From: Pseudisothecium myosuroides | Taxonomy: Eukaryota > Streptophyta > Bryopsida > Hypnales > Lembophyllaceae | NCBI GenBank assembly: GCA_951799445.1 | Contig: OX637290.1 | Span: forward strand, 34,590,987-34,654,986 | Length of the DNA: 64,000 nucleotides | Direction: 5' to 3' | Shown here: piece by piece, positions 1 to 64,000 of the stretch | How positions within the stretch are numbered: position 1 is the first letter of the stretch | How the letters are laid out: each line of letters begins with the position of its first letter | The notes under the pieces: model-generated | Database searches by the model: none | Seen by the model: the letters and a program-made list of their open reading frames with translations, nothing else | Told to the model about the DNA's origin: nothing | Program-made: the position numbers and the translations under genes

Positions 1-389
1 CAATCCGTTGACACAATGAAAAGTCATAAGATTGTTGTTTACATAGGGGAAAGTGAGAGAGGGAAACGCAAAAAAGCCCCTTGTGAAGGACTTTGGATGT
101 GCAATCATGATGGAACAAAGAACAAACTAAACCATTTATTTATTTTGTATTTTAAATCTCAGTCTGAATGATTTAATGAGTTAAATGCTTTCAAATTTGT
201 TAATGCACTTTGACGGGTGATGAATGCTTAAACCTGGAATCATGTCATTCATGAGAATATTGTAGGTCATGCAATCTTCCTCTGGATTTTTGAAATGATC
301 GAACGTGGTATACATCTACATCATTATTTGACAACGATGTACGTAATATTGTTATTTGTTATTGTTATTTGAACAATCTCCACCGATGT
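1..389. other. Intergenic DNA, no feature seen
   Basis: The DNA is AT-rich. I see no open reading frame with coding character, no inverted repeat and no RNA gene. It leads directly into the ~180-bp satellite. Confidence 0.6.
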
Positions 390-1385
390 GAAACAAAAAA
401 TCGGGAATGAAATGCATGATGGCTTGAAACGGCTTAAATCATATTTAAAAAGTCATGAAATTTCATACATGCATGCATAAAATTTGATTTAGAAAAATGT
501 AATTGCTCCAACCTTAAATTCCACCACTATTTTCTAGTCTTGCCCGTTGAAAAATTCTAATTCACATGAAAATAAAAAAATTGGGAATGAAACGGGCCCT
601 GCCATTGAACTATGGCTTCATTTTAAAAATGTCATGGAATTTCACACGTGCATGCATAAAATTCTACTATGAAAGTTGGAATTGCTCTCAGGATTTAGAT
701 TCCACCACTATATTCACTTCTTGCCCCTTGCAAAATTCTAATTCACGTGAAGAAAAAAAAATTGGGAATGAAACAGTTAGGCCCTGCCATGGAATGGCTT
801 CATTTTAAAAACGTCATGGATGGTTCATACATGCATGCATAAAATTCTATTGTGGAAGTTGGAATTGCTCTTAGGATTTAGATTCCACCACTATAATTAT
901 TCACTTCTTGCCCATTGCAAAATTCTAATTCACGTGAAGTAAAAAAAATTGGGAATGCAACGGGCCCTCCCATGGAATGGCTTCATTTTTAAATTGTCAT
1001 GGATGGTTCATACATGCATGCATAAAATTCTATCGTGGAAGTTGGAATTGCTCTCAGGATTTAGATTCCACCACTATTTTTACTTCTTGCCCGTTGAAAA
1101 ATCCATCTTAACGTGAATTAAAATAAATGGGGAATAAAAATATTGGGCCCTGCCATGAAATGGCTTCATTTTGAAAATGTCATGGATGGTTCATACATGC
1201 ATGCATAAAATTCTATTGTTGGAGTTGGAATTCCTCTTAGGATTTAGATTCCACCACTATAATTATTTACTTCTTGCCCATTGCAAAATTCTAATTCACG
1301 TGAAGTAAAAAAAATTGGGAATGAAACGGGCCCTCCCATGGAATGGTTTCGTTTTAAAAATGTTTGGCAATTTCATGCATAAGAC
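390..1385. repeat. ~180-bp tandem satellite, about 5.5 copies
   Basis: A unit of about 177-183 bp repeats from about 390 to 1385. The landmark CATGCATGCATAAAATT recurs near 468, 651, 829, 1012 and 1195, with a last partial landmark near 1372. Each unit also carries GGGCCCTSCCATGGAATGG, a GGAATTGCTCTYAGGATTTAG segment and AATTCACGTGAA. Copies are clearly related but differ by many substitutions. The unit length is in the range typical of plant nucleosomal satellites. Older relatives of the same unit appear at 22.5-23.2 kb. The short frame at 566-808 is an accident of the repeat. Confidence 0.85.
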
Positions 1386-2580
1386 AGTGCATGTCGATAT
1401 GGAAAAAAAGGTACAAGTTCAAAATACTCCGCTCATGAAGTGAAGAGGCATGAGTGGGAGAAGTCCAATCATGCTACATTTTTCCGAACTTACCACGTAA
1501 CCTAAAAAGGTCCTCCTCCGCCTGCGGTTCATTCAAAGAACTCTCATTCCATAAATCATACATAAAACAGTACATGTCGGTATCAAAAAAAGAATGTATA
1601 AGTTCTTAATCTTCCGCTCATGAAGTCATGAGCAAGAAAAGTCCATGGATTGGTACGTTTTCCAAAATTGCGATACATATTACATGTCGATTTAAAAACA
1701 AAAAATTGAAGTTGTAACTTAATATTAATTTTTTTTTTATAAATTGAAGATCATTTTTGAACGTCCTTTGTTTGACATTTTTTTTTAATTTCCATTTTTT
1801 GCAAGTAATTCCAAGATCATGGGCGGCTGGGCTTGGTCACGTACTTTGGAGAACTGTCTCCAGATATGCTCCAAAACACAAGTAAATTAAATAGATTAGC
1901 ACCTAGTATGCCCCTAAAACCGCGAGCAATCACGCTCTTGTCCACATCTATTCAATGATCATTGGAAGACAATTTATATAGAAGACAATAAGATAATTTA
2001 GATATTATTTCTTCATTACACATTTGCCAATCATGTTGATTGTGTACATGAAAATGATTGCAAAGGAGATGAATGAGAAAGAATTATATAGGAAAATCAT
2101 CAACAATGTTCCCTGTACTTTTGTAATCGTTACAGTCATTTCTATTTAATTAAATAATTTGGACTAATCATTTTCTAGAGAAATGACACAAGTGCAAACT
2201 AGAAATCAAAGTTCATTATGTTAAAGGCATATTTAGCGGCTTGTAAAAAAATAATAATCATCGAAACCAAAGGTTAAACCTAGAAATCAATGTAGCAATC
2301 TATGAAATTAAACCGCTCATGATTCGTAACTAATGTTTGCATGGGCAGAGTATTTAAAATAGTAAATCTACATTTTTTTTTGTTAAAATTAACTCGTACA
2401 ACATCATGCATGATTTATGGAATGAAGGGTCTTTGAACCGCAAGACCGAGGTTTTTTTTTTAGATTACGTGGTAAGTTTGGAAAAACGTAGCACGGACTT
2501 TTTCCGCTCAATCATGACTCTTCACTTCATGAGCGGAGTATTTACAACTTGTACATTTTTTTCCCATACCGACATTTAAA
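1386..2580. mobile_element. Fold-back element with ~180-bp inverted arms
   Basis: The left arm (about 1388-1566) is repeated in inverted orientation at about 2405-2575. Shared landmarks include GCTCATGAAGTGAAGA against TCTTCACTTCATGAGC, and CTTACCACGTAA against TTACGTGGTAAG. A second, partial direct copy of the left arm lies at about 1560-1690, so the left end is a tandem duplication of the arm. The ~700-bp middle is AT-rich and has no coding frame. This is the structure of a non-autonomous fold-back or MITE-like DNA transposon. I could not find a convincing target-site duplication. Confidence 0.75.
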
Positions 2581-2859
2581 ATAGTATAACTAGGTTGCCT
2601 TATTTCAACAAAGTTACTTTACAAGCCATCAAAGTAAATAAACGTTTCTACAATTATTTTTATTTGTAGACATGGAGTTTCGAGAGTTCCAATAGCAACA
2701 ATACTTAAATAACAAATAGTGCATTCTTATAGAGAAACAAAAAAAATGTATGTGGTAATTATCGAATGTCACGAAATTAGTGAGGTGCAAGTGTGCGACC
2801 TAATTTCAGCATTTTGTGTAATGAGTGATTATTTAGCTTAAGACTTCTATTCAAGCCCT
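2581..2859. other. AT-rich spacer, nothing seen
   Basis: No gene or repeat is recognisable between the fold-back element and the GC-rich start of the copy-1 gene. Confidence 0.5.
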
Positions 2860-3194
2860 CCTCATGATGTCAGTAATCATGAGGACGGTGGGCAGTCATG
2901 ACCTCCGCCGTCTTGCACCTGACAGCGCCACGTCAGCATTTTTCCCCGACGGTTTCCTCTCCTCCTGGTTTCCTTTCCTCTTCACGATGTCTGCTTGCAG
3001 TGCTTTTCTCCCGACGTCGTGTGCTTCTCCGTTCTCCGTTTTGCTCAGTCGTGCGCTTCTCCGCCTTCCTTGTGCATTCATTCTCAGTTCCTGCAGTCCG
3101 TGAGTTTGGGTCAATTTCTAAAGGTTTGCATTTGGAGTGAGTTTGGTTGTTTGGAGGTTCTCTGTTTGGTTCAACATTTGTGCGCGGAGCTGAG
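2860..3194 (+). promoter_or_regulatory. Probable promoter and 5' leader of copy-1 gene
   Basis: The base composition switches abruptly from AT-rich to a GC-balanced, pyrimidine-rich leader typical of a plant transcription start region. GCCACGTCAGC at 2927-2937 is an ACGT-core bZIP-type element. The several short overlapping frames here differ in every phase and lack coding signature, so I treat the region as non-coding leader. A similar composition switch precedes copy 2 (about 24.45 kb) and the 53-kb transposase (about 51.5 kb). No clear TATA box is visible. Confidence 0.4.
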
Positions 3195-4190
3195 TGCGTC
3201 GGGGGACATCCAAGGAGCGTGTTCAAATTTTGCTAGCGGAGTCTGTGGACGTGCGCGGAGAACGACACTGCTATCTCGTGGTGGAGTGTGCGGAGCATTT
3301 CTTGGCGGAGGCGGTGCGCAAGCTTTCAGATCCAGTGCGCGAGAAGGACAAGGTGTTGGATTTCACCCGGCTCATCCAACAGGTTAGTTTGTCATAGTCA
3401 AGCCTCCAAAGCAGCATTTTGATTTTGTAGTTTTGACTCCATCTGTAAGGTTGATTTACTTCTTTGTTGTGGATTTCTGATTGCATAGAGCTGCGCGTTT
3501 GCTGTGGAGTTCAGCTTCTAGGCTTGGAAAGAATTGATGATCCCATTCAAGCTTGTAGATTGCATCATTCTAGTACATGGATACAATGAATGTTTAGCAC
3601 TCGCCTTCCTTGCAGCTGTAGGCTCTCCTCACGCATCGTAGTTGTCGGTTCATATGAATTGTAGACCCTAAAATGCTAAATAACCTTGATGTAGTTCACG
3701 AACTAGAGTTCAATGTGTATGGACTGCTGTGAGTGTTTGAATTGAAGCAAAGTGAAGTAAGGAATGGGAATGTTGCTCCCAAAGAGGAATGGAGCGAAGA
3801 GTTCATTGTATATTATTTAGTTAGACAGTACTCGTTTGTGAATGATATTAGGAACATGGTTTGTGCAGGGATTTTATGACTATGATCAGACACGCTTGTT
3901 TTCTGTGCGAAAGGCTACTTAGTCCGTCGCTTTAGAATGATTTAAGTTTACCTTCTCTTCAATTAAATTCACTTCGCTAGTCATGAAGAAACAAGTTAGG
4001 AGTTTGTGATTCTCAGTGAATGATTGAAGCTACAATTTCTTCTGCATTTGAATTTCATGCCACAGTCTTTCGAAGAGCGGAAGGGCATTTCTGTAGTAGC
4101 TGAAAACAAGGCCGGACCCGTGCAAGCGGAAGCTACGATGGCAGCAGCTCCATCCCAGCGTACAGCAGACCTCCCAGTTTGGAAGGACCC
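3195..4190 (+). CDS. Copy 1, first two exons (uncertain start)
   Basis: The frame at about 3195-3381 encodes charged, helix-like sequence ending at a GTTAGT donor. In that frame a TGA closes it immediately upstream and no ATG is available, so its start is unresolved. The second exon (4066-4190) follows a CACAG acceptor in the matching phase and ends at a GTAAGT donor. It contains an in-frame ATG at 4135, which is the safest start I can name. Both pieces are short and unrecognised. Confidence 0.4.
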
Positions 4191-5219
4191 GTAAGTTACT
4201 TTGAACTATATTCTCATTACTTTCCGTTTCTTGCTTGCAATGTCTACGTTATAAACAATACCAATAATTAGGGTATGGCTATTTGCAATTGCATTGGTAC
4301 GCACTTTGCTGAAAACGAGGGTAGTAGAGCCTCTGTCATGGTGGCTGTTATAAACATGGCCGAGAAATACGGTAGTACATATGCCGAGAAGAACACACGG
4401 TAATGAGTACATGACTCTGTCACCGCAGATAGTGACCCTAAAACCGTGCATCGTGGGATCCCACGACAGGGCAGTCCCTGTGTAGATTCGAGCATCGTAG
4501 GATCCCTGACTTGAAACCCTAGCCGCCCACCACTGCGCGGCCACACGAGTTTTAGGGTTTGTGGCCCATCGTGGGATCCCCCGATGATAAGATGTGAAGA
4601 CGCAATCTAAACCCAGACCACAGGTTAGGCACAGACCAGGCAATGGATTAGTAACCCATCGTGGGATCCCCCGATGGAGGATAGTAAGGACCGCGTCTGA
4701 CCCAGACATAACAATTAGAAGGCCACCTACATAGAGCATTCAAGTACTAAACCGTCGTGGGAAATCACGACGAGAGAGTCTAGCGTGGGTAGAGAAATTG
4801 AGATGAAGGCGCGTTAATAAATAGCGCTGATTATGTGAACAATCAATCGTGGGATCCCACGACAGACAGTAGTTTCACAGATCATCACCGATCACCTTCT
4901 AAGATATTCCAATATCCATTCTATGTTATTTGGTGCCGTCGTCATATGCCGGGACGCCTTCAGTTAGTGAGTTGAGATGCAGTAACCACCTGCCCACTAC
5001 TGTCCGTGAATGTAACCGATCGTGATATCCCACGACAACGGTAATTTGTGAAACCAGATCATCAAAATGATCACGAAACCATTCCTTCGCTTTCATAACA
5101 TCCGTCGTGGGATCCCACGACTAAGGATAAAAATTAAAGTTAGAACGAGAATAATATCGCACCACCATCTGCTCTATCGGACAATGTAGAAACTAACATC
5201 TCTTTCTACCATGCTGCAG
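4191..5219 (+). repeat. Intron with family-A palindrome array
   Basis: This ~1.03-kb intron carries eight copies of a palindromic word close to ATCGTGGGATCCCACGAT. They start near 4450, 4492 (degenerate), 4567, 4658, 4753, 4846, 5018 and 5103. Spacing is mostly about 85-95 bp, with one double gap. Centres vary (GGGATCCC, GATATCCC, GGGAAATC), while the outer TCGTG...CACGA arms persist. The open frame on the minus strand across 4206-4739 arises because the palindromes read the same on both strands; I do not call it a gene. The homologous intron of copy 2 holds a different palindrome family. Confidence 0.85.
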
Positions 5220-6543
5220 TGAAATGCAAGTCGACGAAGGTCCAGAAGAACTGACACCAAGGAAGCTTGGTACCTTCATCGACCGCTACATTACGTCTTT
5301 GGAGTACACAGGTCCACATCCACCACAAGCCTTTTTCCGATGCGACGAGCAGATTACGCATTGGGGAATCGCCTGGAAAGCAGAGAGTGACGGCTCCGCC
5401 ACTATTCTTCCCACGCTGGTGAATGGGACAATGGGGCACCCAACTGCCGGACTGAAGGTACTAGAAATGAAGGGGCTTGACGACGACACAGCGCTCCTAG
5501 TTGTAGAGGAGAAGGTTCCCCTTTCCGGGGAGATCATAACGTTTGGGCTGATCCTTGACTACGCGAAGTTCAGCCTCACTCTTTGCGAGTCTGTGACTGC
5601 AAGATCACATCTGATGTGCAAGGACACGTCTAAGCCTCGGTGGAAGCCTAAGGAGCTGAAGAACCAGTGGGACATAATCCTGGAAGACTTAAGAGATACA
5701 AACGCTCCCCCGCAAGCCGTGACAGCGGTTGCTCCCACGCCGTCCCCCAAAAAGAAGACCAGGAAGAGGAAGTCTGCAGTTGGAGCTCCCGGGGACGAAG
5801 TTGAAGCCGCAGCTGGGACATCCGGAAAGAAGAAAAAACCGGATACCCCGCTTCCGCTTCAGAGGGCTGTGGCTCTAGGGGAGGCAGACGTGAAGAAGAT
5901 GACACCGGAAGAGATGAATAAGATGAGGACCCTGTACGAGAACTCTTTTGGTGGCTTGTACAAATGGGGCAGGAAACCAGTCTGTGACAGCAAAGGAGAG
6001 CTCATCCGCGTGCACTACGACTATCTGCACCAGGCACCTGTAGCACTGCTCGTGTACAGGGGAATTCAGGCAGAGCGGCTTGATTCGCTGACGAGGAAGG
6101 CACGAATCACACCTGATTATGACTCGGAGAACAGAGTCATAACAGTGCTTCCCCTTAAAGCGGGACCTTACGGCCCAGCGAAGGTAGTGTCGTACTATGA
6201 GAAGTAAGCGCCGAAAAAGGAGATCTTTGAAAACCCCAAGACGCACTACTACATTATAGGGGGCCAACACACTGTCCAGGCATTCAAGGACCTGATTAGG
6301 CTTGGTGTGATTCCCGAGAAGGATAAGAAGCTCGCCTCCACCTTCAATATTTTACCTGTGTGGACGGACAAAGATCACCACGGAGACCTAGTGCACTTCT
6401 CGCGGGCGCTGAACCAAGATGTCGTCGGCGAACAGAAGGAGCAGAACTTCACGAAGCAGCTGCTGAACGCAAGAATCAAGTGGCGGAGTATGGGAAGTCC
6501 ACAGCCAGCAATATTGGGCAGATCGCACTCAGTAGAGTACAAT
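5220..6543 (+). CDS. Copy 1 exon 3: N-terminal domain and ParB-like GGQHT motif
   Basis: The exon opens at a TGCTGCAG acceptor, with T completing the split proline codon. The first ~170 codons form an unknown globular domain that aligns by pattern with the exon at 27102 in copy 2. A Pro/Lys-rich linker follows (KKKTRKRK, GKKKKP), which could act as a nuclear signal. After a second unknown stretch comes YYIIGGQHTVQAF at about 6247-6285. This matches the (D/G)GQH(R/T) pattern of the ParB/sulfiredoxin superfamily, followed by a short W-containing strand. A TAA at 6205-6207 interrupts the frame ten residues before a long open continuation, so it is a nonsense change rather than the true end. The exon ends at GTAAGA. 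The function is unknown. Confidence 0.65.
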
Positions 6544-7002
6544 GTAAGAATGCTGCTAGAGTTGACATATTTTTTTTGGGGGGTCATCAGAGTGCGCTCT
6601 ACCTGACCATCGTGGGATCTCCCGATGGTCCTGCACTACATCTCAGACCTTCATTACGTTAGAACCTCGTCATCGTGGTATCCCACGACTAAGTCCTGGA
6701 TTTGCGATAAGGGGTAGTTCTACGTTAGAGTGCAGCCATCGTGATATCCCACGACTTTAACATATGAAATACCAGATAGCGCTAGTTTAGTTTTTTGTGC
6801 TGGCGGTTCAGTGCGTGGTGTTTTCAAATTGTGCATGTAGAAGATAGTGGCTCATCGTGATATCTCACGACTGCCTGTTGCCTAAACGACTTCCTCGTGG
6901 TAACTGACTGATCGTGGGATCGCACGACTGTTTATTGGACTTCTTGTGTTCACGTGGTCTGTCTACGGATCGCGTACTGACTGTTACTCCTTTGTTGGGC
7001 AG
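6544..7002 (+). repeat. Intron with five family-A palindromes
   Basis: Palindromic words start near 6608, 6671, 6737, 6853 and 6910, about 57-66 bp apart with one double gap. The copy at 6608-6629 has the form CCATCGTGGGATCTCCCGATGG. The rest of the intron is unique and AT-balanced. The equivalent intron of copy 2 (31884-32027) contains two family-B palindromes instead. Confidence 0.85.
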
Positions 7003-8361
7003 GTGTTTCAGCCGTCGGTGGCAACAATATTTGCGGGAGCAAAGGCGAAAGACATCGCCGAACTGAGAATCCCTCTACTCTTCCTGGAGAACGACGCTGA
7101 TGTTGAGAGATGGATCAAGATAGAGGAGAGATTCATGGCAGGTCTCCTTCCCGACGCAGCGGGGCTGGTCGATGTATCGGGGAGTACGGATCGCAAACCG
7201 TTGGCGGCAAACGACTTCAAGCCCCTTTACGGACTTAGACCGGAGGACATCAATTTCCTTGCAGATCAAGTCGAAGCCCAGGTTATTAGCATGAAGACCT
7301 CCGTCGCAAAGTCGAAATCACAGAGAGGTGGAAAACGCATCATCTCTCTTGCAGACGCCGGCGCCAAAATTCGGTTGGTCAGGGCGATGAAGAACGAACT
7401 CTTGTCACACTACAAGGGTCATCTGCTGCCGGCGAGGAGGGTGGAGTACGAGCCTTACCCGGACTCTTTGTGGGTCGAGTTTGCGACGGAAAGGAACATT
7501 CAGCACGAGGATGTGGAGATGTGGGTCAACAAGGCAATGGAAACCCCTGCTGGAAAGAAGTGGTTGCAGGATCGGACGAAAAATCTCAACAGGACGTTCG
7601 ACCCAGCTGACCTTCCGCAGTCAGTGATCCAAATGTGGGAGTCGTACTTCAAGCTGACGGCGGAGGAAGAATCGGTGCAGGCAAATGCACGTGGTTTTTC
7701 AGAGCACTATCTCTGTAAAACCATGGAGGAAAGCAGCTGGGACATCAGCGCCACCTTGGCGGCAGGGGACGTCATAGCGTGGAGGGGAAAGAAGAAGCAG
7801 CACCTCTACATCTGGTTCATGTTCGAGTCAACGTCCTGCGGGTGTCGCGCCAAAATTCTTGAAGAGCGGAAGTTGAAGAGACTCTTTGACGCTCTGGAGT
7901 ACTATGATCCGCAGGACCAGACAATCGTAGCCCGCTCTGCCGCCGTTCTCCTCACAGATGCCGACGGGTTCCACATGATTGTGGCTCACATAGAGAAACG
8001 AAGGATGGAAGTGAAAGCTAGGTTGTGGGACTAGCACGTTGTGAACTACATGGCAGGGCCCGAAGACTTCTTCCCTCAAGCTCCGGCCGGAGACGGGTAC
8101 AATGTCTTTGTTGTCTTCATTTTTGGGCACAGCGAAGAGCACGAGCGGCGGACTTGCTTCAAAAGCTTCTTCCCGGGATTGGACCGCCTGACTCAGGTGT
8201 ACAAGGCGGAAGATATGCCGGACGACTACCCTTACTGGCGTCGGCAGCAGATGCCGTATCTGAAGATCAGCAGTGCGTTGATTCTATTCGAAGGACTAGC
8301 TTGCAGCGACTATGTCTTTGTGAATGTCAACGGGGGTCCGGAGTTCACATATCTGGGCTTG
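7003..8361 (+). CDS. Copy 1 exon 4: long unknown middle region
   Basis: The exon starts after TTGGGCAG and continues the ParB-like module with VFQPSVATIFAG. It then encodes about 340 residues of charged, mostly helical sequence that I do not recognise. A TAG at 8032-8034 interrupts the frame. Beyond it the same frame runs about 110 codons to a GTATGC donor and includes VFVNVNGGPEFTYLGL. The end aligns by pattern with the short exon ending at 38527 in copy 2. The pairing of a Gly-Gly loop with a following YSEGGKVLE in the next exon is suggestive of a Rossmann-like core, but this is only a guess. Confidence 0.6.
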
Positions 8362-8460
8362 GTATGCACTACAACGATTGTCTTTTCTTTTGTTCTTTTG
8401 ATAATCTCATTTCGATTTTGGGGATTTGAATGTCACTAATTTCCGGTTGTTGTATTTCAG
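8362..8460 (+). other. Short intron without palindromes
   Basis: A 99-bp intron with a GTATGC donor and a TTGTATTTCAG acceptor. No family-A word is present, unlike the two larger upstream introns. Confidence 0.7.
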
Positions 8461-8694
8461 TATTCGGAAGGTGGTAAAGTGCTGGAAGTTGTCGATTCAG
8501 CGGAAGCGAAGACGTTAAGTCAGGTCTTCGCCAAGCAGATTTGGGACGACAAACATGCGCAGGCGGCACCCCTTCCTCTTCCGGAGGCCGGACACAAGGA
8601 CGAGGAAGTTGAGAGTGATGATGACGATGCTGTACTCGAAGACATCACCCAACACAGACCGGGTTCAGGAACAAGGTCGGTTGAGCACCCTAAG
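8461..8694 (+). CDS. Copy 1 exon 5: short acidic exon
   Basis: This is exactly 78 codons in phase 0, beginning YSEGGKVLEVVDS. It ends in an acidic tract (EVESDDDDAVLEDI) before a GTTAGT donor. It corresponds in position to the start of the exon at 38870 in copy 2. Confidence 0.6.
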
Positions 8695-8819
8695 GTTAGT
8701 GTGCATTATTTGCTGAACCATCGTGATATCTCCGGACGTTGGGCAGCGTATATCTCTCGCATGCTAATCTGGGAGGGCAAACTGAGCTCAATTGTGGTGG
8801 GATATTGCCTTTCTCGCAG
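8695..8819 (+). repeat. Short intron with one partial family-A word
   Basis: The intron runs from GTTAGT to TTTCTCGCAG. It contains CCATCGTGATATCTCCGGA at 8718-8736, a decayed family-A palindrome. Confidence 0.6.
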
Positions 8820-10497
8820 GCGAAATCTCCGACTTCCTCCCCCCGGCGAGAGCAGCTGATGGATGCGCCAAGTGGAGCAGAGGATGCAGACGATGTTCCC
8901 AAAGTTCATTCGGCGCAAGCGGAGCTGGCAGATCTGGCAGAGGAGCATGAGAGTACTCTAGAGCCGTCAGCAGCTGAACGAATTGTAATTCCAATATCCA
9001 GCGGGTCGTCAGGCAAAGTGAATTCAGGTATCCAATTAACGGACCCAAGGATATCCAAGAGGAAGCCGTTTAAGACGCCGGTCAAGGAACCCGACACCGC
9101 AATGGATACTGGGAGCACAAAGGCGGCCAAGCGAGCGCGGAAGACAGCACTCGAGAATCGGAAGGGGGGGTCCTCCAAGTGGACTCCAAGTAAGTCGTTG
9201 GTGCAGCGCAAACAGTCGCTAGCGAAGCTGACTGGGAGTCTCAATCCCGAAGCATCAGTCGTGGCAGAAGCGCTTCTGACTTGTGCCTTGGGACCGTTAC
9301 CATCGAGGCCTGTGAAGTCGACTCAGCCGCAACAGGAGGATGCGCAGGCATCTCGTGCTTCAGGAGCTGACAGACAGCTTCCGGACCTCGACTTATTAAC
9401 CCTGGACGACACTCACCGACCAGCATCGGGGGATCCCACGATGACGAACGAGTCACTGGTCAAGAGCGGGGAGGATGCTGCCGACCTCAGCGAGGGGAGG
9501 AATGAGTCGAAGGGGGATGATGACCACCTCGGATCGGGGGATCCCACGACGGGCCATGCATTACCTGTAGAGACTGTGTTAGCTGTCTCTCGACGTGGTG
9601 CAGGGAGGGATGACCAAGGCCGAACACCGGGACCTGAAGGATCGGGGGATCCCACGATCGTTGAAGAGTTAGTGGTCTCAATTCATCATGGCGATCCGGC
9701 AGAGAGCGAGGGGGGTGAACATCAGGAAGGAGTGGTTGCATTGTCTTCGTCGGGGGATCCCACGACTGTGCGAGAGCGATTGCTCCCGCCGATGGGCATC
9801 ACGGTTGCTGTACTGAACGACACCCTTGTTGACTTGGTCCCCCTGAGTTCCAAACCTGTTCCTGGAAGGAAGAGTAAACCTGTCATAGGGCGGGCGAGGA
9901 TTGTCGACATTGCTTCACTGGCCTCCAGTGTTCCACTGGAGGTTGCAGGAGAGGTGGTTCCTGATGACGGTGAGTGCCATTCTGACGAAGTGCTAGAGGC
10001 CATACCTTACGAGGCCGAAGAAATAATGAAGTTCTGTCTTGTTGATCGTATGAGAGCATTTGGTCATTTACCGAGTCTAAACCACTATGGGAAGAAGCGT
10101 CTCGATAACAACAAGGATATTCATTTGGAATCCGTAAGGCGAGCGAACCGTTTCCTTTACAAGCCCGTCTTTAAATGGATATTTCAGGATGGTCCGCGTG
10201 CAGTGTATGATGGAGGGGATCCACCTGATGCAGACGAAGAGTGGGAGGCATTGGAAGGCGGCGTTAGAGGGAGGAGGGTGGTGGTGGCTTCGAGCGACGA
10301 CGACCTTGAGCCGGGATCTTTCAGTGGTGACCAGGGGGAAAGAGGACCAGTGAGCGCCGACGAGAGAGGAAAGGGGCAAATGCTCGTCGAGAGGAGGGGG
10401 GAAGGATCAGTGAGCGGTGGCAAGAGGGAAAGAGGACGATTGGGCGACGAAAGGAGGGCGGAAGGGTCGCCAGCTTGTAGCGTCCGAGCTCCCGCAG
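8820..10497 (+). CDS. Copy 1 exon 6: long low-complexity linker with SGDPT repeats
   Basis: About 559 codons, ending in phase 1 at GCAG|GTAACA. The sequence is Ser/Gly/Asp/Glu-rich, with a basic patch (KRARK) near 9130, and is probably disordered. From 9424 to 9766 it contains four 36-residue units, each starting SGDPT. The SGDPT codons are the family-A palindrome TCGGGGGATCCCACG, while the other 31 residues of each unit share almost nothing. The C-terminal part (about 10003-10250) is more ordered, with LVDRMRAFGHLPSLN. It is followed by a run of related GERG/GEGS arginine-glycine motifs to about 10470. The function is unknown; it links the ParB-like half to the HAD domain. Confidence 0.6.
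9424..9860 (+). repeat. Four 108-bp coding units, each with a family-A palindrome
   Basis: GGATCCC starts at 9431, 9539, 9647 and 9755, exactly 108 bp apart each time. Only the ~18-bp palindrome is well conserved between units; the remaining ~90 bp is nearly unalignable. All four copies lie in the same frame and orientation and encode SGDPT followed by M, T, I or T. Confidence 0.9.
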
Positions 10498-10589
10498 GTA
10501 ACATGCCTACATTATTGTCAATGTACATACGAGATAACGAATCTTGAATTGGCCGGTCACTGACTCTGTGCTTCTCTTGTATTCTGCAG

Positions 10590-11242
10590 TTTTTCGAGTG
10601 CCTGCTGAACCGGTGGCGAAGTCGTCGAATCAGGTAGAAAAGCGGCGGTATTATGTGGTCTTCAACCTTAATGGAGTTCTTGTTCACAGGTCATTCAATG
10701 ATTTGAACAGACGCGTCGTAACACTTCGACCGAATGTTGGTCATTTACTTGACTTTGTGCACAGACATGCAAACATTGCATTCTGGAGCAGTATGACACC
10801 GGCAAATGTGACGAAGGTATTGAATCAAATGCTGCCGGGGACGTCTGTTAAGGCGAAGGACGTACCTGTTCTCACGCAGGAAGACTGCACAAAGTCGTCC
10901 TACAGAGACCCCAATCACCCGGACAGGCCCTTCTTCCTCAAGGATCTAAATCATTTCGCCACTAAGCTGGGTTTGAGGTCAACCGAGAATGTTCTCCTCG
11001 TTGATGACGATCCACTTAAGAACCTCCTGAATGATTGTCATAGCGCCATTTTCTCCCACAAATTTGATGGGGACTGGAGGGACCAATACCTTGTGGGGGT
11101 GCTCAGTCCTTGGCTCGGAGGTCTGTTTAAGTCACAGGAAGCTGTGCCGGCGTATGTCAAGAAGCATCCGCTCCACAATGGTCTGCCACCGGCGGTCCCG
11201 TTGACCAGACCGGGCTCTGACATTTTGAGGGCAGTAGTTTAG
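10590..11242 (+). CDS. Copy 1 exon 7: FCP1-like HAD phosphatase domain, degenerate
   Basis: The exon follows a TATTCTGCAG acceptor; G|TT completes a valine across the intron. It encodes an FCP1/NIF-type HAD domain. Motif I reads VVFNLNGVLV, so the expected catalytic DxDx(T/V) has become NxNGV. FWSSMTP marks the second motif, and VLLVDDDPLKN retains the paired acidic residues of motif IV. Family members dephosphorylate protein serines, classically the RNA polymerase II tail. Loss of the nucleophile Asp suggests this copy is catalytically dead and perhaps only binds. Plant relatives often have DLNG at this site, so Asn at the second position is not itself unusual. The stop is TAG at 11240-11242. 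Confidence 0.75.
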
Positions 11243-12408
11243 TTTTGGTTTCTCTTCCTCGACGGACTTCATCGTGATATCTCACGATCTCCTTTTGGCG
11301 TGCATATTATTGCTTGTAGCTTAAAACTCTTGAACATACTGTAAATATTGTAAATGCATTTTCGAAATACTGGACATTCTTTGTTTGTAGGAGGCATTGA
11401 TTCTACCTCGTAGTAAATGTGAAAATAAATTTTTTTCCTAAATGCCTTTGATTAAGATAATTATGAGTTTGAAGGGATCACCTCGACCTTGACTATTAAT
11501 CCGCGTGCATGCACATCTAGAGATCTAATGGTATATCGTGGAAGTGGATTCTATCGGTAGATCGGACTGTTCTGGGCATTTATCCTTGTCTTTTAAATCT
11601 AATGTGAATGCATTTCCGGAGCATGACCCTCACTTAGAATTGTTTTCTTACTCTTGGTTTGCAGCTTTAATCTAAATTTGGTTCTGAAATTGTTTATCAT
11701 ATTACTCGGAAGAGTGGAATTTTTTGAACACTTCACTAGATTTTAACACTGGGCGTCATCATCTTGCGCGGCAAGCTTCATCAGGAGATCGCACGATACG
11801 ACGTGACGTGTGAACTTTGAAATGTTGTTTCCGTCCTTGTATTGTCTTGTGTTTTTGTACTTGTGGATGACAGTGAAGTTGTAGTTGTGCTTCTACTGTT
11901 TGTTTGGGAGTTCTCCTGCAGTTCCGGTTTGCTGAAGTACGGATTTGAAATTGATAATTTTGTCCTCTGTCCTCGGCTTGATCGGAAGATCTCACGATCA
12001 TTTTCCCTTGCATCGAATTATTAGTCTTAGGCGGATTATGTAATGTCCATTTTTGTTGCTTCAATCGAATGCAATTGAATTTCTGCTGCGTAACTTCCTT
12101 TGCTTGAGTATTTTCGGTCTTCTAGTATGTCACCCTAAACCTTTTTTTGTATTTGACGCGAATTCTAAATCTGCATCCCTTGTTAGTGCTGTATTCTGGG
12201 CTGCAGTGACACCGTAGAAGTATTGCTAATTTCCTTGCACTATGCAGCAAATAAGACATTCAGTCGCTGTTCTTCAAATAACTACCCATGCGTATTTTCA
12301 ATTAGCGGTTCTGTTGTATTGCATATTGGTCGGGGGATCTCACGATCAATTGACGTCGTTTCTGTATGTACATGTCTGCGTATTGAGGCTTACTTGGTCT
12401 TTGCAGAA
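11243..12408 (+). repeat. Copy 1 3' region with scattered family-A words
   Basis: No convincing exon is present. Palindromes occur at 11270-11289, 11779-11797, 11980-11999 and 12329-12347, with GATATC or AGATC(T/G) centres. They are 200-500 bp apart, less regular than in the introns. TGAAAATAAATTTT near 11420 could serve as a polyadenylation signal for exon 7. The region may be a 3' UTR followed by the 5' intron of the next HAD unit. Confidence 0.6.
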
Positions 12409-12889
12409 GGCGATGCTCTTAGTACTAACAGGGGATCTCTGCGTGAAGGGCGGTGTGGCGGATCTCCCACAGAATATCAAAATTCGGCCCGGCTTCCGTG
12501 GTCTTCTCCGACATTTTGTTCATGAAACTCACTGTGGTTTGTGGTCCGCAATGCAACCTTCAACACTGGCCGCTCTTCTTCGACGTATTCTACCGCCGGA
12601 AATTCTGTCAAGGTTTCTATTTTTTGCCGGGTCTGACAATCCACGGAAGAACCAGGTGTATCCCCATCGTCGTGCAATACTGAAGACTGTCTTGAACATT
12701 CCTCGGACGCGCAGGGTACTCTTGAATAACAGTGTTGTAATGCTTGTCCTAGATCCTCTTGATTGGGAACGTCCGCACTTGCTTCGACCGGCGTTGCATG
12801 TGAGGGATGATGTAGGTCCTGTAGAGTTAGATCGTCCGCACATTATAGCACCGCCTTTTGATTGGTCTTGGGCCCCAAAAAACATGTAG
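12409..12889 (+). pseudogene. Second FCP1-like HAD fragment
   Basis: The exon starts after GGTCTTTGCAG and ends at TAG (12887-12889). It encodes LLVLTGDLCV where motif I should be, followed by IKIRPGFRGLLRHF and CGLWSAMQPSTLAALLRRIL. These are the hallmark core segments of FCP1-like HAD domains. The motif I aspartates are missing. The position of the distal acidic motif reads VLLNNSVVMLVLDP, so both catalytic ends are eroded. It lies between the copy-1 stop and a third HAD fragment at 13.4 kb, so three related HAD pieces sit in tandem. It is probably a decayed paralogous exon rather than an active enzyme. Confidence 0.6.
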
Positions 12890-13369
12890 TTGGAAGTGGA
12901 CTAGCTGGGTTATATATCACCTGTTTGTTGCATCCAAATGATTATATAAGTGGCGAATCCACCTTTTCTATCTGACTGTGATTACACCTTACCAAATGTC
13001 TGTAATTGCATTATGTTGCTTCATCCATTCTTTTGTGTTATGTGATACTTTGGGAAGTATCTTCTGAGCTCTCCCGATCTGTGATGTCGCATATTAATGC
13101 AACCCCGGATACAAATGTATTGCTTACAGCAAATGTCAGAGTTGACATCATCTCAAATTCATTGATTTGTTCGAACACTCTATCCCGAAGGAGTATATTT
13201 CCTTGCACCGGGAAATCTCCAGACCACTTAGCATCCCAAAGCGATTTAAATCTCCTTTAAACGGCATTACGGACTCATTGTACATACCATCGGGAAGATC
13301 TCCCGATGGACAGGACCTTCACAAAGTCCAGAATTCCCCGTAAATTCCAGAAGTAGTTAAATATGGCAT
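12890..13369. other. Spacer ending in a family-A palindrome
   Basis: The DNA is AT-rich with no coding frame I trust. CCATCGGGAAGATCTCCCGATGG at 13288-13310 is the last family-A word in the window. It sits about 60 bp before the point where similarity to 40.9 kb begins. Confidence 0.6.
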
Positions 13370-13933
13370 AAGTGCAGATTTAGAAATGCAAAGCCTGTAA
13401 CCTACAAAGTAAAGGGAACAAACAAGGATTTGTTCCTCAAACCACTGGAGAGGCTATTTGAGATGCCCGATTCCGTCTTCACACCTGAAAATACGGTCAT
13501 AGTAGATGACACTCCGGCAAAACACGTAACAAATCACCCTAAGAATGTGATTCTGTTTGAGTCGTGGTCGTACGATGGCTACAAAGAAACGCATGGGATT
13601 CTCATTGACCACCTCCTGCCATATATTCAATGCTTGCATGCAGCCAGGCCATCGAAATTGGAGTCCTTCCGAAGAGACAATATTTTTGGGCGTTTGCACC
13701 TTTTTTACGAAGAGGATCAAACGGAGTACAAAGAGCTCAAACAGGCAGTGGAGTCCTCAAATAGGATTTTCTTGGAGTCCAATGTCAGAAATTCTAATCA
13801 CACCGTGATGTTTGAAGAATCCAGGAGGCCCCAACATAGGGAGGTCAAAATAGATGACACTTGCTTCTTGTACTATCATGTCTCGGGATCACGATTGGTT
13901 CCGAGATTTTACAAATCAATTGCATGGGATTGA
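13370..13933 (+). pseudogene. Third HAD fragment, 5'-truncated
   Basis: This encodes the distal part of an FCP1-like domain: NLFLKPLERLF-like sequence, then TVIVDDTPAKH (motif IV with both aspartates), and a C-terminal extension with RRDNIFGRLHLFYEEDQTEY. It aligns closely with 40945-41505 but lacks the first half, including motif I. Over 38 codons around 13672-13785 the two copies show four replacement and two silent differences, so constraint on this part looks weak. The frame ends at TGA (13931-13933). Confidence 0.7.
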
Positions 13934-14095
13934 CTTGGAGTAGGTTTATAATTTACGCATGTTCAGTGCATCTTTCGCAAGTTGTCCACGTATACGAGTG
14001 CTCCACTTCCTTGCATGATGATAGTCTTCCACGTTCATGTGATTATAAACCTCAACAAGCGTTGTTTTGACAACGGATTCTATGTTTGTGCCCAG

Positions 14096-14886
14096 GCTTC
14101 TTTGCGTGATGCTTCAATCCGTGTTGAGGATTGTGGCAACAAGTGTGCTGCTTCTGCTGATTCCTTCTCTGATTATGGACAGTTTGACATATCCCAAGGC
14201 GGATTGGGTCACATCATGTATTCAGCTGCCACCGCACAGTCCACGATGGATTTTTCTATGATGCTTGTGGATGACGGGGTTGTAGATAGTCCTCCTAATG
14301 GAGGCAAGCGTCCCCAGCTTGTAAGCTCCCCTTCTCCACTCAAAGGTCGGCAGATGGTAACTGCACCTCAAGATTCCCCTGCAATGAATGTAGGAATGCA
14401 AAGAAAGCTCTATGACAAAGGTGTAACCCAGGTATAGAGCTTTCTTCCTTTCATGTACAAATCAATTTTTTTTTTTAAGAATGCGTGAATGATGTTGCAA
14501 GCTGGTTTCTAATGTTTTGATTTCATTTGCATTTGCAGGACACTAACACATTGGCCACATCCAATGCCATCCGCACAAATGGTTTGCGACAGTCTGCAAC
14601 TTTAAGTTGTACTTCTGCAGAGCGGCCTACGTCATCTAATGGCCTCCGACGTATTCTACCTCGTCGCACTTCATTAGGGGTTGGGAGACACCAGTGCAAG
14701 TCCCATGGCCGAAATCCAAAACTAGATCATTTAGGTCGTCGTCCGTGGGATGCCTGGGAGGAAAAGTCCTTGAAGGAGCAAAGGCAACAAACACTAAAGC
14801 AAACATGTTCCAATAATATAGAATATAGTCGAGGTCCAGAGATGTTGGTGGCAATGGACAAGTTGAAATCCAAAACCCACTCGTAG
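14096..14886 (+). CDS. Conserved two-exon tail module (locus 1)
   Basis: Exon a (14096-14431) follows TTTGTGCCCAG and ends at GTATAG. Exon b (14539-14886) follows TTGCATTTGCAG and ends at TAG. Exon a carries DCGNKCAASADSFSDYGQF and GGLGHIMYSAATAQSTMDFS. Exon b is Arg/Ser-rich with RRILPRRTSLGVGRHQCKS and RRPWDAWEEKSLKEQRQQ. I do not recognise the domain. Compared with 41654-42459, codons 14129-14311 show 16 silent and 1 replacement difference in 61 codons, which is strong purifying selection. It could be the 3' end of the HAD gene or a separate protein. The phase of the upstream junction is unclear, so I cannot decide. Confidence 0.65.
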
Positions 14887-15312
14887 TTGTTGTTCATAAG
14901 GTAGAAGAGCGTAAATAATTGGTTGTTTGGAAGTCATACAAATTGTAGATCTTCATATTATGTCAAGATTCATATAAGGAGTGGATGATGTTATCCGCAA
15001 ATTGTAAAGATGTAACACACGTATATATTCGATGATAGAAGTATAGATGCAATACATGGATTATTCATTCCATGTTTATTGTATACATGTGTATACATGC
15101 AGTGCGCATAATTTTCTATAAAGTGTTAAGCATTTCAGAATTACTACATGAGATTTTTTTGATTCTACAGTGTTGTACCTGTTTTGCATGTCATTTGATT
15201 GATAATTTTATATTTCTTTATATCAAATTATCTTGAATTTGTGATTTATAGTGCTCTTCTAAACTCCCATTTCCATGGAAAACTCCCATTTTAATGAATA
15301 TGATGTTTCAGG
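14887..15312. other. 3' flank of the tail module
   Basis: AT-rich DNA collinear with 42460-42886 at the other locus, including GTATACATG repeats near 15080. No coding frame is present. It ends at the shared boundary of the duplicated unit. Confidence 0.5.
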
Positions 15313-16362
15313 AAAGTTCAATTTCCTGATCTTGCTGATATTAGAAATAGAGACTTCCTTTAACCCAAACACAGCGTTCGCTGTGTTGACCTCGGGAATA
15401 GTCCTTTTCCATTTGAAGGTGGCCGGCAAAATCTTTGACACCACCTTCTCTCCTGAAGGAAGAGTGTGAGAGCGATGCGGCATATGGTCTGCCGACTTCT
15501 CAAGGACACACTTCAACGTAGCGGTAGCCTGCAACGTATGTTGGCGAGGCTTGAGCGTGCCCAAGTTACCGTGACGCTGAGCTTGTTCACCTTTGGCAGC
15601 AAACCCTTGGAAACGGTGGAAGGTACTCTCCGAGACACCTGTAATATGCCGCCATTCCGCCAAACAAACATCAATCCCTTCGATAGTGACCACCCTCTTG
15701 CCTTCACCATTACGATGGACCTGGCAATGTACATCCAACTTCATGTGGTACCAAAATTCGAAAGTAGAGTTCTGGTACATACGTTCTCAAAATGCTTGAA
15801 TCTTCTCCCTTGGAAAAGGTTGAACGCAGTTCTTTGAGCAGCACGTTTTGCTTGAAACTGAATTAATCGATGCTTGAGTGAGCAATGTCTTGGCCTTCAC
15901 ACAAGTCTGAATAGGAGGATTTCTGGCAACGCTTGCATACGGTCTAGACCCAGAGGAGGATGCCCGCAACAGGCTAGCTTGCCGACGATTGTACTCGTCC
16001 CTAAGGTCGTATTTGCGTAGGCTTATCCCATTCAAGTACACATGTTTAATCGGCCATGCTCGTAAAGAGTACCTCCAATCATCAGGAACGACATCAGCTA
16101 CCAGGGACTTCGAGATTTGGACGGCAACAAGGGAATCTCCCAAGGGACCATCAGAACCAATGACGAGGTCTGAATTAACGCTGTGACAAATTCCCTCAGC
16201 TACTACCACACTAGCCGCGCTGTGCAGAGTGACCACCTTCGTAATCCAGAGACGTCGTGGGATACCTTCACAATCAGGTATATCGAGAACATCTTCAGGA
16301 ACATTGTTACTCTCTCCTTCATCGGAAGAGTACTCTGGTACCGCTTGCCTTGCAGCCTCCAT
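15313..16362 (-). pseudogene. Truncated DUF7869-type transposase (minus strand)
   Basis: Reading from 16362 downward, the frame encodes DIPDCEGIPRRLWIT, then CHSVNSDLVIGSDGPLGDS, a segment resembling the Tnp1/En/Spm-type domain. A TGA at 15787-15789 follows QAF. The same frame then resumes with ERMYQNSTFEFWYHMKLDVH and continues to KIRKLNFPE. There the protein breaks off at about 15313, exactly where the duplicated unit begins. The second half, with its catalytic region, is missing. The other copy (53.1-56 kb) has the same TGA at the same codon, with Arg expected there, so the stop predates both insertions or marks a two-ORF structure. A family-B palindrome array lies upstream. Confidence 0.75.
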
Positions 16363-16695
16363 AATGTCTACGCATGGACCACATTAACATCAGCGACTGA
16401 TATGACAATATGTACCATTTTTGTTTCAAACATAACATACACAACCATTTCTGAAACTCAACATCAGTCGACTTGAATATCCCTATAACAAGTAAAAAAG
16501 AGGTATCCAGTAACATACATGCTGAAAAAGAATATTGGTGAACACCAATCGTGAATACAACAGACAATTATCACTCTGAAGCCTCAGGTGCGATGTCTGA
16601 ATACACTACAAATTTCTTGCAATTGCAAGTTTTCATTACAACATAACCCAACAATCACATTATATACTATAAACAATTTCAAAACCAATGTATCC
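16363..16695 (-). other. 5' leader region of minus-strand transposase
   Basis: The DNA is AT-rich and non-coding. It separates the transposase start from the family-B palindrome array. Confidence 0.4.
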
Positions 16696-17590
16696 GCCAT
16701 TCAACTCGAGGCGAGTTGAATTACAAGTCCCCTCAGAAGAGTTTGACAAAATACAACAACTCCCGTCAACCTATTACTCTAAGCAAAGTTGCACAATTAC
16801 AAACGACAATTCCCGATAATGAGTTATTTAGTTATTCATATTCACTCAAGCCAACAAGACCTACGACCAAGCAGCCATTCCGCAGTTTCACTCGAATCTA
16901 GTTAAATTACCATTACAATTCTGTAATATGCAATTCAAATAGAAATTACGGAGAATACATATATAAAATCCCTATTCCTCATTATCTGTGGAACCAAAAT
17001 CAATATTCACTTGCACCATGTCAAATTTTAACTAATTAGCCTCCTATCTTTAGTTCAACCCGCACCATGTTAAATTACCAATCTGCAGTCCCCTATGTGC
17101 AATTCAACACGCACCAAGTTAAATTACAATTATGCAATCCTCTCTTTTCAGTTTAACTTGCACCCTGTATAATTACCATGATTCAGTCTTCTATCTGCAA
17201 TTCAACTCGAACCATGTTAAAGTACATTTCCGAAGTCCACTACATGCAATTCAATTTGCACCAAGTTAAATTTATTTACAACTATGCAACCTACTATCTG
17301 CAGTTTAACCTGCACCTTCATGAATTACCATTATGCAGTCCAGTATCTGCAGTTCAACTTGAACCATGTTACAATAGCATTACGCAATACCTTATCTACA
17401 ATTAAAATCAAACCAAGACAAATGACCATTGTGTAGTCCCTAATCTCTTGTTTAACTCGAACCATGTTAAATTACCATTGTGCAGTCCCCGATCTGCAAT
17501 TCAACTCGGATCGAGTTAAATTACCATTACGTACTCTGATATCTAAAGTCCAACTTGCACGATGATAAATCACCGTATTGAAAACCTATT
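16696..17590. repeat. ~49-bp tandem array built on family-B palindrome
   Basis: Units of 48-53 bp repeat at 17053, 17101, 17151, 17199, 17248, 17301, 17350, 17399, 17450, 17498 and 17548, with earlier units back to 16699. Each contains a CAATTCAACTCG...AGTTAAATTACC core and a TATGCAGTCC spacer. Intact palindromes are at 16699-16721 (spacer AGG) and 17499-17521 (spacer GAT). Others have lost one arm, for example AACTCGAACCATGTTAAA. Confidence 0.85.
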
Positions 17591-17900
17591 CCGAAGCTGA
17601 AGTTCACAATTACACTACTTCCACTCTATAGTTCCCAACGGAAAATTTCCATCTTCGCCATCTTTTCCACCTCTCATAGCAAATGCAGTTCAACTCGAAT
17701 CGAGTTAAACTAACTTCAATGATAACTTTATTATTTGTGATGTGATCAATGTGATCGAGTTCGTAGATTCGTAATTCAACTCGAATCGAGTTGAATAACC
17801 GTATGTCATACTGGGAAATTGTTTTCTCTGTGAATGCTGTTCAACTCGTATCGAGTTTAATTGTCGAATCCGTATCACACAAACTAGAGGTCCACTTTCT
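17591..17900. repeat. Three intact family-B palindromes
   Basis: TTCAACTCGAATCGAGTTAAA at 17689-17709, ATTCAACTCGAATCGAGTTG at 17773-17792 (arm continuing to 17795) and TTCAACTCGTATCGAGTTTAA at 17840-17860 are about 70-85 bp apart. The spacers are AAT, AAT and TAT. They lie upstream of the minus-strand transposase, in the position of its 5' intron. Confidence 0.85.
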
Positions 17901-18914
17901 TCATACGACCCACTCCGTAAAAACCGGCTTGTTTATCGATAAGACTCAGAATTCTTCATTCAATAACGAAGCGTGCACAATGAGCAGAATTATGAATGAT
18001 TGCTTCCCGAATTCAAAGAACTGAATGTAAGCAAAATTTGTCACTTTCAATTGGTCTCGACATCACTACCCTGAGAACATTGCTCTTCTAAGCATTCACA
18101 GATGTCCCCACGCAATACAAAGCATGTTCACGGCAACGTCACCCTGATTCCAAAACATCCCAAAGCACGCAACCACTGTTCATGGGCAATCTTTTTGGTC
18201 GGACACGCACCTGCAGTCACTCACAGAGAACTTGGTAGCAAGAGTCGACGAGGCTATACGAATGTCACACAATGTACGCAAGCACAAGCAACGACAACAA
18301 AAGCTAATAGCACCATACACCAGCTCTGAAAACCAACTACGAAGCACCAATGATCAAAAAAATGAGGAAGTAAACATCGTCCGAGAGGAGAATGAGCAGC
18401 GTCCGTACGCGGGAAAACTCCGGCGGGAAGAAATGGAGGGAGTTTCAAAAGCGCTGTGGGCAGAAGTTCCGATATCGGAAATGGAATCTGTATTTCCAAA
18501 AAAAGCCCACATTCCTCATTCTGAAAAGGAATTTCAGCCGCTAGAAAGTGATCGCCTTCCGTGTTTCCGTGTCTACCTATATGTACAGTAACTACAGCAA
18601 ACGTAGCTTGACATAAAGAAGGGATTATCTCAACAGCTATACTCTATTTGCATGTCTATTTCTTGACAAATTCCATCGAAGTATCAAAGAACTTGTCAGA
18701 GAATACCAGGCTACTTTTGAAAAGTGGTTAAAAATAACAAAAGAAATCTAAAAATTCCCAACATGAACAGAATAATTTCGCCTGCATGCATTCCAATTTT
18801 CTAGTCCACTAGTAATCTTCCCATGTTGCGTACTACTATTCTAAGCTTCTGAACGCATTTTTTAAACCTTTTCAGCTGTTCAAAAATTAATGAAGGGCCC
18901 TGGAATCCACGATT
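17901..18914 (-). promoter_or_regulatory. Possible first exon and promoter of minus-strand transposase
   Basis: The composition becomes GC-balanced at about 18100-18520, as it does ahead of the other three units. Open frames exist on both strands (18232-18591 plus, 18254-18499 minus) but neither resembles a known protein. I infer an untranslated first exon and promoter for the minus-strand element, by analogy with 51.5 kb. The part 18600-18914 shows nothing. Confidence 0.3.
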
Positions 18915-18952
18915 CAACATTTAGGGTTTTAGGGTTTAGGGTTTAGGGTACC
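18915..18952. repeat. Interstitial telomere-type repeat
   Basis: Four degenerate TTTAGGG units, including a TTTTAGGG variant, sit just before the satellite block. TTTAGGG is the common plant telomere repeat. Confidence 0.8.
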
Positions 18953-19011
18953 GCTTCAAAGTAATCAAATCCCAGAAGTCAATGACCTCATCTTCTATAC
19001 CTTAAGACAGG

Positions 19012-20868
19012 CTGTTTGTTTGTTTGTTTGTTTTGTTTTGTTTTGTTTTGTTTTGTTTGTATGTCACATTGAGATCTCCCGGACCGTGCGTCTGCCGGTG
19101 GCGTGCTTAGTACCGTCGGAAAGCCCTCGGCGAGGAAGGGTGCACGGGCTTCGTTTCGTGGCATTTGGACCAAAGGTGGGAAAGTTATTGAATTTCGAAG
19201 TATTTATGGATCAAAAAATTAGGAAATTACTTTTACTTTGGATTTGGTCGCGTTTTTGGTACCGTCGGAAATCCCTCGGCGAGGAGGGGTGCACGGGCTT
19301 GGTTTTGTGGCTTTCAGACCTATTGTGCAAAAGTTATGAACTTCTGAATTATTTTGGGTTCTTAAAAATTTCTAAATTATCCTAAATTATGTATCTTCTG
19401 AACCGTGTGTCAATTGGTCAAATCTTGGTACCCTTGGAAAGCCCTCAGTGAGGACGGGTGCATGGGCTTTACTTCATGGCATTTGAACCTACAATGGAAA
19501 AGTTATGGATTTTTGAGTTATTTTTTGTTTTTAAAATGACTTTTACTTTTGTTTTGGGTGTGGCAACAGCACAGGGCTACACTAGTCATTTTGGGTTGTT
19601 TGTTTGTTTGTTTGTTTGTTTTGTCACGTTGAGATCTCTCGGACCGTACGTTCCCTGAGGGCGTGCCTGGTATTATCGGAAAGTCCTCGGCGAGGAGGGG
19701 TGCACGGGCTTGGTTTCGTTGCGTTTGGAGTTATGGTGAAGAAGTTATTTAAATTTTGAAGTATTTATGGATCAAAAAATTAGGAAAGTACTTTTACTTT
19801 GATTTTTGTCACGTTCTTGGTATCGTCAAAAAGCTTTCGATGAGGAGACGTGCACGGTCTTCGTTTCATGGCGTTTGGAGCTACGTTGGGAAGTTATGGT
19901 TTTTTGAGTTCTTAAAAATTAGTAAATTATGCTACATTAAGTATCAATTGATCATGTTTTTGGTACCACTAGAAAGCCCTAGGCGAGGAGGGGTGCACGG
20001 GCTTTGTTTCATGGCATTTTAACCTATGGTGGAAAAGTTATGGATTCTTGAGTTATTTTTACTTTTCGAAATGACTTTTATTTTTGTTTTGGCTGTGGCA
20101 ACAGCACAGGGCTACGATGGGAAAGTTATGGCTTCTTGAGTTATTTTGGGATCTTAAAAATTAGTAAATCATATATTTTTGGAACCGTGTGTCAATTTGT
20201 GATGTTTTTGGTATTGTTGGAAAGCCCTCGACAAAGAGGGGTGTACAGGCTTTGTTTTGTGGCGTTTCAAGCCAGAGTGGCATTTTTGACTTTTTGAGTT
20301 ATTTTGGGTTTTAAAAACGACTTTTCTTTTTCTTTTGGTTGTGGAAACGACACAGGGCTACACTTTCTTGTTGGAAAGCTTTGGAGGAGGAGGGGTGGAC
20401 AAGCTTTACTTCATGGCATTTGAACCTATGGTGGAAAAATTATGTTTTTCTGAATTATTTTGGTTTTTTAAATGAGTTTTACTTTTGTTTTGGATGTGGC
20501 AACGGCACAGGGCTACCCTAGTCCATACCTTAAGACAGGTCGGCTGTTTGTTTGTTTGTTTGTTTGTTTGTCACATTGAGATCTCCCGGACCGTGCGTCC
20601 CCCGGGGGCGTGCTTGGTAGCGTCGAAAAGCCCTTGGCATGGAGGGGTGCACGGGCTTGGTTTCGTGGTGTTTGGATCGACAGTGAGAAAGTTATTGAAT
20701 TTCGAAGTATTTATAGATAAAAAAATTAGGAAATTACTTTTACTTTGCTTTTGGTCACATGTTTGGTATCGTTGGAAAGCTCTTGGCAGGGAAGGGGGCA
20801 GGGGCTTTGTTTTGTGTCCTTCCAACCTCCCATGTGAAAGTTATGAAATTTTTGGTTATTTTTGGTTC
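19012..20868. repeat. Complex higher-order tandem repeat with (GTTT)n tracts
   Basis: The core motif GGAAAGCCCTCGGCGAGGAG recurs near 19115, 19265, 19436, 19678, 19825, 19972, 20219, 20365, 20622 and 20775, about 150 or 245 bp apart. Larger blocks of roughly 560 to 950 bp start with GTTTGTTTG tracts at about 19018, 19598 and 20545, followed by GAGATCTCYCGGACCGT. Remnants continue at 21900-22090. Open frames along the plus strand share repeated peptides but differ in phase, so I treat all of it as non-coding. Confidence 0.8.
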
Positions 20869-21616
20869 TTAACCCCTAAAGGACCAAACACCGTTTTTTG
20901 GCAACATAGCGATTTCGGGCAGCTCACTACAAGTGGAGTTTTCATTTTTTTTCTTTGAAAATTTCACACAACATGTGCCCAAGGAGTAGCTTTAAGGCCC
21001 AACAATTTTCATAACTTTTGACTTCACGGTTAAAAAGTTATTATATGATATGTGATTTTTATTGCTCGGCGGGCAGCCCGGGCAGCTCAAAAAACTTCTT
21101 TAAAAATCACTTTTTTAAAAAATGAAAATTTGAAATTGGTTCTTTAGATTTGTATCTATGTGGGAAGCTTTGAATCATTCCATTTGGATTAACGAGTCAA
21201 AAGTTATGAGGAATTTTAGTTTGCGGGTAGGTATGGGGTCTTTGAAAGCCATAACTACCCACAAACTTAAACTCCTCATAACTTTTGACTCGTTAATCCA
21301 AATGGAATGATTCAAAGCTTCCCACGTAGATATAAATCTAAAGAACCAATTTCAAATTTTCATTTTTAAAAAAAGTGATTTTTAAAGAAGTTTTTTGAGC
21401 TGCCCGGGCTGCCCGCCGAGCAATGAAAATCACATATCATGTAATAACTTTTTAACCGTGAAGTCAAAAGTTATGAAAATTGTTGGGCCTTAAAGCTACT
21501 CCTTGGGCACATGTTGTGTGAAATTTTCAAAGAAAAAAAATGAAAACTCCACTCGTAGTGAGCTGCCCAAAATTGCTATGTTGCCAAAAAACGGTGTTTG
21601 GTCCTTTAGGGGTTAA
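20869..21616. mobile_element. 748-bp near-perfect hairpin MITE, TTAA-flanked
   Basis: Two arms of about 365 bp are almost exact inverted copies, with a loop of only about a dozen bases near 21242. The termini are TTAACCCCTAAAGGACCAAA and its inverse. If TTAA is the target duplication, the element starts CCCCTAAAGG. TTAA targets with CCC-starting ends are the known rule for piggyBac-type elements. The structure would form a very long double-stranded RNA if transcribed. It has no coding capacity. Confidence 0.85.
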
Positions 21617-21642
21617 AAATTACTAAATCCTATTAAATTATG

Positions 21643-21891
21643 GAGGGTTGCTAGTATGTGAGCATAGAAGTGGGAGTCCATGAGCCTAGAATACTATACA
21701 CCTATGTTATAGGTATATATACTATAGGAACCATCTATGATTATAAGGTATATATGTTATAAATACCCATATTATAGGTGTTTATGATACATACACCTTC
21801 TATAGTGTGTGGTATCTATATTATAGGTACCTATATTGTTGGCTCAATGCTCAGAAGCTCGCATTCTTGGGCTCACATACTAGCATCGTTG
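21643..21891. mobile_element. 249-bp Mutator-like MITE with 9-bp target duplication
   Basis: The ends are GAGGGTTGCTAGTATGTGAG and, read from the other side, CAACGATGCTAGTATGTGAG. TAAATTATG occurs at both flanks (21634-21642 and 21892-21900). A 9-bp target duplication is characteristic of Mutator-like elements. The interior is made of AT-rich TATAGGTATA-type repeats and is non-coding. It is inserted within the surrounding tandem repeat. Confidence 0.75.
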
Positions 21892-22089
21892 TAAATTATG
21901 TATCTCTTGAACCGTGTGTCAAACACGCTTGTTCTTGTTATTCTTGAAAAGTCCTTGGCGAGAAGGAAAGCGCGGGCTAACCTTTGTTTTGTGGCATTTG
22001 AACCTACAATAGAAAAGTTATGGGTTTAGGGTTATTTTTGGTTTTTAAAGTGACTTTTACTTTTCTTTCGGGTGTGGCAACGGCACAAG

Positions 22090-22539
22090 GCTACAGTAGT
22101 GTGAATGAAATAAATATAAAAATGTATAATTACTCAATGAAGAGAACATTAAAAAATTTAAAAGATTATTCAACTTATAATTGTTTTTTCTTAATTTTCC
22201 TACATGAATAAAAAATGGTAGTAAAGGTGAGTGTATTTTAATGAACTCAAAGAACAGAAATTGTAGACTTTGTTCGTAAAAGGGTTTTAGGGTAACAAAG
22301 TTGTCAAACACTCGCAAGTGTTAATGAAATTACATACCAATATTCAATTTTTAAACCACTTTAAGTCAACTATACGTGAACATATCAAGAAATGGGAATA
22401 AATTGAGTCTTCCACTTTCAAAACCATAAATATCAAAAGAAATTATTTTAAATATGAAATTATTTTAAAGAAACTACAAATTCAAATGGAAAGAACTCCC
22501 TCCTAGGTATAAAAATTCACGCCAATACGCATTTCCTAT
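22090..22539. other. AT-rich DNA, nothing seen
   Basis: No gene, inverted repeat or tandem unit could be recognised. Confidence 0.5.
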
Positions 22540-23220
22540 CCTTTTCTAATCCAACCCTCCGTCAAGCAAAAAAAAATGGAAATGAAAACCATTTCTATAC
22601 TTTAATGCCCGCCTAATCCAAAGTCAGTGAATTTACTTTCAAAAGCCTCCTTCAAAAAAATGTTATGGAATATACTTTTGAAAACAAATTTAACAAAGTT
22701 CTGAAAGCTGTAAGTACTATTGAATATAAAGATGCTTACAAATCCTAAATTTGTATGTACTTTTCATGCATCTCCACGTGGATTAAAAAAATTTGGAATA
22801 AAACTGGGCCTGTACTTTAGTAAGAATCCACTATCAAAAGTGATGGAATTTAATTGTGCAAGCCTCTTTCAAAAAATCGTGGAAGTTGTAGACACTTTCA
22901 AGTATTAGATGATGCAATTTGTGCCACATTTCAATGCATTTCTATGTGAACACGAAAAAAAAAAAAAAAAAGCTAGGCCTGTACTGTAATGACCGCCAAT
23001 ATTAGAAGTCATGGAATTTAGTAGTGAAAGCCTCGCAAAAGAAATTATAGAAGTTGTATTCATTCTAGAGTATTAGAATGCAGAAGAATTTGCAATTAGT
23101 GCCCAATTTCAGTACATCTCCACATGCTCCCCCCTAAAGGAAATAAAAATAGGCCTGTATTTTAATGGCTGATAATGTAAAAAGTCATAGAATTTTTGTA
23201 ATTCTTGTACTAAATTGGAA
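22540..23220. repeat. Old, diverged relatives of the ~180-bp satellite
   Basis: Units of about 168-176 bp are marked by (G/A)GGCCTGTACT near 22808, 22976 and 23152. Each is followed by a TCATGGAATTTA-like segment, GTGGAAGTTG and a CTCCACGTG-like segment. The order of these landmarks matches the satellite at 0.4-1.4 kb. I infer a common origin with heavy decay. Confidence 0.55.
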
Positions 23221-24440
23221 GGAAGATGGCACTCAGTCATCTTATGTGCCATGGATTCCAAAGTCCTAGAATATTTTGAACTTGAAACGACCTATTATTT
23301 TTCTAATTTTTATTTGTATACAAATATTCTAACTTCTAGGATTTGAATTTTTTAAAGTTAAGGTCATGGCATATTCCATTTTTTAAAAATCATTTAGAAA
23401 ATAGCAGAAATTGAATAGAGTAGTAATTTCTAATGCCTATAGAATCCAAATTAATATAATATCTACAGCTTTTCAATTTTGGTTTCCTTTTTTGCTAGCG
23501 AATTTCATGAACTCTGGAATGTGGGTCTTCAAAGTAGAGGACGTGATTCTATTTTATTTATCTTTAATTATGTTCAATATTAACAGAAGACTAGCACAAT
23601 TTAAATTGGGCTATACATGGTACATGTAAAAAATATTTCAAACTTCTATGTTGTCTTCATAATTATTTTTTCCACCAATTACATAATCTGTAGGACATAG
23701 GTTTTTGAAACATAAAAACAAGCTTTGTTTAGGGTCCTTTCTAACTTATGTTGTAAATTAACAAATAAGAACTATTATAAATTTAAATGGACCTTAAATT
23801 GTAAGTGTCTGGAATATTTACAGAACATTCATTTTGAAACAAATTATCATCATTCTATGACAATCTATAAGTAATATTGTTGTTGTCTAATTCTCCTAAA
23901 TATTTGATTAGTAACATGTGCACTTTCACTTTGAATAGTTCCCTTTAAAGTAAAAAATAATGGAACTCCTAAAAATGTTTGTTTTCTATTCAATTGTGAG
24001 CAAATTACTAGAATATGAAGAAGGACCTTAGGTATTCGGGATTCATATCAACCAGGTTTTTCTTTTCTCATTATTTATGAGGTGATAAAGTGTCGCTATA
24101 AAATGTTATATTTGAGCTCTAAATTTTAACATTCATCCTTATTTTTGATAGAAAATATCACATTAGCAAATATCACATGTTCATAATTTTGTTTTCATCT
24201 ACAATCTGGTGATTTCATCTAAGATTTGTTTTTTAATTTGAAGGTTTATGTCAAAGAACTTCATGAATTTCTTGCCATTGTTTAGCAAATTTTTTTTTGG
24301 CAATCTAGTAGCGGAAAGCCAGAAGAAAGAACCCTTTCTTCAAGCGAAAAATCATTTGAGCAAGTCAAAATTAATTACCAAACTATTGATAGTAACAAAG
24401 CCCTTAATCCCCCCCTACAAAAACCCTTTCTTGACCAACC
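23221..24440. other. AT-rich DNA, nothing seen
   Basis: Short frames occur by chance. No coding signature, hairpin or clear repeat is visible. Confidence 0.5.
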
Positions 24441-24830
24441 GCGGGTTTAGGGTCACTTTCGCGCGGCCTTGGGGTCTTCTCTCCCGCGGCGATGGGATCT
24501 TTTTTCTTCCTTCCAAACCCTGGAGGCCAAGTCCTGCGCCATCCGCAGTTGCTTCCGCCGTGTTTCTTGAGGACGTTTTTTTCGTCACTTTTCACTTGCC
24601 GTGTTGTCGAATGTCATTTTGGTCGTCATTGTGTTGATTCCTTGGAGTTTCTGCTGCCGATGGTATTTGAATATAAACGAGAGAAAGTGATGGTCGGAAG
24701 GCGTGCGGATTAGGGTGATTTGTTTTTTTTCCACTTCTACTGCGGCGTGTTTGTTTGTTTGGGCGTCGGGAGTTGGAGCGCTGCTTCTTCAAGCACGGGT
24801 TGCGCGGCTTCGTCTCTCAAAATTGAGCAG
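24441..24830 (+). promoter_or_regulatory. Probable promoter and untranslated first exon of copy 2
   Basis: Composition changes sharply to GC-rich from about 24450 (CGCGCGGCCTTGGGG, CCCGCGGCG). A candidate donor, GAGCAG|GTAAAT, ends the exon at 24830. No long open frame crosses it. Its position relative to the coding start at 27105 parallels the copy-1 leader at 2.9-3.4 kb. Confidence 0.4.
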
Positions 24831-27101
24831 GTAAATCTGCTTCTCATTCATTGAACCTATGGAGCAATGTCAGCAATTGAACCGATTTGAGCTGTCTACT
24901 GGTTTAGGTTACTTTCAGGTCTGTAGAAGCTTACAGCTACGTTGTATATTCATCAAAAGCTTTAGCCAAATGTTGTCGTGCGTTTTTTAGGTATTTAAAT
25001 GTTGTGTTTCAGTTGTTGAGCCTTTCAGACGGTGCAACTAAGTGAGACTGTCAGAGTGCATATTTTTGTTTTTGTGCATACCTGTCGATTCCCTATGCTG
25101 CGCTTGTTTTTCTGTTGTTAGGGTTTGTCACCATTCGAAGAGCCATCTGAAGTTTCGAATATTCGAAACGAATGCTAGGTTTTCCAGCACTTTTTGCTCT
25201 GCATAGGCCAAGTTCTTAGGTTTCCTCTATAAATCATGCGGCAAGAAGGTATCAAGCAGCTAGGCAGTAGCATGCAATTCTGTGTGCATACCTGTTGATT
25301 TAATCTGCTGCAGCGTTGTTAGGGTTTTTCACCATTAGAAGATCGGTCCAAAGTTTAGAATGGAAACAAATGCTAGGTTTTCTAGCATTCTTTGCTCTGC
25401 ATAGGTTGAGTTTTTAGGGTTTTTGTGTGAATGATGCGGCAAGAATGCTTGAAGCACCTAGGCAGTAGCATGTGGCAAACATTTTTTGCCTCTGGTTTTT
25501 AGTAATGTTGCCAATATTCACTATTGCTGCGGAATCAGTGTCGCGCTATAAGGTAGAACTCATGTCGATTGGTTTAGCTCAATTTTTATAGGGGAATAGG
25601 CTAATCTGATTAGAGTGAGGTCTGGATTCGTGTTAGGGTTGTAGACGTCCTTCACTGTTTCCTTCTAGTGTCCTCAACTGTGCTACGGTTTTCATTCTTG
25701 GATTTGATAAAAATGTTCAGTTCATTGGCAACCACAGCATAGTTTCAGTAAAATTTATGCTTCTGTGATGCTCGTTTTCCTGGATTACCTGCAATCTAAT
25801 TTTCTTTACTGGCCATTGTGACAAATTTCATTTCCATAAGGCTCCGGTGTAGGGCTAAAAGGTTGGAGGCACCTGCTCCAAATACCTCTGGAATCTTCGC
25901 GAAGCATCAAATTGTCCAGCTCGTGGAAGGTATCAGATTAAGCTCATGACAGTTTAACTTGAATGATGTCAATTCAGCTCAAAGGCAGGTTCTTCTAAGT
26001 CAGTGTAATGCTAATTATTTCTAGATTTAGCAAAATTTTAGAAGATGCAGTAATAGTTTAAAGGTTCCACTCCACATATGTCCGGTCTGTACATTGGAAG
26101 CGCAGAACAATTTTTTATGTAGAAGGTCTTGCAATTCAACTCGGCTCGAGTTGAATTGCAGTCTCATAAAACACAGTGGGCTCCAAATGAACTCGCACTT
26201 GGACATCAGAACTGGCCTACAGCCAAAGCATCCTGAAGAATAATCAAACACCCGAACTAAATTTTTTCTTCCTAAAACGTAACAAAGAAACGCAAATTCT
26301 GCAATTCAACTCGTACCGAGTTGAATTGCAGAATCAATGCAACCAGTAAACCAGATCTGACGGGACAGCAATTCAAACCGGGTCGCCATGAACTCCTCCA
26401 GCAAGACTTGCATTTCAACTTGGCCTGAGTTGAATTGCAATCCCGTCGTAATACAATAATCAAGCTCCTAAGGAGCTGCAATTAACCTCGGGTCCACACA
26501 AACTACAGAAGAGTGACTTGCATTTCAACTCGGCCCGAGTTGAATTGCAATCCCGATTCTAACCGTGAAACAAGCTCCAAGAGGTTCTAATTCAACTCGG
26601 GTCAACATAAAACGCGAAAGACTGACCTGCATTTCAACTCGGGTCGAGTTGAATTGCAGTCCCGAACGTAACTTTGAAAGCAGCTCCAAGGGGCTCCAAT
26701 TTAACTCGGGTTGATGTAAACTCCGAAAGACTGACCTGCATTTCAACTCAGGTCGAGTTGAATTGCAGTCCCGAACGTAACTGTGAAAGCAGCTCCAAGG
26801 GGCTCCAATTTAACTCGGGTTGATGTAAACTCCGAAAGACTGACCTGCATTTCAACTCGGGTCGAGTTGAACTGCAGTCCAAAGAGTAACCCCAGAACAA
26901 GCTCCAAAAGAGCTGTAATCTTCTCGAGTAGAAAGAAATTGCTCCTAGGAATGAGAATTGAAAAAAAGAACTGACCTCCTCCCCAGAAGAATCGTGAATA
27001 CCCTGTAAACAAAAAACTAGATTCAAGAAGTTCTTTTAACTTGGGTTGAGTAGAAAAAACAAAAGCAGTTTGGAAAAAACTCACTATCAAGCACCCTGCA
27101 G
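24831..27101 (+). repeat. Long 5' intron of copy 2 with family-B palindromes
   Basis: The intron runs from GTAAAT to GCACCCTGCAG. The first part (to about 26.0 kb) includes a direct repeat of about 200 bp (GCTAGGTTTTCYAGCA near 25160 and 25370). From 26131 to 26876 seven full palindromes CAACTCG-NNN-CGAGTTG start at 26131, 26301, 26410, 26520, 26629, 26738 and 26847. The last six are 109-110 bp apart. Half-sites lie between them at about 26588, 26698 and 26807. Confidence 0.8.
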
Positions 27102-27917
27102 GAAATGGAGAATCAAGTGAAGAGGCTGGAAGCCTTCTACAAACGGTATACCATCCTTCCTAAAGAAGTAGAAGAAATTGGCAACGAGAAGGTGCTAGGA
27201 GATTGCTGGGAGTGGCAAGAGCCAGAGAAAGTGGAATACTGGACACTAATACTCGTCCCAACGACCACCAATCTGAGCTTCAGAGCAAAGTTTGCGAACT
27301 CCCCAATAAATCTACTAGTCTCTCTCACAGAGACAATCATAGAGTTTAGCCATGGCGGAGACGGAACGTTATTTGTCACGTGTGAGACAGTGGACCTTGA
27401 CCAAAATGAACCGTACTTGTTCTCGTACGTGGTGGACGCCAAAAAAACCATTTTCAGTATCAGTGCATATTGCCAAAGTCTCAAGGACACGGACTATAGC
27501 GAGCTGCTCTAGAACCTGTACAACTACATCGATGCAAAGAGGTGGCAAGGACCAGAAGGAGCTTTGCTATTGCCTCAAGCATTACTCTCAAGGCTGCTGA
27601 ACCTGAAGCAAGGGTTCGATCGAATGACCTTAAAAATTCTGCACAAAGCCAAGAACATACGGCCGATCACCGTCACCAGCCAGGGAGCAAGTCAGGGTTC
27701 ACTACCCATCGGCACACCAGAGACGGGAAAGAGCCACACCTGGCTGAAGGTGACTGAGAAATTTTCTAGAGGAAACCCATCAAGCACTCCGCCACCAGCT
27801 GCAAAAAAAGGAGGAAAGAAAGCCTTGGCAGCAGCAGAGAAGACGGCTGCTCCAGAAAAAAGCATGATTTCCAAGGTTACAAACATTTTAAGAGACATCG
27901 GCGGGGGAGTTGTCGCA
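27102..27917 (+). CDS. Copy 2 N-terminal exon
   Basis: It begins with GAA ATG directly after the acceptor, as in copy 1. About 170 residues match the copy-1 N-terminal domain by pattern (hydrophobic strands, then YLFSYVVDAKKTIFSIS). A TAG at 27510-27512 interrupts, after which the same frame runs to a basic linker (KKGGKKALAAAEK) like the copy-1 lysine-rich linker. The likely donor is GCA|GTATGA at 27918; if not used, TGA follows at once. The function is unknown. Confidence 0.55.
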
Positions 27918-28184
27918 GTATGAATTTTTGGTTTTTCTTAGTTTATCAATAATTAGAACGGAAACCAATGCCCAGGTAACCGGATCTGATTAGGTAAAAG
28001 CAGAAAACTAAAAATAAGTTAGAAAATAGAATTAGTAGAGAACCGGATCCGTTCTGGATCAAAGTTACTGTGGAACGGAAACGGAATCCGAACCGGAGTT
28101 GGTCTAGGACCGGATTAGGGTTAGAATCAGATCTAGAATGACTGGACCGGAAATAGTCATGATAACTCAGCCAGGGTCGTCAGA

Positions 28185-28194
28185 TTATATAAGG
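28185..28194 (+). promoter_or_regulatory. TATA box of gag-like element
   Basis: TTATATAAGG lies about 225 bp upstream of the gag start and is followed by a pyrimidine-rich leader, as expected for a retroelement or plant promoter. Confidence 0.6.
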
Positions 28195-28417
28195 ACTAGT
28201 CTTTTCTCAGTCACACCTCTTTCATCCCAGATGCTTTCGCGTATTGTCTTCCTTCTTTCTAGTGTTTGAGCCTTCTTCTCATTTAGGAGCGCTCTGTAGT
28301 GTTTGTTGTGTGTTGCAGGTGCGCATTCCGGTTGAGATCGGAGAGAGAAGTGAGAAACGGGACGTGCGGCTAGGAGAGAGTGAGGTAGAAAGCGGAAAGG
28401 TGGTAGAGTGGGTGTCC

Positions 28418-30078
28418 ATGCCCCAGTCAAGGAGGAAGAGAGCAGGGTCATCTACTCTTCCCGCGTCCGAAGTTAAGCTTTGGAAAGTCGTTCCAGTCCT
28501 GCCTGCTCAGGATACGGAAAAGGTAGAGCTCATGGAAAATTTGACTTCCATGGATTGTCAAGGATTAATGGAGAAACCCTAGGATTTTAGGGAGGAACGG
28601 ATGGTAAAGGAGCTGTTGGGCAAAGTGTCCAACCAGTTCGACAACACGAATCGAGGGAATCCGCACCGATGGACGGAGGATTCGTGGAGAGCGGTTTACG
28701 GATTCCGGTCAGGAGGGTTCGGGATGGCCAGCCGGAAAGACGATTTTGTCCATGGCAAGTTTCACGGCCCAGTGAACCCAAAGGACGGATACGCTGTCGA
28801 GGACTGCATAGACGAGCAAGAGCGCCGTCTTTTGAAGTTCCTCATTCCGATCCTTCATCCGGAAAAGCCAACGAGGGTCACGATCACCCTCGCCAACACG
28901 ATTTTTGATGCCCTAAGAGGAGACCGGAAAGTCAATTGGGCACGGATTATATCCGACTTGGTCTTTCAGCTGGTCGGAAGAGTGGGGAAGAGTAGGGCCA
29001 CCCTGTGTGTCCTTACATCTTCCACTTGTACAACAACCAGGGGCTTCTAATTGACACGGAAGAGAAGATCTGGAGGACTCAGGAAACCATGCTGAAGTAT
29101 GGCGAATCCGAGTCTGAGGACAAGTTAATGGAGGGTTCCGATACGGAACCAGAAGGAGAGGAGGAGGATCTGCCCCCGCCCCTGATTAAGCGGCAAAAGA
29201 CGACCTCTCCTAATAAGAGGGGGATGCCTTCCGGTTCCGCACCAAAATCGGATAAGGGGAAGGCAGCGATGGAGGAAATGAATCCGAACGATCCGTTCGA
29301 GACCCTTAACAACATTCTCTACGGCATCAGAGCGGATTGGGAGGTCAAGCGGAGAATTACAGCAGCGATTGGGGTGTTGGTGGGAGAAAAACCGGACAGT
29401 CAATTGCCAGAGAAGGTGGCAGATTGTATCACCAACCCGCTCGAAATCCGGAAGCAGGAGGAGGAGATCTGGAAACTCCGGGATGAACATGACACCTTGA
29501 AAGCGGAATTGTTTGCGGTCAAGGAAAACACTGCAGCCACCAAGGCAATGGCGGATGAGGCTCGGAGGTTGGTGGAGCAGGTGAAGGCCACGCTGGAGAA
29601 GATCGGAGCGGCTACCGCCAAGGCAAAGCTATTTGATGAAGAAGTTCACAAGGAGAACAAACTATCCGGTTCCCGGATGGTCCGGATTCTCACGGACTTC
29701 TCCGAGCAGGTGGAAACGACAATGAGGGAGGCACGGGTAGCTGCAGACCGGATGGAGGAGAACAGCAGAAGGTTGACAGAGGTACTGATACGTTTGTCGG
29801 ACCTCTCATTTCCAGAGTTCACGGAAGGATTGATTCCAGGGAATGGAAAGGATAGGACTCCAGAGTCGAAGAAATCGAGGGCGGAAGCAATATGGGCCCA
29901 GATAGCTTCACAAACAATTGACTTGGGATCCTTGCCTGGATCAGATCGGGGTGTTCCTATTCCAGGTGGACCGGATCCGTCCAAGGGAACTGATCGGAGC
30001 CGGAATTTAGCAGAGGTCTTTGAGGAACTAGACCCGGGACGGGAGAGTCCCACAGTAGGATTTAGAGTTGCAGAGTAG
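28418..30078 (+). pseudogene. Gag-like protein with plant transposon-protein domain
   Basis: I chose the ATG at 28418 (MPQSRRKRAG). The frame is interrupted by TAG at 28580-28582 and by a frameshift near 28990-29005. After the shift it continues in the next frame to 30078. The segment ITLANTIFDALRGDRKVNWA, followed by CPYIFHLYNNQGLL, resembles the putative plant transposon protein domain found in gag-like ORFs of non-autonomous retroelements. Downstream come an acidic stretch (EPEGEEED), a basic KRQK patch and a coiled coil (about residues 300-460) with regular heptads. No protease, reverse transcriptase or integrase is seen. The role would be particle or RNP assembly, if functional. Confidence 0.6.
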
Positions 30079-31257
30079 TTAGTTTTATTTTCTTGTTTTA
30101 GATAACTAGGAACGGAACCGGATTGGGGTTTCAGCTCGGCGGTGTTAGGCTGATCCGATCCGGATTTTCCGGGCGTTGATTGCGGCGGACTTTTGGGCCG
30201 CTTTGTACTTTTTGAAGTTGTATATATTCAGTCTCCGCGTGGTGGGCTGAGAGTCTTTTCTTTGCAATTTTCTTGTGTTTTCTATTTGCTCTCTTGTTGT
30301 GTGTCTCTCCCGAGTGTTGGCAGGGCTGCGTGACGAGGAGTTAGGCGAATACAAGTGGATTTGCGAAGTGATTTCTCTCCTTGGTGTTTCAGTTTTTTTT
30401 TTTTGTGCATGTGAGCGGGTAGTAAAGAGTTAGGAGTACATTTCAGTTCCTCAGCACGTCTAAAGTTTAGGATTCCGGGTGAGAAAGCCGTTGTTAGGCT
30501 AGGCGGATAGGGAGGGATTCCTTAGTCGCGCTAGAACTCCTGGGTGGGAAATCCAGTTGAGTGTCCGATCTCCTGTGAGGTCTCACCGCCTTAGTGGTAA
30601 ACGGAAGAACTTTAGTCGCTGTTGGTACGGACGAGTATACTTGTAGCCACCTAGCTTTGCACGGATCGGAATTGGTATCAAGGTCGTTGTAGTATGAGCG
30701 GATCGTATGGGGGGTTTCTGTGTGACCTGCGGACCGGAATGCTATCCGGCCTGTTGTGAGAGATCAAACCGGATCCAGAATAGATTAGGAGAATAGAGAA
30801 TAGGAGAGTGGGTCTTCAGCCACTATAAGTCACGAAAGGTGTGGTGGGCCTACCACTCTCAAAAGCAAGTGGCAAACTGTCTGATGGTGAAACAAAGGCA
30901 AAACTAAACCGGATAGGAGTAAGGGTTTGTGTTGAGATACTGGACCGGATTGGTTCAGGAGGGTATCCAGGACGGAAAGTTGGAAGATCCTGGTTTTGTG
31001 GTAGTTTGAGAAGCCGGATAGCTATTAGGACCAAAATAGAGTAAGATTCCGTCCATAGTTTTCTGGGTGTTTTGGTGTTTCCGATTTCAGATCTAGGACC
31101 GGAAAGTAAGAAAATAGAGACTGACCAGGCTTAATCGTCTAATAAAGTTAAACACTTCACAGGATCTCTTGGGTTCGATCTTTAGAGTCACTTAGTTATA
31201 CTCTAGAGCGATTTTTGTGAGTATAACGGGGAATTTACATGCCTTGTGCTGCGACAG
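30079..31257 (+). other. Non-coding 3' part of retroelement segment
   Basis: It contains TATATATTC at 30221, TTGGTATCAAGG at about 30671 (similar to the initiator-Met tRNA primer site) and several ACCGGAT words. No coding frame is present. It is followed by the next copy-2 exon at an ACAG acceptor. Confidence 0.4.
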
Positions 31258-31883
31258 GAGTAAAAGAAATTGATTATGAAGAGTGCACACGAACACACAC
31301 GGAGTATTGGGCCGAGTGTATTGACTCCTACATTCCGTCTCACAATAAGAAATTTGTGATTCCCATTGAGCAGCTGGAAATTCCTCTAGAAAATCTCAAC
31401 ATCCGGGATCTAGAGGAGCTTGGAGTGAAGAAAGCCATGAACTTCCTCCTAAACATGCCGGACCCCGAGAGGAAAATGACGCTCTGCGTCATGCCACAGG
31501 GACTTACCCAAAAGCCGGAGACATTCAAAGAAGTGATGAATGGGAAGTTCTGGATGGTGAACGGGCAATACACAGTGGAGGTCTCTAAGCGTATTCAACT
31601 GCTACCAAACTTGAAGGAGAAGGCGGAGAACTTCAAGGCGTGGGAGTGCTTTGTTGTGTGGAACAAGAACGACCACATCATACGGAAGATTTTCACCTAC
31701 TACAACCGTGTCAACCATTTCCACAACTTCAATCCCACCTGGGCAACTAACATCATTGGGTCGAGATTTGTGTGGGAGAAGATGGGATGCCCTCCTCTAG
31801 ACAAAGAACTTGTGGAGGTCGGGACAGTGTCAGATAAGCTGCGGAAGAATCTAAAGGAAGTGGTAGCCAGTAGGAAGTATAAG
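31258..31883 (+). CDS. Copy 2 exon with ParB-like NGQYT motif
   Basis: It opens after GCGACAG, carries a phase-1 start and ends at AAG|GTAACT. FWMVNGQYTVEVSKRIQ at about 31551-31601 corresponds to the copy-1 GGQHT site and to the (D/G)GQH(R/T) pattern of the ParB/sulfiredoxin fold. A W-rich strand (AWECFVVWNKND) follows at the same distance as in copy 1. The His to Tyr change may affect any catalytic or nucleotide-binding role. Whether ATG 31239 is used as a start is uncertain. Confidence 0.6.
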
Positions 31884-32027
31884 GTAACTGCTGCTATTCA
31901 ACTCGACTCGAGTTGTTTCTCATGAGGCAAATCTTGATGTTCGTGCTTGGTTTCATGGTGCATTTTAACTCGGTTCGAGTTGAATTGCTTTTGAAACTAA
32001 AATGTATGCTGCCACTCTTTCTTGCAG
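31884..32027 (+). repeat. Intron with two family-B palindromes
   Basis: ATTCAACTCGACTCGAGTTG (31896-31915) and a TTTTAACTCGGTTCGAGTTG core (31963-31982) are 65 bp apart, with spacers ACT and GTT. This intron is at the same place as the copy-1 intron 6544-7002, which carries five family-A words. Confidence 0.85.
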
Positions 32028-33395
32028 GACTTTGCGGATGCCATCAGGCTGCGATTTTCAATGATTGACGTCAAAAAGTCTCAGAGATCAGCTGACGCAA
32101 AGAAAGAGGTGGACGTGCACAACGAGCTAAAGATCATCACTGCTCCAAAGAAAATCTATGACCTCTGGGCTGAGGTTATATCTGCCCACGTCTAGGGAGA
32201 GCTCACTGATCCAGACACACTTCTGAAGTTCAATCAAACGGACAAGTAAGATCAAGAGAGGGACGGCGTCTTGACATGAGAGTTCTTCAAGTCTCTTGGG
32301 AATCTCTCGGAAAATGATTTCAAGCGGATGGCTTTGCACCTTCTGGAGAGAACACCAAACAGAGAGTTGGCTCACCCCAAGGTGACCATGAAGAGTCCTA
32401 AGTCCATCCTCTCTGACTGTTACTCAGCCAAGGATTGGCTAGAGAGGTGTAAGCGGAAGCAAATTGTCCGCAAAGCATTCCACGCCCTCAAGAAGAATCT
32501 GAAGTTGTACAACAATGAGGGAAAATTCAGAAGGGAGAAGTGGAAAGACTTCAAGAGAAGGTACAACATCACAAAGGCGACCAAGAATACCCTTCTAGTC
32601 GGGCCATTGGAGGAGTTCTTCTCCTTGGCAAAGTTGCCATCCAACAAGAACAAGAGCATCGCCGAGCTCTCTCCGTATGCGGCGGAGTTCTTCAAAATCT
32701 TCCTGAGCAGCAAAGGCAAGTTCACCAAGCCGGCATCAAAAGCATTTTTCAGGCCATACGATATGGAGGATGATGTACTCGGCAGCTGGGATAAGGACGT
32801 CTGGGCTGAAACCACAAGTTCAAATATCAAGCTCGCGGTTATGGACTTCTGCAACATTCCCGGAGTGACATTCAAGGAGACATCCAAGGATGGTGAGCCG
32901 TGGTACGCAGCATTCGTAGACACTCTGGAGGTGGATGAGGAGCCTAAACCGACCAACCCCCAGGTTTGGCTGTGGATTTGCAGAGAGAAGGACGTGGAGG
33001 TTGATCTGTTGCAGGAAATCCGCACGTCAAAGTTTGGTGAGGTGTACGCCCTACACTATGCAGAGTACGTTCCTTCACCATTTGAGCGTTTAGGAGATGT
33101 TAGTGACAGAAGCGCAAAGGCAAAGGAGTCAGTGCAGTTGCTCTTCTTGATCAAGAAGAATGCCAACGTGAAGAAAATACCGAAGAAGTTTGATACCAAC
33201 ATCCTGGGGAGGTATCACAAAACGTCCAGTATGGACGTGGATTGGTGGATGCACAACACTGAGTTGTGCATGGAGTTTTATTTGCAGGTGTTAGGTCTTT
33301 TTGCACCACCGAGGGATACTTGTGGGCGCTGGATTACCCACCCTTGGTAATAGAGCGAACACCGACCAGGTTCTATGCCTTTATCCACATTTTTT
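32028..33395 (+). CDS. Copy 2 middle exon with three in-frame stops
   Basis: The frame opens after TTTCTTGCAG. TAG (32193-32195), TAA (32247-32249) and TGA (32277-32279) all lie in frame within 90 bp. The frame then stays open for about 340 codons to 33350, a lysine-rich helical region. Near 33310 a one-base slip gives TTEGYLWALDYPPLVIERT and reads to about 33395, which fits copy 1 better than the unshifted TAA end at 33350. The domain is unknown. Confidence 0.5.
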
Positions 33396-33689
33396 AATAT
33401 ATGGGGGTGATGTGAGCGCAGTCCACTGTGCCTTCCAAGCAATGGATCTTTTTTGCTAACGTTTCCTAAGTGTCGTGGATGGCAGCGAATAATTAGAATG
33501 CATGTAGTAACTCACAAGGTAACTGCAATGCTCAGGGGTAGCGGTAAAATTCTAACTCTCTAACTATCTATCCTATGTCGAGGGTAGACTGGGTAGTTGG
33601 CGTCATTTCTAACGTCCCTAACTATGTAAAAAGAGGAACCCCTATGTTCCTTCCATGAACCTCTAAGACTATCGTGGGATTTTAAGACT

Positions 33690-34460
33690 CCACCTAGAAG
33701 TTCTACTCTAAAGACTAACTCTAAAGTTTAACTCTTACTCTAATCTTCACCCTCTAAATGAAACTCTAGGTTTTTACTCTTTTAACTTGGGTTTAAATAC
33801 TAACTACCGACTTTTAACTCTAGGTTTTTGCTCCTAATTTAACTCTGAAATTTATCCTCGGAATTAAACTCTAGGTTTAACTTTCAACTCTGAGTTTTTA
33901 CTCCTCTATTCTATTCTAAATTTTACCTCTAATTCTATGTTCCTATTTCTAAACTACTCTAGGATTTACCCTCTAAAGTTAACTCTAAATTTTCCCTTTT
34001 CACTGTAGATTTTTACTCCTAATTTAACTCTAGGTTTTTGACTTTTAACTCTAAATTTTTACTTCTAAAATTAATTCCCAATTTTAACCTCTAGGTTTGA
34101 CTCTACGTTTTCACTTTGACTCTAGATTTTTCTACTAACTCTAAAATTTTACTTCTACTTCTAACTTTTAACTTCTACTTTTAGCTTTTCACTCTCACTT
34201 TTTACTCCCCAATTGACTAAAATTTAACCTTTTAATTTAATCTAAACTTTTGACTTTTGACTTTTGACTTCTACTTCCAAATTTAATCCTATCGTTTTAA
34301 TCCTAGATTAGCTCTAAATGTTATCCTCCTAAATTTAATTCCAATTTTCGACCTCTGAATTTTAACTTCCCTAATTAAAATCTTAATTTAATCCTAGGTT
34401 TTTAACTTGCTATTTGATCTTTAATTTTAATCCTAAATCCTCCTTCTAATCTAATCCTAA
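33690..34460. repeat. Degenerate CTCTAGGTTTTTACTC repeats
   Basis: Short pyrimidine-rich phrases of about 20-25 bp recur dozens of times (AACTCTAGGTTTTTACTCCT and close variants). The tract is low-complexity and strongly strand-biased, with few guanines on the plus strand. Confidence 0.7.
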
Positions 34461-35357
34461 TTCCCGTCCATCGTTTCTTGTGGTTCACTTTTAATTAAAA
34501 TTCCCCCGTTCTACCCCCTACCGCTTAACTTAGCCTAATGCGGTCAGTTTACGGTCAAATCTTAATTATAAGATGTTTTCGGAAACCTCTATTCCTAATC
34601 TATCAACTTTTGAATCTAAACTTCTAATCTACACTAATCTCGGATGCTAATCACGCTCTAAGGGCAGATTAGGGCAATAAATGCTAATTAGGGAGAAACA
34701 TCAAAGATTAAATCAAAAACTCACCTCTTCACTACCGGTGTCGGAAATGACTTCGTCCACGTCCACGTGTACATCCTCACGCTCCATGGTAGTCTTTGGC
34801 TTTGTTTTGAATTTTTCCCAAGCTCACCGCTTATTGAGAAAATATTACAATTTTGATGATCTAAACTCTCTCTTTCCCTTCCTCCTTTTCTTTTCTTTCT
34901 TTCCCTCTCTTCTACACTAGCACTATTCCACCTAAGCTTTTATGAGTCTTACACTATGGTTTCAAACTACGAGAAGGGTTTAAATGTTCTTCCTACCCTC
35001 TTACACAATTTGCCTTTGTGTCATCCTAATCCTCCTCCCAACGGTCACCACAAATTCTCAAGATTTCCCTCCCTAAGTCTACCTAGGCTTAGATCTAGGT
35101 TACTATTTATCGTCTCCCTCCTTTTTGTTCTCTACTTCATCTCCTTCTTCCTAATCTCCCTCCATTGTTCATGTGTGTATTTGGTTGGTTAGAATGGAGG
35201 TTTCAAGTGTGCGTGCAGGTGTGACGTGAAGGGTGCAATTATGTGTGTAGGAGTGATGTGAGGTGTTCGACTCTCTTCCTTCCCTTCCCTTTGTTCTTTA
35301 GTCACAACTTGGAAGTTTGGGAATTTTTGGCCTTGGATCCCCACTGGGTTTAACTGG

Positions 35358-35505
35358 CTTTCTAAACTAGCTCTACCTCTGATTTCCTAAACTAGATCTA
35401 TTACTGACTTCCTAAACTAGAGTTATCACTAGGTTCCTAAACTAGAGTTATCACTAATTTCCTAAACTAGATCTATAACTAATTTTCTAAACTAGGTCCT
35501 GATTA
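35358..35505. repeat. ~26-bp minisatellite CCTAAACTAG
   Basis: Six copies of CTAAACTAG followed by (A)TCTAT/AGTTAT(C)ACTAATTTC-like sequence occur 25-28 bp apart. Confidence 0.75.
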
Positions 35506-35694
35506 GTGGAGAGTTTTTTCAAACAAAAACCAAAGTTGGGGCCCCGCAGAGCATCATCCCGTTGTGGTCTGAAAATCAGCCATGATGCATGTGAGACATG
35601 GTCAGTCTAACCAAATCACAAGACCGGCCAAGTTTGGGGCGCTGGACAGGCAGTGTACCGGCTTGGTCTACCGGCCCTGTACCGGCTGCCGCTG

Positions 35695-35805
35695 GGCTCC
35701 GTTACTGCAACTGGGCTCCGTTACTGTGCTGGCTCCGTTACTGTAGCTGGCTCCGTTACTGCAGCTGGGCTGGTCCGCTGGACTGGCTGGTCGCTGGGCT
35801 GGCTG
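35695..35805. repeat. GGCTCCGTTACTG minisatellite
   Basis: Four GGCTCCGTTACTG copies are 17-20 bp apart, followed by CTGGCTGGTCCG variants. The tract is GC-rich in an AT-rich setting. Confidence 0.7.
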
Positions 35806-36224
35806 GTCCGTTGGCACCACAAAATTTTTAATCACCCCAACGGGTTCCCTTAGGGGAACCCACTTAACCAATAAAAATTGGAGTTTTGGAAAAATTAGTG
35901 TTTGGAGTCAAGGCTTCGTCGTCCGGGGGTTAGGCCCGAGGTTGTGAAGCAAGACGTTCGGCTTAGCAACCACGTATACCAGGGCTAGGTAACTAAACTT
36001 GGCCCACCACTTCCTACTTCATGCTAGACTCTAATATCTTGGAAGCTAAACTCTGGAGGTTTCCACAAAGGTCTTGGAAACTAGACTTTGGAACTAAAAC
36101 CCGGGGGAAGTGCAAAGCTTCGCCGTTAAGTTGGTTTTAACACCAACTTTAGGACTTTTTGACACCTCGGGGGTTCAAGGCTTCGCCGTCTACACTTTTA
36201 ACACATGTTTTAGGACTTCAACTT

Positions 36225-36765
36225 GTCACTAGTTCAAAGCTTCGCCGTTTCCAAGGGGGGGTCCACACAACAAGGGGAGTATTAGAAGAAGGTAGAAAAG
36301 ACAAACGTAAGGAACACACGTGGCAAAGCCAAAGCTTCGCCGTCCCAAGGGGGGGTCCACACAACAAGGGGAGTATTAGAAGAAGGTAGAAAAGACAAAC
36401 GTAAGGAACACACGTGGCAAAGCCAAAGCTTCGCCGTCCCGAGGGGGGGTCCACACAACAAGGGGAGTATTAGAAGAAGGTAGAAAAGACAAAGTTAAAG
36501 AACACACTTGACAAAGCCAAAGCTTCGCCGTCCCGAGGGGGGGTCCACACAACAAAGGGAGTATTAGAAGAAGGTAGAAAAGACAAGGTTAAAGAACACA
36601 CTTGACAAAGCCAAAGCTTCGCCGTCCCGAGGGGGGGTCCATACAACAAAGGGAGTATTAGAAGAAGGTAGAAAAGACAAGGTTAAAGAACACACTTGAC
36701 AAAGCCAAAGCTTCGCCGTCCCGAGGGGGGGTCCACACAACAAAGGGAGTATTAGAGGAAGGTGA
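36225..36765. repeat. ~95-bp tandem repeat, six copies
   Basis: TTCGCCGT recurs at about 36241, 36336, 36431, 36525, 36619 and 36713, that is, 94-95 bp apart with high identity between copies. Each unit reads AAAGCTTCGCCGTCCCGAGG, then GTCCACACAACAA and a purine-rich stretch. High identity implies recent expansion. Confidence 0.9.
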
Positions 36766-37176
36766 GAATACACAAGTGAGGAAAACAACACGGTTAGGAC
36801 ACGTAAAAACACACAACTTCACAAGCTAAAGGCCCCCCAAAGCGGCATCGCCAAGGTACGGTGGGGGGTGACTTTAGGATTAGGACAAGACACCAAAAGA
36901 CTCCTAAACTCACAAGTTAGATCACAAAGGAACTACAAGAGAGAGATGAGGACTCTTAACTCGTAACAAAGGTATAACAACCGCATGAGAAGTACACAAG
37001 GCAAGATAGAAGGACCCCCTAAGGACCTTCAAAGCTTGAAATCTAGCAACAACGGAGCAAAAAGTGCTCCAAAAACACTGTAGAGGTTTTTGGCTTCAAA
37101 CGCCAAAATATCCAAAGCAAATTGGACCCACGGACCCAAACAAAAGTGAGGGGGTGTTCTAGAGAGAGAAATGGAG

Positions 37177-37188
37177 CCCTTATATAGG
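37177..37188 (+). promoter_or_regulatory. TATA box within the 5-kb insertion
   Basis: CCCTTATATAGG is followed by a CT-rich leader (CACCCCTCTCTCTAAAG). It may be the promoter of a long terminal repeat. Confidence 0.45.
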
Positions 37189-38429
37189 TTTCCCAAGGGC
37201 TCACCCCTCTCTCTAAAGCTCTAAGGTAACCTTATCAACGGGGATTTTCATCCTCATCCTCAAAGATTTTCATCCTACATCCTAAATTTCTACTTCTACC
37301 ATCTATGCTGGACCAACATCCTAACTTTTGGAGATTAGCTCCAATCGTCAAACGGATTGCGCCGTTGGATCCAAAACGCCGTGTTTAGTCCAAGAGCCCC
37401 CTACACCCCGTACCGAGGCCAAAAAACCCATCGTAGGCTAATTTAGTTTAAAAACCAAATCGTGGTAAAATCCTAGATCTTGGGGGTCTCCTATTTTGAG
37501 AAATGTGAATAGCCTAGGGTCTCCGGTAGGTGCGAGAGAATCGGGAAGGACTTTTGGTTGACTTCGTTTCGCCATCGTATGGTCCCGGAATGCCGGTCAA
37601 CGTGGCGGGGACCCCGCCACGTGGTTAATTCCCGAGGAATCTCGCCGGTTCGGGTACTTGTCGCTATCGGAATGTCGTGAAACTTCACGGAGCGCATTAT
37701 TAACATAAAACAAGCTAGTCTAATTTTTAGTGAGATTTTATTGTAACCTGGGTAATTTCCATGAAATTCCCGTTGGAGGTTAGGAGGGTTGACCACCCGG
37801 AAAAAGGTTCTTCTGCAAGTCGGAAGATGCCGGGATTTTTCACGTGACCTCTCAGGGAGTCGCATGAAAGACGTGCGGGTGTGTTTCCGTACCTGGCACG
37901 ATTGGTCAATGGAGATTTAAACTGGACATCTCCTTGAATCAGCGACAGTGCGGGAATCTTCTGCAGGTGGAGGAATCTTGGCGAACCGATTTCGCCGTTG
38001 GACTCCTGGCATGGGATTCACCCTAGAACACCATCCTTGGGCTGTAGATTCCTCCACGGGCCCGGTCTTGTGTGAGTGGCTCCTGCATGCTAACAATCGG
38101 GATTTTGGGAATTCGTCGATCTAATGGGGAATTCTAAATCTAACTCTAGGACCCGACCTAGTGGCCTCGCTGTGGATCCCTCGAACCGACCTAGCCATGA
38201 ATCGCCACATTCATGGTGGGATTTAGCCCTTTTGGGGCTGTGTGACTCGAATCCTCCAAATCTAACCGTTTCGTTATTTCTACACCATTTTAGGCAAGGT
38301 TTGGGGGATTCTAAGTAAGAAACACAAATCTAGACCAAATACTATAATGGGTATGACACAACCCTATTTCGGTTCTACACTCTTTTTATGGATTTTTCTA
38401 TACTTTTATCAACTTTAAATTGCAAATTT

Positions 38430-38527
38430 CCAAAAAAATAATTCTACGAGTCCCAAGTGACAAATTGGGAGCTCACAATACTGTCCTCTCGATTTTTGCG
38501 GGAGGCAAAATCGTCTACGCTGCGTGG
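38430..38527 (+). CDS. Copy 2 short exon after the insertion
   Basis: ILRVPSDKLGAHNTVLSIFA, followed by GGKIVYAAW and a GTATGT donor, parallels the copy-1 sequence VFVNVNGGPEFTYLGL before its GTATGC donor. The 5' edge is uncertain because it abuts the insertion. Confidence 0.5.
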
Positions 38528-38869
38528 GTATGTTCTCTTCTTTCTTTTGGTAATTCAACTCGGACCGAGTTGAATTGCGGTCATGGAAGTGCTGGTCTTA
38601 TCATTTGTCAATTGGACTCAGTCTAGGGTAAATTGTATCCCTGGTATTCATGAGATTGTGATTGTTGTTTTAACTCAAGCCAAGTTGAATTGCGTCCATG
38701 TTGTTTGTAGGATTTCCATTTGTTGTTTTAACTCGGACCAAGTTGAATTGACATGCGCCGCGCAATGAAGTGTATCTTACATTCTTGTTTTCATTCAAAT
38801 GTATTTCATCTCGAGTCGAGTTGAATTGTGCTTTGCATACCTCCTAATTCTTCTTGGTTGTTTTTGCAG
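38528..38869 (+). repeat. Intron with four or five family-B palindromes
   Basis: Words start at about 38551 (spacer GAC), 38608 (decayed), 38668, 38725 and 38805, roughly 57-80 bp apart. Each core is AACTCRRNNYYRAGTTGAATTG. The homologous copy-1 intron (8362-8460) is short and has none. Confidence 0.8.
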
Positions 38870-39871
38870 ATGCTTTCCTTGGACCACTATGTTGTGGGAA
38901 ACTCAAAGAAGTGCGACATGTTCAAGAGTTTAACAAGGAAGTTTGAGTTCTTGGACAAGGATGACTTTGTAGATGTTAGTTACTTTGTGGACGAAGGCAA
39001 GCACGCAAAGAGATTGTCCAAGGGATCCTCCAGCTCAGGAAGGGCAAGCAGAAGATGACGTCCGCGGAAGAAGCCGAACACGACGAGTCTCAGAGGGATA
39101 CTGCTATCAACCTTGAGGAGGAGGAGGAGGAAGAGGAGGACGAAGCCCTCGGGGCCGAACCGATTGAATTGGGGGAGTGGCGTGATCCAGCGGCAGATAT
39201 TGTCAGGGAGCTGACTGGTGAAGGCGCGGGTACTTCAAACGCAGTTCCCGAATCGAGTGAGATGAGGGGGTCGTCGGGTAACTCAGCTCAGCAGAATGCC
39301 ACACCGGTCTCAGCCTGACCCAATCAAACTCCGAGTTCGACTAGACGGCCTTCTCAAAAGCAAAAGAGGCAGTTGGTTGTCCCTGAGAAGCAATGGATGA
39401 TCGACTTACTGACTTCCCAGAAGGAAGAAAATGAGAGAGCACGAGAGGAGAATCGGGAGGAGAATAAGAAGTTGCGGGCGGAAACGCAGGACATGATGAA
39501 CAATATGATGGAGAGACTGCCGGTGATGATGGCATCCATAATCACACAGTCCATCCCGACAATCGCTCAAGCTATCATGAATGCAAAGCCCATGCAGGCT
39601 CTAGATCCTAACGCGACATCACCGTAGCTGATGATCAGTCAGGGGTCAACGGACAGCGCGAGGCAGCAACCAGCGGGGTCGGCAAATCCCTCTGCAAACA
39701 CCCGCGTTTCGGAGATCCTTCCGTCACAGCCCTCTCCAGCCTCCCCTGCCAACGTCGTGGACTCCGCACCGTTATCCCTTGACGTTGGCGCTGTTGCTGT
39801 GAATGTCGAGCGTACAGCGGAAGGGATAGAGGCCAAGCAGTCACAGGACCCTGTGACTGGTAATCCTCCAG
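38870..39871 (+). CDS. Copy 2 linker exon with acidic and coiled-coil parts
   Basis: The exon opens at TTTTTGCAG|ATG. The first frame ends at TGA (39056-39058) after a Ser-rich stretch, and a shifted frame then runs on. That frame holds an acidic run (EEEEEEEEDE), TGA at 39316-39318, a helical coiled-coil segment (QKEENERAREENREENKKLR), TAG at 39625-39627 and a Pro/Ser-rich tail. A donor inside CCTCCAG|GTTGTT gives a phase-1 join to 40094, recreating a glycine codon. It occupies the place of the copy-1 linker exon but has no SGDPT repeats. Confidence 0.5.
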
Positions 39872-40093
39872 GTTGTTCCCAGTGATTCACTCAGCCTCTA
39901 TTTCAACTCGACTCGAGTTGAAACTCCTTCCTCTGGTTTCGTTTTGTGCTGGTGGTTAGTCGCAGTTAGTGGCAGTTAGATGTAGAGCTGGAGTTTCTTG
40001 TGTACATTGTAAAAAGCTTTTCCTCTTTGTGGGACTATGTGATATATTTTTTTCTTACAAAAAATGTTTTGTGCTCATTCGTAACAGTCGCAG
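39872..40093 (+). repeat. Intron with one family-B palindrome
   Basis: TTTCAACTCGACTCGAGTTG at 39900-39919, followed by AAACT, has spacer ACT. The intron ends at CAGTCGCAG. Confidence 0.7.
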
Positions 40094-40332
40094 GCTCTAA
40101 GGATGTGTGTGCGGTGTCAATGCCATCGCACAATGATACCTTAGTAGATATAGATACGACATTTTTGCCATCTCCTACAGTGAGAGACTCTGAGGGAGAT
40201 GACGTTCATCCCAGCGAGTTGCAGGTCAACGATGACATTCCTGACGATGCGCTTCTGGAGATGCACATTCCTCCATCCGAAACCATGGCTGCTGGAACTG
40301 TGTCTTCACCAGAGAAAGACATGACAAGTGAG
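40094..40332 (+). CDS. Copy 2 short acidic exon before HAD domain
   Basis: About 80 codons, acidic and Ser/Thr/Pro-rich, ending AGT GAG|GTGAGT in phase 0. It is unrecognised and probably a disordered linker. Confidence 0.5.
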
Positions 40333-40547
40333 GTGAGTTTCAAGTTTGCTTTGGAATGTATGATTCTGTGGATCCAATGTTGATTTTTTTTTGGATTGTG
40401 ATTGCAAGGCTACCATTATATATTTTGGTTTCTGATTTCTGTTAAGGTTACCTTTCATTATTCGGCCATTTCGGTTTTAGTACTCAAAATGTTGTGGACA
40501 GTGCATACGTTTAACTGTCTGCACATTTTGCTGTAATTCATGAGCAG

Positions 40548-41505
40548 GCTAGCAATGAGGCATGCGTCACGAGTGGTGAGGCGGAGGGCCAAGTCCTCCC
40601 TCCATTCACGTCCGGGGCAACATCAAAATGGCTCAATGTCGTCCTGGATTTGAATGGGGTACTTTGCGTCTGTGAGGATAAGAGGTACAATATGAGGGAG
40701 AGCAGGTACATTGAACCCGAGGAAATATATCCCGGCTTAGAAACGTTCATTGTGGGTGTCAAGAAAGTCATAATTTGACCCCATTGCCTAACTGTTCTCC
40801 GGGAGTTATCCAAGATCGCAAACCTCTTGGTCTGGAGATCCACAAAGAGGTCCACGGTCGTGGAAGTTTGTGGATACTTGTTCAAAGATTTAGACCCCCC
40901 CTTGCATATCTTTGGGCAAGAGCAATGCAGCATCTTTAAATGCAAATCCAGAAATGCAAAGGCAGTAACCTATAAGGGAACGAACAAAAATTTGTTCCTG
41001 AAACCGCTAGAAAGGCTGTTTGAGATGAGTGCTTCCTTGTTCACGCCTGAAAATACGATTATAGTCGATCACAGTCCTGCAAAACATGTAACAAATCACC
41101 CAAAGAATGTGATTCTTTTTGAGTCGTGGTCGTATGAGGGCTACGGAGTGCTGGATGGAATTCTTATTGATCATCTTCTTCCTTATATTCAACGATTGCA
41201 TGCGGCCAAGCCAATGGAATTGTACCCCTTCCGAAGAGACAATATTTTTGGGCATTTGCACCTTTTTTACGAAGAGGATCAGACTGAGTACAAAGAGCTC
41301 AAAAAGGCAGTGGAGTTCTCAAATAGGATTTTCCACGAGTCCAATGTTGGAAATACTAATTACACCGTGCTCTTCGAGGAATCGAGGAGGCCCCAGCATA
41401 GGGAGGTCAAAGTAGAGGACTTCTGTTTCTTGTACTATCACGTCAGGGGATCAAAATTGATTCCAAGATTTTACGAGTCGTATTGTATTGACTTAGGTTA
41501 TGTTT
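40548..41505 (+). CDS. Copy 2 FCP1-like HAD domain
   Basis: The exon opens at TGAGCAG. Motif I is VVLDLNGVLCV, so the nucleophile Asp is kept and the second Asp is Asn, as in many plant FCP1-like proteins. A TGA at 40776-40778 replaces the Arg expected before PHCLTVL. LLVWRSTKRS is the second motif, and TIIVDHSPAKH is motif IV with one Asp changed to His. A C-terminal extension with RRDNIFGHLHLFYEEDQTEY matches the fragment at 13.4 kb. The likely ancestral role was protein-serine phosphatase; the mutated motif IV and the stop make this copy doubtful. Confidence 0.7.
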
Positions 41506-41653
41506 GAGATTTACACTTGTTTTGATCATCTTTTGCAAGCTGCCAAAATATACAAGTGCTTGACTTCCTTGTGTGATGCTAGTCCTAAGCCTTCATGTGA
41601 TTGTGTATTGCAACAAGCGTTGTTTTGACAACGGTTTTTATGTTTGTTCCCAG

Positions 41654-42459
41654 GCTTCTTTTCGTGATGCTTCAGTCCGTGTTTCGGACTGTGGCAACAA
41701 GTGTGCTGCTTCTGCTGATTCCTTCTCTGACTATGGACAATTTGACATATCGCAAGGCGGATTGGGACACATCATGTATTCCGCTGCTACTGCACAGTCG
41801 ACAATGGATTTCTCTATGATGCCTGTGGATGATGGGGTTGTAGATAGTCCTCCAAATGGGGGAAAGCGACCCCACGTTATGAGCTCCCCTTCTCCACTTA
41901 AAGGCCGTTCTCTGGTAACTTCACCTCAGGATTCCCCTGTGATGAATGTGGCAACACAAAAAAAGTTGTATGATGAGCAAATGTGTGACGCACCAGTATC
42001 TAAGGTATAGAGCTTCGATCCTATGATGTACAAATCAAATATGTTTTCTATGATTGCCTCAATAATGTATAGGGCTATTTTTTAATGATCTGATTTCATT
42101 TGCATTTGCAAGTCATGGATACATTGGCCATAGCCAATGGCATCCGCACTAATGGGTCGCGACAGTCCTCACCTTCAAATTGCACTTCTCAAGAGCGGCC
42201 TACGTCATCTAGCGGCCTACGCCGCATTCTACCTCGTCGCACTTCACTAGGGGTTGGGAGACACCAATGCAAGTCCCATAACAAAAATCCAATTCCAATT
42301 CATTCAGGTCGTCGTCCGTGGGATGCTTGGGAAGAAAAGTCCTTGAGAAAGCAAAGGCAAGAGATACTAAGGGAAACATGTTCAAAGAATTTAGGGTACA
42401 GTCGAGGACCAGAGATGTTGGCAGCACTAGAAAAGTCGAAGCCTAAGACCCACTCGTAA
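41654..42459 (+). CDS. Conserved two-exon tail module (locus 2)
   Basis: Exon a (41654-42004) follows TTTGTTCCCAG and ends AAG|GTATAG. Exon b ends at TAA (42457-42459). The protein matches the 14.1-14.9 kb module closely, including DCGNKCAASADSFSDYGQF and RRPWDAWEEKSL. The acceptor of exon b reads TTTGCAAG instead of TTTGCAGG, so splicing here may be shifted or lost. The domain is unknown. Confidence 0.65.
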
Positions 42460-42886
42460 TTGATGTGCATAGGATAGGGTAGCGTACATACTTGGTTGTT
42501 GAAAGTCGTACGAATTATGAATGTTCATATTATGTCGAGATTCATATTTTGAGTACATGATGTTAGTACTTGTCACAAAATGTAAAGATATAATACATGT
42601 ATATTTGATGATATAAGTACAGATTTAATGCATGGATTACTCCATGTTTACTGTGTATACATGCAATACGTGTATAATTGATGATTACCTTCAATAAAGT
42701 GCTAGGTATTCCGGAATTACTACATGGGATTCTATAATTTTATAGTATTCTACCTGCTTTGCATGTCGTTTGATTGCTAATTTTGTATTCCCTTATCTGA
42801 ATTTGTCTTGAACATGTGATTAACAATGCTCTTCTGAACTCCCAATTCCCTAGAAAACTCTCATTTTAATAAACATGATGTTTCTC
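42460..42886. other. 3' flank of the tail module, locus 2
   Basis: AT-rich DNA collinear with 14887-15312 and ending at the same ATGATGTTT point. No gene is seen. Confidence 0.5.
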
Positions 42887-45800
42887 CAGGGCATGTCCAC
42901 TCCAAGGGCGTTTTTATTCCAAAACCATTTCTCCAATTTAGAAAGTCGGATTTCAAGGGCATCTTCATCACAAGGGCATTTGCATCACGAGGCCATTTCC
43001 TGTCCATCGCCATTTTTATTCCAAGGGCATTTCTTCAATTTAGATTGTTGGGTTTCGAGGGCATTTTGATTCCAAGGGCATTTCTTCTATTTAGAAAGTT
43101 GGATGACGAGCGCATTTTCATCTCCAAGGCATGTCCACTCCAAGGGCATTTTTATTCCAAAACCATTTGTCCAATATAGAAAGTTGGATTTTGAGGCATC
43201 TTCATCACAAGGCCATTTGCATCATGAGGGCATTTCCTGTCCGACGGCATTTTTATTCCAAGGGCATTTCTTCAATTTAGATTGTTGGGTTTCGAGGGCA
43301 ATTTTATCACAAGGGCATTTCCTGTCCAAGGGCATTTTGATTCCAAGGGCATTTCTTCAATTTAGATTGTTGGGTTTCGAGGGCAATTTTATCACAAGGG
43401 CATTTCCTGTCCAAGGGCATTTTGATTCCAAGGGCATTTCTTTGATTTAGAAAGTTGGGTTTCAGGGGTAATTTTGATTCCAAGGGCGTTTCGGCGATTT
43501 AGCAAGTTGGATTTTAAAAAAAAAATTGATTCCAAAGGCATTTCTTCTATTTTGAAAGTTGGGTTACGAGCGCATTTTCATCTCCAGGGCATGTCCATTT
43601 CAAGGGCGTTTTTATTCCAAAACCATTTCTCCAATTCGGAAAGTTGGATTTCCAGAGCAACTTCATCACAAGGGCATTTGCATCATGAGAGCATTTCCTG
43701 TCCGTCGCCATTTTTATTCCAAGGGCATTTCTTCAATTTAGATTGTTTGGTTTCGAGGGCATTTTTATCACAAGGGCATTTCTTTGATTTACAAATTTGT
43801 TTTTCAGGGGGATTTTGATTCCAAGGGCATTTCCGCGATTTAGAAAGTTGGATTTTGAGGACATTTCCATTCCAAGGGTGTTTCTTCTATTTCGAAAGTT
43901 GGGTTATGAGCGCATTTTCATCTCCGGGGCAAGTCCAGTCCAAGGGTTTTTTTATTTTAAAACCATTTCTCCAATTTAGAAAATTGGATTTCGAGGGCAT
44001 CTTCATCACGTGGGCATTTCGTGTCCGACGGCTTTTTTATGCAAGGGCATTTCTTCAATTTAGATTGTTGGGTTTTGAGGGTATTTTTATCACGAGGGCA
44101 TTTCCTGTCGGACGGCATTTTATTCTAAGGGCATTTCTTTGATTTAGAAAGTTGTTTTTCAGTGGCATTTTGATTGCAAGGGCATTTCGGGGATTTAGAA
44201 AGTTGGATTTTGAGACCATTTTCATTCCAAGGGCATTTCTTCTATGTAGAAAGTTGGGTTACGAGCGCATTTTCATCTCCAGGGCATGTCCACTCCAAGG
44301 GCGTTTTTATTCCAAAACCACTTCTCCAATTTAGAAAGTCGGGTTTCAAGGGCATTTTTATCAAGAGGGCATTTCTTATCCAAGGGCATTTTTATTCCAA
44401 GGGCATTTTTATTCCAAGGGCATTTTTATTCCATGGGCATTTCTTCCAATTTAGAAAGTTGGTTTTCGGGGGGATTTTGATTTCAAGGGCATTTCGGGGA
44501 TTTAGAAAGTTGGACTTTGAAGACATTTTCATTCCAAGCGCATTTTTTCTTTTAAGAAAGTTGGGTTACGAGCGCATTTTCATCTCCAAGGCATGTCCAC
44601 TCCAAGGGCGTTTTTATTCCAAAACCATTTCTCCAATTTAGAAAGTTGGATTTCAAGGGCAGCTTCATCACAAGGGCATTTGCATCACGAGGGCATTTCC
44701 TGTCCGACGGCATTTTTATTTCAAGGACATTTCTTCAATTTAGATTGTTGGGTTTTGAGGGCATTTTTATCATGAGGGCATTTCCTGTCGTAGGGCATTT
44801 TTATTCTTAGGGCATCTCTTTGATTTAAAAAGTTGGATTTCAGGGGCAATTTTGATTCCAAGGGCATTTCGGGGATTTTGAAAGTTGGATTTTGAAGACA
44901 TTTTGATTCCAAGGGCATTTCTTCTATTTAGAAAGTTAAGTTACGAGCGCCTTTCATGTCCAGGGCATGTCCACTCCAAGGGCGTTTTTAGTCCAAAACC
45001 ATTTCCCCAATTTTGAAAGTTGGATTTCAAGGGCAACTTCATCACGAGGGCATTTCCTGTCCGTCGCCATTTTTATTCCATGGGCATTTATTCCGATTTA
45101 GAAAGTTGATTTTCAGGGGGATTTTGATTCCAAAAGCATTTTGGCGATTTAGAAAGTTGGATTTTGAGGATATTTCCATTCCAAGGGCATTTCTTCTATT
45201 TAGAAAGTTGGGTTAAGAGTGCATTTTTATCTCCAAGGCATGTCCACACGAAGGGCGTTTTTAGTCCAAAACCATTTCTCCAATTTAGAAAGTTGGATTT
45301 CGAGGGCATCTTCATCACGTGGGCATTTCGTGTCCGACGGCTTTTTTATGCAAGGGCATTTCTTCAATTTAGATTGTTGGGTTTTGAGGATATTTTTATC
45401 ACGAGGGCATTTCCTGTCGGACGGCATTTTATTCCAAGGGCATTTCTTTGATTTAGAAAGTTGTTTTTCAGTGGCATTTTGATTGCAAGGGCATTTCGGG
45501 GATTTAGAAAGTTGGATTTTGAGACCATTTTCATTCCAAGGGCATTTCTTCTATGTAGAAAGTTGGGTTACGAGCGCATTTTTATCTTCAGGGCATGTCC
45601 ACTCCAAGGGCGTTCTTATTCCAAAAACGTTTCTCCAATTTAGAAAGTTGGATTTCAAGGGCATCTTCATCACAAGGGCATTTGCATCACGAGGGCATTT
45701 TCTGTCCGACGGTTTTTTTATGCACGGGCATTTCTTCAATTTAGATTGTTGGGTTTTGAGGGCATTTTTATCACGAGGGCATTTCCTGTCCAAGGGCATT

Positions 45801-47445
45801 TTTATTCCATGGGTATTTCTTTGATTTAGAAAGTTGGGTTTCAGGGCATTTTCATTCCAAGGGTATTTCGGCAATTTAGAAAGTTGAATTTTGGGACCAT
45901 TTCCATTCCAAGGGCATTTCTTCTATTTAGAAAGTTGGGTTACGAGCGCATTTTCATCTCGAGGGCATGTCCACGCTAAGGGCATTTTTATTCCAAAACC
46001 ATTTCTCCAATTTAGAAAGTAGGGTTTCAAGGGCATTTTTATCAAGAGGGCATTTCCTGTCCAAAGGCATTTTTATTCGATGGGCATTTCTTCCGATTGA
46101 GAAAGTTGGTTTTCAGGGGGATTTTGATTCCAAGGGCATTTCCGCAATTTAGAAAGTTGGATTTCGAGGGCATCTTCATCACAAGGGCATTTGCATCACA
46201 AGGGCATTTCCTGTCCGACGGCATTTTTATTCCAAGGGCATTTCTTCAATTTAGATTGTTGGGTTTTGAGGGCATTTTTATCACGAGGGCATTTCCTATT
46301 TTAGGGCATTTTTAGTCCAAGGGCATTTCTTTGATTTAGAAACAGTATAAGAAAACATGTTTTCGAGTGACGTTTTCATAATTTTAGGAGACGGATTTTA
46401 GTAGACGCCGAATAAAACAAATTGTGTTTTTATGTCAATAGTAACATCCAATGTAACATTCAAATGTTACATTGGATATTACTATTGACATGAAAACACA
46501 ATTTGTTTTATTCGGCGTCCACTAAAATCCGTCTCCTAAAGTTATGAAAACGTCACCTAAAACGCGGGTTTCTTATAGTGAAAGTTGAGTTTCAGGGGGA
46601 TTTTGAATCCAAGGGCGTTTCGACGATTTTGAAAGTTGGATTTTGAAGACATTTTCATTCCAAGGGCATTTCTTCTAATTAGAAAGTTGGGTTACAAGCG
46701 CATTTTCATCTCCAAGGCATGTCCACTCCAAGGGCGTTTTTATTCCAAAACCATTTCTCCAATTTAGAAAGTTGGGTTTCGAGGGCATCTTCATCACGTG
46801 TGCATTTGCATCACAAGGGCATTTCCTGTCCGACGGCTTTTTTATTCCAAGGGCATTTCTTCAATTTAGATTGTTGGGTTTTGAGGGCATTTTTATCACG
46901 AGCGCATTTCCTGTCCAAGGGCATTTTGATTCCAAGGGCATTTCTTTGATTTAGAAAGTTGGGTTTTAGGGCATTTTTCATTCCCAGGGCATTTTTCATT
47001 CCAAGGGCATTTCTTTGATTTAGAAAGTTGGGTTTCAGGGCATTTTTTATTCCAAGGGCATTTCGGCGATTTAGAAAGTTGGATTTTGAGGACATTTTGA
47101 TTCCAAGGGCATTTCTTCTATTTAGAAAGTTAAGTGTTTCTCCAATTTAGAATGTTGGGTTTTGAGGGCATTTTTATCACGAGCGCATTTCCTGTCCAAG
47201 GGCATTTTGATTCCAAGGGCATTTTGATTCCAAGGGCATTTCTTTGATTTAGAAAGTTGGGTTTCAGGGCATTTTCATTCCAAGGGCATTTCGGCGATTT
47301 AGAAAGTTGGATTTTGAGGACATTTTGATTCCAAGGGCATTTCTTCTATTTAGAAAGTTAAGTGTTTCTCCAATTTAGAATGTTGGATTTTGAAGGCAGC
47401 TTCATCACAAGGGCATTTGCATCACGAGGGCATTCCTGTCCGACG
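42887..47445. repeat. 4.5-kb minisatellite array (AAGGGCATTT family)
   Basis: Short phrases such as AAGGGCATTTTGATTCC and GGCATTTCTTCAATTTAGA recur throughout. They form higher-order units of about 240-460 bp that start with GGCATGTCCACTCCAAGGGC near 42890, 43128, 43588, 43924, 44284, 44592, 44966, 45238, 45593, 45965 and 46719. Many long plus-strand frames repeat peptides such as GHFLSKGIFIPRAFL. They shift phase and have no independent support, so I treat the array as non-coding. It begins exactly at the end of the duplicated unit. Confidence 0.9.
46343..46580. mobile_element. 238-bp CACTA-like MITE inside the minisatellite
   Basis: The ends are CAGTATAAGAAAAC and, from the other side, CACTATAAGAAACC. 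The body is an almost complete inverted repeat centred on CATTCAAATGTTAC near 46460. AAA is duplicated at both flanks (46340-46342 and 46581-46583), restoring TTAGAAAGTTGAG of the array. CACTA ends with a 3-bp target duplication match the CACTA (En/Spm) superfamily. Confidence 0.8.
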
Positions 47446-48200
47446 ATAGAAGATAGTTTCTTTCATGCACTTCATTTATTACTTGAAATGTGAGATTAAT
47501 GTTTTTACCACATCCTTGTGTTTTCCTATATACTACCGCTAATATAAAATGAAGACGTTTTTTTTTTTAGGATATTATCATACATCCTGAAGTACATTCT
47601 ATCCATGTCTTAATTTGGAATAGAAGGCTAAAAGACAACTTGTATCTCAATAGTAGTATGTTCCCTAATAGAAAATAAATCAATGCATTTTAAAATCAAA
47701 ACCATGGACTAAAAAGCTTTCAAAATTCAATCTATCAACATACATAGAAAGTGTCCTTTTATCCTAATGTGAACAATTTCTTCAAATTAGTGAAGGCATC
47801 AAAGATCATAATTAAGAAGAGATTACAAATTTTTTAGTTTCTTAAAAAGAATTGTAAGTTAACAACATATTAGAAGACTAAGAAATTGGAGGAAAAAAAA
47901 GACCCCTAATTCATAAAGAAATAGGAATTTTCCCCTTTTAATTCAAAGGACAAAAAAAAAGTATTAAATTTCTGCAACATATATTTAACTACAAATTATT
48001 TGTTCATATACATATTATAGTAATAAACTGTAGAAGTCAACAATAAATTGAAAAGCACATTGAATGATAACTAGCTAATTTATGAAGTATTGTCAAAATC
48101 ATTTTACCTTTGTAAAAATGAGAGAATGAATTTGCAAAAATTTATAGTACACATTGCAAATGACATGTAGTATTTATTAGAATAAGATTTCAAGTGGAGT
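47446..48200. other. AT-rich DNA, nothing seen
   Basis: No gene, hairpin or clear repeat is recognised. Confidence 0.5.
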
Positions 48201-51000
48201 GCTAATGTAATTCATAAAATATTTCAAAATAGGGCCATTCAATAGTATCCTATATTTCAAAGAATAGTAGTCATATAATTAGGAAATGGATACATTAAAT
48301 AATTTGTGCCACATCCTCAATATTTGTAAGTGACATGGAGTTAGGGTCCTCATGAGAAATAAAAATAAATGAAATACTTGTAAGACTTAAGAGTATCTTA
48401 AAATCCTACATACAAGTTCTAATTTTTATTGAAAACCACTGGACATTTTTTGGAATTTGTCCAAGTGTGTAGGATTTTCTTCAAATTTATGATAACTCTA
48501 TCCACTATCTTGTTGTACTTAATGGAATTATATTAATAAATGAATTATTTGCGGAACTTTGTGGTATCCCAAAATTGTACACACTATTTTGTTTTTGTTG
48601 TTAGAAATCTACTTGATATGTCATTGGATTTGTCCAAACTTGTATTATGTTCATGACATTGATGCGAATGCAATTCAATTTCTTGCTCTATTGAATTTGG
48701 ATCAAAGTCTCCTTCATTTGAAGAACAACCTACATGTTAGAAAATTTTCAAGAATACCAGCAAGTGGATTTAAGAAAAGAAAGGAATGTTGTGTGTATGA
48801 TTTGTACAAATAAGTAATTGCCAGTACTATTGAATCATTGGGCATGCTCTTCTGAAATACAATAAGAATGAAATCAATATCTCGTAAATGTCCACACAAT
48901 CCTATACACTTTAATGAATTAAACAAAAATACAAAATAATGGGTTAAAGGCCAAAAATTATAACTATTGTGTAGGATTTTCACATTCAAATAATTGCTAG
49001 TACTATTTAATTCTTCGGCATGGTTGTCTTCAATACACCCAAGATTAGGATCGAACTCTTCTTAATTTAGAAAACATCCTAGATGCTCGTTAAAAACATA
49101 AAGCACTTGCAAATGAGTTGAGTAAAAAAATAACTTTTGTATATGACTTTTTACAAGAAAGAAATTGCCACTCGTATATCATCTTTGAGCATAATTTTCT
49201 TATTACTAAATACAATGATAACTTGGATGAAAGTCCCATTTCTTTCTAAAACATCAGTCATGCAAACTTCAAAATACCAAATTCTTGTTTTGGGGATTTT
49301 GTTGAAGTCTTTACAAACTTCACAAAATTTATGAGAACATCATAAAAATAGTTGTCACACTATATTTAAGGGAATCACATCAACGATTGGAATACATGCA
49401 GCATTTTGTTGGTGAACAAAAAATGTATTCAATCTGCATTTTTTTTAAACAATTTATGTTTTCAAAATCTTTTACTATTGTTGAGGACTTTTTTTAAAAT
49501 TCATGAGAAGTTAGCCTTAGTGTCCATTATATGTACCTTTATCATGTAAAAGAAACTTATATACATGTTTTTTTGTTGAATAAAATCTTCTCTATAAGTT
49601 CAAACATTTTTTAGGAGACCGAATTTGTGGTTTCTGTTTTTTTAATAAAACATTAGGACCTCTACAAAATACATGACTACTTCTTAAAAATCGTTGGATG
49701 TATTTAAAGGTAGTCTACTAGGTTCAAGACTTCAGTGCATGTTGCTTTCTTTTGGCCATTACAATTCACCCTGTGAATTCTAAGAGTTTAGTGAAGGTAA
49801 GATATGTGTTTTTTAGTTTCTATCTCCAAGTGTAGGTTTTGCACATAGTGGCTGAGAATTTAGTTGAAACCTCTATTATATTTAGAAGAAACAAGAAAAA
49901 GAAAGGATGACATATTTCTATGTTTTGGCCAAAAAAATCACCCCTATTCATTCTTATAGTTGAAGAAAGGCAAAATTTAAAATTTTTTAATATTTTCTTT
50001 CAAACTTTAGGTCTTCTACGATTTTCATCAACATTTTCAGATAAATTTCTATTGCACTTAAGGGAACTAACAAGGAGACTCCCTTTTTTTATAAACAAAT
50101 CACCACTGTAAGTTCAACAAAATAAATAAATATGAAGTTTGAGTTCTTAAACCGTTCTTTTGGTATTCAACACATCAACAAAATTCACGCATTGGAAAAT
50201 TAATTAAACCTTGTACTATATTTAAGAGAACTATGTCAAGAAATGAAGTACATGTTTTTCTTTGACCAATTCAATGACCTCATGAAGTTCCAATAGTGTA
50301 ATGTTATTAAATTTGTGTTTTTTAATTTCTCTGATGATGTTTAGGACCTTTGCTTAATACATAGAAATGAAATAAAAAACCTTGTTGTCTTTAAACAAAT
50401 CAAGTTCAAGAACTAAATATGTGTTTTTTGGGGGACAAATATATTCATCTCTATAAGTTGTAATAGTTAAATAAATATCAAATTTGTAATTTTTACATGT
50501 TCTTTACAAATGGTGCGCCTCCACAAAATCAATGGGGAGTTACATTAAAACACTTGTTGTACTGTACAAAAGACAACCAAGTGAATACATGAAGTAGATG
50601 TGGCTTCTTGGGAGGGAATCAAATCACCTATATTAGTTTTAAAAATGTAATAATTACCAAACTTGAATTTTTAAATACCAAATTTGTGTTTTGAATCCAA
50701 TAGGAAACGATAGTAAGACAAATCAAAATTTGTACCTCCATAATCAATGTAGAAGATTTTGAAGGCTTCAAAGAAGTAGAAGTCCTTCTCTCATGTATCC
50801 ATGTACAAATATATTAGCTTGTAGAATTTGAAAAAGAACCTTGATCTACTATACTAAAACCATTGTCATTTAAAATTAGATTCCTTGAAAAAATTTTAAA
50901 AACATTAAATGTCCACATGAATTGAACATCACCATAAGGTTTGCAAGTTGTAGATTCTTTTCTTGGCATGCCTCCACGTACAAATGAATATACTTTTTAT
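48200..51000. repeat. Highly diverged ~170-bp tandem repeats
   Basis: One landmark, AATTGCYAGTACTATT, recurs near 48815 and 48990 with weaker relatives near 48655 and 49155. A second, (G/A)TACATGTTTTTYTTG, recurs near 49395, 49562, 49735, 49915, 50240, 50410 and 50588. Steps are about 160-180 bp. Identity between units is low. This appears to be an old nucleosome-length satellite, possibly the same superfamily as at 0.4 and 22.5 kb. Confidence 0.5.
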
Positions 51001-51440
51001 GTTTAATGTTTTTTTCAATTGTTGTTCAATTTTTTCCATGGATGTGGGAATGCATAAGATGCCTTATTCTGAATTTCTCTATAAATCTTGATTCAAAAAA
51101 AGGTTTGCAACGTGTATGATATTTTACGCTATCATAATTGCAAATTTATATATGTGACTATTGATTTTTACAATAGAGCACTAAAAATAATTAAGGCCTA
51201 CATTTTTTAAATATTGATAATGTATTCATCGGGTTGAAATCCTAAAACCCCAAACCCTAAACCATAAAAACCATAAAACCATAAATTTCTGAGAATTATA
51301 AATATTTTAAAAAAAATGCACATGCCATCCCCTTACAAGAAGGAAGGAATATTGTAAAGACTAAAATCTGCACATGTAAATATAGGAAATGACACTGGAA
51401 TTCATGAAAAAGAAGCGGACCTTTACTATCCACATGTTGA
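51001..51440. repeat. AT-rich DNA with telomere-like CCCTAAA tract
   Basis: AAACCCCAAACCCTAAACCA at about 51243-51262 is a short, decayed telomere-type repeat followed by CATAAAACC units. Nothing else is seen. Confidence 0.5.
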
Positions 51441-52200
51441 GTCTCAAAAAATTGACCTCAAGTTTCTTTTTATGTACAAATCCAAATGAAAAGTTGCTGA
51501 AAACTTTATGGAAGAAGCTGGAATGATTGAGAGCCACCTACCCGGTTTGTCGTTTTCCAAATTCACAGTGCCGAAGTCAACGTCTTTCCAGCCTTCGTCA
51601 TCAAAGACAATGGGCAGGTTGCTTCCAAATTCAAACATCTTTGCTCTACTTCCCGCCTACGTCGCCCGCCAACAAGTCATCGTCATCTCACAAGTCCCGA
51701 CGTTTGACTTAGGGTGATCCTTTTCTCATTTCCAGTCTCTTGTTCTTGAAGGTTTTTGTGCACGTCCGTTTGCACGCTCTTTATTCTGTGGATGTTAGGT
51801 TTTCTTTCTGTCACGAAGTTTGTTTGCAGTGTACGCCGTAGAGGACCGTTGTTTCACAGTTTGTTGTAGAGAGTCTCGGTGATTTGGATATGGCATGGAC
51901 GCTTCTGTTGCTCCTCCAGAATGTCATTGTTTCCTGTATTATCACCGTCATTGTTTTTGCATGCCGGAGTGCTGTACTAAGAACATTCGGCAGATGGGAT
52001 TGTCATGATCAGTGTTGATGTTAGCTTTGTTAACCCAATTGGTCAGATTGCAACATATCAACTTGTATTTCCATTGTGCTAGTGAATGTCATAGTGCTAG
52101 TGACAAGGCTCCAAAGTTTACGCCGCAAATTCCGGAATAGATGTAGTATTGAATGAAGATCGCATTTGATTACATCATCATGCATTCCGTAAATTCCGGA
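51441..52200 (+). promoter_or_regulatory. Probable promoter and leader of 53-kb transposase
   Basis: The composition rises to GC-balanced from about 51500 to 51900, as before the other coding units. The frames here are short and mutually overlapping, without a recognisable product. I infer a promoter and untranslated first exon, with the palindrome-bearing region after it. Confidence 0.35.
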
Positions 52201-52204
52201 ACGG

Positions 52205-53050
52205 TTTAGGTCGAGTCAACCTAAAACAACATATATCTTTGTTAAATGCGGGTATTTTTGCATACATTTACTTTTCATGTTCATGTCTACGAAGTATCAG
52301 TTTAGGTCGAGTCGATCTAAATAGGTCTTTTGGAAATAGACCTGGACCCAATCATTTCATTTACAATTTTGCATGTTTAGGTCGAGTCGACCTAAACAGG
52401 TCTTATTATGGGAACAGGCATGGACCTAATTCAATCAATTACAGTTTTTCCTATTTAGGTCGGGTCGATCTAAATAGTCCATTTCTTGGAAATAGACTTG
52501 GAGCCAATCAATTCATTTGTAATGTTGCTTGTTTAGCTCAAGTTGAGCTAAATTGCTCTACGGTATCACCGTTTGATAAAAATGATCTACACACTTTAAA
52601 TTTAATTTTGAATCAAAATATTCTTATTTTTACCCTTACTAGTAATCTTTTTTTCCAAGACAAAAAAACACTTTTAAGATTTTGTTTAGGTCAAATTGAC
52701 CTAAACTGATTATACTCATGCATTCAATTAAATATATAAAATTTCATCTGAATGTGTTCATAACTACTGTGAGTATAATAATCATTCTAATAAATTGTAG
52801 TGTCTCTGTTCTTTGCTTTCTGAGGTAGTGTCCACTTTCTGTGTGCCTTTTTGGTCTGGTTGACCTAACTGTAGGTTTAATGTTGGATTTTTGGTAGACT
52901 AAGATTGGCTGTTCTGAGTAATTAAATTGGCACAGCTCTGTGTTGGTGGCTTTTCCTAATCATCCCTTTTGATATTGAATTTTATATGAATTCAATAGGA
53001 TATCCTTTTTATGGTTCTGTACATTTGTACAATAGGTCGACTCGACCTAA
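52205..53050. repeat. Family-C palindrome array
   Basis: Words close to TTTAGGTCGAGTCGACCTAA(A) start near 52205, 52301, 52376, 52453, 52532, 52684 and 53033. The middle ones are 75-79 bp apart, with one double step. Variants keep the dyad symmetry with changed arms, for example TTTAGCTCAAGTTGAGCTAA at 52532 and TTTAGGTCAAATTGACCTAA at 52685. The open frame across 52239-52709 is a by-product of the repeat. Confidence 0.85.
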
Positions 53051-53095
53051 ATGCCTTTTTACTTCATCGTTCATTGAAGTGTAAGTTAATTATTA

Positions 53096-55960
53096 TTGAA
53101 TATGTCTGATGTGACGATGTATTTTTGTTATTTAGATAACATGAGTTCCTCAATGAATCACTATGACTTCATGGACTCATCGGATGATGAAGCTCAAATA
53201 CTGAATGAAATGAATGCGGACATCCCAGACTGTGAAGGCCTTCTTTGTTGGCTTTGGAATACTATGTATGTTACTTTGTATAATAATCAAGGCACGCTGG
53301 TTGGAGAAGGTACTTGCCACAGTGTGAACTCAGACCTTGTGGTAGGTGCCCATAGTCCTCTTGGTGACTCTCATGTCGATGTCCACATCTTAAAGACGCA
53401 TTTTGAGGAAGACATCCCACATGAATGGGTGTATTCATTGTTGGCTTGGCCAATTGATTTGGTCCATTGTCGTGGGGCTAGTTTGCAAGACCATGAGGCT
53501 CGGGATAATTTCAATTGTCTTCAAGCAAGAATTTTAAATCCGCCATGGTCAACTTCTACTCGGCCATATACGGCTGTCGTTCGAAACTCACCTCGTGAGG
53601 CCAGCCTAAAGGCAAAGGAACTCCTCACTCCGGACTCCATTAATGCGGTGTCAAGCAATATTTGTTGTAGAAAAAATTACATTCAGCCTTTTCCAAAGGA
53701 AAAAATTCGAGCATTTTGAGAACGCATGTATTGCCAATCAACGTTCAAATTCGGGGCCCACATGAAGACAGACATTCACAAATCGGTTCATCATGATTCA
53801 AGTGGGAAGAAGATGGTGGTGGTGGAGGGGATCAGTGTGTGCATGCAAGCATGGATGCTTATTTCCGGTGTGCCGGAGGCCACATTTTACTGCTACCAAA
53901 AATATGCAAGGGACAAACGTGAAGCAAGAGACCATGGTAATTTGGGATTGCTGAAACCAAGACAACACACTAAATAGGCAATTGCTACATTGAAATGCAT
54001 TCTCGACAAGGAAGTAGATCACATGCCTCATAAAACGCGGAGTACAAAGTCTGGGGAGAAGGTTGTTTCCATGATTTTGCCGTCTACTTTCCAAGGGAAG
54101 GGGCAATTGAAAACAATCAATGAAACCAATGCAGCCTTTGGCTTGAAGGAGGTCTCTGTTTTGAATTTGAGCAAAATAAGATCTCAAAAGTTTCCTAAAT
54201 TTGAAGTGAAGAAGCCAGGAGACAATTTCGCTCGATGTGCCACTTGTGACAAACTACAGAAATTGAGGAAGAGTGCTTTGGCTGGGTCTGTCAGCACCTT
54301 GAAATGGTCAAGGAGGTTGGACAAACATCTTGCAATTGCTCGTGCTCATAGGGAGCATTATTATGCAAACCGTTACCACTCTCAAAACTACCCGCATGAG
54401 TGCCTTTCAATGATGCACGACAAGATGGATCATGCCAAGACTGCGTGTCCAGTCTTTTCACACAAGAGCAAAGAGACTGATGGCTTAGTGAAGTTACATG
54501 TTTCCGTTACAGGCATGATTGCCCATGGTCATGGGGATGTCCGTTATGCTCACTATGGCTTGGATATCTTCCCCCATGATTCCAATTACACAGTTGGCTC
54601 AATGGCAAAGTTGTTACGAGACCTTGAAAAACCTCCAAAGTCTTCTTCACGCCAATTGTTTGAGGGATTGGGGTCTGCGCCATTATTTGCAAAGGTGTTA
54701 AAGGGAAAAGAGATGTGCCAAGCGTCTGTACCCCCTGCACCAGAAACCTTAGTATTGGGGACACCATTGCCGCCCATTCTCAATGTGCAGATGGACAATG
54801 CCACTGGTGACAACAAGAATCGATATGTTTTTTGTTTTTGGTCTCCTCTTGTGGCAAATAAGATCTTCCGGGAAGTGTATGTAAACTTCATAATTGTTGG
54901 TCATATGCATGACGACATTGATGTGTTGTTTGGAAGATGGAGCATGCTATTGAAGAAAGAGAACTTCCCAACAATCCTAGCACTCATGAGTCCTTCATGG
55001 ATGTGGAATCCATTCCAACTATCCCTCACCTCATTGAAGAGGTGCCAAACTTCAAGGAATTCATTGCAGGTGCATTTGCTGACGGTGATGAGATCCTTGT
55101 TGGACATACAAAGCCACAACAACTGAAGTTCTACCTAGATTCTAGTGGAGTTCCAGTTATGAAGTACAAATTGTTGTGCATTGATCTCAAATGGTGAGGA
55201 GATAATGGTAGAGGTATAAAGTTGTGGAAGGAGGATTCTGAAGGCTGGACGTAGTTTGTGGCCTTATGGAGTTCCTTTGCCAGTTCTTCCAAAGCCTATG
55301 AGAGGATTGGAGGACATTGGAAAGGGCATAGATGGATTTGTGAAGTATTGAGAGAACTTGTGTAATGCAGATGTCATCGGGGAGTGCCGAAGGCGTTATG
55401 AACCTTTGGTGCGCTACTGGCGTGGTGTGAAGGATGCTTTGCAGGAACCATTTACTCCTTCCGTGGTTTTGAAGGACGATTTCTGGCCAACGACCTAAGT
55501 TCAAGCCACTCAGGCGGATCAATTAGAAGAAGACGGTGAAGATTGTGAAGAATTTGGGGAGGATGATGCCTATGTTGGACCCTTGCAAGGTCGTCTGCAC
55601 CCATCCTTCAAAGTCGGTCATGACATCTTCGAAGGTTATTTTGTGGCAGTTCATCCTGTAGATGGTGACACACGGCCAATTTGGATTGCAAGGGCCTTGT
55701 CTAATCCAAATTGTAATCCTGAGAAACCAAACTGTATTCTTATTCAATACTTTCGCCCAACCTCAAGGTGTCAAGATGTTCAAGACTTCTACACTAGATG
55801 GGATAGTGAAAGAGGTTTATGTTGGAAGGTTGATATAGCTGATCCACCTATTTGGGAAGAAACAAATGCTCTCATAATGGCGTGGAAGTCTCAAATCAAG
55901 AAAGATACTCACCAGTGTTTGCTCAAGATCCTGGCTGTGCAAATTGAAATCATCAACTAG
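53096..55960 (+). pseudogene. DUF7869-type transposase, nearly full length, decayed
   Basis: The first part has DIPDCEGLLCWLWNTMYVTL and CHSVNSDLVVGAHSPLGDSH, matching the minus-strand copy at 16 kb. TGA (53717-53719, Arg expected) and TAG (53975-53977, Gln expected) interrupt the frame. It then encodes a zinc-knuckle-like CATCDKLQKLRKSAL, an AHREHYYANRY helix, MHDKMDHAKTACPVFSHKSK, and the core VQMDNATGDNKNRYVFCFW followed by GHMHDDIDVLFGRWS. These are conserved in plant DUF7869 proteins, which are thought to be RNase H-like transposases. A frameshift near 54985 and further stops at 55195-55500 break the C-terminal part, which resumes at about 55515 and ends in a conserved Trp-rich segment at TAG 55958-55960. 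Confidence 0.8.
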
Positions 55961-56410
55961 AGAGAAGCTTAATATGTGTGATGTGTTTGAACTATAATGA
56001 CCTATATGTTATAGTTTTGAAGGTTCTAGTATTGGATATTGAATAATATTGTATATTCCTTGGTAGTATATTGCTCAACCAAAGGAATTATTATATTGAT
56101 TTCCTTGGGTGGTGTTGATTTGATTTGATTTTCATAGTTTGCTATTGGCAAGATTAATATTCATGTAGTGTAGACACTACATTCCAAGTGTTTTTGTATA
56201 CTTTATTAATATATTTATATTTATATTTGTGGGTGTTGTTTTCTGTGTAAGTGATGTTGTCGTACTTCTTAATTGTTTGTGAAAATTGCATGAAAATCAT
56301 GCCATGTAAAAAATGGTTAGTAGATATAACTACTTTTTATTTGCTTGAGTTGTCAAGCACTTGTCACAATTCTAAATAGGGGGCTGGTTGGTTGTTACAA
56401 CTTTCTTGCC
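55961..56410. other. AT-rich 3' flank of transposase
   Basis: Non-coding DNA with TATATTTATATT stretches. No gene or hairpin is seen. Confidence 0.45.
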
Positions 56411-56615
56411 TGTAGAGCTCACTTAGCCGCACCAAGTCATGTGTTTTTTTAGAACTCGTATAGATTCAACGAGAATCGAACCCGGACTACTTGGATGAGA
56501 TAAATCATCTGATACCTTTACAACCAACTAGAGGTATTCATGACTTGGTGCTTAACAAATGACATCATTTTTGTTTATATGAATGAAAACAATATCACGG
56601 TGGCTAAGTGAATCT
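56411..56615 (-). mobile_element. tRNA-derived SINE-like sequence with inverted flanks
   Basis: On the minus strand, AGTTGGTTGTAAAGG (A-box-like, about 56520-56535) and GGGTTCGATTCTC (B-box, about 56472-56484) are spaced as in a tRNA gene, but the arms do not pair. This is typical of a SINE head. TCACTTAGCCGCACCAAGTC at 56419-56438 is found inverted at 56539-56551 and 56598-56611, split by 46 bp. Confidence 0.5.
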
Positions 56616-56982
56616 AATAGCCAATTTCCTATTTCACAGAAGTCTCGTTTTAATGGAAATCGGCAAACTCCAACTAATAAAATTAGTGTTCATCAACCTA
56701 AATTCGCTAGGATTACAATTTCAGCTTTCGGCATTCAAATAGACATTATTATTTTGAGAGAGCCCCATACTCCCAAAATTTTGAATATATGGTTCAAACT
56801 TTACATGTGTGTTTTAAGAAGTTGAAGTTTCCATTTAAAAAAACACCTTATTTGAAAATGTTTTCAATGAGGTATTGTGTTTACTTATAAAATAATTGAA
56901 ACAGGAAATTCGGATGTTGATAGAGGATATTTGCTACTTGTAGAAGTAAGAAAATGATAATAAAAGATAATTTTTGGCATTT

Positions 56983-57102
56983 TTGAGTCTCAATTTAATG
57001 AGAGGTCTCAATTTAATGAGAGGTCTCAATTTAATGAAAGCTTTTTTGGCCTTAAAATAGAAAGTCATTAAAATGAGACTACAATTTGTCTCATTTTAAC
57101 GA
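56983..57102. repeat. 19-bp tandem repeat and adjacent hairpin
   Basis: AGGTCTCAATTTAATGAG occurs three times in a row. It is followed by ATTAAAATGAGAC...GTCTCATTTTAACG, a 12-13-bp stem with an 8-base loop. The two share the word GAGAC/GTCTC. Confidence 0.6.
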
Positions 57103-58390
57103 ATAAGGCCTTATAAGCAAGATTATGCCAAACCCTCAAGTTCTTTCATATTTAGAAGCACAATACTACTTCAAAATGCTAGTCTTCAAAGCAAGGCAAA
57201 AATCTTTGTTGATATTTATTTTTAACAAATCCAATTGTTAAATCCTTTTGGTTAATTCCGAACTGCCCCCAAGGCCTATTTTGAGATTTTTGAAATTTGC
57301 TCTAAATTGAACAAAAAGACAATGTTTTGATCATTTTGATCCCTTTTTTATAATTATAACAATTGAAAGATTATAATGTTTGATTATGAAGGTATCAAAA
57401 CTAGAAAGGAAATTTGAAGTCTTCTAATTGTCTTTTCACATATCAAATCAAATCTAAGAAATTAGTCACCAAAAGAAATGAGGTAAAAAGGTATAATAAG
57501 CATAACTCCAATCAATTTATGGCTTTTCAAAATCTAATCTTTGATTTTTTAAACTAGAATTCTAGTGTAATTTTTTCTCCAAAATCTAGTGCATTGAGGT
57601 TCATTTTGAAGAGCCCTCAAAACTAGAAAATCAAGATTTGCAATGGACAACCTTGCACAAAATCTTGAATAGAAAAGTCATAATCAGTAATTTTCAAAAT
57701 CAAATTTTTGATGCTAAAACAAGACTTCAAAACCAAATTCAAAATATAAATTACTATTTAAATGGTAACTTGGTAAGGTTTTATTTAACTTCAAAGTTCT
57801 GTTGACACCACAATTTGGTGCTTTGGGAAGATTGTTAGAATCAACACCCTCCTAAAATTGGTACTAGATCAATAGGTACTTAATCTATTTCAATTGCTTG
57901 GAAAGATGAAAATTTGGCTAGTATATTGTTGTTCTTGGTTTTATTATTGCTCAAGTTCTTGCAAAAGAAATTGTCTTTGGAGCCCCATTTGTTCCTATGG
58001 CATTGTGGGCAATGCCTTTGTTGCAATTTTTTATTACTTCACTATATTTGCAAGATAAATACTGTTGGGTAGGAGGAGTATAAAGGCCAATTGCCTTTTT
58101 GCATCCCCCAACCAATGTAAATAGCTATCAAAATCAAATACATTATCTTCTTAAATACTATTGAACAAGGATTGCATAATACTGTTGAACAAGGATTGCT
58201 TTAATGCATTCCCTATTTAATGTAAAGAAAAGTTAAATGAATGCCAAATGAATACATGTAGGTGAGAAGACAAACTCTTTCTACAAGTAGGATGGTAGAA
58301 GGGAAGAATAACCATATGGGATATGTCTTATAGGATTACGTAGTAGGAGCTTAACTGCTCATAGTTTAGTCATAATAAGAATTGTGGTTA
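57103..58390. other. AT-rich DNA, nothing seen
   Basis: No coding frame above noise, and no clear repeat apart from GTTGAACAAGGATTGC, which appears twice near 58160-58200. Confidence 0.45.
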
Positions 58391-58735
58391 AAATAGAATT
58401 TCAAACCTCATTTAAGCATAGAAGAATCATTTTTTTCAAAATCTTTGAATTATTAAAAGGTAGGAAATCAAGTCAAGTTTAATCTCCAAATTTGTTTTTG
58501 AGATTTCAAACCTTCAATCAAAAGTTATGGACAAATTTCAAAGAGGAGTTGGAAGGGACATTTTCTTTGACAATTTTAAACATCCTCTTTAAATTTGTCC
58601 ATAACTTTTCATTGGAGGCTTGAAATCTCAAAAAAAAATTTGGAGATGAAACTTAGCTTCATTTCCTACCTTTTTTTATTTCAAAGTTTAAAAAAAAATT
58701 ATTCTACTATGCCTAAATGAGGTCTAAGCTCTACT
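58391..58735. mobile_element. Fold-back MITE with ~155-bp arms
   Basis: The left arm (about 58391-58550) pairs with the right arm (about 58585-58735). Landmarks are ACCTCATTTAAGCATAG against CTATGCCTAAATGAGGT, and AAAAGTTATGGACAAATTT against AAATTTGTCCATAACTTTT. Identity is about 85%, so it is older than the hairpin at 21 kb. No coding capacity and no obvious target duplication. Confidence 0.75.
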
Positions 58736-60388
58736 TTCTCAAAAAATTGGAATTGTTGTGAATTTTTTAAATAAAGAGTGAAGAAAACTGGCATATCAAA
58801 TATAGAATATGCTCAAAAAATCTGAATTTTCTCTATAGATGTACTAGTTTATTACAATGCATGACATCATGGTACAAATGAAAGTTATTATATTACTTTG
58901 AAAGTAGGAAATCAACAAACTTGGCCCAAAGTTCATACTGCCAAGCAAATCTAAAAACTGTTTTGACCAATTTCATTTGTTTCAAAAAAATATCGCTTTC
59001 TAGTTTATAATTTCATTCTTTAGAAAATCCTTGTTGCAATGAAGACCAATTGGACTTACTTCTTTGTGTTGTTGATGCCTTGATACTACTTTGAAAACAG
59101 CTAGGAGTACCTACATGAGAGCAAAATCTCTTAAGTGCTCTAATTTTCTAACATTTTTTTTCTTTTATACACATTGTTTATTCTTTATTTTAAGAATTTT
59201 GAAAAATGAATTCTTTGCAATAAATTACTTTAATAGCTAGTACTTGATAATAACTTTTAGATTGACATTTATAGGAATAGTTCCTAAATGGACATTTGTG
59301 AGTATTATGTAATTTATATATAAATGCATACTATTTTTAGCCATTCCAATTGAATCAATACCTTATTTTTCATAATTTTTGGAAAATTTATATAATTTTT
59401 TAGTATGTTGTAAGATAATTAGTAAGATGAATCTCTTCAAATAGTTTCAAATTTTTATAGATTTATTACTTGCAAATATTGTTTCCTTAATCCCTTACAC
59501 TTCTAGTTTCATTTCTAAATAACAAGTACATCTAAATCACTAATACCTTAACATGGAATTAGAAATGTTGATTCCAATTGCAAAATGTTGTGAGTAAAAA
59601 ATATCCTATGTTTTTTTTTAATCCTCCAAATTGAAAATTAAATTCCAAAAAAACTTTGTATATTTATTTTTGAATATACTACCAACAAAACAAAGTCATT
59701 TACAACTTTCATCTTATTAATTGGAATACAATATTTCAAAAATTTATGCATAAATATCAAACTATCCATTCCAATCTAATCCAATTCAATCCAATCAATT
59801 AAGTTTTAAAAAGTAGGCATATATAACATTTAGTAAATTTATTATAGCATTAAGATTGAAAAGACCTTTTTGTTGTACTTACAAACTGGAATGAAACAAA
59901 GCTTTATATGTAGAAGATGTTGATTAGAAGCTACTTTGTAAATTTCAAGCAATGACTCAAAAGTAATTTGAAGTCACTAAAGTTTCTAAAATTTGCAAAA
60001 AAGTTTAGAATGGAATGAATAAAAATCTACAAAGATTACAAAACAAAATTCAATATGCTTCATCAACCTTCGGCAATATGAATTACCAAAAACACACCAT
60101 TTGCAGGGGTAGATAATGTTATGAATTGGAAAATTACTCATTGTTTTTTTATTGAAAGTTCACTCAAAAAATATACAAAAAACAATAAAATGAAAACACT
60201 CAAACCAAGAAACATAATCAGATTTATGAGGCAACCTCCAATCCATTTTTCAATCAATTGCATGCAATTCCAAACACTAGCAAACCGTGATTATTGTAAT
60301 TACCTTTCAAGACCCTCAAAAGCTTGTTAAATTAATGTGTGCTGGCAACTTTCAACTTTCACTGTGGTATTGACATTCTTGATCTCCA
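58736..60388. other. AT-rich DNA, nothing seen
   Basis: No gene or repeat is recognised. Confidence 0.45.
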
Positions 60389-61494
60389 TTAATGGAGACA
60401 GTGTACTGTGCAATCACAGTCTACTACACCCTTGTGAACATTCTGCTGCCTAGCACAATATCGCTGCCTAGAACACCGTGCAAACGGGATTCCATGTGCT
60501 TGGGCCCCCGCTTCACCCGACCAATTCAAGTATCCTCGAGGCCTCAGGAATCCTGACACCCTGATTACAGGCTTGATCCAGGTCACCCTCAGATGCTAGC
60601 ATGTTCCCCGATTTGCTTGAAAGCATCTTGCAATTGGTAATCAACTGCTTCCTTCCAATGCGGAGACTTGTCGTCATGACCCTTGGAATAAGATAAACAA
60701 CATCTTGTCACCAAGACACCAATAACATCATGTTCAGATGAACCAATATCGTACTTCAAAGTACGCTTGACGGTAGGAGCTCTAGGATGTACCCTTGTAT
60801 CTCGAAGAAAACTGAGAGTCAAACTGCGAAATATAAGAGGATACTAGAATTATCCTTCAAGTCCTCGGGGTTTCAACCCGTTTTAAAAAAAGACCACAGA
60901 AGGATTGTGAACACTCTCAAATTCAATCAGGGTCACCAGTTTTTTTGGATAAGTTGAAATTGAACCCTTCTTTTTTACGAAAACGGGGTGAGAACGACCA
61001 ATAATTGACACAATTAAAGAACAACTCTATAATTCGAAAGCAAAGAGATGTGGAAAAATTTGTCGCCAGCCAAGCAGGTTTGAGTAGAAGCTCCGACACC
61101 CGGGACAGTACAGGATTATTGCTCACGTAGAGCACATCCTCCGCTAATCGCTGAATAGGCATGTGAACTCTGGAACAGAGCACGTGAGATCTCTCAGACC
61201 TGTACAGGCCCCATATATGAACTGCGCCACTTGGTGATGAGGATATGCAGCAGGAGATTCTTCAGATACGAAAAATATAAATAATTAGCTTCCTCTGGAA
61301 GAACGACACTCAGAAGGCTAAGAATGGCAGTGGTCGTAATGATCCCTATATGTGAAGCAGTTCCAATGTAGAAAGGTCGTGGTCTCTCCCTTGGCAGAAC
61401 CAATATTTCTCGAAACTCTGCAGGTAACCCATAAACATAAGGACTCCCTGGATGAACATTTAGGGTTTGGCCCTAAATTAGGGGTTTGGAGTAC
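60389..61494 (-). other. GC-balanced block with unrecognised minus-strand frames
   Basis: Composition returns to that of genic DNA. Minus-strand frames at 60589-60822 and 60923-61183 encode plausible but unidentified sequence, for example VHMPIQRLAEDVLYVSNN. No splice structure could be established. These may be intron or gene debris linked to the PurK fragment. Confidence 0.25.
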
Positions 61495-61793
61495 CTGGAT
61501 GATGCGAATTGTGAACAGCTTGGGTTTGATGTTTGAATTCTCCTTGGCGAGCACTTCCAGCATCTCCACGTCCACAAGTTCGATCTCGACAGCAAAAGCT
61601 CGGCATCCTTTCGCAAATTCGCGCACCACCTGCATGTCCTTGAAGTAACCAATGTGGTGGTGAAATGCGATTTTTCCCGCAGGGCAATCGGGCAGCGGGT
61701 CAGGCACCGCGACACGTAAGCCCGTGGGCGAGGCTGCTTGGCACAGCATCTTCCGAGCTCTCCGCCGCCGAGGACCCCGATCACGGTGTCCAT
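61495..61793 (-). pseudogene. AIR carboxylase (PurK ATP-grasp) exon fragment, frameshifted
   Basis: Read on the minus strand, VIGVLGGGELGR (about 61787-61752) is the N-terminal signature of the PurK domain of phosphoribosylaminoimidazole carboxylase. A frameshift near 61750 moves the reading to KMLCQAASPTGLRVAVPDPL, then VREFAKGC, AVEIELVDVEMLEVLAKEN and TIRIIQ, which ends at an AG|GTACTC donor. The enzyme carries out a step of purine synthesis, in plants in plastids. Only this exon is visible. The frameshift and substitutions such as GGGELGR for GGGQLGR indicate a pseudogene or captured fragment. Confidence 0.7.
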
Positions 61794-63054
61794 CGCATCG
61801 CATGGAGCCTTCCTGCATATTGCCATTGCTGATCCTCAAGTATCGCACTATCCGTTGCAATTCAGGCATTCAGCTGCATGTTTCGTGGCCACTAGTCATG
61901 TTTGCATCTCGGGCTCCGAAACCACCTCTGGCCAACAGAGGCACACCCGCCTGGTTCAAATCTACTTGCTAAGAAGAAGAACAATGTAACACGAACATCC
62001 AAAGCAATAACACGTAATAGTTCATTGAGCCAGTTGCAACGTTCACAGTCATGGCGCTCATGAAACCCTTCCATTTGAATGAGAGCTCAGTTATAGACGC
62101 CATGGACACACCTGATACAAAGTGCATACATGTAGAGTGTCACTGAAGAAGCATCCAAACATTTTGCTTTCGCTAAGGGTATGACCTCAAAGATGACCTA
62201 ATCCCTCATCAATGCGCCATAGCTTCCCAATTCGAGCAACCCCAATTCCAGAAGATGGGTCTCTCTGTTATGGGATCCCAACAAGTCGATCGACAAGGTT
62301 CACAACCCCTGTGCTCAATCTCAATCTTTCTCGATCAAAAGAAGCTTCCTAGGTTGCTCGCTCCTCGCTGCATGTTAATAACGACGACGATGGCAGCTCC
62401 GCTCACTCTCGTGCATTGGACACGGACTCATAGCCACCCCTCCCCTAGCAGGCAATTGACACATTCAATCCCTCATACCTCCGATTCCCATTCCCTCCAC
62501 TAGAGAAATTGAACACTGGACTCTGAAATCACGAGCCAATTCTAGAAAAGTGCCAGAAATGTTACCTTCTCGAGAATTGGAGCATGATTTCAGCACCCGG
62601 GCTTAGATTTCGACTACATGCACTGGAAAATGGCACCCGCATAACAAAACGGAATCAACACGTGGAGACTGCAGCAGCTGCTCTAAAACCACAGAATCCA
62701 CGAACTACAAAATCGATACACAAAGTCTAACGTGGGGGCAAGGAACCAATGCTCGTCTCTGCCTAAACTGTGGTAAGAACTACTGGAATCTCAAAGAATT
62801 GCAAATCATCCATTGCAAACAACTGTTATTAGTTTTCTGCCGATCATCGCAAACCCACTACAGAAGCTTTGCAATACCCGCCCTCAGTACTAGTGATGAG
62901 TCCAGCGTTAGTGCATTGATCACCACTTCCCCACCCTGTTGATGACCAGAGGAAACGGATCCTACATGGATTTGTCCACATACCCAGATAAAATGTCTCC
63001 GGAAATGCGTATCCGTCACTGCTGAAGTGCTGAACACGATCTGCAACACGTAGG
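61794..63054. other. GC-balanced block, no gene assigned
   Basis: Small frames occur on both strands (for example 62255-62503 plus, 62858-63049 minus) without a recognisable product. The plus-strand sequence at 62255-62500 is Pro/Ser/His-rich. It may be non-coding flank of the AIR-carboxylase fragment. Confidence 0.3.
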
Positions 63055-63182
63055 TTGTCAGAAATTTAATGGCTTGAGAGATGACATGGCAATTATCAAG
63101 ACATTATCATCGATTGACTTGTCAGAAATTTAATGGCTTGAGAGATGACATGGCAATTATCAAGACATTATCATCGATTGAC
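63055..63182. repeat. Perfect 64-bp tandem duplication
   Basis: The block starting TTGTCAGAAATTTAATGGCT occurs twice back to back without a mismatch. An identical pair implies a very recent event. Confidence 0.95.
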
Positions 63183-63739
63183 TTGACATAGAAGCCTCGA
63201 ATTTGAACTCAATACTTGTTCAAACAGATGGTTCGATACCCGAGAGACTCTTAAAATAGCACAGAGATGATTCCAAAGTTATAACTGACCAGTCCGATGA
63301 TACTCAACTACCATAGTACATGAAAGTCTTAGCAAGACGTTTGAAGCTCTTCAAGACTACTTTAAAGGTGTCATTTCTGGAGAAGCGCACCTTGTTTACG
63401 GGTGCCAAATCAAGAAGGTCACTGAGGCCATGGAAAACAGTAATCTACAAATTTGAATCCTACAAGCTTGAAACCCAATATCCACAACCTGAAAATCGCA
63501 TCTAACCACACCTCAAAACACAAACGGCCTGAAGTGCAAAAAGTATTCCATAGGATTCACTATTCCTTAGCCGGGGTGGACTGGCCCCCTCGCTACTTGC
63601 TCTCTCATGCGGCGACCCCACTCGGACATGAAACCCACCGTACCTGAATCCGCAGCGGATTCATCAATGGTTCCAAGCCTCATAATCTGAACCCTAATAA
63701 TCTGAAAACTAATAATAGGTTCCAAAGTTGTTAAGATAT
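63183..63739. other. No feature assigned
   Basis: Short plus-strand frames only; nothing recognisable. Confidence 0.4.
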
Positions 63740-64000
63740 TTACGCAAAACTAATAGAAGCGCAAAAAGTGATAAACTCATTGAAAGGGATCAGTTTCCGT
63801 ATAGCTGGCAAAAGACGCCAATAAGTTTTGCACTCTTCCAATGAAACCTCTGCCACGATGAGCTCCCCATTGTGCATGGGGAGACCCATGGAGATATACA
63901 CCAAATTCTCATCCACCAGAAACGTCAAGAGTAAAAAATTTTCTAGTACTCCTTCGAGCAAGACAGCCCATTCCCCTGGCATCAACCCAATCTGAATCAA
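63740..64000 (-). CDS. Partial unknown ORF running off the right edge
   Basis: An open minus-strand frame of 86 codons ends at 63740 and enters from beyond the window. It contains YISMGLPMHNGELIVAEVS. The strand pattern loosely recalls the N-terminal domain of copies 1 and 2 (a turn, then a pair of hydrophobic strands), which would make it a third copy in reverse orientation. The evidence is weak. Confidence 0.3.
   Translation of the reverse strand: MIQIGLMPGEWAVLLEGVLENFLLLTFLVDENLVYISMGLPMHNGELIVAEVSLEECKTYWRLLPAIRKLIPFNEFITFCASISFA

Follow-up and report, generated by a model that had tools for sequence, protein, structure and literature searches.

Family-specific palindromic words shared by the two genes of putative mobile elements of the moss Pseudisothecium myosuroides

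VANDAL transposons, which are Mutator-like elements, offer the clearest case found of transposons that escape silencing by means of a protein reading a family-private motif. Excerpts of two reports on Arabidopsis describe short element-private motifs that form tandem arrays within introns and upstream of several of the element's genes; the motifs differ between families, the transposase is conserved and the other protein is variable (PMC5735166, PMC10398659). The arrays lie in introns of VANC and VANB and upstream of VANA (PMC5735166, in excerpt). The motif of VANC21, YAGTATTAY, is short, non-palindromic and present in one orientation, and VANC holds DUF1985/DUF287, according to the same excerpts. 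For CACTA elements (En/Spm, Tgm), an excerpt describes subterminal repeats bound by the element protein TNPA, together with 13-bp CACTA inverted ends (PMC2613891). Excerpts on bacterial ParB/parS and Noc/NBS name sites of 16 bp (PMC8494293, PMC7053999, PMC8429893).

The window analyzed here is a stretch of 64,000 nucleotides of P. myosuroides contig OX637290.1. In the window and at related loci, arrays of a word specific to one element occupy noncoding parts of more than one of its genes, a property shared with VANDAL/VANC. The first-pass annotation had drawn this parallel and, as far as layout is concerned, it fits the arrangement excerpted from PMC5735166. The components are different. The moss words are palindromes that span 16–29 bp, some lie in coding sequence, and the genes encode X, with its ParB-like box and FCP/NIF region, and DUF7869; in the main exons of X other than X1 8461-10497, Pfam found neither DUF1985 nor DUF287. 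The CACTA systems are similar in that a protein of the element binds a repeated motif (putatively so in the moss) and in the divergence of motifs and proteins between families, but the moss words sit in introns or 5′ regions, and no ends were identified in the stretches examined. X shares a GQHx box with ParB and Noc, and word A is likewise a 16-bp palindrome, which has no spacer. Unlike in ParB, the arginine of the box is replaced in X, no HTH was recognised in the X exons submitted to domain searches, and neither ParA nor a role in segregation is indicated for the moss element.

Word B, TTCAACTCG-NNN-CGAGTTGAA, occurs in the X2 gene in 13 copies at ≤2 mismatches (8 exact), all within inferred introns between 26137 and 39920; an initial estimate had been about 14. 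Five more copies at the same threshold lie outside X2, at 16702-17858, on the upstream side of DUF7869-1, a DUF7869 gene that is truncated, so the word does mark X2, as had been proposed, but is not private to it. Window-wide, CAACTCGNNNCGAGTTG gave 18 matches at ≤2 mismatches, compared with a mean of 0.11 in 100 dinucleotide shuffles. A weight-matrix scan returned 40 hits (36 B sites and 4 C sites), compared with 1–2 in each of five simulated sequences. The 36 B sites are divided between X2 introns (20) and the region upstream of the DUF7869 gene at 15.3–16.4 kb (16), with none in X2 exons, the two long X2-interrupting stretches or the FCP copies. Exon and intron models are our own, inferred from splice-like sites and reading frames. 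The X2 features are as follows.

24831..27101, + strand: X2 5′ intron (inferred), 13 B sites including decayed ones
26405-26880, + strand: 109-bp tandem array in the X2 5′ intron, two palindromes per unit
27102..33350, + strand: X2 gene body with ParB-like box, in pieces 27102-27923, 31227-31883 and 32028-33350
31884..32027, + strand: X2 mid intron (inferred), 2 B sites
38481..38868, + strand: X2 intron remnant (inferred), 4 B sites at 38550-38829
39898..39926, + strand: B site (1) in the inferred intron that separates the last X2 exon from the FCP/NIF exons
40548..42459, + strand: FCP/NIF-type exons downstream of X2, NIF match just below cut-off

The X2 gene body carries several in-frame stops and one 3.3-kb interrupting stretch. 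The order in which FCP/NIF exons follow X2 is repeated at other X2 loci.

X1 carries a different word, A, distributed over the following features.

4057..11242, + strand: X1 gene, ParB-like box and C-terminal NIF/FCP domain, two in-frame stops
4191..5219, + strand: X1 5′ intron (inferred), A words TCGTGGGATCCCACGA
6544..7002, + strand: X1 mid intron (inferred), 5 A words
9422..9769, + strand: four A words at an exact 108-bp spacing and in the same frame, within a coding exon of X1
11268..13310, + strand: X1 3′ region, further A words

Among 26 hits of the A matrix, 24 fall inside the X1 gene, and the remaining two score 12.9 and 14.7 bits. The A pattern has no match in X2 at ≤3 mismatches, and X2 contains a single degenerate matrix hit, at 33668; the first-pass annotation had reported no family-A word there. 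Its proposed X2 introns are plausible, and different words do occupy comparable introns of X1 and X2. The two genes are not recent paralogues. The X1 and X2 proteins are very distant, with 22% identity over 91 amino acids (E 0.001).

The partner genes and the third word, C, are located as follows.

15310..16361, − strand: DUF7869-1, truncated, transcribed away from X2
16453..17864, − strand: B array upstream of DUF7869-1, 16 sites, partly in 49-bp tandem
52201..53055, + strand: word C array upstream of DUF7869-2, TTTAGGTCG-NNN-CGACCTAAA, 7 sites
53142..55960, + strand: DUF7869-2 gene, two in-frame stops and a later frame break

The weight matrix built for C had shifted towards B: 35 of its 43 hits are B sites, 7 are C sites and one, a weak hit at 22358, was dropped. 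The X partner of the C element is absent from the window. In Pfam the partner gene matches DUF7869 (PF25273) only, with neither a Mutator-like nor a Tnp2-type transposase, and no clear inverted ends flank DUF7869-2 among the 25 longest pairs listed. An AlphaFold model of DUF7869, built from 38 of 198 hits, has a mean pLDDT of 65.9, and a Foldseek search with it returned nothing at E≤0.001; a transposase fold for DUF7869 thus lacks structural support. One DUF7869 protein hit (P0078) is labelled "transposase" by its source. A literature search gave no hit for DUF7869 and nothing fitting among the papers listed under related terms, and viral contigs yielded neither the B word nor a DUF7869 relative. 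The CpG ratio upstream of DUF7869-1 is 0.97, a poor fit to a B array that has long been methylated.

Across the 388 Mb of genome scanned, the words far outnumber their controls (A, 905 vs 0; B, 198 exact copies vs 1; C, 18 vs 0). Two stretches, at C1:1.98 and 16.95 Mb, are 15 Mb apart and 97.9–98.7% alike over about 14 kb; each holds X1 and a distant DUF7869 gene in divergent orientation with A words in both genes, and the ends of the A element lie beyond the stretches compared. At L022/L023 an X2 relative (82%) and a DUF7869 gene are likewise divergent and B is present in both. One word is therefore common to both genes of a pair, for A in two near-identical copies and for B in the window and at L022/L023. 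The word had been regarded as belonging to a single gene copy; because both genes of a pair carry it, it is a property of a two-gene mobile element. Each element family has its own palindromic word, in introns and 5′ flanks of both genes.

In the loci examined, word and clade agree, as the first-pass annotation had suggested. B was present and A absent at ≤2 mismatches in 12/12 stretches with X2-like genes (11 other loci), and X1-like genes at all three further loci (L024 plus copies a and b) had A and no palindrome classed as B; nearly all of these loci were reached through matches listed for the words, so the sampling of words was not independent of clade. Only the L024 X1-like gene, which has five A words at 108-bp spacing, was met without such a choice. 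At 4 mismatches, some drifted X2-clade words are even classed as C, in four X2 loci. Relatives of X2 at about 50% identity have TTTAACTCG and TTTATCTCG half-sites, so that the X2-clade word drifts by degrees; X1 and X2 words differ, but the wholesale switch envisaged for the divergence of the two copies gives way to graded drift within the X2 clade. Word kinship follows protein kinship in three DUF7869 lineages. Between the B and C elements, DUF7869 identity is 52% and the half-sites have 6 of 9 positions in common; the DUF7869 protein of the A element is 30–32% identical to the other two, and the A word matches B at 4.

The ParB-like N-terminal box of X gave a weak match or none in plain searches but is supported by hhalign against 11 phage ParB-like proteins, with scores of 38.6 for X1 and 32.0 for X2 (maximum 19.2 in 100 shuffles of X1) and a probability of 90.9% for X1 and X2 combined. 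The box is short, reads GQHT or GQYT and has no ParB arginine. Compared directly with phages, the X2 box had no match and that of X1 matched six records (best E 1), one of them annotated as ParB-like. Searches with the X1 and X2 proteins found no homologue at E≤0.001, about 8000 candidates being scored in each, and Pfam, NCBIfam and PHROGs reported no HTH or other DNA-binding domain in the X exons submitted.

We propose, and give an even chance, that the palindromes are binding sites of an element-made protein with a VANC-like anti-silencing role, filled by unrelated proteins. The element would be a two-gene transposon, with DUF7869 as the probable transposase transcribed divergently from X, and with the word repeated in introns and 5′ regions of both. 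A homodimer, most likely of the fast-diverging X protein, would bind its own family's word and keep the genes of that family transcribed, presumably by relieving silencing as VANC does for VANDAL. Tandem duplication would enlarge the arrays, and joint drift of protein and word would cause families to differ. If true, this would be a second, unrelated case, marked by palindromes that the two genes of a pair share and by words that grade from relative to relative; it would indicate that the strategy evolves repeatedly, and would offer a natural series of protein–DNA specificity changes (AC, TC, GC and GG in one half-site frame) within one many-copy genome. A ParB/parS-like self-marking of a eukaryotic transposon seems quite improbable. 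X would nucleate on words in both genes and spread along the element, its FCP/NIF domain (polymerase-CTD-phosphatase-like) would keep the genes transcribed, and word and protein would co-diverge into mutually unreadable families.

That the words are instead sites for a transposase complex, serving excision and transposition rather than expression as CACTA subterminal repeats do with TNPA, is unlikely though conceivable. Words do sit on DUF7869 genes, their kinship tracks that of DUF7869, and CACTA families whose binding proteins are unlike have different motifs as well (PMC2613891, in excerpt). Against this, the moss words are not confined to the vicinity of the ends but are found in inferred introns, in 5′ regions and, in one case, within a coding exon, although the stretches compared stop short of the element ends. 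Sites of host transcription factors, exploited as intronic enhancers, would explain the words in 5′ introns and the dimer-type half-sites of B and C, which have a fixed 3-base spacer and sharp limits. We consider this fairly improbable: 15 of the 19 fetched B stretches hold an X2, FCP or DUF7869 match (the other four hold none), and a separate word for each element family means that several host factors would be needed.

Neutral spread, as tandem-repeat arrays or functionless passengers, would suit the tandem nature of several arrays (49 and 109 bp) and the existence of decayed copies, in which, for B and C, 26 of 30 changed CGs became TG/CA. It is very improbable, however, as words stay similar even where their flanks are no more similar than chance would give. 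In the 13 dispersed B sites, 11 of 18 half-site columns are invariant and the others reach 0.62–0.85, compared with 0.26 in flanks; all four coding A words are identical over 16 bases, in codons as well as peptide, with flanks 30–35% identical; and B recurs in X2 relatives about 45–50% identical. Most doubtful is an action as transcript hairpins (in splicing, as a small-RNA source or in RNA binding), despite B-type palindromes whose arms reach 18 bases on either side of a 3-base center and weak arm covariation in C (p 0.026 and 0.014, 7 sites). Within A or B no compensatory change exceeded that in shuffles, arm deviations are mostly one-sided, and A has no spacer and also lies in coding sequence; the absence of covariation within A and B led us to reject this reading.

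A search of Rfam gave no match. A fourth palindrome, ACCGGATCCGGT, in an X2-interrupting stretch was dropped as not convincing (4 matches vs 0.92 expected). The spacings between words (42, 49, 67, 78, 108 and 109 bp) were inspected for helical phasing by eye.

The family-B palindrome (CAACTCGNNNCGAGTTG, with a 3-base spacer) has 18 matches at up to two mismatches in the whole window, against 0.11 expected. The first-pass annotation had placed about 14 B copies and no family-A word in the second paralogue. The B array is indeed there, with a count of 13 by this pattern, and the absence of A is borne out, all 18 matches to word A (TCGTGGGATCCCACGA, no spacer, up to three mismatches) being confined to 4.4–12.4 kb. 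A weight matrix for B gave 40 hits in the window versus one to two in simulated sequence; these comprise 36 B sites and four sites of C, a word related to B. The main features are as follows (exon and intron limits are our own models, predicted from splice-like sites and reading frames).

4057–11242: X1, the gene carrying word A; C-terminal NIF/FCP domain (E = 1.3e-12)
15310–16361, minus strand: DUF7869-1, truncated gene matching PF25273
16702–17858: five B matches (pattern, up to two mismatches)
Upstream of the minus-strand DUF7869 gene: 16 B matrix sites
27102–33350: X2, the gene carrying word B; FCP-type exons downstream of it; NIF match (E = 3.4e-4) just under its cut-off
26137–39920: 13 B matches (pattern, up to two mismatches), eight exact
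X2 introns: B matrix sites, 13 in the 5' intron, two in the mid intron, four and one in two later introns
52201–53055: word C, upstream of the second DUF7869 gene
53142–55960, plus strand: DUF7869-2, gene matching PF25273

The matrix scan found no B sites in the X2 exons (3.8 kb), in the FCP copies, or in the 3.3- and 5.1-kb stretches interrupting X2. The 3.3-kb stretch (27978–30951) is enriched in RACCGGAWY: it holds 10 of the window's 11 matches, against 3.16 expected over the full window, and may be a further element marked by a motif of its own.

X1 and X2 share only 22% identity over 91 aa. Both match a GQH box known from ParB-like proteins of phages (hhalign scores of 38.6 for X1 and 32.0 for X2, against a maximum of 19.2 in 100 X1 shuffles and 9.5–15.7 for windows off the box); the box is weak or invisible to plain searches, and the X1+X2 pair reaches a probability of 90.9%. 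An X1 query also finds two X2-like genes elsewhere in the genome at 28% identity (L030 and L032; E = 1.6e-5 and 3.3e-5), which supports a remote kinship. Domain searches of the exons given recognized no DNA-binding domain. DUF7869-1 and DUF7869-2 are 52% identical over 341 aa, and the named organisms among the best protein matches of DUF7869-2 are Physcomitrium and Ceratodon, from which a moss host is assumed. An AlphaFold model for DUF7869 (mean pLDDT 65.9) matched nothing in Foldseek at E ≤ 0.001. Since X1, X2, and DUF7869-2 hold in-frame stops, these window copies look inactive. Read by eye, DUF7869-1 (15787–15789) and DUF7869-2 (53717–53719) have an in-frame stop at the equivalent place, where the consensus of relatives is Arg. 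An FCP segment is duplicated (13369–15309 and 40937–42884, 80% identical), and its first copy ends at the truncation point of DUF7869-1.

The window occupies C4:34590987–34654986 of the 388-Mb assembly and stops ~0.34 Mb short of the contig end. Genome-wide there are 198 exact B sites (one for the reversed control), 905 A sites (control 0), and 18 C sites (control 0). The B and A loci examined came from the first matches listed, and most were found through the words. B was present in 19 of 20 fetched 10-kb stretches. An X2-like gene of 36–82% identity accompanies it in 12 of the 19, which represent 11 loci; of the others, one has FCP only, two have DUF7869 only, and four have none of X2, FCP, or DUF7869. 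The suggestion that the word follows the protein copy held among these mostly word-chosen loci: none of the 12 X2-bearing stretches has an A word at up to two mismatches, and in L024, fetched only as a neighbor, an X1-like gene (88%) comes with A words while B is absent. A-like words at three to four mismatches occur in L026, mostly around a further DUF7869 gene that is 34% identical to P0004, which sits left of X1 on the minus strand, its transcription pointing away from X1. L020 and L021 each have one C match (up to three mismatches). The X2 relative in L025/L026 (about 81–82%) has its interruption between the parts that are also separated in the window X2. Two arrays of 10 B words, mirrored and separated by ~9 kb, lie in L018 and L019; L018 also has an FCP match, but no X2 is recognizable in these stretches.

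Several loci have the layout of a two-gene mobile element. In L022/L023, a DUF7869 gene (minus strand) and an X2 gene (plus strand, 82%) are divergent with B in both, the arrangement of the window at 15–40 kb; the DUF7869 protein of L022 is a longer relative of DUF7869-1 (92% identity over 350 aa). Two A-word clusters on contig C1, 15 Mb apart, are 97.9% and 98.7% alike in two alignments (7.5 and 7.7 kb) that reach the limits of the fetched sequence, and differ in a repeat between the aligned parts. Each carries X1 and, divergently transcribed from the opposite strand, a DUF7869 gene. The A words occupy the 5' and mid introns of X1 as well as the region upstream of the DUF7869 match; over the residues reached, X1 is 96–99.6% identical to the window copy.

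B and C share a 9-3-9 build, and their half-sites agree at six of nine bases (chance 0.007, or 0.024 allowing shifts). In X2 relatives of ~50% identity, many half-sites are TTTAACTCG or TTTATCTCG, apparent intermediates on the way from one word to the other; six palindromes in four such loci are classed as C at four mismatches because of such half-sites. The DUF7869 of the C1 A element is 30–32% identical to those of the B and C elements. With the A-element protein distant, the B and C proteins closer, and the B and C words related, word kinship, on these sequence comparisons, tracks DUF7869 kinship in three lineages.

The words themselves are conserved. Alignment of 13 dispersed B sites shows no variation in 11 of the 18 half-site columns, the others being at 0.62–0.85, with flanks at 0.26 identity; 17 A sites average 0.67, flanks 0.26. 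An X1 coding exon (9422–9769) has four A palindromes in exact 108-bp steps and one frame, each encoding SGDPT amid unlike intervening sequence; the 16-base core is identical in all four, and flanks are 30–35% identical. L024, the X1 relative, has five A words, also at 108-bp spacing. Identical codons within unlike flanks point to constraint on the four X1 exon words at the DNA level. A hairpin would be the other reading of such palindromes. The C arms covary weakly (p = 0.026 and 0.014, seven sites), and B-to-C changes are mostly two-sided in 28 pooled sites, where one pair is GC for AU in seven and the next is GC in four and GU in two. Covariation is absent within A and within B sites, so half-sites read by a protein dimer fit A and B better.

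The word layout of the moss element repeats that of VANC targets, whose arrays, according to PMC5735166, occupy VANC and VANB introns and the region upstream of VANA; there, target motifs vary between VANDAL families, the transposase is conserved, and VANC is variable. By analogy, X, the more divergent protein, would bind the word of its own family and, once bound, would sustain expression of both element genes.

In decayed B and C sites, 26 of 30 changed CGs went to TG or CA, the pattern expected of methylated cytosines; A sites keep CG in 40 of 42. These counts are consistent with B copies that are older and methylated and an A family that is younger, although the picture is mixed, since the CpG ratio is 0.97 upstream of DUF7869-1 versus 0.66 in the X2 5' intron.

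Other repeats in the window are inverted repeats at 20866–21619 (754 bp, 96% self-complementary) and 58390–58737 (81%), a 4.5-kb minisatellite at 42954–47434 (17/51/85-bp units, AAGGGCATTTTCATTCC type), tandem arrays at 36235–36775 (94 bp, 96% matches) and 439–1363 (183 bp), and a short TTTAGGG run, plant-type telomere-like, at 18920–18949.
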